Assembly (NCBI GenBank): GCA_001247695.2
Contig: LGRX02035201.1
Coordinates: forward strand, 1 to 64,000
Length of the DNA stretch: 64,000 nt
Direction: 5' to 3'
From: Cymbomonas tetramitiformis
Taxonomy: Eukaryota > Chlorophyta > Pyramimonadophyceae > Pyramimonadales > Pyramimonadaceae
The translations under genes were made by a program, and so were the position numbers. The notes under the pieces were generated by a model, which worked only from the letters and a program-made list of their open reading frames with translations, had not been told where the DNA came from and searched no databases. Below, in pieces: positions 1 through 64,000 of the stretch (its first letter is position 1; each line of letters starts with the position of its first letter).

Positions 1-165
1 CCCCCCTCAGCTCGCCGACCTCAGCTCAGCCTCCCCTTAGCTCGCGCCCCCCCTCATCACAGCCCCCCCCTCAGCTCGGTCTCCCCTCAGCTCAGCGTCC
101 CCTCAAAATAACCTAGACACTTGTAGCCTAACGCCCCGAGCCACTTGAGCCGTCATTAACATCGT

Positions 166-1041
166 GTGCTTTTGCGATGCGCAGGCATGATTCTTCCGTT
201 GGTGAACAAGGTCATCATCAAGCTCGAGGATACCAAGGCTGTGAAAGTGGGCGACACGGTGGTGCCGGCGCACAAGCTATCTAAGCCGGTGCGTGTCGGG
301 AGGCAGAAGGTGCACGCGGACCTCTTTGAGCGGTGGGTCACCGAGTTGCAAGCCGAGCCGGTGGAGGGAGCTACCGATGCAGCTGCAACGCGTACTACGC
401 GCAAGATCGAGAGGTTCAGGAAGTTGGCTATCAGTACCGTGCTAGACCCTCGCTTCAACCGCTTCAAGTTCAAGGGTTCTGAGAACTACGACAAGGCTAA
501 GGTCTTGCAGTCGGTGCGAGAGGAGTACTTGGCACACTACGCCGTTCCCCTCACCACTCCCAAAGCCCAAGCAGCTCCCTCAGCCGCCGTGGGTAGCAAG
601 CGCAAGCATTCCCTACTGTGCGACAGTGACTCCGAGGGCGATGCGAGTGACGACGATGACATGCCGACCCTTTTGGAGGCGGAAGCCGATGATGAGGATG
701 ATCCTCACACTGAAAGTGTGAAGCAGCTTGAAAAGTATCTTGAACTGAAGCAGGCGCCGGTGGACACTGCTATCCTTGAATGGTGGTTCGAGAACGAGAA
801 GAAGTTCCCACGCGTCTGCATGATGTGGCGCCAATTCCACGGCCGGCCTGCATCATCGGCTGGTGTGGAGCGGCTTTTCTCTGGTGCTGGGAAGATGCAT
901 GGCAAGGACGCCCAGACCATGAAGTCCGAGACCATTCAAGAAACCTTGATGTGCGCGGTCAACTACAATCCTTGGCAGTCATCTGTTCCAGAGGTGGATG
1001 CCAAGGGCGCGACCGAGGCGACTGATGTGGCGGAGGCATAA
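166..1041 (+). CDS. hAT transposase, C-terminal exon (partial)
   Basis: This open frame encodes the C-terminal part of a hAT-family transposase, the enzyme that cuts and pastes the element. It contains the typical LDPRF block (residues ~88-93), an acidic linker (~150-185) and, at ~205-275, the hAT dimerisation domain: a conserved WW, the SSAGVERLFSGAG block and a trailing MCAVNY. The DDE catalytic centre and BED zinc finger are not in the window, so this is one 3' exon. An acceptor (GCGATGCGCAG) ends at 184, so translation of the exon probably begins at 185 rather than at the ATG at 166. The frame is intact to its TAA at 1039-1041. The family call rests on the dimerisation block, which is strong; whether the element is still active cannot be judged. 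Confidence 0.8.
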   Translation: MLLRCAGMILPLVNKVIIKLEDTKAVKVGDTVVPAHKLSKPVRVGRQKVHADLFERWVTELQAEPVEGATDAAATRTTRKIERFRKLAISTVLDPRFNRFKFKGSENYDKAKVLQSVREEYLAHYAVPLTTPKAQAAPSAAVGSKRKHSLLCDSDSEGDASDDDDMPTLLEAEADDEDDPHTESVKQLEKYLELKQAPVDTAILEWWFENEKKFPRVCMMWRQFHGRPASSAGVERLFSGAGKMHGKDAQTMKSETIQETLMCAVNYNPWQSSVPEVDAKGATEATDVAEA

Positions 1042-1711
1042 GTAGAATGTGCAAGTGCACTATGGCACTCATAGGGTGTTAGAGTCAGAACATAGAAATC
1101 ACTGAGCAAGCTAGTATAGGCCTCTCCTCAGCACTTAGAAGGGTGAAGGCTCCGCTTGACACCATAGCAGCCTGCCCTGGCACATGCTCTGCACTCTCGT
1201 TACCAGTCACTACAAGAGACGGAACGACGCAGAGGATCGCCCAGAAAACCCCGGGTCGTGTGTTAGAAAACATTAGAAAAGTAATAATATGTATGTGTTA
1301 TTCTCTTCTGAAATACGTTTGTGCATGCCTTTGGTGTCTACACCACATACCGGTTGACCCCTCAGCCCCCCCTCAGCTTGTCCTCTCACTCTCACTTAAA
1401 AGCACCTCACAAGTAAGTAAGTATCTCAGGTTGCCAGAGAGTAATGATGACATCTGACACAAATAATATGTATATCCGAATGGGTCGAGTTTGACCTCGA
1501 ATGAGCAACATTTAATGCCGCTGTATCCCCATACTCAATATTGGTTGTAACCAGTTAAACCACCAATTAACTAGTGCAATAAAAGTAATTAACCAATTGT
1601 AGCTAGCTAATCAATTTTTTAGTTATTAACTAACTAACCCCAACCAGTTAATTAATTTGCACTAATCACTTCAAACCAGTTGGACCTCGGGTCAACCGGT
1701 TACGCCCCTTA
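1042..1711. other. 3' noncoding tail of hAT element
   Basis: There is no convincing gene here. The stretch holds a short CCCCTCAGCC-type repeat near 1358-1385, resembling the one at 1-130, and the subterminal AACCRRTT-type words from about 1540 to 1705. Confidence 0.5.
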
Positions 1712-1996
1712 CCCTCAATTGTTCGGTTGCCGGAATGTGTACCTGCTATCAAAGGTAAAATGTTTACAATTTATAACGGAACAGCCGCAACGGGCCAATC
1801 AGTGACTCTTGAGAAGTTTGAGGGTGACAGAATAAATGGATATGACGACGTTACCAACGGCGATATTACTTTGCAAAATAATGCAACCAATGGAAATAGT
1901 ATTACAAGCGTCACTCTAATTGCATCAGGCGAAAGAACAAGTACACAGGCAGGAAATTGGTATGCGATTTCAACATCTTATCGGAATACGGCATAA
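1712..1996 (+). pseudogene. 3' end of a virus-like structural gene, truncated by hAT
   Basis: An open frame runs from the inferred transposon end (1712) to TAA at 1994-1996, about 94 codons. It has no ATG until residue 17 or so, so it is the C-terminal remnant of a longer gene whose 5' part lies on the far side of the hAT element. The peptide is rich in Asn, Thr, Ser and Gly and lacks charged helices, as in beta-rich fibre or capsid-decoration tips. Its base composition is AT-rich like the three genes that follow, and only 22 bases separate its stop from the next start, the tight packing of a viral gene block. No specific family is recognisable. Confidence 0.5.
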
Positions 1997-2018
1997 AATA
2001 TAAAAAGTATAATATATA

Positions 2019-2872
2019 ATGTCAGCTTTTGGTTCCAATTTAATTGTGAAATAAATTAACGGTAAACCATTTGTAAATGGTACGGGTCCAACTGATACAC
2101 TCACTTGCGATACGGTCGTTTGTCAAACTATAGGTTCAGTCGACTCACCGCTCGAGACCATGCATATCGGGTCAGATATACGCTATCAAAACGATATCGA
2201 ATTCATAGATACTCAAGACCCATTGAATGAACGCGAACAGATGAATTTGTTGACAGATGGGTCGCTAAAGGTACACAGTTCAATAAAATTTGCAGACTAC
2301 GTGTTAAACAACCCAGCGTCTAAATCAAAGTTTTCAGCAGGTCTTGATGATTTAGATGCTTCTTTCGAGATTAAAAGCTTGGATCCTGTGGAACAAACAC
2401 GAGTTAAGATATGCGAAACGGGCATCAACGAGGTAACCTGCTTGCAGACAACAATCAATATAGAGCCTCTCGGCAGTGGACTGCTGGTATCCAATGGCCC
2501 AGTAGTTCTTGATACCGGTGATTTAACATTAACTGCAGGCAAGTATCGCGGTGATGGAAGCCTTTTGACAAACTTACCTTCTGGTGCAAATCAGAATCTA
2601 CAATCGGTCACTGATCAAGGTAGCACGCCCAGTAGTGTCGCCGATGTTTCATATATAGGTACAGGTACCATGATTGTCAACCAAGAGAAACTTAGTGGAA
2701 ATAATCTTAGAATTGAATCAGGCTCTGGCGGTTTAGGTAAAGTATCGATCGGAGAGCAGACTCAAGGGTATACAAACGCCGACCACATTGGAGACCGTTC
2801 TATCGCTATAGGTAGGAATGCATTGTCCATCAATAATACAACCAGTAATGATACGATTGCTATTGGTTCTAT
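2019..2872 (+). pseudogene. Fibre/adhesin-like virus gene, 5' part (broken)
   Basis: The natural start is the ATG at 2019, just after an AT-rich TATA-like leader. Its first residues (MSAFGSNL) match the start of the intact gene at 6430 (MSSFGQSL), so the two are paralogues. Codon 12 is TAA (2052-2054); after it the same frame stays open from 2055, so this is a nonsense mutation and the ATG at 2160 is only the next available start. Near the 3' end the protein has SIAIGRNAL and TIAIGS, the left-handed beta-roll repeat of YadA-type trimeric adhesin heads and of phage or giant-virus fibres. At 2873 the frame is interrupted by a hAT element and resumes after 4970. It is likely a virion attachment or fibre protein of an algal DNA virus; the virus group is not identifiable. 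Confidence 0.65.
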
Positions 2873-3179
2873 TAAGGCAGCCTAATTACCGGTAATTTGG
2901 AAATGGGCTCCGGTAATACCGGGTAATTTACCGGTAATACTTTCGGCGGTATTACCAAAGTATTACCGCCTGCACGAAATGACCTAACTTTCGCCTCGGG
3001 GCGCGGAAACTGTTTTTGAAAATTTCTATGGATAGATAATGGCCATTAGAATTGTTTGGGTTTGTGCTATAGCACATGCTAAGCAATGTGAGTACATAAT
3101 CAAGCGAAGCATTTTGCAGAGATGTGCAGACAGAAGTGAAAAATGTGATTTCAGATTTTTGAGACGCTGAGACTCTGAG

Positions 3180-3345
3180 ACGTAATAATGCGGTGAGATG
3201 TAATCAATGCGGTGAGATGTAATAATACGGTGAGATGTAATAATACGGTGAGATGTAATCGATGCGGTGAGATGTAATAATGCGGTGAGATGTAATCAAT
3301 GCAGTGAGATGTAATCAATGCGGTGAGATGTAATCACTATTATTA
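3180..3345 (+). repeat. Minisatellite, 18-19 bp unit
   Basis: About eight to nine copies of GCGGTGAGATGTAATCA-type units with minor variants (AATACGG, AATGCAG). It lies inside the hAT element, between its left subterminal region and the transposase remnant. Confidence 0.9.
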
Positions 3346-3603
3346 CATTTGGACATTTTAATGATGTTCCAATCAACAACCAAGTTGTTACAACAACCTA
3401 CACTCGCCACGCTCCAAAGTGAGCACATTAGTGAAGCCATGCCGTCAAGTCAGAGTAGATTGGAATATCATTATCGATGAGTGCAATAATCACTGAAAAC
3501 ATATTCATATGGTGCTTTAAAGTATACATATTACAACCGAATGTTGTACCGAATCATCAAAGCTGCCTGTGTTTGTGCTCATCGATATTACGTACATAAA
3601 TTA

Positions 3604-4494
3604 TTAAGAGACACTGAGTGTGCAAAAAAAAAATAGCAGGCTAAGCCTTGCGTATGTATGCCCAAGAACCCACAGGTTGCAATTCAAGTGAGTCGATGTC
3701 TGCATACTGTATTGGTCAAGAGACAATTTTGAGCCGCGAACCCCTTCATTCCACAATATATCGTGGTTGTGGCGCACTCGTTTGGGAGCATACTTCATCA
3801 ATTTGCCAAGCTCCCAACCTTCCGCCTCACACAACATCAAAATAAAAAGGCCAGTCAAGGTCTCCGCACTCGACAACACAGTTGCCGGCTTTTCCAAAGC
3901 CTTGAAACCTGTTGGGCAATCGAAAACCTTGCGGTGGTCAACCAGCTCAGGCTCTGTAGTGTCCATGTCCTCTTCTTCCTCTTCTTCCTGCGGAGCTGCG
4001 GTGCCTGCCGGAAGCTCATCATCTGAGGCATCCAACTCGTTTTCAAAACTCAGTAATACCTCATCCTGCTCGTCCACTAGGAGCACTGTTGTCAAATACT
4101 CTCTAAAAGATACTTTCAATTTGAATTGTAACACCAGATTTGTGAAGCAGTAAATGGCTTTCGTCACGTTTGACAACCTGAAGCTGGCACGCGCCTTTGA
4201 GTGTACCATATCTGCATTTTTGTTGATACGTTCGATGCCGCAGGCCTGATTCAAGACTTGTACAACGTTTACGGCCATCTCTACGAGGGCGCCACACTCT
4301 GCACTGACAACATCGAGAGATTGGAAAAACACCAGAGGGGAATATATCAAGTGCATGTGCTGTAAACAACACAAGAAGTAAGAAAGCTTATTAGACTTCT
4401 GCTCGTCATTAAACACTCTGTTTATCTTCGCTCCCACTGCGGTACGAACGTGCTTGTCACCGAAGCCAGACTGGCCACGCAGGGGAGTGCTCAA
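3604..4494 (-). CDS. hAT transposase C-terminal remnant
   Basis: A 296-residue frame on the minus strand. Residues ~64-123 contain SAECGALVEMAVNV, then CGIERINKNADMVHSKARA and a following YCFTNL. This is the order seen in hAT dimerisation domains of the CERxxS...HSKxRxRL...NL type. It is followed by an acidic run (EEEEEED) and ends in a low-complexity tail. The N-terminal zinc finger and the DDE centre are absent from the rest of the 2.09 kb element, so this is a decayed or partial transposase. The first ~55 residues may also be out of the true frame. It belongs to the element at 2873-4962 and has nothing to do with the viral genes around it. Confidence 0.55.
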   Translation of the reverse strand: MSTPLRGQSGFGDKHVRTAVGAKINRVFNDEQKSNKLSYFLCCLQHMHLIYSPLVFFQSLDVVSAECGALVEMAVNVVQVLNQACGIERINKNADMVHSKARASFRLSNVTKAIYCFTNLVLQFKLKVSFREYLTTVLLVDEQDEVLLSFENELDASDDELPAGTAAPQEEEEEEDMDTTEPELVDHRKVFDCPTGFKALEKPATVLSSAETLTGLFILMLCEAEGWELGKLMKYAPKRVRHNHDILWNEGVRGSKLSLDQYSMQTSTHLNCNLWVLGHTYARLSLLFFFCTLSVS

Positions 4495-4970
4495 AGCGTC
4501 CTATAGATGTCTCTGGGCACTCTGTGCACGTTGCCATAGTAATCTTTCCAATCGACTAAATCGACGCCCCCAGGAGTGAGGGACATATCGTCCCCACAAG
4601 TATCCGCACCGGATGCCATCCCAGATCCGATCGAGAACTTTGTAATGAGAGCGTGGACTGTTCGAGGTCCAGGTCGCTCTCTAGCACACCCGAAAGCTTG
4701 GCGTGCTTTCGGGCGTGCCGCAAAGTTTCTAGTTGATCCATTGCGAAAAAGCTATCGCCGCCGATCTGGTCATCATCTGGTAAAATCGACGGTAATCTGA
4801 GCTCGAATCGGTAATTTACCATGGTAATACTGCATTACCATGGTAATTACCGGTAAGCTCCTTAAGTATGGGAGGAACCCGATTATGGGGCTCGGTAATA
4901 CTCGGTAATTTACCGGTAATTACCCTCCCGGTAATTACCAAAAAAATTACCCGGCTGCCTTAGGTTCTAT

Positions 4971-5864
4971 ATTGGATATTTCTCGGGGGAATTTGCTTGC
5001 GGTGAAAATGCAATCAACATAGGTGCTCTCGCAGGACAAAACTCTGCTCAGAGTGCGGTTAACACCGATAACACAATCGTTTTGAACGCGAGCGGGGTAG
5101 AAATAAATGCCGGTGTCGCAAGTAGTTGTTATATCAGGCCTATAAGAGCCAGTCCTGATGTGGCTTCAGAAAGTCTACAATTATATTACGATTCAGCATC
5201 AAACGAAGTTAGAACGGGTGCTGTTAACAATGGAAGTATTGGTTCATTGAGTCAAGTATTGGCTGTGGGAAATACCGGTTCAATCATGGAATTGGATGAA
5301 TTAAATTCTGCGCCTGTTATTTTAAGTAACTCGTTGAATTACGCTTATCCAAGTTCAACCAACTCACTCACACTATCAGGCGTACCTTTGACACTCATTA
5401 CGAAAGCGTACGCTCATACCACCCTTCCAGCAAACCCGTTGAGATTCACCGGGGGTGTATTTACATTTGTGAATAACACCGCCAATACGATTACGGCTTC
5501 AACGATTGTCATATTTGATGATGATGGAATAAACACCGTGAATGGAGTTCAACCATTCAATAACTCGTATACTCAAAGTAACCAAAACTGCACACCCATC
5601 GATGTCTGTATTCAAGACAGTGCTGCATTTCAGAGTTGTTTCGTGTTGATCGGACGCGGTTTCACTACATGTAGGAATGCCGCTGCTACAAATAATACGT
5701 ATGTAAAGGGTCAACGTGTGAAGTGTATAGTAGGTGGGGAAATCAATAGTGCTCAGATTACAGCGGGTGATTCATATATCGGAACAACTATGGAATCTAA
5801 AGTTGCCGGTGCTGGTGGCGGTGTATTGATTTGGGTAAGCCCAGGATTCAATTATTTTACCTGA
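4971..5864 (+). pseudogene. Fibre/adhesin-like virus gene, 3' part (broken)
   Basis: This continues the gene begun at 2019 on the other side of the hAT insertion. Directly after the target duplication the original frame runs into a stop at about 5020. The frame that carries the sensible continuation (a further AINIGALAGQN beta-roll repeat, then the long C-terminal domain to TGA at 5862-5864) is offset by one base. The likely site is the G run at 4985-4989, where a one-base loss would explain the shift. The first ATG of this part is 5082. The C-terminal ~200 residues are Thr/Asn-rich with four cysteines clustered near the middle and end in an aromatic-rich strand; no family is recognised. With the nonsense codon and the transposon this makes three independent lesions. 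Confidence 0.65.
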
Positions 5865-5873
5865 TTATTATAA

Positions 5874-6416
5874 ATGCCTGTAAAGCGAAATAATCCTAAT
5901 TTACCAAGTTGTGAAACCGTCGTTCAAGATGGTGTCGGTATGAGAATTAAAGGTATTGTAAATGGAAGACTTGCAAACACTCGATGTAAGGTAAGAAATA
6001 TTGTTGACGCCCAAGGAAACGTAGTTAGATATAGTAAACATAACTTACCAAAAACTAAACAAAAAACAGATCGCCGAGATAAATTTGTATCAGTATCCTT
6101 GGCAATGGATATGTCAGCTGAGCATGTTTCTTTAATATATGATACGGATGCCCAGGTTACAACTATGTCCACCGCCGATGCAAGACGTATTGGGATAATT
6201 CATCCAGATGGCACGTCCGATTTTAGAAATCAACCAAGTGTGGTTGTTGGAGTCGGCGGTGAACCAAATACTACAGAATTTGACGATGTTCCATTAGTCT
6301 TAGATGTAACTGAAGAACTTGCTTTTGGAAAGGTAGACGTTTATGATGACGCAATACCATTGTTAGGCATTAATCATATAAAACAATACAAGCGATACCG
6401 CGTGAAATTTAAATAG
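5874..6416 (+). CDS. Retropepsin-like protein with DTD in place of DTG
   Basis: A 180-residue protein starting 9 bases after the fibre gene stop. Its C-terminal half has the layout of a retropepsin-type aspartic protease. A hydrophobic strand leads into D90-T91-D92-A (normally D-[TS]-G-A); then come a helix-like TMSTADARRIGI, a glycine-rich flap-like VVGVGG and a hydrophobic-hydrophobic-Gly element, L163-L164-G165. The basic N-terminal half (residues 1-70) is unassigned. Retropepsin folds are known for polyprotein cleavage in retroelements and as ubiquitin-linked Ddi1-type enzymes; here the neighbours are fibre genes of a virus-like block, so a virion-maturation role or a non-catalytic structural role is conceivable. 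The third triad residue is wrong for catalysis: GAT versus GGT is one base, so decay is possible, although the frame is otherwise intact. Confidence 0.55.
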   Translation: MPVKRNNPNLPSCETVVQDGVGMRIKGIVNGRLANTRCKVRNIVDAQGNVVRYSKHNLPKTKQKTDRRDKFVSVSLAMDMSAEHVSLIYDTDAQVTTMSTADARRIGIIHPDGTSDFRNQPSVVVGVGGEPNTTEFDDVPLVLDVTEELAFGKVDVYDDAIPLLGINHIKQYKRYRVKFK

Positions 6417-6429
6417 GTTCATATGATAT

Positions 6430-7278
6430 ATGTCAAGTTTTGGACAAAGTTTAGTTTGTAAGAATTTAACATGTGATACCGTTAATGGTCAAACATACCG
6501 CAATCCTACACGAACTTCAAAATGGACCGAAACAAATAATGTTTTGGAACCGGCAACCGCTGGAGCAAGTGTAAAAATTTCCGGTTTAGAAGTAGATGGA
6601 AATGCAAGAATCAATGGTGGAATTGTCAACGTTGCACAATTAAGTTCCGAGACAAATTTAGAATTACAAGGGCCAAAATCTGCTGATTCAACATTTATAG
6701 ATTTGAATACATCACTGGTTGAATTATCAGGAGTTGATTCATTGTATGCTTTGGAGTTTCGTAAACGACCTGTTATACCATCAAATGAATTTTTTAGAAT
6801 TAACATGTTAGGTGATATCATAGGTGCTAATTTAATAAAAGCTGATATTGTTCAAATTCCTGTCGCAACGTTAGATAGACTGACTTTGCCGTCAGAGAGA
6901 TCTCACAGAGGTTGTAATGTCATTACTGCTTTGACAGGTGGACATGTAAATGACAGAACAATAGATATACCAGCGGGTAAATTCATTTGCTTCTTTGATT
7001 TGACGTTAAGTACAGACGATGTAGGTGATGGTGTAAAAGTCATGATTATAACATTTAATACACTTGCTCTCCCAGTAACGAACGAAGAAAAAAATGATAG
7101 AAAATATACAATAGATGTAAGTGCAGTTTCAACAAACGATGCTAATGATCCGAATGATGCATTTGTATATTACACGTATGTAAACAGTGGGCAATGTGTG
7201 TTAAAACTGGACAGTGCACGCAATTTAAATGGGCAACGTATAAACTTCGTGGCAAAACTTATAGAAATTCAATTTTAA
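6430..7278 (+). CDS. Fibre-like virion protein, intact paralogue
   Basis: A 282-residue open frame that starts 13 bases after the previous stop, behind the AT-rich run ATATGATAT. The N-terminus MSSFGQSLVCKNLTCDTVNG is clearly related to the broken gene at 2019 (both start MS-FG--L and share a TCDTV block), so the first ~25 residues look like a common attachment or trimerisation segment. The middle has NARINGGIVNVAQL-type strands like phage tail-fibre shafts, and the C-terminal ~110 residues form a Thr/Asp/Asn-rich beta domain ending in a short hydrophobic strand. AT-rich codon use sets it apart from the GC-rich host gene at 60 kb. It is probably a structural protein of an endogenised algal DNA virus. 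No enzyme motif is present. Confidence 0.55.
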   Translation: MSSFGQSLVCKNLTCDTVNGQTYRNPTRTSKWTETNNVLEPATAGASVKISGLEVDGNARINGGIVNVAQLSSETNLELQGPKSADSTFIDLNTSLVELSGVDSLYALEFRKRPVIPSNEFFRINMLGDIIGANLIKADIVQIPVATLDRLTLPSERSHRGCNVITALTGGHVNDRTIDIPAGKFICFFDLTLSTDDVGDGVKVMIITFNTLALPVTNEEKNDRKYTIDVSAVSTNDANDPNDAFVYYTYVNSGQCVLKLDSARNLNGQRINFVAKLIEIQF

Positions 7279-8139
7279 TGATCAGATAAAAGAAACCTAC
7301 ATGGGAATACATCGAAACAGTCTGCGTGGAATAACTGGGTCATCATAAGATACGAAAAGAAATAAAAATGACTTAGTGGTGTTTACATCAGTAGATCGAC
7401 AATATGATATACATAAATATACAAGAAATATGTTTATGTAAACCGTAGACCGTAGACTGTAGACTCACATATATCTTACATATATCTTACATATAAAATA
7501 CAATAAATATCTTTATATAAACCGTAGACCATAGACCATAGACTTACATAAAATATACATATGACATACACATAATATACATAAGATTACCATAAATATA
7601 TGTTTACACAAACCATAGACCATAGACCACACATGTCATCCATTGACATATGGCACCCTACGCGACATACATGTAGTCGTACAATACGACAATGCGCAAC
7701 ATTCATGTGTGCATCTGTACTCAATTTTACGCATTTTCTCGTTACGAGTGACGAGCACTGATGATTCATATGTGCTCCCCGTTCCTGCATTTTGCAAATA
7801 TGATGCGATCTCTGCGCATATGTACAATTCGTCAACAGGTCAACAGTGCGATTACTTTATGAACACACCTCGTCGCTCTGTTATTTTGGTGATATACTGC
7901 GTATGTAAAATCGAGCGTCAGTCGTTCGCTATTTTTCTGCGCGCTGTATTATTCGCCGCTGCAATATTATGTTCACAATTATTGTCGCTGATGCGATGCT
8001 GTCGTATGCGAATATCGTTGCGCTGATATTGGCGATATGTGCGAACGTCGTCGCGCTGTTATACAGTATATCCGTAAAGTGTCTATGCTGCACACACTCA
8101 AGTCTGTTCTCGTTCTCGCCCGAGCGAAATAATAACCAT
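7279..8139. other. AT-rich spacer with short repeats
   Basis: No gene is supported. Bases 7440-7640 contain repeated CCGTAGACCGTAGAC and CCATAGACCATAGAC words separated by ATATACATA runs. The small open frames here have no recognisable content. Confidence 0.5.
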
Positions 8140-8672
8140 TGTCAAGGTCTTGACGACCTAATATATGGCACGGCTGTTATTGAATCGTAACAGCGACGCG
8201 CAAGAGTTTGGTGGGTATGAGTGCAGCAATCTGAGGACCAGAAGTGCGTGCTTGAGCTCAATGCTCCTCATATATTCTAGTGCTCTCACGCGTCGCACGC
8301 GTTACCACCATCGAGTTGTGAACTCGAGAGCACTAGGTGAACTTGACGCATCGGCCAGACAATATAGCCATTGATGCTCGCATGTTGTTCAACGCATGCT
8401 AGAAGCGATGCGTCTTGACAAAACAATTCAGTTCTTGAAGACTTATATTGCTTCGCCATCTCGATGCCATATACTTGGCCTCTCGATGACAGATGTCACT
8501 AACCTTAGGTGGATGACAGGCATACTGACTGTACATGTCATAGTCGACCGTACCGACAATACTTGACGACTGTGTGTCATTATGACACATGGCATGACAT
8601 GACATGACATGTATGACATATATGACACGTATGACTTGTATGACACATATGTCATCGGTCATATCCCTGACA
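8140..8672 (-). repeat. Diverged LTR of the 9360/48303 family, inverted
   Basis: Read on the minus strand from 8672, it begins TGTCAGGGATATGACC and continues with CGATGACATATGTGTCATAC, CATGTCATGTC and CGGTCGAC blocks in the same order as the LTR at 9360-10020. Later parts are only weakly similar. The 8140 boundary is inferred from a TGTCAAGG on the plus strand and is uncertain. It is an older, degraded solo LTR or a related family member. Confidence 0.5.
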
Positions 8673-9068
8673 ATTTTCGACTTAGTGGTGGTGTTAACCA
8701 TGCGTTGAGAGCATAATATATCGTCATTATAAGCCATTTACGGTTACGGTATTGGGTCATAAACTTGATGTGTGGGTGGTGGTACGCCACCCCCTATCCA
8801 TCTAAGGGGCCATTAGGGGCCATGCCGCCACTAGTCCTTCCCCAAGGACTAGCCAAGTGAATCAAATTAAGAGCATGCCATAGCCCTAAACTGCGGCTAG
8901 ATTACGGGTACCCAAACTTTGAAATTCAACTCGTCCCACAAAGATAGGCACTTAGGTTGTGTCCCAAAGGATTTTTTGAAGCATGGTGTTGGGTCTAGGG
9001 ACCAATAATCCGGCCGTAATGTGCATTTCCGCCTAGTCCTCGGGGAAGGCCGCTAGTGGCCCGGATAG
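8673..9068. other. Intergenic sequence, no gene
   Basis: No coding or RNA feature is supported. A short inverted pair around ACTAGTCCTTCCCCAAGGACTAG at 8830-8853 is the only structure seen. Confidence 0.4.
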
Positions 9069-9347
9069 CAGGGAACATATCAACCTCCTATGGCCGGTCT
9101 GTGGCCGTACGATGAAGGCTGTGGCCGAGGTTTGGCCGAGGGTGCTTTTGCTTGTTGGCCGAGACGAATTATGTAAAATTTTGAAAAATTTCCCGAAATT
9201 GTGCGATTTTTATGATATTGTCATACTTAAAATTAAAATTTTGCGCCTGCGGCGGGCAATTTTAGATTTTGGCCGAGATGACCGAAACTTGGCCGATGGA
9301 AATTTTGAGTGTTGGCCGTACGACATAAAAGTTTGATATGTTCCCTG
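9069..9347. mobile_element. hAT-type MITE, 279 bp
   Basis: Terminal inverted repeats CAGGGAACATATCAA at both ends (9069-9083 and the complement at 9333-9347) are flanked by CCGGATAG (9061-9068) and TCGGATAG (9348-9355), an 8-bp duplication with one mismatch. CAGGG termini and an 8-bp duplication are hAT hallmarks. GGCCGA words recur inside both ends. There is no coding capacity. Confidence 0.75.
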
Positions 9348-9359
9348 TCGGATAGTAGC

Positions 9360-10020
9360 TGTCAGGGTCATGACCGATGACATATGTGTCATACATGTCA
9401 TACGTGTCATACCTGTCAGACATATCATACCATGTCATGTCATGTCATGTCATGTCATGTCATGTCATGTCATGTCATGTCATGTCGGTCGTGTCATATA
9501 TTATTATGACAGTCGGTCGTGTCATATATTATTATGACAGTCGGTCGAGTCATATATTATTATGACAGTCGTCAGTACGGTCGACCATGACTGTACCTGT
9601 CGTCAGATGATAATGTCACATCATCTGTCATTATTCAAGGAAAGACTTGAATGACCCTGTCATCGAGAGTTCGTATGTCGAACTCGAAGATGGCAAAGCA
9701 AGATACATCTTGAATACAAACAAGAACCATCTTGGCTTTAAGCATGTGCGAAACACGCATGCACAGTATGAACGAACTATTCGTTATCACAATACTGGTC
9801 GTTCAACCTACGTCTCGGGTTCACAACCCAATGGCGGTACTATCTATGATGATAGGAGACGTAAGGTATAAGATGAGGAAGCGTTGGGCTTCAAGCAGAT
9901 CTTCACTCAGAGACTGCACTCATCACCCGCTATTACTTTCACTTGCGTTGCTGTCCAACTTCGCAGTGTTAATTTGTATATTGATAATATATTCACGGCC
10001 TGTTGTATCTCGCCGTATCA
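9360..10020 (+). repeat. 5' LTR of nested unit, 661 bp
   Basis: Starts TGTCAGGG, ends GTATCA. It contains a (CATGT)n run at 9431-9486 and three copies of a 28-bp GGTCGTGTCATATATT-type unit at about 9486-9570. Apart from a 30-bp longer microsatellite it differs from the right LTR at only a few bases. Directly after it, TATGGTAT (10021-10028) could be a degenerate primer-binding site of the TGGTATC type. Confidence 0.85.
9431..9486 (+). repeat. (CATGT)n microsatellite
   Basis: About eleven perfect copies of CATGT inside the 5' LTR. The 3' LTR has about five (48373-48399), which accounts for the whole 30-bp length difference between the two LTRs. Confidence 0.95.
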
Positions 10021-10937
10021 TATGGTATTCTCCTAAAACTCGTCAAGGCACGAAAAGAGAACTCAAGTGAGTGCAGCGTCAGAGATAGTATATATCATAT
10101 TGTTCGCAGGTTTGCAGGTGGGCGCATAAGCGACAGCGCTCGCAGTGATATTGAATATCTGCAAATTGAATAATATACGCTCGAATATCGACAGCACACG
10201 GATTGCGCGAGGAGATTTTTCATCGCGAACATATTCGCAGCTGACAGCATCCGCAGAGAAGTCGTCTTGATTTTATAAGCGACAAGGTGTGCGCACAGTG
10301 TACGGAACGCATGCAAATGATGTCAAAATTCGCAGGAATGTCACAGTATGCGAGATGCAGATGCGCGAACGAAAAATGATCGTCAGCACATATGATTTTC
10401 ATCAACTGCGACTGGACGCACGAAATTTCGTTTAATAGCGCGCTCGCATTCGGTCATGCGACGTACATCAGCAATCATCAGTATGCGACGTACATCAGCA
10501 ATCGATTTTCGCAAATGCTCGTATGATGATTTTCGCTCGTCAGTGCGATGTGCACTGATGTAATGCTCGTGTGCGCGATGTGCACGTCAGCGCGATGTCA
10601 TGATTCATCTGATGCAATGGACGCACGTTTTTAGGGCGCATGATTCCTAACGCGTCTTCATGCAGCGATGCATATAAAATGTGTACGCGCGTCAATATCC
10701 TCTGCAGAATGATTGTATACTTGCAGGAATTCTTTAGACGCATAATCGTCATACTGCTGTGGACGCATGATCACCATACTGCTGTGGACGCATGATCACC
10801 ATACTGCTATGGACGCATGGTCACTATACCGCTGTGAATGTATGGCTACTACCCAAATTCATGGTCCTACCACAAGGACCAATGGGCAATTGCGGTTTCG
10901 ATCACTAAATCGACTATTTGAGGCACAGGTAACATTT
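10021..10937. other. Leader of nested unit, no gene
   Basis: No coding region is supported. Bases 10745-10840 hold three to four tandem copies of a ~27-bp CATACTGCTGTGGACGCATG-type unit. The motif GGTCCTACCACAAGGACC at 10873-10890 recurs near 26309 and 26336. Confidence 0.5.
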
Positions 10938-11446
10938 TGTGGGAGGACTGCTCCTCACAAGGCACTGTAACTACTGATGGGAGTCTTATATGGACTGCAT
11001 ATAAAGACTAACTGCCTAGGTACTGCTAGGTCAGCTCTTTAGACATAGGACTGCTATGTCTAGACTTACTACATATATTTGCATGTAAGAATTAGGTATT
11101 ATATTTGACTTTTGCCATGCGGCTGTTTTTACTCTAGAAATCTCAACTGTTTCTTTGGCCTTGGCCATTACTTATTCACTCAGCTCTCTGAGGTAATCCT
11201 AGTCAGCATGGCCAAGTCTCATCAACCTATCATATGCTTGTACTACATTATCATGCAGTATGATGTGCCAGTATTCTACATGTCACATTATTACACAGTA
11301 CAGTGGTACTGTGTACTCCCATATAAGGGGGGTCTCTTCCTCAACAGGGGTCTCGGGCGCTAATGCTGTAAGGCGCGTATGACACTTCTGGCATGTATGA
11401 CATTGCTGAGTCATCCGCGCATGACACCGTGTGTTGTCCTAGCACA
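10938..11446 (-). repeat. 3' LTR of Ty3/gypsy element
   Basis: 509 bp, TG...CA bounded, ~99% identical to the copy at 24873-25381. Contains a CCCATATAAGGGG segment that could hold a TATA-type promoter element when read in its own orientation. Confidence 0.93.
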
Positions 11447-11462
11447 ACTCCCCCCCCCTTCA
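11447..11462 (-). other. Polypurine tract of Ty3/gypsy element
   Basis: On the minus strand a TGAAGGGGGGGGGAGT run sits directly before the 3' LTR start (TGTGCTAGG); this is where plus-strand DNA synthesis would be primed. Confidence 0.85.
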
Positions 11463-11501
11463 GGTGGGAAGCGTCCTCGCTTGTGCTTAGATGCACAGTC
11501 G

Positions 11502-14500
11502 TTAGGCTGATTCGGAGCCCATGGTGTCCCACTCGCTGTCGTCGGACATCACTGGTGGCGGCGTAGGGCTGTACTCCGGCATCAAGGTCACCGGCTCCTC
11601 GTCAGCTTCTTCCGGATTAGCGCAGACTCTTTCATCGTTGAGATCTGTCTCATTTTCATCTCTCCAAAGCAGCTCCGCTAGGTATTCACACACCGCTGCG
11701 ATTGCCCCCACGGGTTGTTCCACCGGTAGAGAGCTGAATAATTGTTTAAGCAAGGCTGCGGGGATGCCATACACGTGCCATCCAGCTCCCATGCCTGGTC
11801 TAGGATCGCCCGACTCTCTGCTGGCGGAGCCGCTCTGCGCCATCTTCTCGTGCCACCCATAACGGCGTTTGAAGTCGCAGGGGTTTTCGGGGTCGCAAGA
11901 CTTCAGGGTGGCGATAGGCGCGTTGGTCCAGAAGTGGGTGGGTTTCTTGTAGGGCATACCATACTTACAATACGTAGCCAGATGCGGAGGTGGCAACCCT
12001 TGCATGCATCGGCGAGTGTGTAACCCATGAGGAGCTCGGCCACGCGGGTTCTCGATGAAGTAGAAGCTCGGCTGGAGGTACTTGATGATCTCCAGCGTTC
12101 TCCGCACTTGTCTGTCAGCACCACGCAAGTTTCGTATCCCTACCGTTTTGGCTTGGCTATACTCCGTGCATGGAGGGCTCGCCCAAATGACGTCAAAGTG
12201 CTTGGGCGAGAACTGCCGATAGTCCCAGTGCAGGACGTTTTCGCAGTGAGTGGGCTTCCATCGGTTCTGGATGTCCACCGAGACTACCTCACACCCAGGA
12301 AACTGCTTGCTGAACTGTCGTTCGACGGAGCCTGTGCCACAAAACAACACCAAGATCCGTATTGGGCGTCGAGACGGCTGTAGGCGTGCCGCTCCTCGAC
12401 CAGGTCCTTGGGATGGCATGAAACTAGTGGAGGACACCGTCGCGAATGTGCCCACCTCGTCGTCGGCTCGTTCTTCCGGGATCCACGCCATTCCGTCCGC
12501 CTGTAACTCTTCAGGATCCGTCAACCATATCGCTCCTGCTGACTCCTCGCGTTTGCGAGTGACTCTACTCTTTTCACGTTCTTGCCTCTTGGCCTCGACC
12601 TTCTCGAACTCCTGAAGAGCGCGGTTAGGTATCCCTTTTCGGCCAACTCCATCGAACTCGAGGTCCTCGCGAGTTTTCCATTCATTCTCGGAGCGCGGCA
12701 TACCTACCCATTTGACCATGTACTCCGTCCATGTCCGCCCGCTACGTCTCCTCGTGCGTGACCTCTCAATGCACTCCACCGCCATCTCCTTACGACCGCT
12801 CACGTCCACAGGGGGAGGCGGAATCTCCGCACTCCTGTCCGCGAACTTGTCCTGGCCCGACTCCACTGGGGTGAGTCTATCCACGGTGAAGACGTCGTGC
12901 ACCTTCCACTGTGGTGGTAGCTTCAGGCGGTAAGCCGCGGGGGCCCCTCGGTCCTCGGGGGCGAGCTCCATCTGCCGGTCGCTGTGGAAGGCCTCCAGCA
13001 CCTCCATCGGGCCCAGGCGCTTCTTCAGCAACTTCTTGTGTAGGCCCCGATCCCCGGGCTGGGTGAGATGCGTGGCGTCCACCCACACCATGTCACCTAT
13101 TGCGTACCGGCGAGCGCGATGGCGAGCATCATACTGGGCCACTTGCTGCTGCTGAGCTACCAGCAACCTATCGCGAGCAGTCTGCAACTGCTGAACAAAC
13201 TGCCGGGCGGTCTCGTGGGCCGTGCCTTTCTTCACGACGTCCCCTCTCCCCCCCTTGGCGCGGCCCCTACGAGAGGCCAACGCAGCTTCTACGAAGAAGT
13301 CGAGCTGCGACGCTGGGGCATGCCCATAGCAAAGCTCGAAGGGTGTGAATCCAGTAACCGCGGACCTGGAGTCGTTAATGGCGTACTCCACCGGGGTGCA
13401 CCACAAATCCCAGTCTGTCTGGTTTGCGTCAACGTAGGCGCGCAACATGCGCTCCACCGTGTGGTTTGTGTGCTCCGCTTGACCGTCCCCTTGTGGATGG
13501 TACGGCGTAGTGGAGGCCACCTGCACCCCCATAAGGCGATGCAACTCCATATGAAAGGCGTCACGGAAGCGAGAGTCCCTGTCACAAACGATCTTCATGG
13601 GAGCACCGTGCAGTCGCCAAACATGGTCGAAGTACATTCGTGCCACTTGCTCAGCGGAACTGTCAGAGTACAGCATGGGGACCACGTGCACCATCTTGGA
13701 CAACTTGTCCGTGAACGTGGCGAAGGCGTCGTAGCCCCGCTCCGTGCGCGGCAGACCTGTGACGAAGTCAATGCTCACCACCTGCCACAGCCTGACCGGG
13801 ACCTGGAGGGGGTTCAGCTGGCCATCCGGATAGCTGTTCCTCGGGCGGGTCTGCTGGCATATCAAGCACGAGCGGGTCCAGTCGGTGACGTCTTTGTTCA
13901 TGCGGGGCCACCAGAACCGCCGCACTATCCGAGCAAGAGTCTTATCTCGCCCGGTGTGTCCCGCCGCGGGAGACTCGTGCGCTTCACGCATGACTATCTC
14001 CCGAAGGGGAGAGTCGGACGACAACACCAGCTGGTAGCGTCCCTCCGCGATGCGCCAAATCATGTCGTCAACCATACGGAAGGTGTCCGTGCGCTGGTGC
14101 GGGGCGGCTAAAAGCTCTTCCTTTAACATCGTGAGGTAAGGGCTACGTTCGTACTCCGCGCGTAGTGCTTTCACGAACTGGCATGCCTTCAGTGGTCCTT
14201 TGGTTGCGCGTGCCTTGGCCGCTGGCCCCGACGTGACCATAGGCTCGCTTGCACCTTGAGCGGCGGGCGCACGGGCACTCTTCGCTCGAGGCCGAGTCCG
14301 GCTGGCCGCTGGCGCCCACACCAGCAGCACGGGCCACCGCAGCGCTGGTCGGCCTCCATCTGGTGACTCAAACAAGCATGTAGGGTGACCCTTGGCATCC
14401 TTGAGGTCGAACACCTTGACCACGTGCAGGCCGTACTTGGGCTGGATAAGGGTGCGCCAGGACGCGTCATAGTCCGGCAGTAGGAACATCGCCGACGTGT

Positions 14501-17500
14501 TTTCTGGGTCGGCGCGCCACTCAGCCATAAAGTGGCGTAGGATCCTCTCAATGAGGTTGCTATCCTTGGTGTAGGGGGGGTTGCACCAGACGTGCTTTCC
14601 CCGACATTGTTGCTTGAGGCACTCCGTCCAATAGGTGTCCACCTGGCGGTTGACGCCCATGGAGTCACAACACGCGTCCACGTCGAACGGGCCGTACTGC
14701 GCTGAGATCTCTTCGAACTTCTCCTTTACCAGTTTCCAGTCCTGCCGGTCTACCACGTTATCGTAGTGGGAGCTTGACGCGGGAGGGGAACTTTGTTTGC
14801 TGGGAGGGGAAGGACTAAGGGGAGTTGAGGGGGCTGGAGAGGGGGCTTGCTCCGGTTGCGAGCGAGAGCGAGTAGTGACGCCCGCAAGGGTGGCTTCATG
14901 CAAGGCGCGCTCCGCGGTGTGCAACGTCTCAGCTGCGTCTTCCCACAGGTCGGGGGTTTCCACCCAGGTGAGCCCATTCAGATGAGTGAGCTCCCCAACG
15001 ACCAACGGGGGGCTGACCGGAGGTACAGACTCGTCTTCAGAGTCGGAGTAATCAAACGTGGAGTCGAGCACCGAGATGGGGTCTTCAAGGGTCTTGACTT
15101 TAGCGGGCTCCTCGGACGGCTCTTCGTCGGTGTCGTCCTCGTCGATTGCACCGAATACTGAGGTGGGATCGGCGGGGGTTGAGCTCTCAGCCGACTCCCT
15201 TGGCACACTCTGACGAGGCTCGTCTGTGTCCCGGTCGACCACGCCCTTCTCCTTGAGCCCCTCCCTGGCGGATGACTGCTTGTAGTCTGGTCGCCTGGAT
15301 TGGGCGTCCGGAACTACTAGGCATCGGCCAGGTACGTGCTCCATTTGGTGCACGCCCACTTCCACCAAGTCTTCATACCAGCGTGCCTGGCGTCGACTCA
15401 GCTCCCGAGCCGGCGCGAAGAGCCACTGCAAGGGTTTGTGGTCACCCATGAGTTTGAAGTCGGTGAATATAAGGTAATGCCTCCACGTCACTGTGGTGCA
15501 GTGGTGGATGGCGCACAGCTCCCGCTCCCCAGCGTGGTAGTTCTGCTCGGCCGAGGAGAATTGCCTGCTCTCGAAGGCCAACGGCTGAAGACCTCGTCCC
15601 AGGTCTTGCATCAGCACGCCTCCTAGTGCGACCGCACTCGCGTCGGTCTGCACGCAAAATGGGCGAGACCCATCGGCTGCTGAGCGCTGGTCCGGTAGGG
15701 CGAGGATTGGTGCTGAAATCAATGCTGACTTCAATCGTTGGAAGGCTTCTTTCTCCTCCTTGCCCCAAGTCCATGGCACTCCCATCTTCGTGAGGCGAGT
15801 GAGAGGGTGGGCAATGTGAGCGAAGGACTGGATGTACCGCCGGTAAAAGCCACACATTCCAAGGAATTGGCGCACGTGGGTGACAGTCTCGAGCTCCGGC
15901 CAGTCGCGAACCGAGGCAACTTTGTCGCGTTGGGGGCGACAACCTTCCTTACTACACACATGGCCAAGGAAGCGTACTGCTCGCATGCACAACTTCAGCT
16001 TGCTTCGCTTGAGGTATACTTTGTGCTGGCGACAGGCAGCTAATACAGCTCGTACATGGCCGACATGCTGCTCAGGTGTGTCACTGAAAATCATGATGTC
16101 GTCCACGAACACTCTGCAGAAGGGTAGGTGTCCGAGGTACTGCGTCATCATTCTTTGCCACGTGCTCGGTGAGTTGCTCAGTCCCATAGGCATGACCAGC
16201 CACTCATAAGCTCCGAAGTGGGTGGTCATGGCTGTCTTCTCGATGTCCTCCTGTTCCATGGGAACTTGCCAGAATCCCCACAAGGCGTCTGCGGTGGAGA
16301 AGACGGTTGCTCCTTGTAGGTCATCGAGGAGGGTTTGTACGTCAGGAAGAGGGTACTTGTCCTTGACCGTGATCTCATTTATCGACCTGTAGTCGATAAC
16401 CAAGCGCAACTCCTTAGGGTTGCTCGGCTTCGGCACCATAAGTACCGGACAACCCCAGGGAGACGCCGATGGACGGATGTACCCCTTGGCCAACAGCTCG
16501 TCAAGTTGTGCACGAAGTTGCCGAAGCTCCTCTTGCGACAACTTGTAGTTACGCCGATGTAGCGGCTGCCCACTCCAGTCGGATCGCAAGCGAATGTTGT
16601 TCTTGTAGTCGCGGCTTTGGACGGAGTCAGGCAGCTCCGTACATATGACGTCCCTGAACTCCTCCTCAAGGTCGCGCAGCTGTTGCCATATCTCCGGGGA
16701 CACTGTCTCGTCAATCTCGTCCGGCTCCTCCGCTTCCATGGCATGGGGCTTGGGCGGCGGTGACGGTGGTTCCTCGGCCACTGGAGCGGCCTGCTCTTGA
16801 GATAAACCTTCAGTATGGGGCTTCTCGTCGCTCCAGCGCACACGCTTGCGTCGCGGCCGACGTTCGCGGAGTAAGCGCCTTCCCTGCTCCAGCGCGGCTG
16901 CGGCTTCGACATGCCAGGTGGGTGGTTTCCCTTGCGCGTGGTCGTCGATTGCTTGAGCACGTACGTGCTCAGGTAATAAAGCAAATGCTCCCAAAGCTTC
17001 GCGCTTGCTCTGGAAGAACCCCAGATGTAGGTTGTTGGATGGCGCATTGTCCGCCGGGGGGCCAACAGCACCCTCCAGCGCGACCACGTCAAAGTTTTGT
17101 GGGCGGGTGGACTCCACTGTTGCGTACACCTTATCCAAGTGGTCCTCGTCACTGGTGCCTGGGCTGGGCCGCACAGATTCCCGGAGGAGTAGAGCGTCCT
17201 CGGCTTCGGAGTCAGTCTCTGACGCGGACATCAGCGCAGGCGCGTCCGTCTCACCCAGATCCGCTTGGGAGGAGTCCATGGCGCCCGCGACTTGGGCGTC
17301 TCGCTGCTCAGAGCTAGACGTGGCGCGACGCTCGGACGAAGCGTCCCTGGGCTTGGCGTTGGTCTCGGCGTCGGTCTCTTCGTTACAGGCGACCGCCCCG
17401 AAGGTGCCGTCGGGTGCTAGGTACACCACGAAGGCACACTCATCCTTAGATTGGAGGGCTCGAAGGTCCTTGCGTACCCTTTTGGGGTCCAACAAGACTC

Positions 17501-19259
17501 CTTGTACCAGCGCCATGGCCTTATCCTTGGGTCTTGAGGGGTCTGGCGTTCCCGGAGAGCAGCCTGTAATGACCACTCTCTTGCTTCCAGAACCAAACCG
17601 GATGGAACCCCATCGGGAGTAATCCAAGGTGACTGGGGAGTGGGAGGCTAGCCAAGGTCCTCCAAGGATAATGTCCACGCAAAGATCAATGGGCATCACT
17701 CTGAGCTCCAATTGCTTGACGTACAACCCCTTGGTGGTCTCTGCTTGCAGTCGAGGACGGACGCACGTGTTGACATCGTACGACGCGCCGTCAGCTACTC
17801 GCACTCGCATGGGGTTTTCGTGAGGTCGAGGCGTCAGGGAGGGAATGCTGCGTACAGTCTTGTCCGAGATAATGTTGGTGGAGCACCCACTGTCCACCAG
17901 CACCTTTACGCGACGACCGTTCACGTACGCCCAGAACAACAACAAGGTGGGGGCCTTGGAATTGTTGATCTGTCGAGGTGGCGTTCGCGATGTTGATACA
18001 GCCGCCAAGAGATCACTCCAGCCAGGGCTCATGTCCCCACTGTCGATGATGCTGTTGAGCTGGCATATGAAGGGGTCGTCCTTGGCATGAGGGTCGCCTA
18101 GGTCAGGAGGGTCGTCCATGTCAGAGTCCCATGGTAACTCGTAGGTGCCTGCATCGGCCAAGAGCCCTTGAGCGGTGGCTGTCTGCACCAGGTCCCTGGG
18201 TGGGTGATCAGGTGGGTACAAGGCCACTTGGATGACCTTGTCCTTCGCTGCTCGCGCCATATCATTCGTCGCCAAGTCACTTGCGTACTGGAGGAGTCCG
18301 TCTTCTACTTCCTCTTGCGCTTGTTCCTTGGCTAAGATGTGCAGTAGCTCTTCGTCTATAGGAGAGTCCCGCTCCAAATATGGGAGGCCACTGGCATAAT
18401 CCCGCTTAAGCTTCTCTCGTTGGCGAACCTTCTCCAGCCCACTGAGCCACCTCCTCCTTGGTGCTCCTTCAGCTCGAGCTGCATGGGTCGGTGACAGCCA
18501 TGGTCGGGGGCGGTCACTCCGTGTGGTTGAGGTTGCCTCGACAGTCGTGCTGTCGTTAGGTGAGGGCGTACGAGGTCGACGCCTAAGCTGGATGTCTTGA
18601 CGTCGTCGTCGGTATTCTTGCAGCCTTTTAAGTTTGTTAAGGGCTGCGGGTAAGGGTGATCGAGCTCGAGCTTCTCGCTTGTTGGCGGTAACCGCGCTGT
18701 GCGTTGGTGACCGCGTGGGTCCTCGGCTGCTGCGTCGATGCCCGGCTCTCCAAAGCGGTGGGCTCGTGCTCCGCGGAGGTGTACGGGGCGGTGCAAGGTC
18801 CGTTTCCAGAGCCTTGATGGAGGACCTCAAGCCCCGTGTGCCCACTTTGGAGCGTAAAGCGCTCGTCCCTTGCCCTCGGACAGCTCGAAATTGCCAACCT
18901 TGCAATGGTTGGCCCGTTGGCTCCAAGTGCACGCGGTAGCTCTCGGTCACCTTCAGGGTACGTCGGTGCCGTTTCTCAACGTGCTGGGAGTCGTCTGAGA
19001 GGTCCTCGCTCGTACACACCGGAGACTTGGCTTCCTTGTGAAGACGAGCTTCGACCACTTGACGCTCCGGCGCGGTAGGAGGGCTAGTCATCGCCCGCGA
19101 GGGTAGCATGTTGAGCTCATCGGAGTCTAGGTATCCTGTGCAAGGATCACTCCGCCTTTGACGTCGACGGGCTCTTCTCCACTTCTCCCGCAACTGCTGC
19201 TCCGAGAGGTAGGAGGGGGGCTCATCGCGGGGGTGTGGGGTTCCACAGCCCGAGCTCAT
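11502..19259 (-). CDS. Ty3/gypsy polyprotein with Dam-like and C5 methyltransferases
   Basis: 2585 residues, one uninterrupted frame. Domains in order: a basic N-terminal region; retropepsin (DSG at 456-458); reverse transcriptase (~905-1085, FVDD at 1051-1054); RNase H (first Asp ~1206); a Pro/Ser-rich linker; a phage-type N6-adenine methyltransferase (~1515-1650, NPPY at 1560-1563); integrase zinc-binding HHCC (from H1761); integrase core D1831, D1893, E1929, a DD35E spacing; chromodomain (~2158-2203); and a cytosine-5 methyltransferase (~2297-2500: LFCGTGS, SPPC with catalytic C2364, ENP at 2403-2405). An acidic tail follows. The protein should copy and integrate the element; the chromodomain would steer integration to marked chromatin, and the two methyltransferases could mark the element's own DNA. 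The start ATG overlaps the gag stop as ATGA (19259-19256), suggesting reinitiation instead of frameshifting. All key catalytic residues named are present. Confidence 0.93.
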   Translation of the reverse strand: MSSGCGTPHPRDEPPSYLSEQQLREKWRRARRRQRRSDPCTGYLDSDELNMLPSRAMTSPPTAPERQVVEARLHKEAKSPVCTSEDLSDDSQHVEKRHRRTLKVTESYRVHLEPTGQPLQGWQFRAVRGQGTSALRSKVGTRGLRSSIKALETDLAPPRTPPRSTSPPLWRAGHRRSSRGPTRSPTHSAVTANKREARARSPLPAALNKLKRLQEYRRRRQDIQLRRRPRTPSPNDSTTVEATSTTRSDRPRPWLSPTHAARAEGAPRRRWLSGLEKVRQREKLKRDYASGLPYLERDSPIDEELLHILAKEQAQEEVEDGLLQYASDLATNDMARAAKDKVIQVALYPPDHPPRDLVQTATAQGLLADAGTYELPWDSDMDDPPDLGDPHAKDDPFICQLNSIIDSGDMSPGWSDLLAAVSTSRTPPRQINNSKAPTLLLFWAYVNGRRVKVLVDSGCSTNIISDKTVRSIPSLTPRPHENPMRVRVADGASYDVNTCVRPRLQAETTKGLYVKQLELRVMPIDLCVDIILGGPWLASHSPVTLDYSRWGSIRFGSGSKRVVITGCSPGTPDPSRPKDKAMALVQGVLLDPKRVRKDLRALQSKDECAFVVYLAPDGTFGAVACNEETDAETNAKPRDASSERRATSSSEQRDAQVAGAMDSSQADLGETDAPALMSASETDSEAEDALLLRESVRPSPGTSDEDHLDKVYATVESTRPQNFDVVALEGAVGPPADNAPSNNLHLGFFQSKREALGAFALLPEHVRAQAIDDHAQGKPPTWHVEAAAALEQGRRLLRERRPRRKRVRWSDEKPHTEGLSQEQAAPVAEEPPSPPPKPHAMEAEEPDEIDETVSPEIWQQLRDLEEEFRDVICTELPDSVQSRDYKNNIRLRSDWSGQPLHRRNYKLSQEELRQLRAQLDELLAKGYIRPSASPWGCPVLMVPKPSNPKELRLVIDYRSINEITVKDKYPLPDVQTLLDDLQGATVFSTADALWGFWQVPMEQEDIEKTAMTTHFGAYEWLVMPMGLSNSPSTWQRMMTQYLGHLPFCRVFVDDIMIFSDTPEQHVGHVRAVLAACRQHKVYLKRSKLKLCMRAVRFLGHVCSKEGCRPQRDKVASVRDWPELETVTHVRQFLGMCGFYRRYIQSFAHIAHPLTRLTKMGVPWTWGKEEKEAFQRLKSALISAPILALPDQRSAADGSRPFCVQTDASAVALGGVLMQDLGRGLQPLAFESRQFSSAEQNYHAGERELCAIHHCTTVTWRHYLIFTDFKLMGDHKPLQWLFAPARELSRRQARWYEDLVEVGVHQMEHVPGRCLVVPDAQSRRPDYKQSSAREGLKEKGVVDRDTDEPRQSVPRESAESSTPADPTSVFGAIDEDDTDEEPSEEPAKVKTLEDPISVLDSTFDYSDSEDESVPPVSPPLVVGELTHLNGLTWVETPDLWEDAAETLHTAERALHEATLAGVTTRSRSQPEQAPSPAPSTPLSPSPPSKQSSPPASSSHYDNVVDRQDWKLVKEKFEEISAQYGPFDVDACCDSMGVNRQVDTYWTECLKQQCRGKHVWCNPPYTKDSNLIERILRHFMAEWRADPENTSAMFLLPDYDASWRTLIQPKYGLHVVKVFDLKDAKGHPTCLFESPDGGRPALRWPVLLVWAPAASRTRPRAKSARAPAAQGASEPMVTSGPAAKARATKGPLKACQFVKALRAEYERSPYLTMLKEELLAAPHQRTDTFRMVDDMIWRIAEGRYQLVLSSDSPLREIVMREAHESPAAGHTGRDKTLARIVRRFWWPRMNKDVTDWTRSCLICQQTRPRNSYPDGQLNPLQVPVRLWQVVSIDFVTGLPRTERGYDAFATFTDKLSKMVHVVPMLYSDSSAEQVARMYFDHVWRLHGAPMKIVCDRDSRFRDAFHMELHRLMGVQVASTTPYHPQGDGQAEHTNHTVERMLRAYVDANQTDWDLWCTPVEYAINDSRSAVTGFTPFELCYGHAPASQLDFFVEAALASRRGRAKGGRGDVVKKGTAHETARQFVQQLQTARDRLLVAQQQQVAQYDARHRARRYAIGDMVWVDATHLTQPGDRGLHKKLLKKRLGPMEVLEAFHSDRQMELAPEDRGAPAAYRLKLPPQWKVHDVFTVDRLTPVESGQDKFADRSAEIPPPPVDVSGRKEMAVECIERSRTRRRSGRTWTEYMVKWVGMPRSENEWKTREDLEFDGVGRKGIPNRALQEFEKVEAKRQEREKSRVTRKREESAGAIWLTDPEELQADGMAWIPEERADDEVGTFATVSSTSFMPSQGPGRGAARLQPSRRPIRILVLFCGTGSVERQFSKQFPGCEVVSVDIQNRWKPTHCENVLHWDYRQFSPKHFDVIWASPPCTEYSQAKTVGIRNLRGADRQVRRTLEIIKYLQPSFYFIENPRGRAPHGLHTRRCMQGLPPPHLATYCKYGMPYKKPTHFWTNAPIATLKSCDPENPCDFKRRYGWHEKMAQSGSASRESGDPRPGMGAGWHVYGIPAALLKQLFSSLPVEQPVGAIAAVCEYLAELLWRDENETDLNDERVCANPEEADEEPVTLMPEYSPTPPPVMSDDSEWDTMGSESA

Positions 19260-20722
19260 TGGGACTTGGAGGGTACTCCGAGCTCGAGGGAGTCCTCCGC
19301 GGCAAAATCCATTAGTTCCTTTGACAACACCGCGTTGAGCACGTCGCAGTATTCATCCGTTTCCACTTCGTGCATGATCATGTCCAAAGTTTCAGCCAGA
19401 AGTGCTTTGGCCCACTCCTTCTTACGAAGAGCAGCCTGTGGGCACTCTCGAGCATAGTGCTCTTTGCTTTGGCACAACCTGCAACCAGTGTACTCCGGGG
19501 AGCCCAGACGTTGCCCAGTAGGAGTTGCACCCGCGGGACGATCTTCGGCTAGAGCTAGTAGCTCCTCCGAGACCTCCACCGCTGCCAGTAGCTGCACTGG
19601 CGCTCTCCTACTCGTCGCGTTGTTCAAATGCAACTCCGCCTCAATGGCGTATTCCAGCGCTAGGCGTCGACTGGCTGGAAGGGCGCGGTCGAGGAGGATC
19701 AAGGGGGTCCCCTTCCGCTCTGCAATCTCGAACGCCTCCTTCCGTACCTCCGCGGATAAGCCAGAGAGGAAGACGTCCAGGAGGTCGGATTCCGGAACCG
19801 GTGTGGTGAGCTCGTGTGTCGCCAACATGGTCACTACGCGATGGGCTAGATGCAGTCCATCCCAAAACTCGCGCACTTTGCGCGGTGTCGCCATGCGTCC
19901 TTGAGTTTGGCGTACTCGGCGTAGGAACGAGCCCAAGGTGGCCATTTCACTCTTCAGCAGCACGATCAGCTTCGCCAGCGGCACAATGACCTTCTCAAGG
20001 TTCAACGACTTGTCCGCCTCGGCATCCAGGAGAACTCCTCGCAGCTCCGTTCCTTCGGAGCTAGGCGTAGGGAAGCAATGCTGGGTGATCTCCTTCAACA
20101 AGATATGCACCGAGAGAATCGGCTCTCCGAGCTCGAACGCTCCGTTGGGCACGTTGCACGGGGTGTTCATCGCGAGGAGCACCACTGGAAGGGCTAAGCA
20201 CCTGTCGAACTCGTCTACGAACCGCAGCAGCGGGCCGAAGGGGTTCGTGGACCCCTCCAGCGGTGCTGAGTACAAGGACATGATGTCCTTCGCGGCCTTG
20301 AGGGCATACGAGTGCCTCGTGTACTCCTCTCGTTGCTGCCTGCCGTCGTTGTACGAGGACCTTCTGCTAGAGCCAAAGCTATAGAACGTCTCGTCATCAG
20401 GGTCGTCATCTCCTCCCCCTCCGCTGCCGCCACGACGCGCGTTGGACCCTCCAGGGTCTCGTGAGGGGCGGTCGCCATGTTCGTCAGGGTTAGGCTCGTT
20501 AGGCGGCCCATTCCCCCCCCCTTGGTGCCCACCAGGTCCCCCTTGGTCGTCATCGTCGTCATCGTCTCCGCCGTCGCCTCCGCCACCCCCGCCCACGATC
20601 GTGGACAGCGGCTTCGGGCTCACTGTGGGGAATTGATCGAATGCACCCGGCCAAACTCCTCGTGTGCAATAGATGCACAAGGGCACAAGTTGAGCGGCGA
20701 CAGACATGTTTGACAGCGTCAT
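19256..20722 (-). CDS. Gag-like protein with CCHC zinc knuckle
   Basis: The frame is open from 20983, but the segment before the ATG at 20722 overlaps another ORF and looks noncoding, so the likely start is 20722 (488 residues), four bases after the stop of that ORF. The N-terminal part has a Gly/Asp-rich low-complexity stretch. The central part is helical, as in Ty3-type capsid proteins. Residues 414-427 form a CCHC knuckle (C-x2-C-x4-H-x4-C, CRLCQSKEHYAREC) that would bind the element's RNA. The stop TGA shares bases with the pol ATG (ATGA), so gag and pol are not fused by a frameshift as in many relatives. It is the probable capsid/nucleocapsid protein; assignment rests on the knuckle and its position directly before pol. 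Confidence 0.8.
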   Translation of the reverse strand: MTLSNMSVAAQLVPLCIYCTRGVWPGAFDQFPTVSPKPLSTIVGGGGGGDGGDDDDDDDQGGPGGHQGGGNGPPNEPNPDEHGDRPSRDPGGSNARRGGSGGGGDDDPDDETFYSFGSSRRSSYNDGRQQREEYTRHSYALKAAKDIMSLYSAPLEGSTNPFGPLLRFVDEFDRCLALPVVLLAMNTPCNVPNGAFELGEPILSVHILLKEITQHCFPTPSSEGTELRGVLLDAEADKSLNLEKVIVPLAKLIVLLKSEMATLGSFLRRVRQTQGRMATPRKVREFWDGLHLAHRVVTMLATHELTTPVPESDLLDVFLSGLSAEVRKEAFEIAERKGTPLILLDRALPASRRLALEYAIEAELHLNNATSRRAPVQLLAAVEVSEELLALAEDRPAGATPTGQRLGSPEYTGCRLCQSKEHYARECPQAALRKKEWAKALLAETLDMIMHEVETDEYCDVLNAVLSKELMDFAAEDSLELGVPSKSQ

Positions 20723-20726
20723 CACG

Positions 20727-21119
20727 TCACAACTCCAGATGGCTACCGGAGGTTGCGGGCTGCGAGAACATCTTGAGCATGGGATGTTGGTGGTGCTGGA
20801 CGCGACCTCGTCGTGCACGCTCTGGATCACTGCTGTGCCCAAGTGAGGTGGTCGAGGGTCGGAGTTGGGAAGCCGGTGCCTCCGAGATCGGTGGCCCGCT
20901 CCCTGACGCCAAGTCATGGTCTCGGTACTTTCTCGCCACATCGAAGAACATACGTTCCGCCTCGAGGTTGCCCGCGTGGCCATCTAACCGCTCCTCCACA
21001 CGCGCCCGGATGGCAACGGCAGCGGGCGCGCTTATGGATCGCCAGTCCACCTTGGCCAGGCGGTCATGCACACTCGTGGGGGAAGATGCACGCGTGGAGG
21101 CGTCCTCCTCGAACGTCAC
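20727..21119 (-). CDS. Small ORF between coiled-coil ORF and gag
   Basis: A 130-codon frame with a balanced, protein-like composition (for example VEERLDGHAGNLEAERMFF at ~45-65). It has no ATG at its beginning: the frame opens with GTG overlapping the stop of the upstream ORF as GTGA (21119-21116). It may therefore be the C-terminal continuation of the coiled-coil ORF reached by a -1 shift, or a separate product. It ends four bases before the gag start. No family is recognised. Confidence 0.4.
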   Translation of the reverse strand: MTFEEDASTRASSPTSVHDRLAKVDWRSISAPAAVAIRARVEERLDGHAGNLEAERMFFDVARKYRDHDLASGSGPPISEAPASQLRPSTTSLGHSSDPERARRGRVQHHQHPMLKMFSQPATSGSHLEL

Positions 21120-22585
21120 GCCTTTGTGGCCCCGTACGTCAACAGTCGTGGCCGACGGGGCACCATCAGAGCCTCGTGTTCAGCTTCTTGAGCGTCACTT
21201 GTGACGGTCGCATAGCTCGCGGGGGTATTAGGTGGTTGCCCTGGCCGTGAGTGCGCTCGTCCGTCAGCGGCTTCAAGTGCGGCTTGCACCACCATCTTGC
21301 TCTCCGCCACTTGTTGCTCCAGCAGTCGTTGATCTCGAGCTGCTTGGTCAAGTTGTTGGCGTTGCTCTTCCGCGGCGCGCTGCATTTCTCGAAGTTGTTG
21401 ATGATGACGTGCAGCTTCCTCCGCCTGCGATGCTACCGCTTGTTCATGCTGATGTGAGACAGCGTCCGCGGCATGCTGCATGCGCGCTATCTGCTCCTCA
21501 GCCGATTCGAGAGCGGCTTGTCGAGCTTCTTGACACATCTTGGTGCGGAGCTCCTGCTGCATCCGAGTTGCTTCCTCCACGGCATTGTGCATGTCCATGC
21601 GCAACGCTGTGAGCTGCGCTTGGTGCGCAGTGGCCGCATCTAACGCGACTCGTTCGGACTCTTCTTGCAGCTCTCGTAGTTGCCGCTCGTGTCGCGTGGC
21701 TTGAGCTTGGCGCCGCCGTTGGCGTCCACCCTTTTGCCGAGAGCTCCTAGATGAAGAGGTGTGCGAGGCGTCAGAGGAGAGCGCTTCGGTAGAAGATGTT
21801 TGACACGATGAAATTGTGGACTTCTCCTCACTGGACGTAGAGGTGGAGTCGTACATCAGTTTACCTTCGTCACTGCGACGTCGAGCTTTGGCGAGCTTGC
21901 GCTTGGCCAACTTCTGCCGCTTCCGCTCCTGCTTCGCCACCTCCTTCTTGTGGGCTAACTCCGTCAAAGCCTGGACACGTACAGCACGTTCTCGTTGTGT
22001 GGGTCGTGGGGCAGATGAAGCTTTTGATCGAGGTGGTTGTGGGGCGGAGTCAGCGGAATGAACGTCTTCCTCATCGATCGTGGAGTCATCTTCAGACGAC
22101 AAGACGCCATAGGGGTTGCGGCTAGGTACAGATTGTACGCCATGCTGTTGAACACTTGCTCCCAAAGTGGTTGTACGCCTTAGAGTCTTTATCACCTCCT
22201 CGACGCTCACTCCCAACCGCACCAGCCTTGCAGGCCGGTTGGCTGGGATGGTCGTGACGAGTGGTCGTGCAGAGTGGAGGTGATGATAATGGTGGCTTGC
22301 TGAGGTAACATGCGACAGAAGGAGTCCACGAGATGGGATCACGCGTTGCTCTCCACTCTTCGTTCTCAGCTGCACCTCCCATGTGATTGCAGCAATGGAG
22401 TCTTCTTGGCCACACAGGCGGCGAAGATGTCTACGCAAGGTCGCCCATTGCTTCGGGGTCACGTCAGGCGTGTCCGTCAGAGCTGACCACTCGTGGAGGA
22501 CTTCGCGCTTCACATGTTGTTCACGCTGGCCCGCAAAGGTGGTGCACTTGGAAGCGAAGTCCACGGTAGCCTTCCACGCTTTCAT
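21116..22585 (-). CDS. Coiled-coil ORF of Ty3/gypsy element
   Basis: The likely start is the ATG at 22585, which overlaps the stop of the previous ORF as ATGA; this gives 489 residues. Residues ~1-160 are a mixed domain, ~200-290 are basic and Ser/Thr-rich (KQERKRQKLAKRKLAKARRR), and ~300-450 are a long Gln/Glu/Ala/Arg coiled coil (QQLREMQRAAEEQRQQLDQ). Such an ORF before gag is not part of the usual Ty3/gypsy plan. A structural, RNA-binding or trafficking role is possible; none can be assigned. Confidence 0.65.
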   Translation of the reverse strand: MKAWKATVDFASKCTTFAGQREQHVKREVLHEWSALTDTPDVTPKQWATLRRHLRRLCGQEDSIAAITWEVQLRTKSGEQRVIPSRGLLLSHVTSASHHYHHLHSARPLVTTIPANRPARLVRLGVSVEEVIKTLRRTTTLGASVQQHGVQSVPSRNPYGVLSSEDDSTIDEEDVHSADSAPQPPRSKASSAPRPTQRERAVRVQALTELAHKKEVAKQERKRQKLAKRKLAKARRRSDEGKLMYDSTSTSSEEKSTISSCQTSSTEALSSDASHTSSSRSSRQKGGRQRRRQAQATRHERQLRELQEESERVALDAATAHQAQLTALRMDMHNAVEEATRMQQELRTKMCQEARQAALESAEEQIARMQHAADAVSHQHEQAVASQAEEAARHHQQLREMQRAAEEQRQQLDQAARDQRLLEQQVAESKMVVQAALEAADGRAHSRPGQPPNTPASYATVTSDAQEAEHEALMVPRRPRLLTYGATKA

Positions 22586-23430
22586 ACTGTACACTTCATC
22601 ACGTAGAACTCGGACCGGGCGATGTTGCACACCGTGATTTCGAGGGTGATCTCTTTTACACGACGTTGTTCTTCTCGCCATGCACTCAAGAGCCGGGACG
22701 CCAATCGTGAACTTGCGTGTCCAGCAAAATCTTGCTTTTTGCGTTGGACCTGATTCTTGCGGTGAGCTCGCTCGTGCCATGCTGTAAGGGAAACACGCAT
22801 GCGTGCGAGACGGGCACGTAGGCGCCATGTCGTAAGTGCAGATGAAACACGCCCGCTGAGCACTCGTGCTGTCCAAGTACTCCACCAATTACGCAACGCA
22901 CATACAGCTAGAATATCCACCGCTACAGCTTGGCGTGCCAGCCTGACGCTCCACTCGTTCACGCTTGACAAACCGCGCTCGCCACTTGGAGGTGCACTTT
23001 CACGCCTAGGCGTAAATATGTTGCTCTCATGAGTCAGGTTTCCAACGTGATGCTCTGGTGCTAGAGGCAAATGGTCAACTACAGCTTCGCTATGAGGAGA
23101 TGATCTCAAATTATGAGCGGTGGCTATAGCGACCGTGTTGAGCTCCTCGAGAGCTGGTTGGCTACGTTGTAGACCTGAGGCACCTGCACCCCCTGCGTGC
23201 TGGTGGGGTGTAGAGTAGCACTCAACCATACGTACAGTGGCAGATACCAGCTCAGGAGAGTCACGCGAGCCGTTGGGGAAGTTCGTGGGCGTGGCAGGCA
23301 GCGATGCTTGGGTGCGACGTTCCTCTTGAGGTAGAGGCGCGCTCGCCAAAAGCGCGTATTCGCCCTCCAGAGAGCGTTGTACTGCTCCCCCCCCCTGCTG
23401 CCCCGCCGCGCCCCGGCTGGCGCCTCCCAT
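22582..23430 (-). CDS. First ORF of Ty3/gypsy element, Trp-spaced repeats
   Basis: A 282-residue frame ending in TGA that overlaps the next ATG (ATGA at 22585-22582). The C-terminal half (~175-270) has tryptophans at regular spacing inside basic helices (WWSTWTARV, ALTTWRLRARLARM, SLTAWHERAH, LLSAWREEQRR), a pattern resembling Sfi1-type centrin-binding repeats; this is a resemblance only. The N-terminus is uncertain: a frame beginning with ATG at 23600 (MSSSRRASSLYVPPQRRSG) covers the upstream 170 bases. It would join this one if the run of eight Cs (plus strand) near 23388-23395 had gained or lost a base. So the real protein may start at 23600. Confidence 0.5.
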   Translation of the reverse strand: MGGASRGAAGQQGGGAVQRSLEGEYALLASAPLPQEERRTQASLPATPTNFPNGSRDSPELVSATVRMVECYSTPHQHAGGAGASGLQRSQPALEELNTVAIATAHNLRSSPHSEAVVDHLPLAPEHHVGNLTHESNIFTPRRESAPPSGERGLSSVNEWSVRLARQAVAVDILAVCALRNWWSTWTARVLSGRVSSALTTWRLRARLARMRVSLTAWHERAHRKNQVQRKKQDFAGHASSRLASRLLSAWREEQRRVKEITLEITVCNIARSEFYVMKCTV

Positions 23431-23600
23431 TCCGGGACAAAGTACGGGGTGGGCCCCAAAGCCCCAAGCCCATCCAATCCCCGGTGCTCAAACACCCGGG
23501 CCGAGCTGGAGAGCCCGGAGGGCCCAAAAGCAGCACCCGCCACCCCCGAGCGCCGCTGAGGCGGAACATACAGCGAAGAAGCCCGCCGTGAAGAGGACAT

Positions 23601-24851
23601 TGAAAACGTTGCTTAAGCTGGTGGAGAAACGCAGCAATCTGATTCCGAAAAATCTGCCAGCGCTTCCGCCGTACAGGAGTATAGTGTTAAGAGCGAAGAC
23701 AGAAGCCCAGCAGCAAATAAACAACTGCCGCTACCAAATCCCAATCAAAGTTTTCCAGCGAACTCGAAGAGGCAAGACGAAAACAAATCGAGCAAAATTG
23801 GCCAACGATCGGCTCACGGAAGTCAAAGCAACGTTGCAGCGCGATACCACTTAGGGTTAGCCACTGTTAAGAACGCTAGAGCGCTGCAGAGGCTAAGGGC
23901 AAAGAACGCAAGCCGCATCTGCCAATTCAGAGAACATTTTCGAATTCCAAAGCATAAATTTGCGTAATCCCACTCAGTCGCAAAGGCACTCGACGAAGAA
24001 CACGCCCGCCAGCGGAATAGCGCTAATCCGAAGTTGCATCACGCCAATTCCGAGCCAAAGAAGAACATTGCGCACACATCCCAAACGCAGAGGGTAGTGT
24101 AGACGAAGATCTCGCGGAAAACGCTGACCAATTGGCACAATTCCCGAGAAGAATTAACGGCGCAAAGCTGCTAGCGAGCAAGAAAAACGACGAGCCGTCG
24201 ACCAGCGCGTCAGAGTGCGAACACAGGGCCAGCGGCCAGAAGTACAATTTCGACCATTCCCAAACTCGAATTTAAGCAGCACCCGCAAAAATTGCCATAA
24301 TTTGTAAAGGTAATTTGCGAGTCCCAGGCGCAGAGCGAACGCAAGACGAAAGATAGCTCTGGGCTACTTTATTTGTGGCACACTGTGCCACAGTAGGACC
24401 CCTCCCACGGCGAGCCGAAATTTTCCATCACAGATCACGGCGCGAAGAGAGTATACGTTGCATTTGACAATTCTAAGAACTTTTGTTGCTGAGGAACAAA
24501 CGCCATTGCGAACATTCGAGTGAAGAACTGCGTGCGCACCAGGAACTCACAGCAGCCAAGACTGTAAAGCACGCGCAAGTGCACGAAGAAACCATTACGA
24601 AGCAACTCGCGAAGAAAGATTACGTCCTCACAAGTAAATTGAAGAACAATTCCCGACAGCGCCACAAGTCACCTCGCTGAAGGAAGTCGCAAACGACGTT
24701 TCTGGCCAGTGTTGACTCAAAGTTATGCAACGCGCCAGTAACTCGAGAGCCCAAATTCCATCCGAAAAACTGAGGCACACGCAAATCCGACGGAAAAGTC
24801 ACAATCTCAAAGCAGAAAAATTTTGTGGAAGCGGTGGTGGTGGTGGTGGTG
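23601..24851 (-). other. Leader of Ty3/gypsy element
   Basis: About 1.25 kb between the primer-binding site and the first ORF. No frame above 100 codons and no known domain. Its length is unusual and it may hold packaging or internal-initiation signals; none can be identified by eye. Confidence 0.5.
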
Positions 24852-24869
24852 CGTAGCACACTGATACCA
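24852..24869 (-). other. Primer-binding site (initiator tRNA-Met type)
   Basis: On the minus strand TGGTATCAGTGTGC follows the 5' LTR end (..CCCACA) after a three-base AAA spacer. TGGTATCAG is complementary to the 3' end of eukaryotic initiator tRNA-Met. Confidence 0.85.
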
Positions 24870-24872
24870 TTT

Positions 24873-25381
24873 TGTGGGAGGACTGCTCCTCACAAGGCAC
24901 TGTAACTACTGATGGGAGTCTTATATGGACTGCATATAATGACTAACTGCCTAGGTACTGCTAGGTCAGCTCTTTAGACATAGGACTGCTATGTCTAGAC
25001 TTACTACATATATTTGCATGTAAGAATTAGGTATTATATTTGACTTTTGCCATGCGGCTGTTTTTACTCTAGAAATCTCAACTGTTTCTTTGGCCTTGGC
25101 CATTACTTATTCACTCAGCTCTCTGAGGTAATCCTAGTCAGCATGGCCAAGTCTCATCAACCTATCATATGCTTGTACTACATGATCATGCAGTATGATG
25201 TGCCAGTATTCTACATGTCACATTATTACACAGTACAGTGGTACTGTGTACTCCCATATAAGGGGGGTCTCTTCCTCAACAGGGGTCTCAGGCGCTAATG
25301 CTGTAAGGCGCGTATGACACTTCTGGCATGTATGACATTGCTGAGTCATCCGCGCATGCCACCGTGTGTTGTCCTAGCACA
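24873..25381 (-). repeat. 5' LTR of Ty3/gypsy element
   Basis: 509 bp, matches 10938-11446 at all but about four positions; outer flank CATTT at 25382-25386. Confidence 0.93.
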
Positions 25382-25386
25382 CATTT

Positions 25387-28300
25387 GCACATGATATTTA
25401 TGAGTTAAATGAATTTTATTTCTTATAGCGGCGGCCCCCATGAGACTTTAGGTGTGTGGTTGAACGACACGCTTTAGGGGTGTAATTTCACCAAAAGCTT
25501 GAAGAAAATGGTGGTCCTACCACGAGGACCACCGTATTTTGAGTATTAGGAGTCACATGCGGGGCTCACGGTGATGCTCATGGTTATACATCTTGAGTTT
25601 ATGACCAAATAAGATAAGTGAATCGGTTACTTCGCACCCTCATCATCATTTCCGCTCTATTTCAGCATGGCGCATGTTCAACACAATGCAAATTCCGAAT
25701 TTAGTGAATTTCGGACTTTAGAAATTGGCATTCATCCATTTTAAAATGTACACGCCAGTCGAAAAATAAGATATTTGGATGATGCTAGACTTTCAGAAAT
25801 TCGCAATACATATATACTTGAAGATTTAATGTGCCGCACACACCAACCTTGCGATATATGCCCTCTAGCAAGCAATTATGATGGCTGGCTGGTCAGCTCG
25901 CGTGACCACTATTTTAGGGGGGAAACCAACGAGCCAATATATTAGAGGGGAAGCCAACGAGCCAACGAGCCAATATATGCATTCCAACCGGGCCTACCGC
26001 CCAAATATGATTGGGACATATGTATAGGTTCAATTTGATGGTACCCGCGCAGGTGTGGTGTTGATATATGATTGGTAAAAAATTATTGAAGATGAGTCAC
26101 TAATTTGCCACATTTTGAATGTTCCAAAAAATCCGTTTTGAAAAATTTGAGTGTAGAGGTTTGAAATGCGTTCGTCATGGATATATGGGATGGATATAGG
26201 CCAAACCGGCGTTCAAATAAATTAATATAGGACCTATATATACCACCTTTCATTGGTTAGACACCACAAATCACGGGAGGTGGCCAATTAAATTATCGGA
26301 ACAATGGTCCTTGTGGTAGGACCAAATCGTCGATTTGGTCCTACCACAAGGACTGCGGGGCAGTAGCCATGTATGATCACCATGCTGCATCAATTCACAC
26401 TATGTTCTGATGACTGCATCGATATCTCTAATGCTGATGATTAGAGTACAGCATTTCATACTTATCTGAAGTATAGTGTGCAAAATGTTTATTTGAGCAT
26501 ACATTAACTTACAGCATATATTACTTGCAGCATCTGAGTATAATTATGTATATCTTATACTGAATGACTGCCACACTGTAAGTTGTGCATGCATTGGAAT
26601 AACAGATGTTCTAAATGATCCAACTTGATCACGGTAACAGTTGGAATAGATGTGCACAAAGCATTCATTTGCAGTGCATGCTAACTATATTAGAACCCAT
26701 ACAGTATAAGGTGCCTGTTCAGTAATCTTAACACAGTAATTAGCTCAATGTGACCCGGTGGAGTCGAGATACTCCTCGGACCACATATTGTTCTACTGTG
26801 GATTACTGAAAGGATACTCACCGGAGCTGTATGTGAAATATACCCAGCAACTCAGTTTGTAAATGAGATTATTTTGGAATTACAATACTCCTAAGCTTAA
26901 TATATCATGCTAGATGTATTCAGTGCATGGTATGCTGATAATCCTGCATGATGAACTGTCTGGAAATGTTGTAATGTCCAGAAGTTATCTTACTGCAAAG
27001 TGTGTAAAAGTTAACACACACACACACACTGACAAAAGTGCTAATCAGTAAGCACTGCATGCATGCACACACATTGCATTGTATGTATTAATATTCACTG
27101 ATTCAAAGTGAATTGATTAACTTAAATATCTATCATGTATATGATAATGTAGATACCACTTTCCAAACACATGTGCGTGGAAAGTGTCAGCGATTGTGAT
27201 AGATATGGGAACAGATAAATCAACATGCTGTAGGGCTGGATGGAGTTATCTCCAGACCCGAAGGCAAGATACTGCACCCATGCAACAGCTGGTAACTGTT
27301 GGGTGCAGTCCACTCGTCATTCCACATATCATCGCAGGAGCAACATCAAAAACTACATTGCATATTGATAATTGATTCAGATTTGATCAGTTCAAATGCA
27401 TGTAACTCTCAGATCTACATGACATGACATCTGATAATAGTTGCTGAGGACAGCACACACATACAAATGTGTTGTGTCAAATTGCTGTGATTATATCAAG
27501 CAATGTCCAGATATGTTTTAAATAAGAAATATCATTTTGATAAATCTTAGAGCACAGACCTATGCTCAGAACAGATCATAGATTGACAAATATCACTAAA
27601 GTGGATGTTCCTAAATGGATGTTCCCACTTAAGTTGATAACTCTATATATCATCAGAATGTACATTTACTGCCACGGGATTAAATCAGTAAAACCCAGAA
27701 ATGCTGTCAACCATAGATGTTGATATACAGCATAATTTACTTATTTGCCATGAAATTTGTCATGTGCAAAAGTAAAGTTTATTGCAGCGATTCTGTACTT
27801 TACAATCCACACACAGAGAGATATGTACATATATCAACATATATATATACGTTGAAAAATGGCCAAAATCGGTAAAATTCTTTGGCGATTAATTTGAAAA
27901 TTGAAAATTGGACCTTGTTTTATTTGATATTATGATTTTATACCTATTAAGGTATGAGGAAATCATAATGACACATGTCATATCTCGTGTAACACCCTAG
28001 GTAATAGGTGTGGAATATGTAGGGGTGTACATATTGGCTGTAACAATAAATCGGTCAAAATGTTCTACGTGTAATCTTTTGAAAATTTGGGATTGATTTT
28101 TTTTGCTATAATGAATATTTAGCTATCAAATAACAATCCCTGAATGACATAACACGTGTAACACCCTGTAACACCCTAAAATCTGAATGTGTGTGTCAGG
28201 GGGTGTAACGTACCTTCTGAACACCCTGTAACATTCAGTTTGGTATCATATGCAGTTTTGCTTAAAAACATTTGCAAAAAATTTATACTGCTTATTTTTT

Positions 28301-30567
28301 ACCTATTTTAGGGTTACTGATACCATGAAACACCCTAATCATATTATTGGGTATATGGGCCGCTGTAACCAAACATGCCCTAAAATGCTACTATAATTTC
28401 GATAAACTTTGTGTTTGGCATTAACATATCATGCTGTTTTCGACACAGACATGATGATATATCGGGCAACAACCCAAGAACTGTTGGGCAACAACCCTAA
28501 AACTGTAGCAGCTGCTTCCTATAAGGACTGCATGCTATAACCTATAAGCTAAAAGCTATGAAGTATATAGGCAACTGACTGCCTATGTGTTCACACTTCC
28601 TCGAGGGGGAAGAAGGTGGATAGGATTATACACATATCCATTTTCCCGATCTGGTGATTATGATGGGTTGCTTTTGATAAACTCACTGCATCCACAAGTA
28701 ACGTTGAAATCTGTACAACGTTAAAACCACCATCACTAATAAAGTGTAAACTCGGATGGGAAACTATATCCCAATGACTATAAGTTGACTCTTGCTCAGC
28801 ATTTACATTCTCGAGTAAGTTTGAAATGCTGAACTATATACATAACATATAACCTGATACCATGCTTAATTGCATATCCTGGATCAGAAGATGATAGTTA
28901 TATAATGTATATATATATATATATATATCCCACCTGATACACTTTGGCACTATAGCTGTATATAAGAGTGGGAAGGACAAGTGCATCGCTGTAAGACTGG
29001 TTGATATAGTCCCAGTGCTGAAGGCAGAATTTGGCACCTGAATAACAGCTGATAACTGTTGGTGACCATCATGCAAGACCTTCCAAGCGTAACTCCTTTG
29101 ATCCTGAGATGCAAGTGAATTGTTCATAATATGTTGACATCACATAAAAGCATTCTGATAAAAACCCTATATATTCATATGAGCTGTCATCACTACAATG
29201 ACATGGGTTTTTGAATCGTCGAAATAAGTATAACTCCGATGAATTCATTAGTACAGAATAAGCTGTTGAGATTATTCCTCCGGCTGGATTTCAATCATTC
29301 ACAATCCCTGTACATTCCGGTGACAAAATATTGCACTGGACTGATCACCATATTGGTATAATCTGTGATATATAAGTCACCAGAGAAAGCATTGCAATCA
29401 GCACAATGCTGTCTAGACTCACAAAGATGAGTAACATATATTCTCAGATGTAATAAACAGAGGCACAATGTGACCTACGCTAAAATCGCGTATGCTCGGG
29501 CACTGTATTGTGACCTGCGCTAAGATCGTGTATGCATGGACACAACATGACTCGTGCCAATGACGTGGACATATTTTTGCCACGACATCACATCTGAAAT
29601 CAATAAATCACTCAGAGAGAAGGTGTTGACATCAGTATAGCACCATTATACATATAGTCATGAGGATTTTAAGGAAGACATAGTCTCTCCGATATTGACA
29701 AACATGGTACATATATATATATATATCCATGCTCTCTGATCATATATTGATATCCCACAGCATACGATGATGGTAATAGCAAGCCACTTCGCCGCTGGAG
29801 GGTAGTGTTGTATATATACAGCACATGCTTGGTCACTATATGACCCACGCTGATGACGTGGATTCGGGCTGCATCCCAATAACTGCAATGCACCTTAAAT
29901 TCAATGGGCTGCAACCCGAGAACTGCTATCCAGCTTCATAGAAAGCTTCCACGTCATCATATAGAGGTCGGACCTCTGTTGTATTTGAACGGCGCTTGAC
30001 AACCGCCTAGCAATACACTTCCTTGAGGGGGGAAGATGATAAGCTAGAAATACAACTAAAAACCAAATAAATAATAAAGACAAATAATAAAACAAGTAAG
30101 TTGCATCATTGTTTTTGTTTTGGTAAGCCTGACTGAATACAGTCAAACCATGCAGAACTCCATGAAGTTGACACATACATCAGCCATGATACATATGAGC
30201 TTGATTTTGAAGACCTAGACATTGTATACATCTGGTCTAACATGTATTCAGACTAGAATTGTATATTGACACGGTGCAAGCACTATAGCCTCTGCCACCA
30301 ATGATCATTGAAAAGGGGCAACCATTCTTGATATTTCATACGTATCATCTGATTGGATCATTAAAGGTGTCAAGATTACTCAATGCAATATGCAGGCCAC
30401 GGCCTGAGTACAACACCTAGAAAGGTCAAAGCCACTGAGCTGACCAATGCAGCATAAATGTTAGCTGCCTTGAAGGCTATACAATAAGCCTATTGCCCTT
30501 ATGTCTTGATATGTATCCGTGTATTGGCATCTCTTTGAGGTAATTATGCCTACTGAATGAGCCATAT
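25387..30567. other. AT-rich interior of nested LTR unit, no gene
   Basis: Five kilobases with no supported coding region. Visible structure: a short (CA)n run at 27015-27030, a TA run near 28908-28928, and two copies of a module in which GGGCTGCAACCCGAGAACTG-type words are followed within 100-200 bases by a polypurine-like CTTCCTCGAGGGGGAAG (28470-28620 and 29855-30035). A CAGCTGRTAACTGTTGG segment also recurs (27285 and 29045). The region looks like decayed or rearranged retroelement interior. Confidence 0.5.
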
Positions 30568-30584
30568 CCCTACCAAATAAGGCC

Positions 30585-32420
30585 GGGTCCATGCGGTCCC
30601 GGGACCAATAGGGACCCATCATGGACCCCATATGGACCCGTATGGACCACATGGACCCCACATGGACCCGTGAAAAATGGATCACATGGACCCGTCGATG
30701 AAGCCTTCGGGCTTTTACCACTAGATTGGTCCAAAAGTTCCTATCGGTCCGGGGTGGGTCCCACACTTGGTACCACTGATTTCTCGGTCCATGCGACATT
30801 TCACCATGGGTCCATGCGGTGTTTCGTCGGTCCATGTGGGGTCCATGTGTCCATCGAAATCTCACCACGGATTCCTCGCCGCTGGCGTGGGGGACCTCGC
30901 ATGGACCCGTATGGCCATGCTTTAAGGCAGCATGTGGTGCATGGACCGACCCTGGACCGACCCCGGGCCGACCCTGGACCGACCCCGGACCGACCCTGGA
31001 CCAAACATGATCGCTCGGACCCAGGTTGGACCAGCACGGACCAAACCTCCGATAGGCGCCCAACCGTACGGACCATATATGGACCTCGCGTGGACCCCGC
31101 GTGGACCCCGCATGGACCCATGGGTGGAGCACTCGAGATGGACTGCACGGGGGAGGCGATGCGTGGACCTCGCATGGACCTCGCATGGACCCGGGAGTGG
31201 CGCACCCAAGATGGGGTGCGTGGTGAAGGCGATGCGTGGACCTCGCATGGACCCAGCATGGGCCCCGCATGGACCCGTAGGGTGGCACACCCGAGATAAA
31301 CTGCGCGGGGAAGGCGATGCGTGGACCTCGCATGGACCCGTGGTGTGGCGCACCCAGCATGGGTTGCGTGGTGAAGGCGATGCGTGGACCCCGCATGGAC
31401 CCCGCATGGACCAGTGGGGGCGCACCCAAGATGGACTGCACGGGGAAGGCGATGCGTGGACCTCGCATGGACCCGTGGGGTGGCGCACCCGAGATGGGGT
31501 GCGCGGGGAAGGCGATGTGTGGACCTCGCATGGACCCGTGGGGTGGCGCACCCGGCATGTGTTGCGTGGTGAATGCGATGCGTGGACCTCGCATGGACCC
31601 CGCATGGACCCGTGGGGTGGAGCACCCGAGATGGACTGCACGGGGAAGACGATGCGTGGACCTCGCATGGACCCGTGGGGTGGAGCACCCGAGATGGGGT
31701 GCGCGGGGAAGGTGATGCGTGGACCTCGCATGGACCCGTGGGGTGGCGCACCCGGCATGGGTTGCGTGGTGAAGGCGATGCGTGGACCTCGCATGGACCC
31801 CGCATGGACCAGTGGGTGGCGCACCCGAGATGTACTACACGGGGGAGGCGATACGTGGACCCCGCATGGACCCGTGGGGTGGCGCGCGATCAGAAATACG
31901 GTCTGACTGCTGGGTCAGCGACAGCGGCCTCAGCGGAAATCGAGTCCATGCGATTATTCGCCGGGGCCATGCGCTTATTAAGTGGAGTCCATGTAATTAT
32001 TAAGCGGGTCCGTATGCTTATCTTGCGGGTCCATACGATTATTCCGCCGGTCCATGTGGGTGGTAATAAGCGGGTCCATGCGACTATTGTGTGGGTCCAT
32101 ACGGTTATTCAGCGGGTCCGTGTGGTTATTTTGGGGGTCCATACGATTATTCGACGGGTCCATGCGGTCATTAAGGAAGTGCATGTGACAAAATGACCGC
32201 ACGGGGAAGGTGATGCGTGGACCTCGCATGGACCCCGCACGGACCCGTAAAAATATTTACACTGTACATATGTTACACATTTGTCAGTAAGAAACGGTTG
32301 GGTTGGTAGCATACTAATATTATCATACATCGAAAATAGGGGTATACAAAAGGTCCCCGATAGGTCCAGTACGGGTCCGCAATGGGTCCGGAACGGGTCC
32401 AGGGTGGGTACGCTCGAGGT
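30585..32420 (+). repeat. Left subterminal TGGACC array
   Basis: From about 31150 to 31880 the array is a 63-bp tandem repeat (GATGCGTGGACCTCGCATGG core), with some copies extended by a ~15-base CCCCGCATGGAC insert. From 31940 to 32170 it changes to a 21-bp type unit (GCGGGTCCATGCGATTATT) in the complement orientation of the right array. The 63-bp period is three times 21. Long open frames across it in several phases are an effect of a period divisible by three and are not genes. Confidence 0.93.
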
Positions 32421-32427
32421 CCATGCT

Positions 32428-35400
32428 TCAAGCGGCGTGATCATCTTCATCGTCAGCAACTTCACCAACAAAGTCAACGGTCCGGTCCAGAACCACCGCC
32501 AATATACCGGGCGTCTCTCTGATTCCCATAGGCAGTCGGCGGCGGTTCAAGGGTGTGATTGCTAAGCGCTTAGGCAGCCACGGTATTGGCACGATGCAAA
32601 CCTGGGACTCAATTTCTTCGGCTCGGATAATAGAATCCTTCGTGGCCCATGGCAAGTCGGTGCGTAGAAATACGGTCTGGCTGATGGGATCAGCGACAGC
32701 GGCCTCTTGAGGAAACCACCTGACTTTCACCAAAATGAATGGGTCGTGGCCGTGGATCGACATCTTGAAGACATCCAGCAACTCCGCGTACCTGATTGAT
32801 CAGTATAATTCTGGGTAAAATTTGAGATCGCCTAACTCAACTGAACGAATACAACGAGGGCAACATGTCGTCCCCATTAGACCGGGATGTGGGCGGGATG
32901 GGGGCACGCACCAGTCCTGATTTTCGTATTGGGGAGTGCGAATGCCGTCAACCATTTTGTGTCCAACGAATATATCTCTGAACTTCACAAGCATGTATCG
33001 CTGAATACTCTCCTTATGAAGGTCTTTATCACGAGCTCTGAACATGCTACGTCCAACCTTTACATAACTGTATCGTAAAAGTCGTGGCGGTGGCGAGGTA
33101 ATGAAGTTGATCTCTTCCGTGGTAAACTGCTTGACGACCATTCCTTCGCCATTGGGGTTCGGCTCCTTCCTCCACGTGCTGGCGTTGTCGAAGGTAGGGT
33201 CTACAAGACGCAACGGGGCAATCCACGGGTTTCCAGCAAGTCGTTGCCGACGGACACGTTGTTGATGCATCCTGTTTTGAGAATCAGGTGAAGACATTAG
33301 TCCGATGCGGGTCCCATGCCGGTCCTAGGTCCCGCCCCCATGGGGACATCGTTTCCGATGGTTCCAAAGGACGACTAGCGAGTGCGACTGACTATAAAAG
33401 TGATGCAAGTGTGGGTACAAACCGTCGAGATCGCTGATTTTCCGCCCTGATGTGTGCTGCAGCCAATTCAAACTGATCTCGAAGTTCGGCAAACCAATCG
33501 AAATGAAGGTACAGCCAGGATTTGATGTCCTTAATGGTATCTGAAGCCCAAAATATCGAACTTTATTTGAAGAACACGATATCGAAATGCAATACATGGG
33601 GCGGGGTCGGGGCGGGGTGTGGGACCGATGGGTCCGATATGTTGACTCAACAGGGGCGGCACGGTATCACATACCTTCTGATAGCAGCGTGCTCTTGCCT
33701 TGACGCTCCACCCCGGATTTGAGCATCATTGAAACCCGCAAAGGTTCGGGGAGTGGATATACAGGTGGCTTCGATCCTCGCGCCAAATCGCTCAACCCGC
33801 GACAAAGGTTTACGAGGCGCTCCAGCTCTATATTCTTCATGATGCTGGCCACCGGACTCGATCGCGTTTTGACCGCCCGTTTCATTCGGCCAAAGTAGTC
33901 CTCGAAGCAAAACATCCATAGCTCACGTGCTGGACCGTACATCATGAGCTGCGGCACGACATGAGTAAGGAGATGCTGCATCATCACCAAATCGGCTGGT
34001 GACATGTGATCTTCACCAAGCTTTAGGACCACTTTCACTCTCTCAATGAGACCTGGCATTTCCTGGAAAAGGCAAATAGCAGATCTCAAAAGGAAATAGT
34101 ATGGGTACAATATAGGTGCATGCGGACCTACAATGCCCACGTGGGTACTAAATCAGGGAGACGATCCGCCCCCATCGGGGCGGGGCCCCGGACCAAGATT
34201 GCTGCTAAACTAGGCAATGATGCTTTACCTTCAAAAGAATTGTAGGGCTGACAACCTCACGAACGATGGAGCATATCTCCCCAACATAATCCGCGTGCAA
34301 AGGCCTTTCCACGAGCCCATCCGGACCAGGCCAGCTCGACAGAACAGGCAAAATTCCTGAAGTCATCGCCGTGATACCCAATGCCGCCTTTAATCTTCGA
34401 GGAATGAAATTCTCGTTAGCCTTCAGTTGCATAAGCTTCTGGGGCAGTGGGCCCCATGATTTTGGTGCGCCCAGAACGTCACGTAACCACTCGGTCATGG
34501 CAATTCTCGACGGCTTCGACGGTGCCCACGGAGATGGTTTACCTGCAGTGGGCACAAAGCGACAGGTCAAGATTGTGCCCCTACTTGGGGCCCAGCTCCG
34601 TACCCGTTGGGGCTAGTGTGGGTCGGGACGGGTCCCACGCGTGGTACCCCTCGACTCTAGCAACTTACCAGCAAGTCGCTGAGCTGCTGTTCGAACACGT
34701 GTAGCATTGCGAGGTTGCGGAGGCGCAACAAGCCAGCCCCGATTGACCTTAAACTCTCTTGCAAAATTCCGACAATGCGCTGACCAGTTGCCACCACAAA
34801 TCGATTTGTGTAAGCGTTGGACCAAGTTGCTCAATATGTGCATCAAGTCCAAAAGGTACATGTATATGACGTTGAAGTACACCAATCTGGAGAACGCGCA
34901 AGGAGTTTTCACACCAAACTTCTTGAAGCTATCTTGTAACTGCTCTTTGGAAGCGCCGTTCTTCGCCATGCCTTTGTGCAACTGCTGTATTTGTCGGACA
35001 CGTTCATCGGTGTGGAGGTCAGTCTCGGTATCGCCACCTGGGTAAGTAAGTGTACAATCCATAATGAATTGCGTGGGGCAGATTGGGGGCGGGCTGTTGG
35101 CGGTACGGGGGCGGCTTGAGGGCGGGACAGGGGCGAGGCCAGGGCGGGACTCGGACAGTGCTTAGTAAGCACCAACGCTCCTATCACAAACTTCTCGGTA
35201 AACGAGACAGGTACAAGACGGTGGCGGGATGGAGGCCGCACGCCGGACCGACATGGGACCAGCATAGGACCGATCTATATGAGTATGATTGTACATCCAA
35301 GAATGGGCGGACCTCGTCGCTTTTGGAACCTCTCCAGAAATATCGTTTTCCCCATCTTGCTTTTCCCCCTTCCAATGCCGTTGATCAGGCACTTCAAGCA

Positions 35401-37234
35401 TCCCATAATGGCAGTCGCAGCCATTCGTCGGGATGCGTCCACAAGGCCAACGTAATCCATGAGTACCGCGTACACCATGCATCGAACTGTAAATGGTTCT
35501 TTCTCGATGACGTCGAAAACCGTATGACCAGTGGACCACAGTACCTCTAGCTCATCCACCAGGTGGTCGTAAAAGAGCGAAGTGTCGTTGGGCTTGCCCT
35601 CCGCAATCCCATACGTGAACACGTACTTGTGTCGTTCTTCCCCGGGCATGTTGCCAATCGTGAAGCAAATGGGCATGATGCTGGATAGCTGATCGTTGAA
35701 CGGGTTGATTCCATCCGCGCAAAGAATAATCCATAGATTCCGGCGGTCCGCGAAGAATCTGGGGAACTTCTGGACCAAAGCTCGGAGAGCAGGAGAATCT
35801 GCATTCGCAAGGCCGGGTCCAATGTCATTTCCCCATGGGTCCGGCAATTCGCCCTCAAATGTACCACATACCGAACCAACTATAATATCAAACTAATCGC
35901 TGATTGAGCTAGGATGACGAGAGATGGGTCCCACAGGTTTCCCTATACAGGGCGGGATAAGGGACCGATAGGGACGGGAAAGGTACTATGGGACACTCAA
36001 CAGGGCTGAGCAATTTTACATGATTCGCACCATGTATCCCGGTGACTTTATTTGTCTGGTTGTTCGTCAGGAAGCTTGGTCGCATCGAAGCTCCGCACCA
36101 TCGCGGCATATTCTGGACAGAGGAAGATGTACTCCAGCAGTGATTCCAAAGGCCAGTATCTGAAAATAGATCTTGCTCGACCGTTCGTTCTCACCCCGTC
36201 GTGTTCTTTTCCCAACCGATACCTCGAAGTCTTACACTTTGGACATTTGTCGAGCTCGCTGTGTTCACCCTTGTACATGATGCAGCCCTTGATGCACACG
36301 TGCACCTCATTGTACGCTCCGTAGAAGGGTTTAAACCGCTTCAATGTCTCGGGGTACGTGCGAGGAAGGACTTGCCGTTCTTCGTTGTTAAGGAGCCTTC
36401 CCCGGACGATGTCGAGAATAGATGCAAAGATGGACTGAGTCCCGTTGTGCTCGACCTGCATCTCCAAAAGGTCAAGTAACAGTCCGTTGATCTTGGAAAT
36501 GTCCTGCAGGGCGCCAACACTTCATCAGTCCATCCGCGCTTGGTACTAGAAGGATGCATGTGTAAAGTCATGGGGCAATATGGGTCCCCATCCGGTACCA
36601 TACATGGGACCGGGCCGTTCACACAGGTCCCGTATCGGTCCCATGTGGGTACCTTAACTTGCAAGCAGCACTCACTACTGTAACCGTACGAGGCGGTATG
36701 TACTGGTCCTAGACCGGTACCACGTCCCGTACCGATAGTTCCCCCACACGTTCCCAATGGGTACCACATCCTGAACACCGCACTCACCACATCGCCTTCG
36801 CCATCGGAATCATCCGCAGAGTCGTCGGTAAGCTCTTCCGCATCTTCATCCTCCTCGCCACCGCCTTCCCCGTCGCCGCTGTCGTCTCCGGATGACGATT
36901 CGCCATCATCATCACGTAGTTGTTTCCCAAACCCCAAGTCCTCGATGTGTTTCGCCAACGCTTCAAAGTTGGATATCACCTCGGCTTCCCGAGGGGTATG
37001 GTCACGATCCGCACCGCCCATCTCATCATCTCGGGGAGATGATCGCTCATTCTCTTCTTCGAACTCCTGTTGCGGAATGAATACACCATATTGTTTGACA
37101 TGTCGGAGAATTTGACGGCGGCCAAGTTCACGTGTCGTAAGCCCTCGGTGGTGGCATTGATTACACGGACAAATGCCATACTCTGAAACGTAGCGTCCAG
37201 GGCGGCTTCCTTGTATGCCCTGTGGAGTCGCCAT
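32428..37234 (-). CDS. CACTA-type (tnp2) transposase, about eight exons
   Basis: Coding blocks on the minus strand, 5' to 3': 37234-~36785 (an ICPCNQC zinc-binding start, then a Ser/Asp/Glu-rich region); ~36506-36048 (HVCIKGC...CPKC, a second Cys motif typical of tnp2 N-termini); ~35870-35275 (DGINPFN then MPICFTIGNMPGEER, the core of the Transposase_21 family); ~35062-34670; ~34570-34205; ~34140-33667 (LMMYGPARELW..EDYFGRMKRAV, the DUF4218 block found in CACTA proteins); ~33297-32800; and 32781-32428 (DPFILVKV.. end). Exact splice sites were not all resolved. The protein would bind the subterminal words and catalyse excision and insertion. No single block has an obvious internal stop, so the gene may be functional. 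Introns are rich in GGACC/GGTCC words. Confidence 0.75.
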
Positions 37235-38470
37235 CTATCGTCACATAGACAAGTGCCAAACCATTTTATCCAGCATGTTGCAGGTAGAACGCCTGCAAAA
37301 GGTCGTACACGCTGGGGTGAGTAAGTGTTTAAAGCGAGCAGTACTATACGGGGGCGGGGTCTCGGACCGATAGGAATCACTCAGTCCATAACCGGTCCCG
37401 AACCCCGGACCCGTAGGAACCATGCCTTGGACCCCACACGGACCCGTCGGTACCATGTCTGGGACCCCACATGGACCCGTCGGTACCATGCCTTGGACCC
37501 CACACGGACCCCACACGGACCCGTTCGGAATCCACCGCAGCAAGACGCCGCAACCCTAATAAACCCTATGGTCCCATAGGTGGAACACAGCCCGCCCCTA
37601 TGGGGTAAAGTAAAAAACAACTGGGTCTAGGGCGTGGGTCCAGGTCCATGTGGTCTAAAAATGTCTGACCATGCATGGACCTCGCATGGACTTGCCAAAT
37701 AACCCGTTGAACCACTGTGGGACCGACGGCATGGACCCGTAATGAAGCCTATGGGACCGACGCACAGGTGTTTTTGCCTTTTTTTGCTTAAAAAAGTGCA
37801 TTTTGGGGTTACGCGTTACACATGGACCTCGCTTGGACCGACCAGTGTTAAAGGCTCGCTCTTACCCTGCCCCCGTGAGGATTAGCGGGTCCCCGAGATT
37901 TTACAAAAAAAACAACTGGGTCTAGGCGTGGGTCCGGGTCCATGTGGTGCAAAAATGTCTGACCATGCATGGACCTCGCATGGACTTGCGTCGGACCACT
38001 GTGGGACCGACGGCATGGACCCGTAATGAAGCCTATGGGACCGACGCACAGTTTCACATTTTTGGGGATTCGAGTCACATGGACCTCACGTGGACCTATC
38101 TAAAGAACGTCGGCGAGGCAAGCAGCGGTGTAAAGAATTCCTCGTTGAGAGATAGCGAAAATCGACCCAAAAATCGAAAAAAACAAAATTTGGGCACTAA
38201 AAGGGGCAGGTTGATTGCAATATATCCTGCCAAACAAAAAAGCAAAAATGTTTTTTTCCCGTGAGATATCGGCATTTTTGTGCGTGCGATTTTTTCAAAT
38301 CGAACTAAAGGGAAAAAATCGAAGAACAGGTGCTCTGTGGGAATGCTTTCCTGTTCCAGCGAACGGTGCAATTGACGGACCAGATGAACCCCCCAGTCTT
38401 AATCGGACGGTCTCCATGAGTTACTGAAACTCAAAATGGCATGAAGGCGTGGGTGGGCACCCATAACGCC
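37235..38470. other. Intergenic spacer of CACTA element, promoter region
   Basis: Lies between the two divergent genes, so it probably holds both promoters. A ~150-base segment is present twice (37613-37770 and 37908-38052: ACTGGGTCTAGGCGTGG ... CCATGCATGGACCTCGC ... GGGACCGACGCACAG). GGACCC words from the terminal arrays recur throughout 37330-38100. Confidence 0.5.
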
Positions 38471-38556
38471 CCTTGTGCACTACCCGCGTCGTTGGCGGCA
38501 ATCGCCCATCGTGCCACATGCACGGGGAACTGCCAGTAGAACACAAGGGGAATCGT

Positions 38557-38647
38557 GGGTGCCCATGCCTCCAAGGGGATTCGAACCCCTCACCCTCACG
38601 TGAAACGCGTTCGGCTTACCAACATTTGACCACTCGGCCAAGCACCC
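38557..38647 (-). tRNA. tRNA-like sequence (pseudogene or SINE head)
   Basis: On the minus strand TGGCCGAGTGG (38630-38640) is a perfect A box and GGTTCGAATCC (38577-38587) a perfect B box of a tRNA or RNA polymerase III promoter, spaced as in a long-variable-arm (Leu/Ser type) tRNA. GGGTGCT and a near-complementary GGCACCC bracket it. The 3' acceptor strand is displaced by about ten bases and the D and anticodon stems pair poorly, so it is probably a tRNA pseudogene or the head of a short retroelement, not a working tRNA. Confidence 0.45.
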
Positions 38648-38778
38648 ACGATGATGGAAATTCGCCGCACGGCAGCAATTATATTCATAAAACCGCATGC
38701 CCTACCGAGAGCACTCTGAAACGAACTAGAAAAGAAAAAAAGAAATTGAGACCTGCAAATTTGAAATCGCAGCCCACC

Positions 38779-41088
38779 ATGTACCGATACAGAGACAGTC
38801 CCATGCGAGTTGACTCGATCGCGTGGACCGACGTTGGACCTCGATGGAACCAATGCTGTCCACCTTGGTACAATGCCTCGCCTGGCGGCGCAGAAAGTCA
38901 AAGAACTTTGAATTCTTTGAAGACCTTCGTTCCTCGCACTACCGCCTCACAACCTCAGTCCTCACAGCCTCACGCACAACCTCCGTCCGTCCACGCAGCA
39001 CAGACATCGATGGGACCTTCACGCAAGACACGCAGCAAAGACGAGAAGAAACTGTCTTCCCGGCAGACGACCCTCCCTCAGTCTGGAAACACCCAGCTGG
39101 GGGAGCTCATGCGCCAGTTTGCAGCCCAGCAGCAAGAAATGCAGGGTCTCCGGCAGCAGCTGGCAGCAGGGCTTGCTGGTGCTGGTGCTGTGCCTGCGCA
39201 GCACCCGGCCGTCAAGGTGGAAGCGGGTGCTACAGGCAGCGCGCCTGGCGATGCGGGGGGGGTCTTCCACACGACAAAGGAAGCCCCCAGCATCTCGTGA
39301 AGTCATTGCAGCGGTCGACAAATTTAGTTTGCGGAAATAATTTAAGAAGTGGAGTATGGGCCCCTGGATGCACCATCTCCACGCTGGAGGAAGAGAGCCT
39401 GGACGAAGCCGTTGAGGCGATCAAAACGGCGACGCCAGGCTTCTCGTACGAATGCGTGCGGGATTACATAAAAAACCGACTGACATATATGAAATGTCAG
39501 ACCACCACCTTGGGGAGGTGGAAGCTAAAGACCACAAAAGAATGCCCGACGGGTTTTTTCCAGCGTTTTGACGGCCCGGCCCGCGGCGTCCGGGTGGCAT
39601 CGGACGCCACCGGCGAGCTGCCCGGCAAGAAGACCACCGAGACGGTGCTGAATTACTTCGACGCCGGGCAGCCCACGGAGGGGCCCCTCTTTGAAGCCTT
39701 CTGGGCACTGGAGGGGGTGCAGTACGTCAAGCCCGCCGACGTGCAGCCCGCCAACTTGGGGAAGCCCGCCGCCGGGCTGGACAAGGATCAAGGGGAGAAG
39801 ATCCCTGCCCCAGTCGCGCCCGAGAAGCAGGGCAAGGAGAAGAAGAGTTCGTTCGTGTGGCCACTGGTAAGCAAACATACCTGTTATGTTTTTTTACCCT
39901 GGACCCCTTTGTTTTAAGAGGGACGGTACAGGGGCCACGTTTAGCCCTCGTACCGAACCCACGCTGGACCGACCCACAGTGTGGTAGGGCCGCTCCAGCT
40001 GAACTGCAGTGTGTGAGTGTGGGTACGATGTCGCTGACTGCTATTGGTTTGGGGCTGGGTCGCAGGCGGATGACTCCACACTGGTGCTCGGGTCATTCGT
40101 CGCCGTGCACCGCATCCGCTCCAAATCCGTTACCCCCTTCCCCGAGGAGTTCGCCTCCTCACTCCTCGACTACGACAACGATCGGTTCGAGTTGTGTTAC
40201 GGGGTGGTGGAGGGGGTCCCCGGGGGGAGCAGTGTGAATATTGCCAAGGGGGGCAAAATCCCCAAGGACGTCGTGGAGGTTTTGCTCAAGTTCGGAGTAA
40301 AACCTTCCCCCCACGACGAGAACGACGAGGCCGGGGACCATCACGACCGCATCCTTGCGATGCACGAGTTATCCATCACGAAGTTGCTCGCTCTCCCCTC
40401 CAACTCAGAAAAAAAAATAAACAAAACAGAACTCCAGCACGACGCCAAGTCGATAATGGAGGCAGGCATCCTGGTGTGGTGAGTAACCCTTCAGTTCACA
40501 CGTTTTGCCCTCTGTAAACCTGGGCCCGTTTACCTCTGTAAACCTGGGTCCCGCACGGTCCGGTGTTCTGCCCGCACCCCGCCCCCGTATGTCCTGTATG
40601 GTCCCACGTGTCGCCCCAACCCCGCCCCAGTATACTCTGTGTACTGTATTGAGGTGTGGTGTGTCTACGTATGCAGGTTGCCAGTCAGTAACGTCAAGCT
40701 CAGCAAAAATGCCTCTAAGGTATTTGCTGGTATGAAGGTGCAGAGCGCCAAGGAAGCTTCCGAACGAAGTACTGCCAGCCACGCCGCCAAGGAGGCCCGC
40801 AAAAAGGCGGCAAAGGAGATGCTCGGCAAGGCCAAGAGGAGAGCGGATGGGGGCGACGAAGCCGAGAAAAAGAAGAGGAAAAAGGGCAAGGCAGCTGTAA
40901 CGGAGGAGGCCGAGGAGGCCAAGCAGGCCGAGCAGGCCGGGGAGGTGGTGGAGGACATGGAGGCGTCCGGGGATGGTGATGAGAATGGTGATGAGGCCTC
41001 GGATGGGAATGGAGAGGATACGCAAGACGAAGATGCGCAAGACGAGGAGGGGGCACAGGCAGGGGATGATAGTGGTGACGAAGAATAG
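38779..41088 (+). CDS. Second CACTA gene (TnpA-like position), multi-exon
   Basis: The likely start is the ATG at 38779 (MYRYRDSPMRVD). Coding blocks: 38779-~39290 (Gln/Ala-rich, ending in a QQQEMQGLRQQLA coiled coil); ~39340-39866 (LDEAVEAIKTATPGFSYECV to SSFVWPL, followed by a GTAAGC donor); ~40000-40480 (CECGYDVADCYWFGAGSQAD to GILVW, followed by a GTGAGT donor); ~40676-41088 (Lys/Ala-rich basic then Glu/Asp-rich acidic tail, TAG at 41086-41088). The joint near 39300 is unresolved: three frames overlap there. In En/Spm elements the second gene encodes a DNA-binding protein that recognises the subterminal repeats; position suggests the same role here, but no sequence family is recognised. 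Confidence 0.5.
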
Positions 41089-41169
41089 CAATCATTTTGT
41101 GTAGAACTGCCGTACTGTTTTTGCCGTCCTGACCAGTTCACTTGTAAATATTGTTTATAATTGCATTGT

Positions 41170-42715
41170 ATACTAAAATAACCATATGGACCCGCTGAAT
41201 AACCATATGGACCCACATAATAATCGCATGGACCCGCTTGCAGAGCACATGGACCCGTTTTACAATCGCATGGACCCGCTTAATACCCACACGGACCCGC
41301 CGAATAATCGTATGGACCCACAAAATGATCACATGGACCCGCTGAATAACCGTATGGACCCACAAAATAATCGAATGGACCCGCTTGCAGAGCACATGGA
41401 CCCGTTTTACAATCGCATGGACCCGCTTAATACCCACACGAACCCGCCGAATAATCGTATGGACCCACAAAATGATCACATGGACCCGCTGAATAACCGT
41501 ATGGACCCACAAAATAATCGAATGGACCCGCTTGCAGAGCACATGGACCCGTTTTACAATCGCATGGACCCGCTTAATACCCACACGGACCCGCGAATAA
41601 TCGTATGGACCCACAAAATAATCACACGGACCCTCTGAATAACCATATGGACCCACATAATAATCGCATGGACCCGCTTGCAGAGCACATGGACCCGTTT
41701 TACAATCGCATGGACCCGCTTAATACCCGCACGGACCCGCCGAATAATCGTATGGACCCACAAAATGATCACATGGACCCGCTGAATAACCGTATGGACC
41801 CACATCATAATCGAATGGACCCGCTTGCAGAGCACATGGACCCGTTTTACAATCGCATGGACCCGCTTAATAACCACATGGACCCGCCGAAGAATCATAT
41901 GGACCAACAAATAATCATATGGACCCGCTGAATAACCGTATGGACCCACAAAATAATCGTATGGACCCACAAAATAATCACATGGACCCGCAGAATAATC
42001 GCATAGACCCACATACTAATCACATGGACCCGCTTAATGCCCACGTGGACCCGCCGGATAATCATACGGACCCGCTTAATACTCACACGGACCCGCTAGA
42101 TTATCGCTTGGACCCGCCTAAATACCACATGGACCTGCCGAGTAATCATATGAACCCATCGAGCGAGCGCCCAAACGGGGGTGGGGGGGGGTCCATGCTG
42201 GGTCCATGTGATGCATTCCCTACGGGTCCATGCGAGGTCCATGCGTCGCATGGACCCGTAGGAATGTCTGACCATCGGACCCATGTGGCCCTCACCGGTC
42301 CATGTGGGGTCCATGTGATGATAACTGAGTGGTCCCCGTGAAGTCCATGTGATTGTACCTACCGGTCCATGCGGGGTCCATGTGGGGTCCATGCGTCGCA
42401 TGGACCCGTAGGAATGTCTGACCATCGGACCCATGTGGCCCTCACCGGTCCATGTCGGGTCCACATGCTACGTACACACTAAGAGGTATCACATGGACCC
42501 CACATGGACCCGTAGGGAGGGTCCATGTGAGGTCCATGTGACTGAAAACCGTATGGACCCCACATGGACCTTCAGTGGACCCCATATGGACCCCTAGGGA
42601 GAAATGTCTGACCATTTGGGGCATGCGAGGTCCATTCCAAGTCCACGGGGGTCCACGTGAGGTCCATGCGGGGTCCATGTGATTTATGAATCACATGGAC
42701 CCGTCCCTATTTGGT
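41170..42715 (+). repeat. Right subterminal TGGACC array with 147-bp higher-order unit
   Basis: From 41180 to ~42130 the basic unit is 21 bp (ATGGACCCGCTGAATAACC type). Seven variant 21-mers form a 147-bp higher-order unit: the word CGTATGGACCCACAAAATG starts near 41309 and again 147 bases later. Beyond 42135 the array becomes GC-richer (GGGTCCATGTGGGG words), mirroring the outer part of the left array. Confidence 0.93.
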
Positions 42716-42722
42716 AGGGTAT

Positions 42723-42919
42723 ACCAACCATCTTATCTTCATTGATCATTACATATCTGATCATATCGCCATTGAGCAATGCCTATTCTGTGAGATTATA
42801 TATCACGAGGTATTTCATTAGTGCACATTAAACAATTGTAGTGCAACAAAGATCATCAGCTCTTCATCATACCAAAAGGTTGAGTTGTTGTCAATTGATT
42901 TTTCAGACACCATTTCTCA
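42723..42919. other. Interior of nested LTR unit, no gene
   Basis: Short AT-rich segment between the CACTA-like element and the next TIR element. Nothing recognisable. Confidence 0.4.
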
Positions 42920-44545
42920 CATCCGGAAATTTGGAGGTTGTTGGACCAACGTAAAAAGTAGTTGTACAACGCCTACGTTGATCTACGATCTTCACCATCG
43001 ACAACGTTGGTACACGAGGCTGTAGATCAACGCTAAATCAACGAGTATGTCGATTGAATATTGATCTACTACCATGTCGGATCGATGTCGGTCAGCATCA
43101 ACGTTGATCTACGATCTTCACCATCGACAACGTTGGTACACGAGGCTGTAGATCAACGCTAAATCAACGAGTATGTTGATTGAATATTGATCTACTACCA
43201 TGTTGGATCGATGTCGTTCAGCACCAACGTTGATCTACGATCTTTACCATCGCCGACGTTGACCAACGTGCCGTTGATGTAAGAAAAAGCGTTGGAATAC
43301 GTTGTGTCGTCGCCTACGTGCTGCCTATATTGCTCTACACCGACGTGTCTCCGATATATATTCGACGGTCACATTGACTCAGCATTGGCCCGACCTCCAC
43401 GTTGATATACGATCTTTACCATCACCGACGTTGACCAACGTGCCGTTGATACACGCATTGGGCAACGTTGACTCGACGCCTACGTGCTGTCTACACCGTT
43501 ATACACCAACGCACTTTCAACGTAGTTTCAACGTAGTTTCAACGTTCACATCGACTCAACATCGACCCGACATCCACGTCAATCTACGATACACATACAC
43601 ACGCACGGGGCAGGCTTTGATTTAAGGCATTACAACACTATTCATGATAACGATGATATATACAAGGCCATGTGAGTAATGTAGTCCTATATTCATTTAA
43701 TCGACTAAAAAATAAGATTTTTCTACATTACACAAAGTCACTTTAACATTACTCGCATATGGATACCATTTGAATTGATATGTCCGGAATTGGAAGATTA
43801 TACTTCTATAGCCCAGCCTCCAATGTAGCATGCATCATGGTGTCCTTCAAGTACTTCCTGAAACCACAGGAACTTGTCAACACGTAAATACCCAATATAT
43901 GTGTGACATGCACCGGATGCACATTGCACTCTCATGTAGCCACAAGTAGTCTCGTCATCACCAGCAAAAGCGATAAAGTTGCAGCATGTACGAATATATA
44001 GGTGGGGGGTTCACAGTTAGGTGATTCAGTGAATGACTGAGCGAGAGTGTACGTTTATGCATGCAACTTAATAAATACAAAGGCGTCAAAGGGTGCGTGT
44101 AAGTGCATGTACGTCGGCCAGCGGTATCGCGTAAGAGAGGGTGTGTGGACAATTAGCTCGTGGTGAATATGTTGCTTAGACTATCAATCAGTCAATCATT
44201 TGCTCAATAATCAGTCAGCAGTATATAGTCAAGGATGTTGTCCAACGTCTAAGTACTCCGACGTTAGTTCGACGAGGATGTAGTGCCAACACACACGTTG
44301 TATCAATATCCACGTTGTCCAACATCAGGATGACGTCGGCGTCGATTGACGTTGGAACGACGTCCGTGTTGCACATCCTGTTGATCCAACGTTTTACCAA
44401 CACCAGCGTCGTCCGACGTTCTTGTATATCAATGTAAAATCAACAACCACGTAGCCCCAACAGGCGTTTACGTGGTTGTGTCCCAACGTGAATCCAACTC
44501 GTACGTTGAAATTCGCCGATCCAACAACCTCCAAATTTCCGGATG
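42920..44545. mobile_element. TIR element with CAACGTTG-rich ends, non-autonomous
   Basis: The word CATCCGGAAATTTGGAGG at 42920 continues for ~26 bases and is exactly inverted at 44520-44545. Both subterminal regions are rich in CAACGTTG/ACGTTGA words: the left one includes three copies of a 126-bp tandem unit (starts 42975, 43101, 43227), and the right one covers about 44220-44500. No target duplication is clear (CA is possible) and no protein is encoded. The superfamily is unknown. Confidence 0.65.
42975..43350 (+). repeat. 126-bp tandem repeat, about three copies
   Basis: Each copy begins ACGTTGATCTACGATCTT; starts at 42975, 43101 and 43227. Lies inside the left end of the TIR element. 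Confidence 0.9.
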
Positions 44546-47500
44546 CAGAGGACTATTCATCATGAAAGACAAAGTCTGTGCAATCATGGCTATTCAGCCT
44601 CCGACATAGCTGACATAGCTATTTAGCTTATGACCCAACCGTTGTTAAGCAGCCTCCACGCTATATGGCTGAAAAATGGCAAGCAATCTCTTCGGTCATT
44701 CTTGAGCATAGAGCAATCAAGCACAGCCAATCCAGGATGTTTATCCCAAAATTCTCCAAGAGTTATTCATGTTTTTCAGTGTCATATGAAAATAGCTAAT
44801 ATACCGCCCTATGATGGGAGTCATCTCCTTCAGCGAGGGGAAGTGGTTATGCTGTAAAGTTGACCAATCTGATCATCATAAAAGTGACAGATTTGAGAAA
44901 ATCGATTGAAACTTGTATTGAAAATAACTATTCCTTACAATAAGGTATTGCACCTAAGGGAATAAGGGTTTCATCGTCTGAAATAGGAAAAGACTTTTAC
45001 ATTGACTCTAGAATCGCATAGAAAAATATTCTATCCTGTGCATATAGAAAGCACATTAGATTCAGATTCTGAGCATACAAATGGACTTGAATGCACTCGG
45101 GTTTGTACTGAGTTGCAATTGTCCAAAGTTCTTATTCTGACATCACTACTTATTTGTGGAATAGCATACAATGGTATAAACCATCCACATATGGATTGAC
45201 ACCATATTTGTAATTTCATATCATTTTGGCACATAAGACAAGCATGCTTCATTGAGGAATAAAGACTCTTTGAAAGCTCATTCGGGAATGTTTAGAAATT
45301 TGTTGCCTCATCCATTAGGCCACGAAGTCTTGGAAAACCCGCAATCTGCATACGGTCTCCAAGCACAGTTCATCCTCATTCTGGAAAGTGACAGAAATTT
45401 TATAGTCATAAAACAAGTCACAATTCTATCGGATTGAAATGACACATTCATCATTCATACTTCTTTATCATAACAAGTCTCTGAATAGTGTTTGCCCAAA
45501 AATAAAATGGGCACCATTGAGATAAGTGATCATGTGCTGAAGAATATACACATATCACTAGGCAATGCCATGTTCTATTCATAATGAAATGACATGTCAG
45601 CCATCCATCAACTACGAAAATACAACTCGTAGTAAGTTGTTGTCATTACGGACACTTCTTGATTGACTCTCCATTAGCTTCGATACCAAAGTTAACTTCG
45701 GTACCATCATTGATTTCTTTGTTCATCATGACAATCATTTTCCAGAACATTGTCTAAGTTGGGCACACTATAGTGGCCCTGAATTGACAAATGTATGTGG
45801 GCTGCAACCCAACAACTGCATTTGACATCATCTGGCATTTTCCACATTCAAAAACGTCAGGCATATTGCCAATATGACGTAGAGAGAATCAATGTTCAGA
45901 TTGACATTGTTACCTCTAAAGCATTCGATGAGTAATCTCAGTCTGATTCTCTATCAAACCATTTTTCACATAACATAATGATTGAATAACATCCTCCATC
46001 ACCATTTGATTGGTTTGATACATCTCTTTTTTCGAGGGGGAGGAAGAGTATAGATTCATTCATTTTCATACAGCTGCCACAAATTGATTTACATCATTGT
46101 GATTTTGCTTGGAAGATTAAAAATCTTATCAAAAGTTCCAGCATCTGTGTATAGCAGGCATAAAGTTGATGACACGGTACATCATGCCGATTGAAACATC
46201 AAATGAAGTCTTATTTGACTTATTGACACATAAAGTTCATTGTGAAGAAATCATAGATGCATATTTCTCCGGCTCTATCATATTATATGAAAGGCACTGA
46301 CATAGGAGAACGATGGTTTTTCAAATGTGAAAAAGCTATATTGTAAGCTTACGACCATCACTTTGACGTCAACAGCCTGAGATGCTGATTGTCGAAATTC
46401 AAGAGTTGAAGGATTCGATGAATCAACCTTGATACATGTGTTTTGATTGATGAATTGTTGATCCATGGTTTCTCCCCAAATCTAGAGAAGCTGGCACACA
46501 AGTTGTTGCCAATGTCTTAAGGAAAGCATCTGAGCAAAGGATTGCCAGTTGTGCCATCAGGCATCGAATTCCATAACAGCAAAGCCGAGTGAGTAAATCC
46601 GCCACTCTAGCTATTTGCCCGCCATTCCTTCCAGGTTCATGACAAGAGACAATTCATCAAAGTCATACACCAATGCATAAGTCGCATGCATGGTTGCACA
46701 GTTGTATCCGAATGCCATTCCATCAAGGTTAAGCATCTTGACAGTAACTCTGGCCAACCAAAAGCCTTCCTGTCTTCGGATATCTTGAGCATTCTCATTT
46801 CCAGCTCCATTATGGACTAGGAAGCATCATGACTGTGCCTCGCCAGGACGCTAATCCTCAAAGCCGCACACTTGAGGCGAGCCTTATGAGACAGTGACCT
46901 TTGGCTTGTGGGGCGTCAACCCCTTATCAAATCCTGAACACTTGTTAACACCTGGATAAATTTATCATGATGCAACTTAAGTGGGATTATAAGTTCCACA
47001 TAATCATATTGTCTACGTATGCTGAAGGTATAATTGCCGCATATGGTTACAATAGGTCGCAGCTTCTATAACATTGTGGCTTCTAAGTCAAAAGCTGATA
47101 GCCGATGACTTTTGCCAATAATTGCCGACCAAATAATAATCAGGCCGTGGAAACATGTACCCAAGAGGTTTTCGTCCATCGGTCACATATATATATATCA
47201 GGGCTGCATCCCAAGAACTGCAGGGCTGCATCCCAAGAACTGCAGGGCTGCATCCCAAAGACTGCGATGCACCTTCGGTGCAATGGGCTGCAACCCGAGA
47301 ACTGCAGGGTTATATCCCTAACATTTTTTACCCTGCATCAAATTGATATGACAGGAGCAGGAATTGATCCTTCCTTGCTAAGGTGTAGTGAGCCTTGTAT
47401 AAATCATACCCTTACACAGATACGCATATGCGGGTACCAATATCTGTGAAAAACTGCTAATGCTACCTTTGCCAAAACCGTGGTTTGTCATCGGATTCTT

Positions 47501-48285
47501 GGCCAGTCATCCGAGCTACCGGAGATATCGACTGAGGTAGACGGAGTTGTGATCCTAAGAAGTTGTGCTTGACAAACATAACTAAAGAAATTTTACATTA
47601 GTACGTGGCGAATCCATTCTCACTCATCGCGATAGATGTTCGTCAAAGCGCGCGTACCGGACCAAATATTGAGGAGTTGAGCAGACCGGGTAAAGGATTA
47701 TAAGTCCAATCCCGTTAAGCAGGGCCACTCCGTTTGCATTAAAAACAAGCCCCAAAAATCGGGCTCCCCGTTGCCGCCTGTGAACCTCCATAGTAGCTTC
47801 AGGAGGGGAGGAAGGGTTGGGTGCACTATATATAACTGTGGAAACATGTACCCAAGGGTTTTCGTCGATCAGTTGTATATATAAGGCCGAGTATCGTTCG
47901 TTAAAACGTCGATCATCGTTCGCAAAGGCGTCGACGGCAAGCGCAATATATATCCGTAACGTAGACTTCGGATGCTTTGAATCGTCACTCTGACGCACGA
48001 TACGTGTGGATCAATCAGTAATCCAGCGTCAATCTGCATCACGAAACGCAATTCATTGAACCTTGAAACGTCACTCTGAAATACGATACGATTTCCAGAA
48101 AGGTGGGCTACATCCTAAGAACTGTAAGGTGAGGGACTAAAGTGGACTCAGTTCCCCCCAATAACCTAAAAACACCATGAGGGACGCCTCAAATCGGTGT
48201 AAGAAGACTGGTACCAGCAAGAAGCGACAACAACAAAGACATCATAGACATATACAAAGGTATGCCCGTTGTGAGGTCACAACTC
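44546..48285. other. AT-rich interior of nested LTR unit, no gene
   Basis: No supported gene in 3.7 kb. It contains a GGGCTGCAACCCAACAACTG word at 45788 followed by a polypurine-like TTTTTTCGAGGGGGAGGAAG at 46027, and three to four tandem copies of a ~22-bp GGGCTGCATCCCAAGAACTG unit at 47201-47320. Small open frames over those repeats are repeat artefacts. Confidence 0.5.
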
Positions 48286-48302
48286 TTTTAAGAGGGGAGA
48301 TC
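48286..48302 (+). other. Polypurine tract of nested LTR unit
   Basis: TTTTAAGAGGGGAGATC lies directly before the 3' LTR start at 48303, the place where plus-strand synthesis is primed. Confidence 0.7.
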
Positions 48303-48933
48303 TGTCAGGGTCATGACCGATGACATATGTGTCATACATGTCATACGTGTCATACCTGTCAGACATGTCATACCATGTCATGTCATGTCATGTCATGTCG
48401 GTCGTGTCATATATTATTATGACAGTCGGTCGAGTCATATATTATTATGACAGTCGGTCGAGTCATATATTATTATGACAGTCGTCAGTACGGTCGACCA
48501 TGACTGTACCTGTCGTCAGATGATAATGTCACATCATCTGTCATTATTCAAGGAAAGACTTGAATGACCCTGTCATCGAGAGTTCGTATGTCGAACTCGA
48601 AGATGGCAAAGCAAGATACATCTTGAATACAAACAAGAACCATCTTGGCTTTAAGCATGTGCGGAACACGCATGCACAGTATGAACGAACTATTCGTTAT
48701 CACAATACTGGTCGTTCAACCTACGTCTCGGGTTCACAACCCAATGGCGGTACTATCTATGATGATAGGAGACGTAAGGTATAAGATGAGGAAGCGTTGG
48801 GCTTCAAGCAGATCTTCACTCAGAGACTGCACTCATCACCCGCTATTACTTTCACTTGCGTTGCTGTCCAACTTCGCAGTGTTAATTTGTATATTGATAA
48901 TATATTCACGGCCTGTTGTATCTCGCCGTATCA
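48303..48933 (+). repeat. 3' LTR of nested unit, 631 bp
   Basis: TGTCAGGG to GTATCA, nearly identical to 9360-10020 apart from the shorter microsatellite. Followed by the target duplication GTAGC (48934-48938). Confidence 0.85.
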
Positions 48934-48938
48934 GTAGC

Positions 48939-50265
48939 CATAGGCGGATATACCGCCTCTCCACAACGAAACGGGCTCCCGCAAACGCAGCGGCAACGCT
49001 TTTATTGTCAGGGATATGACCGATGACATATGTGTCATACGGGTCATACCCTTGACATTTATCAGCAGTACACAACGTGCCATCTCCATGGATGAAAATT
49101 CCAGCAGGGACGATGAAGCCGTCTGCTGGATTTGGCACAACGACACCTAAAATCTGTCACCTGCCTCATCCTAGAGTAGTCTGGGTGACCGTCACTCGTA
49201 GGCCGAAACCTAATCCCTGAACTGAAAGTCAGGTATATGTTTATCTATTTTATCTTATCAATCCGACCGTTCTGATATCGAAACCCTATATTGGGGTATA
49301 ACGACAAATAGATATATATCGGCCCTGTATATCTAGCACCGTCCGCCTTAGGGGAAGGCTGATACGCCCCAAGACCGGTCAGTAATAACGCCCCAGTAAT
49401 ACCTCACCTTTAAGAGAATCGACGATAAAGAACCAGCCAGCGTTTGGGGGGGGGTCGCGTTTTTTACGATGACCCTGAGCCTTTTCAAATCGTTAAGAGA
49501 ATGGGTCCAAATAAGAGAACGGGAGCTGGCTAGATGGGAACGTAGTTTTTGGTTGATAATAAGGATAAGGAAACGACGCTGGCTGGAATAATTTCGGAAG
49601 CTGATTTTTAGGAAATCGATGGTAATTGTAACTAGAATATTACAGAATGCAGGGTGAAAATACCATGACGATGCGCTTGAGGTCGTCGTAGTCTTCTTGG
49701 CTAATAACTCCATCCTTTAAATCACTATGAAGTTCCCTAAGCTCCTGCCTAATACTGGGATCCATACTGGGAGTCAGGAAATTTCTTCAGAATTTAACAG
49801 AATACGCTGGCTGGCTGCCCGTTCCGTGACATAGCATTTCCAGCGTGATTTAGCCCTACAATTTGTATGTATGGTCGCAAATAAGGAACAAACCTGGCTA
49901 TCGCTGACCTTATTGGATCGCGCTTCGTTAAGCGCCGCTGGCGTGTTGGGGGGGGTTCACTTTTTTCCGATGAGGCTGGCTGACCGCATATCCCTGTTCT
50001 CTTAAATATGCAGTATTACTGTATGGTCCTGCAGGTCGCGGCCATGCGCAACTCATCTAACGGAAACTATGGCCCTTCCAAGCTTCACCGCACGTCCAAC
50101 AATAAGGTCAACCTGATTGCCAACCTGAAATATTTCTTCACCTCCACCAGGGTAAAATGAAGAAAGGCCTCGCTGTCGAGGACTCCCGGCCAAGTTATTT
50201 TCACCCATGTCGACAGGAGAAGTAGTCTTACTCAGTGTTAAAGTATTTCGATCTTGCGTACAACG
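48939..50265. other. Spacer with LTR fragment and possible exon
   Basis: A 53-bp fragment of the LTR start (TGTCAGGGATATGACC) lies at 49006-49058. Two related G-run segments (AGCGTTTGGGGGG near 49440 and GGCGTGTTGGGGG near 49940, each followed by a T run and CGATGA) suggest a ~490-bp degenerate duplication. Bases 50036-50156 read as a possible exon (VAAMRNSSNGNYGPSKLHR) after a CTGCAG acceptor; no family is recognised. Nothing else is supported. Confidence 0.35.
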
Positions 50266-50500
50266 TGCTGGACTTTAGGTTCAGGGTTATTATTATGGGC
50301 TCTGATAGCCCCTAGCCTGACCTGTCTCTGATCGGAACCGTGACTCCGCTAGTAGCCAGGATGACAATACAGTAGTACTGTACTGTCAGTCATTATTTCG
50401 TATTATCCGGGTTTCCGAGATGCATGATAAAAGCACTCGGCCGGACTGTTTATGAGAGCTTAGCCAGTTTGTTTTACCGAGCGGAACACCTGTTCTCGCA
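50266..50500 (+). repeat. 5' LTR of element A
   Basis: 235 bp; contains AATACAGTAGTACTGTACTG, a near-perfect palindrome. Differs from the split 3' LTR by a few bases and one single-base indel. Confidence 0.9.
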
Positions 50501-50694
50501 GGTTATGCGCGTCACCACTTCCCTAGTGATTCTGATGGCACAGCGCCTAGCTGTTGCCATGTTTGGCTAAGTTTTGACACAGAGATGGGGTGGGCGCCCC
50601 CTTAGGCAGTAGTTGACCTTTCCGCGGTATGGCCTCTCTTTGAAGTGGAGATCAGTTTTCGAGCATCTTTTCGGCAGCAGTATCGTCGCTCGCT

Positions 50695-52575
50695 ATGGCT
50701 TATTTTTACGTTTCACCTGGCCGGTGGAGAGGGCATTCCGCGTATTGTGGGTCGCAACCACTTTTAGCCAATCGGCTCATGACCTGTTTGATGTTGTTTT
50801 TATTGCTGAGACTTCTGCAGGAGTTGGCCGCTGCATCCACTGGTCTATCTACTGCCGCAACTCTAGCCCACACTCCCCATCTCAACGTCATTTTGATAAT
50901 GGATACGCCAGTCAGACCACGTACACGCGCTAGGGCGCGTAAATTAGCAACTATTTTCGATGATGTTGGGGCATTAAACTCGGCTACCCCCACAACGCCG
51001 CATTTGGCTTCGGCTGACGAGTCGGCTGCGGCTGCAACACTCGTGCAGCGGTTGCGCACAGATTCTTTTGATGTTCAATGCGCGAAGACAGCAGCAACTA
51101 AGGTTTTGGGAGACAAGACGGCAAAATTTCATGGCAGTGAGTCGTCGGCTTCGGACATTTTTTCACAGCTGATCTCCGAGATTAAGCAGCTTTTCACGCT
51201 GCAGTCACAGGCATTTACACCCCTGTTTGAGCTGACTGCTGCTGATGTCCCTGTCATGCCTGCTGCCAATGAGCTCCTGTACTCGGTGCTGTTGCTGCTG
51301 ACTGCGCCAGGGTCTCCTGCCCGTAATTGGGTAGAGGCTTCTGGAGCCGATGTTCCTGCTGATGGCAAACGTGCCACCCTCGAGGTGGTGCGTATGCTTG
51401 CTGATGATTCGACTCCATTCGAGTCTTTTGCTGAGCTGCTTGAGGTGAGAATCTCGGATGAGCATGACCCTGACTCTGGCATTCGTCTTTTTAACAGTTG
51501 TCTTCGGGATGCACAGCGTCTGCAGACGCTGCCCGAAGACGCTGTTAAGAGACAATTCCTCTCTGCTCTGTCTGGGCCGGCTTACGCCACGCTGGTTGAC
51601 TCGTTTGCTCGAGCTGACCAGCGTGCGGCTGTGAGTCTGCTCACCCTGCAGGCACGCGTGCGCGAGCAGTACCGCTGCGGGCGGCTCTCGGGCAAGCGCA
51701 CTGCGGGGCGCCCCATGTCTGTAGCATCTCGCACCACTGACACTGGCCTGGCTTCGGCCATTGAGCGGCTCGGTTCTCAGTTGGTCAAGTTGCAGCGGGA
51801 TGTGGATTCCCTTAAGAGGGATGGCTCCAAGCCGCCCCCTGGGAAGCACACTCCGCGCAATTTCCACCGACCTGGAGTGCAACCACTTGCTCATTCCGCC
51901 TCTAAGGAGGTGGCTTTTGACAAGCGGTCTGGCACCTTTGTCCCAACGTGCAGGCACGAGAAGTGCCGCGCCGTTGGGTCAAAGCATTGGCTCAGTGAGT
52001 GTCCTCACAAGGACACTCACCCGTTGTCCATCTCGGCATCCTACTGCCAAGCCGTCGAGTCTTATGACTCCGACGTGCTTGCCCTTCGTTTTCAGCGGTA
52101 TTATGACGCTGGGGATGAAGGGTCCATGGAGCACTTGTGTGCTCTCGTGGGGCAACCTGAAATCTGTGAACTGTCTGCACACTCCTTTGCTCCAGAGCCT
52201 ACGGCTCTGCAGCAGTTCAAGGATGCTGCTGCCTCTGCTGAGTCTGCACCTGCTGAGCATCTCTCTATTGGCCGTGTTGCATTTGCTGCGGTCAGCGGTT
52301 CGCTTGCTGGTGGTGTTGCTGAGCCGACCACTGACAAGCAGCTGCTGCCGAAGGCCTCTGCACCTGTGCATGGTGAGCCGGTTGACTTGCATGAAGTCAA
52401 CCGTGCCACCTTTGTGCCTCTCTGTCTCTCGGCCCGATGGCTCCTGCTGACAGTTCTTTCAAAACATTCAACACTGTCCACCCTGACTGGTTTGACATTG
52501 ACCCTGAGCCTGTTGATGTCTGTGACTCCGATGATGATGGGGAGGGCTCCAACTACCCTCCTGGTGTCTGCCTGA
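50695..52575 (+). CDS. Gag-like protein of element A
   Basis: The frame is open from 50695, but the likely start is the ATG at 50899 (MDTPVRPRTRARARK), where similarity to the element B protein begins. The capsid-like core contains SPARNWVEASGADVPADGKRA and AVKRQFLSALSGPAY, both matched in element B. A C-x4-C-x6-H-x4-C zinc knuckle (CRHEKCRAVGSKHWLSEC) lies near residue 420 of the 626-residue frame. The last ~45 residues of this frame are low-quality, and the sensible continuation moves to the -1 frame at 52437. It would form particles that package element RNA. The gag assignment rests on LTR context, knuckle and shared core. Confidence 0.7.
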   Translation: MAYFYVSPGRWRGHSAYCGSQPLLANRLMTCLMLFLLLRLLQELAAASTGLSTAATLAHTPHLNVILIMDTPVRPRTRARARKLATIFDDVGALNSATPTTPHLASADESAAAATLVQRLRTDSFDVQCAKTAATKVLGDKTAKFHGSESSASDIFSQLISEIKQLFTLQSQAFTPLFELTAADVPVMPAANELLYSVLLLLTAPGSPARNWVEASGADVPADGKRATLEVVRMLADDSTPFESFAELLEVRISDEHDPDSGIRLFNSCLRDAQRLQTLPEDAVKRQFLSALSGPAYATLVDSFARADQRAAVSLLTLQARVREQYRCGRLSGKRTAGRPMSVASRTTDTGLASAIERLGSQLVKLQRDVDSLKRDGSKPPPGKHTPRNFHRPGVQPLAHSASKEVAFDKRSGTFVPTCRHEKCRAVGSKHWLSECPHKDTHPLSISASYCQAVESYDSDVLALRFQRYYDAGDEGSMEHLCALVGQPEICELSAHSFAPEPTALQQFKDAAASAESAPAEHLSIGRVAFAAVSGSLAGGVAEPTTDKQLLPKASAPVHGEPVDLHEVNRATFVPLCLSARWLLLTVLSKHSTLSTLTGLTLTLSLLMSVTPMMMGRAPTTLLVSA

Positions 52576-53066
52576 CTGAAATTGAGGGGGGTGCACCGCC
52601 GACGACTGCAGCGTTTCGGCGGTTCGGAGTCCCCAGAGGCTCCAGGCCATTTGGCGTCGGTGAATTTGCACTCACTCTTTTCACGGTGGCTACGTTTCTG
52701 TTCAGTGCTACGGCGATGCCGACCCTCGTGGTCGGCGGTGGTGTCAGGGGCCTGGTTGAGCCCGGAGCCACTTACGGCTCCGATTCACTACGGTCCCATG
52801 AAGCACTACTGGATTCTCTTAACCCGCCTACGGTGCCTGCTGTTTCGTCATTGCCGCTGCAGGATGCGCCGTGGTTCTTTTCTCAATCGACCTCGGCTAC
52901 TTACCAGTATGATGGTTTTGCCACCCCACTCTGGGATCCGCCTGACCCGCTTGGGTCTGGTGGTGTCAACATTTATGATGTCTCTTCTCAATTGACTTCG
53001 GATGCTTTTCTTGATTGGAATCCGTCACCTGAACTCGACTCTGCCGACCAGCTTTACAGTGGCTAG
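52437..53066 (+). CDS. C-terminal part of element A gag ORF, -1 frame
   Basis: A 209-codon frame overlapping the gag ORF by 139 bases. It starts acidic (DWFDIDPEPVDVCDSDDDGEG), has one hydrophobic segment (~75-105, FALTLFTVATFLFSATAMP) that could span a membrane, and ends ..QLYSG. The matching part of element B has the same order (acidic, hydrophobic, ..FQSG) in continuity with its zinc-knuckle region. So this is most likely the natural C-terminus of the same protein, separated by a -1 frameshift. Confidence 0.5.
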   Translation: MAPADSSFKTFNTVHPDWFDIDPEPVDVCDSDDDGEGSNYPPGVCLTEIEGGAPPTTAAFRRFGVPRGSRPFGVGEFALTLFTVATFLFSATAMPTLVVGGGVRGLVEPGATYGSDSLRSHEALLDSLNPPTVPAVSSLPLQDAPWFFSQSTSATYQYDGFATPLWDPPDPLGSGGVNIYDVSSQLTSDAFLDWNPSPELDSADQLYSG

Positions 53067-53311
53067 AGTCTGCTTATTTCAAAGCCTGGAGGTGTGATTA
53101 GCCTTAGCCGCAGTGGTGGGTTGTGCCGGGACAAGTCCCCGGGCACCCAGCTAAAAGTATATCTGTTTCCAGTGAAGTAGCTGTTTGTTATCTGTTTAGT
53201 TTGCTCCGCTTGCCTAGCCCTATTAGCTACAGTCACAACTCCGGGTGGTGTGCTGGACTTTAGGTTCAGGGTTATTATTATGGGCTCTGATAGCCCCTAG
53301 CCTGACCTGTC

Positions 53312-53503
53312 TGCTGGATTCAGTGACCCGTAGGTCATAACTATTCTGACTCCCGTTAGCTGTACCAGTACTCGTACAGTACTAGGTGACAGATCCCTAG
53401 GTCACAGACACGTTATATTCGTTTATCTCTTATAATCAGTTTACACTTGTATGAAAACTATTCAGTGACCGCCCCGATATAATACGTTATATTATATCTC
53501 ACA
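53312..53503 (+). repeat. 5' LTR of element B
   Basis: 192 bp, TG..CA bounded, one visible difference from 56499-56690. Confidence 0.93.
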
Positions 53504-53874
53504 GGTTATGGGGTATTACCCCGCTTTTACCACTGCTGACTTTGCCATGACTGGCTAAGCTTTTCCGCTTGGCGGGGCGTTGGGGCCTCGCGAGATGTTG
53601 AATTGGCCACTTTAGGGCGCGCGGTTTGCGCTATGTTGCGGTGAGATTGCGAGTTGGGACTTTCGGCAACTTCTACGGGTGTCCGCGTTGGATTTTGTTT
53701 TAGACTGGACTTGATCACCCCTGTCAACAACTCCTTGGCCGCCGCGTATTCGACTCCGTTGATTTCGTTCGACCCCTTCTTCTCCTCACTCCGCAACTGC
53801 ATTACGGTCGCCCGCCACTTTACAATTTGACACTCGCCTTTTCCCCAAGCCCCCTCCTATAGGGATTTATTCTG
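53504..53874 (+). other. Leader of element B
   Basis: Begins with the GGTTATGGGG primer-binding site at 53504. No coding region on the plus strand before the ATG at 53875; the minus-strand frame here is not supported by anything. Confidence 0.6.
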
Positions 53875-55203
53875 ATGACTTCATCCTCAGTTGGAACACC
53901 GGCCATGGGCGCTAGGATGCGCCTAGATTCAATTTTTGCTAGGAACGTGGGTGCTCGCTACAAGAGCACCCCGCAGTCAGCGAATGTCGCACTCGCTGCT
54001 GCTGACAGGACACGCAGCAATGCCGTTTTGCAATCGTCTTGGGACATTGACGTTGTGAAGCGTGTTGCGAAGGACACCTTAGGTACTAAGGCGTCCTCAT
54101 TTTCCGGAAGTGAACCTCATCGACAACTCCTTTGGGATTCTTTGGTGACTGCCTTGGAGGCATCTTTTGTCAACAAGGACACCGCCAACGAGGACATTTT
54201 TGACCTCGTGGACGTCACCAAGGAGGTTCACCCGATCTTCAACGACATTTTACTTCGTGCGTTGGTCTCTTTGGCAACGCCCCACTCTCCGGCTCGAAGG
54301 TGGGTTGACGCTTCGGCTCGGATTTCTCCGCGCGACGGTAAGCGTGCACTCCTGGAGATCACCAAGCGGCTGCTGCCGCCTGGGCATCGGCCGCTCCGCC
54401 ACCATGAAGAACTCTTAAGCATTTCTTTTGGTTCTTCTAATGACCCTGAGCCCTTGGTTGCACAATTTGACGAGTGCCTTAAGGCTATCGCGGCTAGCGG
54501 AGCGGGTCCCCTGGATGACGGAGCAGCCAAAAGGCAGCTCCTGGCAGCGCTGGACGCTGACTTCTACAAGGAAGTGATCACCCCGCTCCGCCTGGACACC
54601 GAGTTGGCGAAGGTGAGCATCGAGGAGGTGTACACTCACGTTCTAGAGGTGTGGTGGAGTGCGAACCCTAATGGCCCTCCCACCCGCCCCAAGACAGCCG
54701 CGCCTGTCCCGACGCACACGCCTCTCGGATTGGCTTACGCAGGTGACGGACAGGGTGACATCTCGGACTTCCTTGAGGAGTTCGCTCGTATCATTGGTGA
54801 GGCCTCTACCCTACTCACCTCCCTCCGTCATGACGAGCGCGGGATTGCACCCGACACACCGCCGCCACGGGGTGATTTTCACCGTAGGCATGGGGGCGGT
54901 GGTGTAAAGTTTCCACCGTCCAAGTGGCGCGACGAACGAAACCGTCGGACCGACGGTAAGTTTCACGGACGTAATCGTCACGTGGGTTGGAAGCAGCGCT
55001 TCGCGGCATCCCCGCTCCCGAAGGGCGGGAATTGGCCTCAAGGCATGAAGCCGCTGGGTGCTAGGAGCATTTCTTTTCACTCCGCATCCTCGGCCTTCGT
55101 TCAGGAGTGCCCCTCTGCCCTGGGCACTTTCACGACACTGCACGTTGCCCTGAGGTGTGTGGTTCGTGCGATGTGGACCTACGGGATGCCGCCATGGACC
55201 TAG
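53875..55203 (+). CDS. Gag-like protein of element B
   Basis: 442 codons from the ATG at 53875. The core matches element A: SPARRWVDASARISPRDGKRA aligns with its counterpart there, and AAKRQLLAAL with AVKRQFLSAL. A basic, Gly/Arg-rich stretch (KWRDERNRRTDGKFHGRNRH) before residue ~385 probably binds RNA. From about 55110 (near a CCCC run) the frame loses sense, and the sequence that matches element A past its zinc knuckle continues in the -1 frame. Confidence 0.7.
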   Translation: MTSSSVGTPAMGARMRLDSIFARNVGARYKSTPQSANVALAAADRTRSNAVLQSSWDIDVVKRVAKDTLGTKASSFSGSEPHRQLLWDSLVTALEASFVNKDTANEDIFDLVDVTKEVHPIFNDILLRALVSLATPHSPARRWVDASARISPRDGKRALLEITKRLLPPGHRPLRHHEELLSISFGSSNDPEPLVAQFDECLKAIAASGAGPLDDGAAKRQLLAALDADFYKEVITPLRLDTELAKVSIEEVYTHVLEVWWSANPNGPPTRPKTAAPVPTHTPLGLAYAGDGQGDISDFLEEFARIIGEASTLLTSLRHDERGIAPDTPPPRGDFHRRHGGGGVKFPPSKWRDERNRRTDGKFHGRNRHVGWKQRFAASPLPKGGNWPQGMKPLGARSISFHSASSAFVQECPSALGTFTTLHVALRCVVRAMWTYGMPPWT

Positions 55204-56294
55204 ACGAGGTCGTTTCGGCCTTTCAAACCGCCTTCGACAACGAGAACGACGAAGAGTTCGCTGACTTGTGCCATGAGCACGAACAGCCGCTGGTGCGTAC
55301 CGATCCTGAGCCTTTCACCTACCCGGTACGGCACGACGTGGGATTGCGTGCACACTATGCGGGCTTGGGTCATGGTGCTTCGGGCGCCGGCATGGGAGAT
55401 GTGCTATCAGATGCACGGGGAGTACTCGAGTCCCTGCGGTCTGCGGCTACGGCTGCACAGGTCGGTGGTGCTACCACAGCTGGTAAGCAACCACCACTGC
55501 ACATCGGCACTTTGTCTGTGCCGCAGGTGGTGTGCGATGCGCAACCACCACCTGCCAATCGCGAGATCGACGCTGGACTTTACCCTGTTTCGGCATCGGA
55601 CCCCGCTTCTTTCGATTCTCCTTTCGAGGAACCGCTACGAGTGTCTTTTATGGACCGGGTGATGCCCGGATGCCCTGACCCTTCACTTCATTTGTGTTCG
55701 ATTGAGCCTTCTCACAGCTCGATTCACCCGGGGGAGCTTTCCGTGATCGACGATGACGACGGCTCCGACAGCTATTCCTTATCCGGAGACGAGATTCCCT
55801 CGGCCCCACCGGCTACACGGTCGCGTGTCGGTGTGGCAACATTGCCGAGGGTCTCCTCTTTAGCATCTCTAGCCCTGCCCGCACTCATGTGTCTTACATG
55901 TGTGTCAGCGGTTCAGGGTTCGGTGGTGCTCGATCGAGCCCCTGAATTCACCGCAGCGGTACATCCCACTGGGGTGACTGCCAACAGTCTGCCTGCCTTG
56001 CCGTACTATTTTACTTTCGGCATTTCTTTTCCATCTTTGGTTTCGGCAGGTTTGAATTCTGATTTTCAATTTTCGGAATTTCTGATTTTGCTCTACGAGT
56101 CTTTTCCTGCCTCTGGTTTCTGGTCTTGGCTTCTGGACTATGGTTCTGGCTTCTGGTTCTGGACACTGGTCTCTGGACTCTGGTTCTGGATTATGACTTC
56201 TGGACTCTGGTTCTGGTTGAGCTTCTTTGACACTGACAACTTCTTCAACTCTGGTGAACTCTGCAACTTTGTGGACCACTTTCAAAGTGGCTGA
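55107..56294 (+). CDS. C-terminal part of element B gag ORF, -1 frame
   Basis: 395 codons overlapping the previous ORF by 97 bases. It opens with a Cys/His cluster (LCPGHFHDTARCPEVCGSC), continues through DLDEVVSAFQTAFD and ADLCHEH, which align with the in-frame part of element A gag, and has a hydrophobic segment at ~245-275. The last 100 residues are built of Trp/Phe-rich repeats (SGFWFWTLVSGLWFW) encoded by a TCTGGTTCTGG-type DNA repeat. It ends ..FQSG. Probably the natural C-terminus of the element B protein after a frameshift. Confidence 0.5.
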   Translation: MPLCPGHFHDTARCPEVCGSCDVDLRDAAMDLDEVVSAFQTAFDNENDEEFADLCHEHEQPLVRTDPEPFTYPVRHDVGLRAHYAGLGHGASGAGMGDVLSDARGVLESLRSAATAAQVGGATTAGKQPPLHIGTLSVPQVVCDAQPPPANREIDAGLYPVSASDPASFDSPFEEPLRVSFMDRVMPGCPDPSLHLCSIEPSHSSIHPGELSVIDDDDGSDSYSLSGDEIPSAPPATRSRVGVATLPRVSSLASLALPALMCLTCVSAVQGSVVLDRAPEFTAAVHPTGVTANSLPALPYYFTFGISFPSLVSAGLNSDFQFSEFLILLYESFPASGFWSWLLDYGSGFWFWTLVSGLWFWIMTSGLWFWLSFFDTDNFFNSGELCNFVDHFQSG

Positions 56295-56498
56295 GTATCT
56301 GCGAAATTGGGCTGTAGGAACTTAGCTTGCAAGCAGTATCCTAGCAGCAGTTTTAGGAAGGGACCGCCCTGGCTAAAGCACATGCCTCCCTCTAGCAGTT
56401 TCCAGCTCTTAGCTGTTTGTTGTTTCGGAACAATTTGCTTTGTCTGTGCTCCGCTCTCTGCCACCTGTAACAGCACTATGTACAGTCACAGGGTGGTG

Positions 56499-56690
56499 TG
56501 CTGGATTCAGTGACCCGTAGGTCATAACTATTCCGACTCCCGTTAGCTGTACCAGTACTCGTACAGTACTAGGTGACAGATCCCTAGGTCACAGACACGT
56601 TATATTCGTTTATCTCTTATAATCAGTTTACACTTGTATGAAAACTATTCAGTGACCGCCCCGATATAATACGTTATATTATATCTCACA
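56499..56690 (+). repeat. 3' LTR of element B
   Basis: 192 bp, followed by the target duplication CTGTC and the rest of element A's 3' LTR. Confidence 0.93.
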
Positions 56691-56870
56691 CTGTCTCTGA
56701 TCGGAACCGTGACTCCGCTAGTAGCTAGGATGACAGTACAGTAGTACTGTACTGTCAGTCATTATTTCGTATTATCCGGGTTTCCGAGATGCATGATAAA
56801 AGCACTCGGCCGGACTGTTTATGAGAGCTTAGCCAGTTCGTTTTCACCGAGCGGAACACCTGTTCTCGCA

Positions 56871-57180
56871 CAACGCTTATATGCGCTTTTGAAAAAGGGT
56901 ATGCAACCAAAGGCGCGTCTGCAGGACATACGTGGTGGCTCGCATGCGTGCTACGATTACAAAACACGTGCTTTTCAAAAACAAAAGACACCTGTCGGTT
57001 GCTTGCTGCTGTTGCCCAACAAGGTGGTGGCCGCCGCCAAGAGAAGAGAATCCGAAAATGGCGTTCGTTTCGCAAGGTTTTCGGCCATGCGGCACGTCAA
57101 CAACTCAGTACAAGTGACACTGTAGTCATTCCATGGTATCCCATGTTTCCACCAGTCCGGGCGTGGCGCAACATTGCCAC
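56871..57180 (+). other. Possible coding fragment after element A
   Basis: From 56876 to TAG at 57123-57125 a plus frame reads as plausible protein (LYALLKKGMQPKARLQDIRGG start, then LLLLPNKVVAAAKRRE) and continues into the LTR only by chance. It may be the remnant of whatever gene element A landed in. No family is recognised and the matching upstream part was not found. Confidence 0.25.
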
Positions 57181-57420
57181 GTATCATGCCAAGCGCCAGC
57201 GCAGCGCGAGTTTTGAGAGGTGGCGCTGGCGCGGCGCCAGTGCGCTGGCGCGGCGCGGAATTAATGGGCCCGCGCCATGGCGCTGGCGCGGCGCCAAACC
57301 CTTTTGGGGTTGATGGCGCGTCCAAACGCCGTCGCGCCGTCGCGTCCAAAGGGCGTCCTTGTGCGAGACCATTTTGGATCCACGCTCATGTGAGCACGCC
57401 GCGAGCAACAGCATGAACAA
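57181..57420. repeat. GCGCTGGCGCGGCGCC-rich segment
   Basis: GC-rich, partly palindromic repetition of GGCGCTGGCGCGGCGCC words at 57222-57297, then GCGTCCAAACGCCGTCG-type words. No gene. Confidence 0.7.
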
Positions 57421-57513
57421 GGTCAAGCGTTATTACAGTCTGTGTTACAGTACAGGATTGCTAGGTCAAACTAATGCTAATGCTCATGTCGACATTATAT
57501 TCAATATATAGTA

Positions 57514-57606
57514 TGAAGAGGTGCTAATTAGCCCCAATATGACCTGAAGGAGCGTCAGCGACTTCAGGTCATATTGGGGCTAATTAGCTCCTCTTCATGA
57601 TATATT
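57514..57606. repeat. Long hairpin, ~36-bp arms
   Basis: TATGAAGAGG..CCCCAATATGACCTGAAG at 57512-57549 is complementary to 57562-57605 with very few mismatches, around a ~12-base loop. It may be a foldback element, a tiny MITE or a hairpin-RNA precursor. Confidence 0.9.
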
Positions 57607-57782
57607 TGTGACACATCAGCCCTCGATTAATCGAAGGGATCATGTGAGAGCCACGTCATGAAATATGCTTTGCAACAATATTTCTCGACTCTGCCACGTC
57701 ATCACAACTCGCGATATATTGCTCAAATATTGCTTACAGTACAAATATTGCTTACAGTAGCGTCATCGGTGTGTCATCAGTG

Positions 57783-57870
57783 TCGACTGTCGCTGTCGCT
57801 GTCGCTGTCGCTCGCTGTCATGTCATGTCATGTCATGTCAATGTCATGACATGTCATCACAGTCTATCCT
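57783..57870 (+). repeat. (CTGTCG)n and (CATGT)n microsatellites
   Basis: Four GTCGCT units followed by four CATGT units and an inverted ATGTCATGACAT. The CATGT motif is the one inside the LTRs at 9360 and 48303. Confidence 0.9.
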
Positions 57871-58772
57871 ACCTCAGGCTGTTTTGTAACCGGCGCGTCA
57901 GCGCACGGTGATCTGTACCGTCGCGTCAGCGAACGGCGAAGCGAACGGTGAAGATGTCTACGATGATCGTCTGTCATCAACGCAGTCGATCGTCTTTTCA
58001 ATCGCGAGTCACATTACAAAATACTAGCCAATCGGAAACTCAAATAACAGATTTCCAAGATCGTTCGAGTTTTCAGTCGTCTGTCATAGTAAAAAAGATA
58101 CTGCCAATCAATGCCTAGAAAGCTGGATTTCTAAGATCGATGCTTCGAACTTCGAAATTAACCCAAAGGGGAGTTCTGATGCAAATTCAAGCTCATTTCT
58201 TGTTTGCATCTTCCCGTGCACCTCCTGCTGTGACCCTGCCTGCTGTGAATATCTTTGTGCGTAATGTTTCTGCGACTGACGTTAAGTGTGTATGCATCGA
58301 TATGTGTATACATGACTAAATTTTGCTTACATGCAGGATCAGTGCTCGACCGCATGATGACCTTCGACTAGTCGACCCCTTTCCGCTTGTGTTCATCTTC
58401 GACCGACTCCACGCTCAACGCTCGCCTACGAGATCCTCGCTGCATCCTCGCATACCATTTTAGGTTCATATGCACTTTCGTGTGTGTGCCCCTCATGTCA
58501 CTGTACGTTTTCAGATGACTTGTGTGTTTTCCCTAATTCCCCGATCCCCCCCGCCATATGCCCCATGTGCCATCCGCGTATGTCCCCTTGTGACACACGC
58601 GCCCAATGTGTTTGTTGTTCAACTGGTGTGTCATCACTGGTTAGGACAAGGACTGCGTGAGGTGCAGGTGCCTCAGGTCTCAGGTCCCAGTCCGATGTGG
58701 CACGATAATAACAAATAAGAGGAACGGGAACAGCATTGGGATCAGGTGTCGCGAGCGTGAGGGCTCGAATAA
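57871..58772. other. Intergenic, no gene
   Basis: No supported coding or RNA feature. A few short open frames without recognisable content. Confidence 0.45.
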
Positions 58773-59364
58773 GGCCCGTCGTTAGTCCTGGTTTGGGAAT
58801 TTCGACGACATGTCGGTCTGTCGCGTTTTTGATCGCGGCGATTTGATTGGTTGAAAAATTCAGAAACGCGACATGAAGACATGCGACAGGGTCTACATGA
58901 TCTTTTTGGGGTCGACATGATCTCTGCATGTCTTCGAAAACGAAAGATCATGTCGACCCCAAAAAGATCATGTAGACCCATTTTGTCTTCTTTTTGTCGT
59001 CCTATGTCGCGTTAATTTAAAATCTATCGTTAGATCAAAACTTTTTTAAGGGCGCACAGGCATTTAATGTCGCGCATGTCGTTCATGTCGGTTTTCGGGT
59101 TCCACGTCGGCAAAAAGACATGACCGCGTTTTGTGGGGGAAAAGCGAAATAGTGAATCTAGCACGTGCGTTTCAATGATCGAGGCATTTGTGCCACCCGA
59201 TGGGGGGAAAGAAATATAAATCCGGACGCCACGTACGCACGGAACGTCATGCAGTCCAGAGAAATTCCATCGTTGTTCCTGGTCACGCGACAGCGACATC
59301 CGACACGACACGACGACATGCCGACATCGCGACAAAGTTCCCAAACCAGGACTAACGACGGGCC
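58773..59364. mobile_element. PIF/Harbinger-type MITE, 592 bp
   Basis: Ends are inverted repeats of ~27 bases starting GGCCCGTCGTTAGTCCTGG (58773 and the complement ending at 59364), flanked by TAA on both sides (58770-58772 and 59365-59367). GGSCC-type termini and a TWA 3-bp duplication are typical of PIF/Harbinger. The interior has no transposase; it holds a strong ~29-bp inverted repeat (58891-58919 and 58951-58979, GGTCTACATGATC type). Confidence 0.88.
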
Positions 59365-59367
59365 TAA

Positions 59368-60091
59368 CAATATTGACTAATAACTGACGATCGGATGACG
59401 ACTCAAGCCGGTCGGTCGCGGTCGCGGTCGCCGAACGTCCATCGCATGAAGACTAAGTTAAGATACTACAGTACTGTAGGCTCTAGATAGAGAGACACAG
59501 ATCAACCAGACAGAGCGCATACTGTAGACCTCATAGAATGAGGCAAGGCCAAGCGAAGGCGAAGAGAACGACTATATAACAGTTTCGGATGGCAACTTGC
59601 TTGAGTTCTCACGTCGTCGGAAGACATTCATATAATCGAATACGGTTTATGTATTGAGTTTTAAAAAGTATTTCGAGCTGTTGGCAACGGGAGGGCACCC
59701 TTTGAAAACTGAAACACACTTGCGCTCTCACGGTCGGACACTGAGCGGTCATACCGGTTGCAAGTTTCAGCGCTTGCGCACCACGTTTTCCCAAAGGGTC
59801 AGCGCCTACTTGTAGTTTGATCGGCTATTTTATTGCCTTTGGTTGTGGAAGTGCATAACACTCATATTCCATCGGTCGAAACTGTGAGTCCAGGAATATA
59901 ACACCACGTCGTGCGGGGGACAGCAGAAACTATATGTGGAATTAGATGGGCAACCCCGGGGTGATTGAGGTGAAAGCAACTGCAAGGTCGTTGGCTGCCT
60001 ACAAAGAAAGAACTCGACTATTAAATCCATTCAAGCGCATATCATGATGATAAGACAACGTGATGAATAGCCCAACGCCGGGCTCGTCAGC
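59368..60091 (+). promoter_or_regulatory. Upstream region of the LRR gene
   Basis: No gene. TATATAA at 59573-59579, about 0.5 kb before the first ATG, is a possible TATA box of the gene that starts at 60092. The assignment is by position only. Confidence 0.25.
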
Positions 60092-63000
60092 GTGTCTGAT
60101 AGCCACCGCTGTTTCCGTCTTTCTAAAATGACCGGTGAACCGCGACCTTCAGTGGAAGGCCCACAAATATTGCCTCCGCTGATATCGGAATGGGAGTATC
60201 TTACCGGGGTGCCGGGCTCATCTTCACGAGGAAGTCCGTATACGCCAGTCTCGGCACTCACAGGAAGTCATTCCCAGAGGGGTGTGACGCCATTCAGCGA
60301 CTTTGCGATGCCTCCGCGGCCGTCCACGGTGGCCGGAAGTTATCACTACGATGACTACGGTCGTAGTCGACCGGCTGCTCGTACGAGGTTATCCCTTCTG
60401 CCGAACCTCGACAAGAAGGAAGTATTTGCGCAGTTTAAGCCGAAGAAACCGAAATCGAATTATGGCGAGGCTCCGGCCAAAAGACCGCCGAAGGGCCGCT
60501 ATGGCCGCAGTCCTATTCGCAATCGAGATAGCCAAATACATCCCCGCGGCTCTCCGAATCAATTTGCCAACAAAGTCACTAAGGAGATTGTTGATAAGGA
60601 CGCTGATTTGGTGCATACCATCGTCACTCAAGAAGAGTTCGCTAAAGGCTGCTTTCACTTGAAAGACTTTGCTCCAGGTGGGAATTTCGCTGCAGGCTTA
60701 ATGCGACTGCTTGTTGAAACTTAGAATTCCTTTTGTATACGAGCTCGTGATCGAAATAGCCCCTCTTGCTCCACTCGCATGCTGTGGCTGGAGAAAATCT
60801 TTCCTCGCTTTCTTTTGTACGACGGTCACTGACCCTTTTGCATTATTTTAGCTGAGGAGCTGCAGCTGGGGTCGTCCCGTGACCCAGGTGCCCTGCCTGC
60901 GGTGCCCAGTCAGAATCTTCAAGGCGGTATGGGCAGTCTGTCGCGCGTCGGCAGCGCGGCCCCCGAGAAGCAGGAGAGCTTTGCCGACGTGGAGGAAGAA
61001 ACTCCCCGCGGCCTGCACCTGATTCTCCCTTTCTCCGGCCCTGGGGAAGACGCGCAGTATGAAGAGCGCCTGCTCTCCGACATTCCCGCGCGGGTGGCCT
61101 GCGAAAAGTACAAAACTGTGTCCGTGGACGGGTGGCATCTCATGGAGAAAGACCCGGTCTTCGAGAGGTGCGGGGCAGGCGTGGCATGTGCCTGGCGTGT
61201 CTGTATGAGGGCAGCATGTCTCAGATAGAGACCCAGTGGTCGAACGCTGACGCGCAAGCTTGACGTGTCCGCAACATGTCTGTGGAATAATGGCATCTCT
61301 TGAAGAAACTTCCAGGGTTCGGAAAGTGACGTGCGGACGGCCACATCGCCCGAATGGCAGGGGCGCCTCGCAGCAGAGTTTGCTACCGCAAGTAGGGTGA
61401 CCCTGTAGGAGTCTGAAAAATCGATTGCTGCCGACACCTATCTTTGTGGATACCTTGTATCTTGAAGCTGGGCTTTTGCGGCAATCGAAGAGCTTTCACA
61501 TTCAAGTCTTCTGTCCCAAAGGTGGCCCACCTCACCCGGAAGCGGGCTTCTTGGCTGACAGCACGGATCAGCTTGTCCGAGTACCGCTTACGAATGAACA
61601 GGCGGCGAATGCCGGCGTTCACGAGACGCCAAGGTGAGGCTGCCCAGAGCGCTGCAACGTGATGTCTCCTCCCTGCTTGCTGCCCAGCTACCCTCCCTCT
61701 CCTGGCCCGAGGCTCCCCCTTCACGCCGGCTACCCGACATTTCCCCTCATGCGCATCAGCCTTTGTATTTCACACTGTATTCTTTTGGCATTGCTCGCTG
61801 TCAGCCTGCGAGTACGTCACGCACGGAGTGGGCACTGGGCTGCCCCGCAGTGAGCTCGGGCAGCGGTTGGTGAAGCGGCTGAATTACGATCTCCAGAAGA
61901 AGCAGCGCCCGCACACTCCAAAGAGGCATCTTCCCGGGGTTCCCAAGCTCTCGAAGGCGGTCGGGAGCGGGGAGACAGTTCTCAACCTTTCGGACTCGAA
62001 GGTGGCTCCCCTTCCCTCTCACTCCGTGTCTCGCGCTCGAGCCTCCGTGTCCTCCTCCCTTGTGGCGCCCCCTTTTCCCTGTCTCCGTGTCGCCATCTTC
62101 TGCCTTTGACCTCCATATCATTCCCTACTGCCTCCGTGTCGCCATCTTCTGCCTTCATGTGCTCGCCCCTGCCTGCGTATCGTCATTGCCTGCCATGTTG
62201 CATCCCTCACTCTATATTATTCCCTTCCACCTCTGTATCATTCATTCCTTTGCGCCTCTGTGTCATTCATTCCTCTCCGCCTCTGTGTCATCCACGCCTC
62301 TCCGCCTCTGTGTCATTTGCCCCCTGCCTCGGCGGAACATCCATCGCTTCCCCACAATTTCCGGGGCATCAGGTCATCTCCCATCTCCATGTCATCACCC
62401 GTACTTCACGTCGCCCCTCAGAGTCTACGTGGCACTTAAGGGCTTGCCTCTCGGTGGTGTCGCAGATGGGCCCGCGGCAGGTGTGCGCGCTGGCCTTCAC
62501 GCTGCCCCAGCAGACTGCCATTAGCACCCTCATCCTCAGCAAGAACACCATCGACGACGGCTGCTGTGAGCTGCTGGTCGCTGCACTGCGTATCGAACCG
62601 AACATCTCCCAGCTGGACCTTTCCCACAACAAGATTGGAGTCAAGGGTGCTGCCTTGCTGTCGGCTCTCTTCAAGGTGGATCCACCCCCCTCCCTGCTCA
62701 GCACCTGCCTGCCTCTGACTACGCTGCAGGTGCCGCAGGGCTAGCTCCGTGCCCGGCACCCCGAAACTCGTTTAGCCGACCAGGCTGGAGGGCCACCAGA
62801 GATCCCCTCTGCTGGAGGGGCGGCGGAGCTCTGGCTCACGAGCTGGAGGAGTGGTGGCGGCGAATACAGCTCCTCGAGCTGGAGGAGGAGCGAGGCGGAG
62901 CTCTGGCTCACGAGCTGGAGGAGGGCGAGAAGGGCTCAGCTCACGCGAGCTGGAGGAGGGCGGCGGAGCTCTGGCTCTCACGACGCTGGAGGAGGGCGGT

Positions 63001-63867
63001 GGAGCTCTGGCTCACGAGCTGGAGGATGGCGGTGGAGCTCTGGCTCACGAGCTGGAGGATTGTGGTGGGCTCTGGCTCACGAGCTGGAGGATTGCGGTGG
63101 AGCTCTGGCTCACGAGCTGGAGGATTGGCGGTGGAGCTCACAGCTCACGAGCTGGAGGATTGGCGGTGGGCTCTGGCTCACGAGGCTGGAGGAGGAGCGG
63201 CGGAGCTCCTGGCTCCACGAGCTGGAGGATGGCGGTGCAGCTCTGGCTCCGAGCTGGAGGATTGGCGGGAGCTCTGGCTCACGAGCTGGAGGAGTGGCGG
63301 CGGAGCTCTGGCTCACGAGCTGGAGGCGCTGAGTTTCGAGGACATAACCTCTGCACCGCCACAATTTCAACATGGCAGGGCCACACAAGCACCTCAACTC
63401 CGCTCCTCTAGCTCCTAAGCCTGAGGGAAGATGGCCGAGCAGGGGTGAACGCGCGCCTGAGCCTGCTGTGGACTCGTCCTCGGAAGCAAAGTGTCAAGGG
63501 CTGACATGTGTCTCGGAGCTGTGAGCGGTGCCGGCATGTGTCTCGGAGCTGAGAGCGGTGCCGCTTGTGGTCATGTGGGACCTCGCAGCTGCGCTCAGGC
63601 GGATCTGCGGTACAAAATCTTTGGTGCTAGGTTAGCGTTTGACCTGGCTTCGAAAGTGGCTGGAGGGGGAACCTCGCCTGTGCTTAGGCAGAGGCCCTGT
63701 GCTGTGCTCGGCAGAAAATCCCCGAGGGCAAGACTCGGTTCACCCCGGTGATCACCATGCTCAACGTGCGGGGCAACCCCCTGGGCAACTCCGGGGTCTC
63801 GCGCCTCATCACGGAGTTCCGCTCCACATCGTGCCCCCTGCGTAACTTGGATGTTGCCGAGTGTCAG
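60092..63867 (+). CDS. Leucine-rich-repeat protein, multi-exon, 3' end beyond window
   Basis: Six exons join in phase with GT..AG introns: 60092-60677, 60852-61167, 61409-61633, 61851-62001, 62466-62675 and 63715-63867, the last followed by GTGAGC. The start may be 60092 or the in-frame ATG at 60128. About 547 codons are visible. The N-terminal ~195 residues are Ser/Pro/Arg-rich and probably disordered. Residues ~225-420 form an unassigned domain (GLHLILPFSGPGEDAQY, RVACEKYKTVSVDGWHLM, VDTLYLEAGLLRQ). From ~415 come ribonuclease-inhibitor-type leucine-rich repeats (LILSKNTIDDGCCELLVAAL, then ISQLDLSHNKIGVKGAALL, MLNVRGNPLGNSGVSRLI, LRNLDVAEC). Such repeats form a protein-binding horseshoe. 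GC-rich codon use marks it as a host gene. Its partner and pathway cannot be told from sequence. Confidence 0.8.
62760..63335 (+). repeat. ~30-bp minisatellite in an intron of the LRR gene
   Basis: About 16-18 copies of GGAGCTCTGGCTCACGAGCT plus a GGAGGATGGCGGT-type spacer, with indels that change the period. It fills much of the 1.04 kb intron 62676-63714. Open frames over it are repeat artefacts. Confidence 0.93.
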
Positions 63868-64000
63868 GTGAGCGTACCTCCTCCCCCCCGTCTCAGCCAA
63901 TAGCGCGCAGAGCCGATCTGCCACCCGAAGGTGATAGGCGGGATGCACATAGCTCCCGCGCCTACGTCGGGCCTACCTGTGGGTCCTACCGCAGGGAGGT
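63868..64000 (+). other. Start of next intron of the LRR gene
   Basis: Begins GTGAGCG, a strong donor, and runs to the window end. No other feature. Confidence 0.5.

Follow-up and report, generated by a model that had tools for sequence, protein, structure and literature searches.

The element and its Pol reading frame

The window, that is, the whole 64,000-nt stretch of DNA analysed here, comes from Cymbomonas tetramitiformis, a prasinophyte green alga of the class Pyramimonadophyceae. Its minus strand carries a complete Ty3-type LTR retrotransposon which spans positions 10938-25381 (14,444 bp) and whose Pol, as predicted from its sequence, took in two DNA methyltransferases of phage type. 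The features are listed below in window coordinates, with Pol residues in brackets.

10933..10937, no strand: target-site duplication, left copy, CATTT (AAATG in the sense of the element)
10938..11446, minus: 3' LTR, 509 bp, TG...CA, 4 mismatches to the 5' LTR
11447..11461, minus: polypurine tract GAAGGGGGGGGGAGT (sense), adjoining the 3' LTR
11502..19259, minus: Pol ORF, 2585 aa, its start ATG overlapping the Gag stop as ATGA
11733..12359, minus: predicted C5-cytosine methyltransferase domain (2301-2509)
12168..12182, minus: ASPPC motif with the catalytic Cys2364 (2360-2364)
12654..12782, minus: chromodomain (2160-2202; Chromo, 27.6 bits, cut-off 25.1)
13494..13784, minus: integrase core (1826-1922; rve, 21.2 bits, below the cut-off of 32.6)
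13839..14012, minus: integrase zinc-binding H2C2 (1750-1807; Integrase_H2C2, 77 bits)
14355..14750, minus: predicted Dam-type N6-adenine methyltransferase domain (1504-1635)
14571..14582, minus: NPPY catalytic motif of the Dam domain (1560-1563)
15363..15668, minus: RNase H (1198-1299; 94 bits)
15957..16436, minus: reverse transcriptase (942-1101; RVT_1, 110 bits)
17655..17930, minus: aspartic protease (444-535; Pfam)
19256..20983, minus: Gag-like ORF of 575 aa containing a CCHC zinc knuckle (E 6e-4, under the cut-off)
21116..22888, minus: ORF of 590 aa upstream of the Gag-like ORF
24861..24869, minus: primer binding site TGGTATCAG, 3 nt past the 5' LTR
24873..25381, minus: 5' LTR, 509 bp
25382..25386, no strand: target-site duplication, right copy, CATTT

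The Pol ORF runs from 19259 down to 11502, from ATG to stop, over 2585 uninterrupted codons, and is the single copy of Pol within the window. The initial annotation had described this ORF, to which we add its strand, and had called the element intact; the LTRs, primer binding site, polypurine tract and target-site duplication were all found. It had also placed an NPPY motif between RNase H and integrase and a set of C5 motifs after the chromodomain. Both are there, the former at residues 1560-1563 and the latter as LFCGTGS (2305-2311), ASPPC (2360-2364, with C2364) and ENP (2403-2405, with E2403).

Near-identical LTRs (509 bp each, 4 mismatches, 99.2% identity) with TG...CA ends, a short target-site duplication, a primer binding site and a polypurine tract identify a Ty3/gypsy LTR retrotransposon, which is young and recently inserted. 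The Pfam search found in Pol the Ty3/gypsy domain order protease-reverse transcriptase-RNase H-integrase and, after the integrase, a chromodomain, which is a trait of chromoviruses. A tyrosine recombinase gave no match in Pol at E<=1 (Pfam), and H2C2 and a weak rve match were present, so the element does not belong with DIRS. Note that AAATG is both the duplication and the sequence just inside the element after the 5' LTR, so that the LTR edge is ambiguous by a few bases. The primer site TGGTATCAG presumably corresponds to the complement of the 3' end of the initiator tRNA-Met.

Both LTRs are poor in CpG (observed/expected 0.33 and 0.28), against 0.93 in the element, 1.04 in the left flank and 0.90 in the right part of the window; values as low were reached in 3 of 183 GC-matched, overlapping windows. 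Just one of the four differences between the LTRs is a transition. As a methylation footprint, the CpG-poor LTRs are suggestive only.

The two methyltransferase domains

Both domains score above their Pfam cut-offs and thus fall in methyltransferase families, as had been claimed. The Dam-type domain matches PF05869 with 31.8 bits (cut-off 28.1) over residues 1504-1573, a match that covers profile positions 8-79 of 169 only. Against NCBIfam TIGR01712 it reaches 20.5 bits, far under the curated cut-off of 97.05, and is therefore not an equivalog. The top BFVD matches of its structural model are named phage N6-adenine methyltransferases (E 4e-8, TM 0.65), and the phage Dam families phrog_111 and PF05869 are its nearest kin among those searched. 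By these comparisons, the predicted Dam domain resembles phage enzymes.

Among solved structures, the Dam model comes closest to PCIF1, an RNA cap adenosine methyltransferase. Because of this, one or both domains might modify RNA, either the transcript of the element or its cap, rather than DNA. We consider this unlikely: the Pfam, PHROG and viral-fold matches are all named DNA methyltransferases, and PCIF1 may lead just for lack of closer entries, since we recognised none of the PDB matches listed as a PF05869 structure.

The C5 domain matches PF00145 (DNA_methylase) with 23.6 bits (cut-off 22) over residues 2301-2406, corresponding to profile positions 2-112 of 324. It is closest to phage enzymes, with 62.6 bits to phrog_757 over residues 2299-2460, and stays far under the curated cut-off of NCBIfam dcm (19 against 100.65 bits). 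Motifs I, IV (PC) and VI (ENP) are all present, and S-P-P-C and E-N-P are invariant in a 14-row alignment. Motif IX of the C5 methyltransferases follows an RLxGF-like pattern; none was seen by eye in the short, 209-aa domain, for which model confidence is low near residues 170-200.

The fold of the C5 model is nearest to DNMT3, at about 13% identity. Dnmt3 is absent from the PDB profile search at E<=0.1, which lists Dnmt2, Dnmt1 and EhMeth, and from the single-sequence PDB search at E<=10, in which M.HaeIII ranks first. Viral genes reach up to 153 bits with the profile built from the retroelement C5 domains. Judged by its sequence, then, the putative C5 enzyme resembles those of phages rather than Dnmt3.

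Relatives, domain orders and history

Three protein searches yielded 74 other proteins (P0004-P0077), which together with the window Pol make a set of 75; since they were found through these very domains, they do not represent Ty3 elements at large. With the profiles built here, both enzymes score above 30 bits in 51 of the 75, and a C5 match longer than 170 aa accompanies a Dam match longer than 80 aa in 45. The window order, RT-Dam-INT-C5, is found in 28 of them. The other two-enzyme orders are Dam-C5-RT (8 proteins), C5-Dam-RT-INT (6) and Dam-C5-RT-INT (4), and single cases show C5-RT-Dam-INT, C5-RT-INT-Dam, Dam-C5-RT-C5-INT, C5-Dam-RT and C5-Dam. One enzyme is present in C5-RT-INT (9), RT-Dam-INT (7), C5-RT (5), RT-Dam (2) and, in a single case, RT-C5-INT. 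Contig ends or gene calls probably truncated some of the shorter orders; after merging such forms, six two-enzyme orders are left. The element is no isolated oddity: many Ty3-like Pol proteins contain the pair, at shuffled positions.

Since C5 stands alone before the reverse transcriptase in 14 Pols and alone between reverse transcriptase and integrase in one, the pair is not obligatory, with truncation possible in these cases. There is also no fixed tie of the enzymes to the integrase, because their positions vary and some are wholly N-terminal. Nine of the 18 rows named Cymbomonas hold both enzymes, and several others stop before the C5 position; the remaining rows come from the sources ena, jgi and lgn, with one from ncbi.

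Cymbomonas eats bacteria, and its assembly needed bacterial contamination to be removed (PMC10675990), which would favour a chimera of a retroelement joined to phage methyltransferase genes. However, the domains lie in one ORF, in an element with LTRs and a target-site duplication, and the 28 proteins with the same order come from several sources. Moreover, a marine contig (L108; NHEN01000032.1, bin Verrucomicrobiaceae TMED86) has a single ORF that encodes RNase H, Dam, integrase, chromodomain and C5. Because the joint architecture recurs in other sequences, we regard an assembly chimera, which the initial annotation had named as a possible refutation, as refuted, its residual probability being negligible. 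L108 is the sole match in prokaryote genomes; it is 41% identical in C5, a divergence too great for dN/dS, and is most likely a misbinned eukaryotic retroelement contig. The Pol of L108 is followed by an ORF of 1159 aa with a stretch that, by its motif, we take to be OTU-protease-like; no Pfam match to an OTU protease was found in this ORF.

P0004 (CYMTET_5968 of C. tetramitiformis) has a Dam region listed as 100% identical, a rounded figure as one residue differs. Over the 1745 positions compared (residues 51-1795 only, short of the C5 domain) it differs from the window Pol at 14. P0004 is either another copy or another assembly's version, since the window has just one copy of Pol. The protein clusters of P0004 and P0019 have 23 and 31 members, counts that hint at several copies although they are not copy numbers.

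Other chromatin-reader domains were seen beside the same two enzymes. A PHD finger lies between Dam and integrase in the dual-enzyme Pol P0030 (E 2e-11), and the search listing gives one in the dual-enzyme Pols P0034 and P0035; the dual-enzyme Pol P0041 has a weak Tudor-like match (E 1e-4, below cut-off).

Trees of the first 42 proteins, built quickly and with SH-aLRT support only (34 rows for reverse transcriptase, 36 for integrase, 33 for C5 and 41 for Dam), gave largely matching groups. Because of this agreement, we conclude that both enzymes mostly travelled with the element. The exceptions are P0027 and P0028, which fall outside the group of the window Pol (P0001) in the Dam tree, and P0036, which is placed differently in the C5 and reverse transcriptase trees; P0036, P0038, P0041 and P0043 have long branches. 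A wider reverse transcriptase tree (57 rows) has two deep groups. In one, Dam stands between reverse transcriptase and integrase and C5 is mostly at the end; in the other, C5 precedes the reverse transcriptase, often together with Dam. On this tree C5 needs at least 4 changes of position and Dam at least 11, with absence counted as a state.

In the trees with viral sequences, a single branch splits retroelement from viral rows, for both C5 (59 against 33 rows, support 98) and Dam (44 against 20, support 99). These trees contain retroelement and viral rows with near-copies thinned, to the exclusion of free-standing cellular genes, DIRS, Dnmt3 and Ty3 elements lacking methyltransferases, and they leave room for a single origin of each domain followed by moves within Pol. 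The viral set comprised 107 loci, namely 80 of 213 C5 matches and 27 Dam loci. Since none of the 107 carried more than one of four retroelement profiles at E<=1e-4, these loci serve as a comparison only. We considered whether Dam and C5 were acquired together from a single phage cassette and did not adopt this view, the support being weak: a Dam-like ORF lies in the flank of 3 of the 80 viral C5 loci taken from the 213 matches (L001, L063, L075), and a C5 ORF near none of the 27 viral Dam loci. The Dam-like genes near a viral C5 gene at L001:5024-6609 and L063:3800-4755 are recorded here, that of L063 being directly adjacent.

Known systems and possible roles of the pair

Retrotransposons with either an adenine or a cytosine methyltransferase were already known; what appears to be new here is the occurrence of both together, of phage type and doubled. 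In the open-access literature, preprints excluded, we found no report of a retrotransposon that combines the two. De Mendoza et al. (2018) describe Dnmt3 in a Gypsy element of Klebsormidium, DNMTs in LINE and DIRS elements of Symbiodinium and a Dam-like domain in DIRS (PMC5890265), and Morozov et al. (2019) describe DAM in DIRS and DCM in Ty3/Gypsy and DIRS, with a proposed antiviral role (PMC6338049). For Cymbomonas itself, Burns et al. (2015) reported regions of chromodomain, RNase H and cytosine methyltransferase on three scaffolds of very high coverage (PMC5741210). In the 2023 assembly paper, LTR elements make up 15.3% of the assembly and chromoviral pol genes are mentioned, and the word "methyltransferase" is absent from its main text (PMC10675990).

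The initial annotation had pointed to cytosine methyltransferases in LTR retrotransposons of dinoflagellates and a charophyte as precedents. Such cases are indeed known, but the enzymes described there belong to host families, that of the charophyte to Dnmt3 (PMC5890265), whereas the C5 domain of the present element is closest to phage enzymes. A close parallel, KnitGypsy-Dnmt3 of Klebsormidium nitens, likewise has a C5 domain with conserved key residues within Pol, in an LTR Gypsy element from an alga of the green lineage; its enzyme, however, is a eukaryotic Dnmt3, and its description mentions no adenine enzyme (PMC5890265), in contrast to the phage-type C5 plus Dam seen here. SymbioDIRS-Dnmt3 and SymbioLINE-Dnmt share a retrotransposon-borne cytosine methyltransferase with the window, but belong to the tyrosine recombinase and LINE classes and carry host-type enzymes (PMC5890265).

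DIRS elements with a Dam-like domain also have an N6-adenine methyltransferase in a retrotransposon polyprotein, but use a tyrosine recombinase (PMC5890265, PMC6338049), whereas integrase, LTRs, chromodomain and C5 are features of the window element; this comparison is by description, as no DIRS sequence was recognised in our search results. The nearest relatives among those searched, the compact C5 of phages and archaeal viruses (phrog_757) and phage Dam, are free-standing viral genes, unlike the polyprotein domains of the window. Sola1-1_Ec32 with its ParB-methyltransferase, and similar algal DNA transposons, are mobile elements with a prokaryote-type DNA methyltransferase for which self-modification was suggested, but these are DNA transposons with one enzyme (predicted N4C or N6A) in a separate accessory gene (PMC12477816).

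When the window Pol is compared with seven relatives, the cores of Dam and C5 show about the same conservation as the protease; they rank below the reverse transcriptase and integrase, and above the N-terminal region and all but one of the four linkers. The Dam-integrase linker comes near the enzymes (80% in P0006, against 84 and 79%), and in P0008 it exceeds C5 (69 against 65%); in P0027 the RNase H-Dam linker equals Dam, at 48%. Of the 14 differences from P0004, 13 affect no recognised domain: 7 precede the protease, 5 fall between it and the reverse transcriptase, and 1 falls between RNase H and Dam. The remaining one, W1552C, changes the Dam domain of the window copy. Residue 1552 (codon TGT, positions 14604-14606) is Trp in 38 of 41 aligned Dam rows, P0004 included, by a count made by eye; apart from the window copy, the rows without Trp are P0036 (Cys) and P0041 (Leu). 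The Cys might harm the domain, be tolerated (P0036 has it too) or reflect an assembly error, and because of it the adenine activity of the window copy is uncertain; this copy may itself be impaired.

These observations bear on whether both domains are catalytically idle passengers, kept for structure, polyprotein spacing or nucleic-acid binding. Cys1552 would fit such a role, as would the adjoining linker, conserved nearly as well, and the persistence of the Dam domain in P0023, P0024, P0032 and P0038, in which NPP[YFW] is gone. Across deep divergence, however, NPP[YFW] is kept in 55 of 59 Dam domains and [PVI]PC in 60 of 61 C5 domains, and we judge idle domains to be distinctly improbable. 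ENP is present in 55 of the 61 C5 domains and missing in 6, and a loose motif-I pattern matched 47. Since four of the 59 Dam domains lack NPP[YFW] and the window copy has Cys for the usual Trp, adenine methylation is not essential in all cases.

Profile, motif, fold and relatives all back the earlier proposal that one intact element combines a chromodomain with both predicted chemistries, and it is possible that such an element writes its own marks and reads chromatin. The reading that we rank likeliest, and to which we give even chances with all of its steps included, is that both enzymes mark the element itself. In this scheme Pol would enter the particle along with Gag, and the targets of its two enzymes would be the new double-stranded cDNA in the integration complex, the DNA round the insertion site, or both, so that a new copy would enter the genome already with 6mA and 5mC. 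The benefit might be a cDNA shielded from nucleases that attack unmodified DNA, or a chromatin state that the host can tolerate. In other chromodomain integrases the chromodomain steers to certain chromatin, and it may direct the complex in the same manner here. Weighing against self-marking are the missing NPP[YFW] and ENP motifs, Cys1552, the conserved Dam-integrase linker, the C5-only Pols, the variable positions and the likeness to PCIF1.

Alternatively, double methylation could guard the cDNA of the element, and perhaps host DNA, against endonucleases, for instance those of giant viruses that infect the alga, in the manner of phages. In its favour, both domains resemble phage enzymes, Cymbomonas contains endogenous elements of giant-virus and Polinton-like type (PMC10675990), and an antiviral role of retrotransposon Dam/Dcm domains has already been proposed (PMC6338049). 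On the other hand, the observed/expected ratio of GATC is 0.75 in the element, a value between 0.53 for the left flank and 0.80 for the right part of the window, and we hold such restriction protection to be doubtful.

As to self-marking beyond this locus, double base marking may be selected for, because the phage-type pair recurs in many elements and in shuffled positions. A widespread Ty3-like group in marine protists might have inherited a phage-derived 6mA and 5mC kit, kept and reshuffled it, and use it to mark its own cDNA and insertion sites; we put this broader proposal at somewhat below even chances. The dual elements offer a testable system for transposons that write their own epigenetic state, and might supply algal genomes with 6mA and 5mC independently of host enzymes.

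Elsewhere in the window, three long plus-strand ORFs at 50695-52575, 53875-55203 and 55107-56294 (626, 442 and 395 aa) have no Pfam match above cut-off. Repeat arrays lie at 31049-32247, 41028-42225 and 42975-43511, with spacings near 21, 63 and 126 bases and the words GGACC/GGTCC in many copies.
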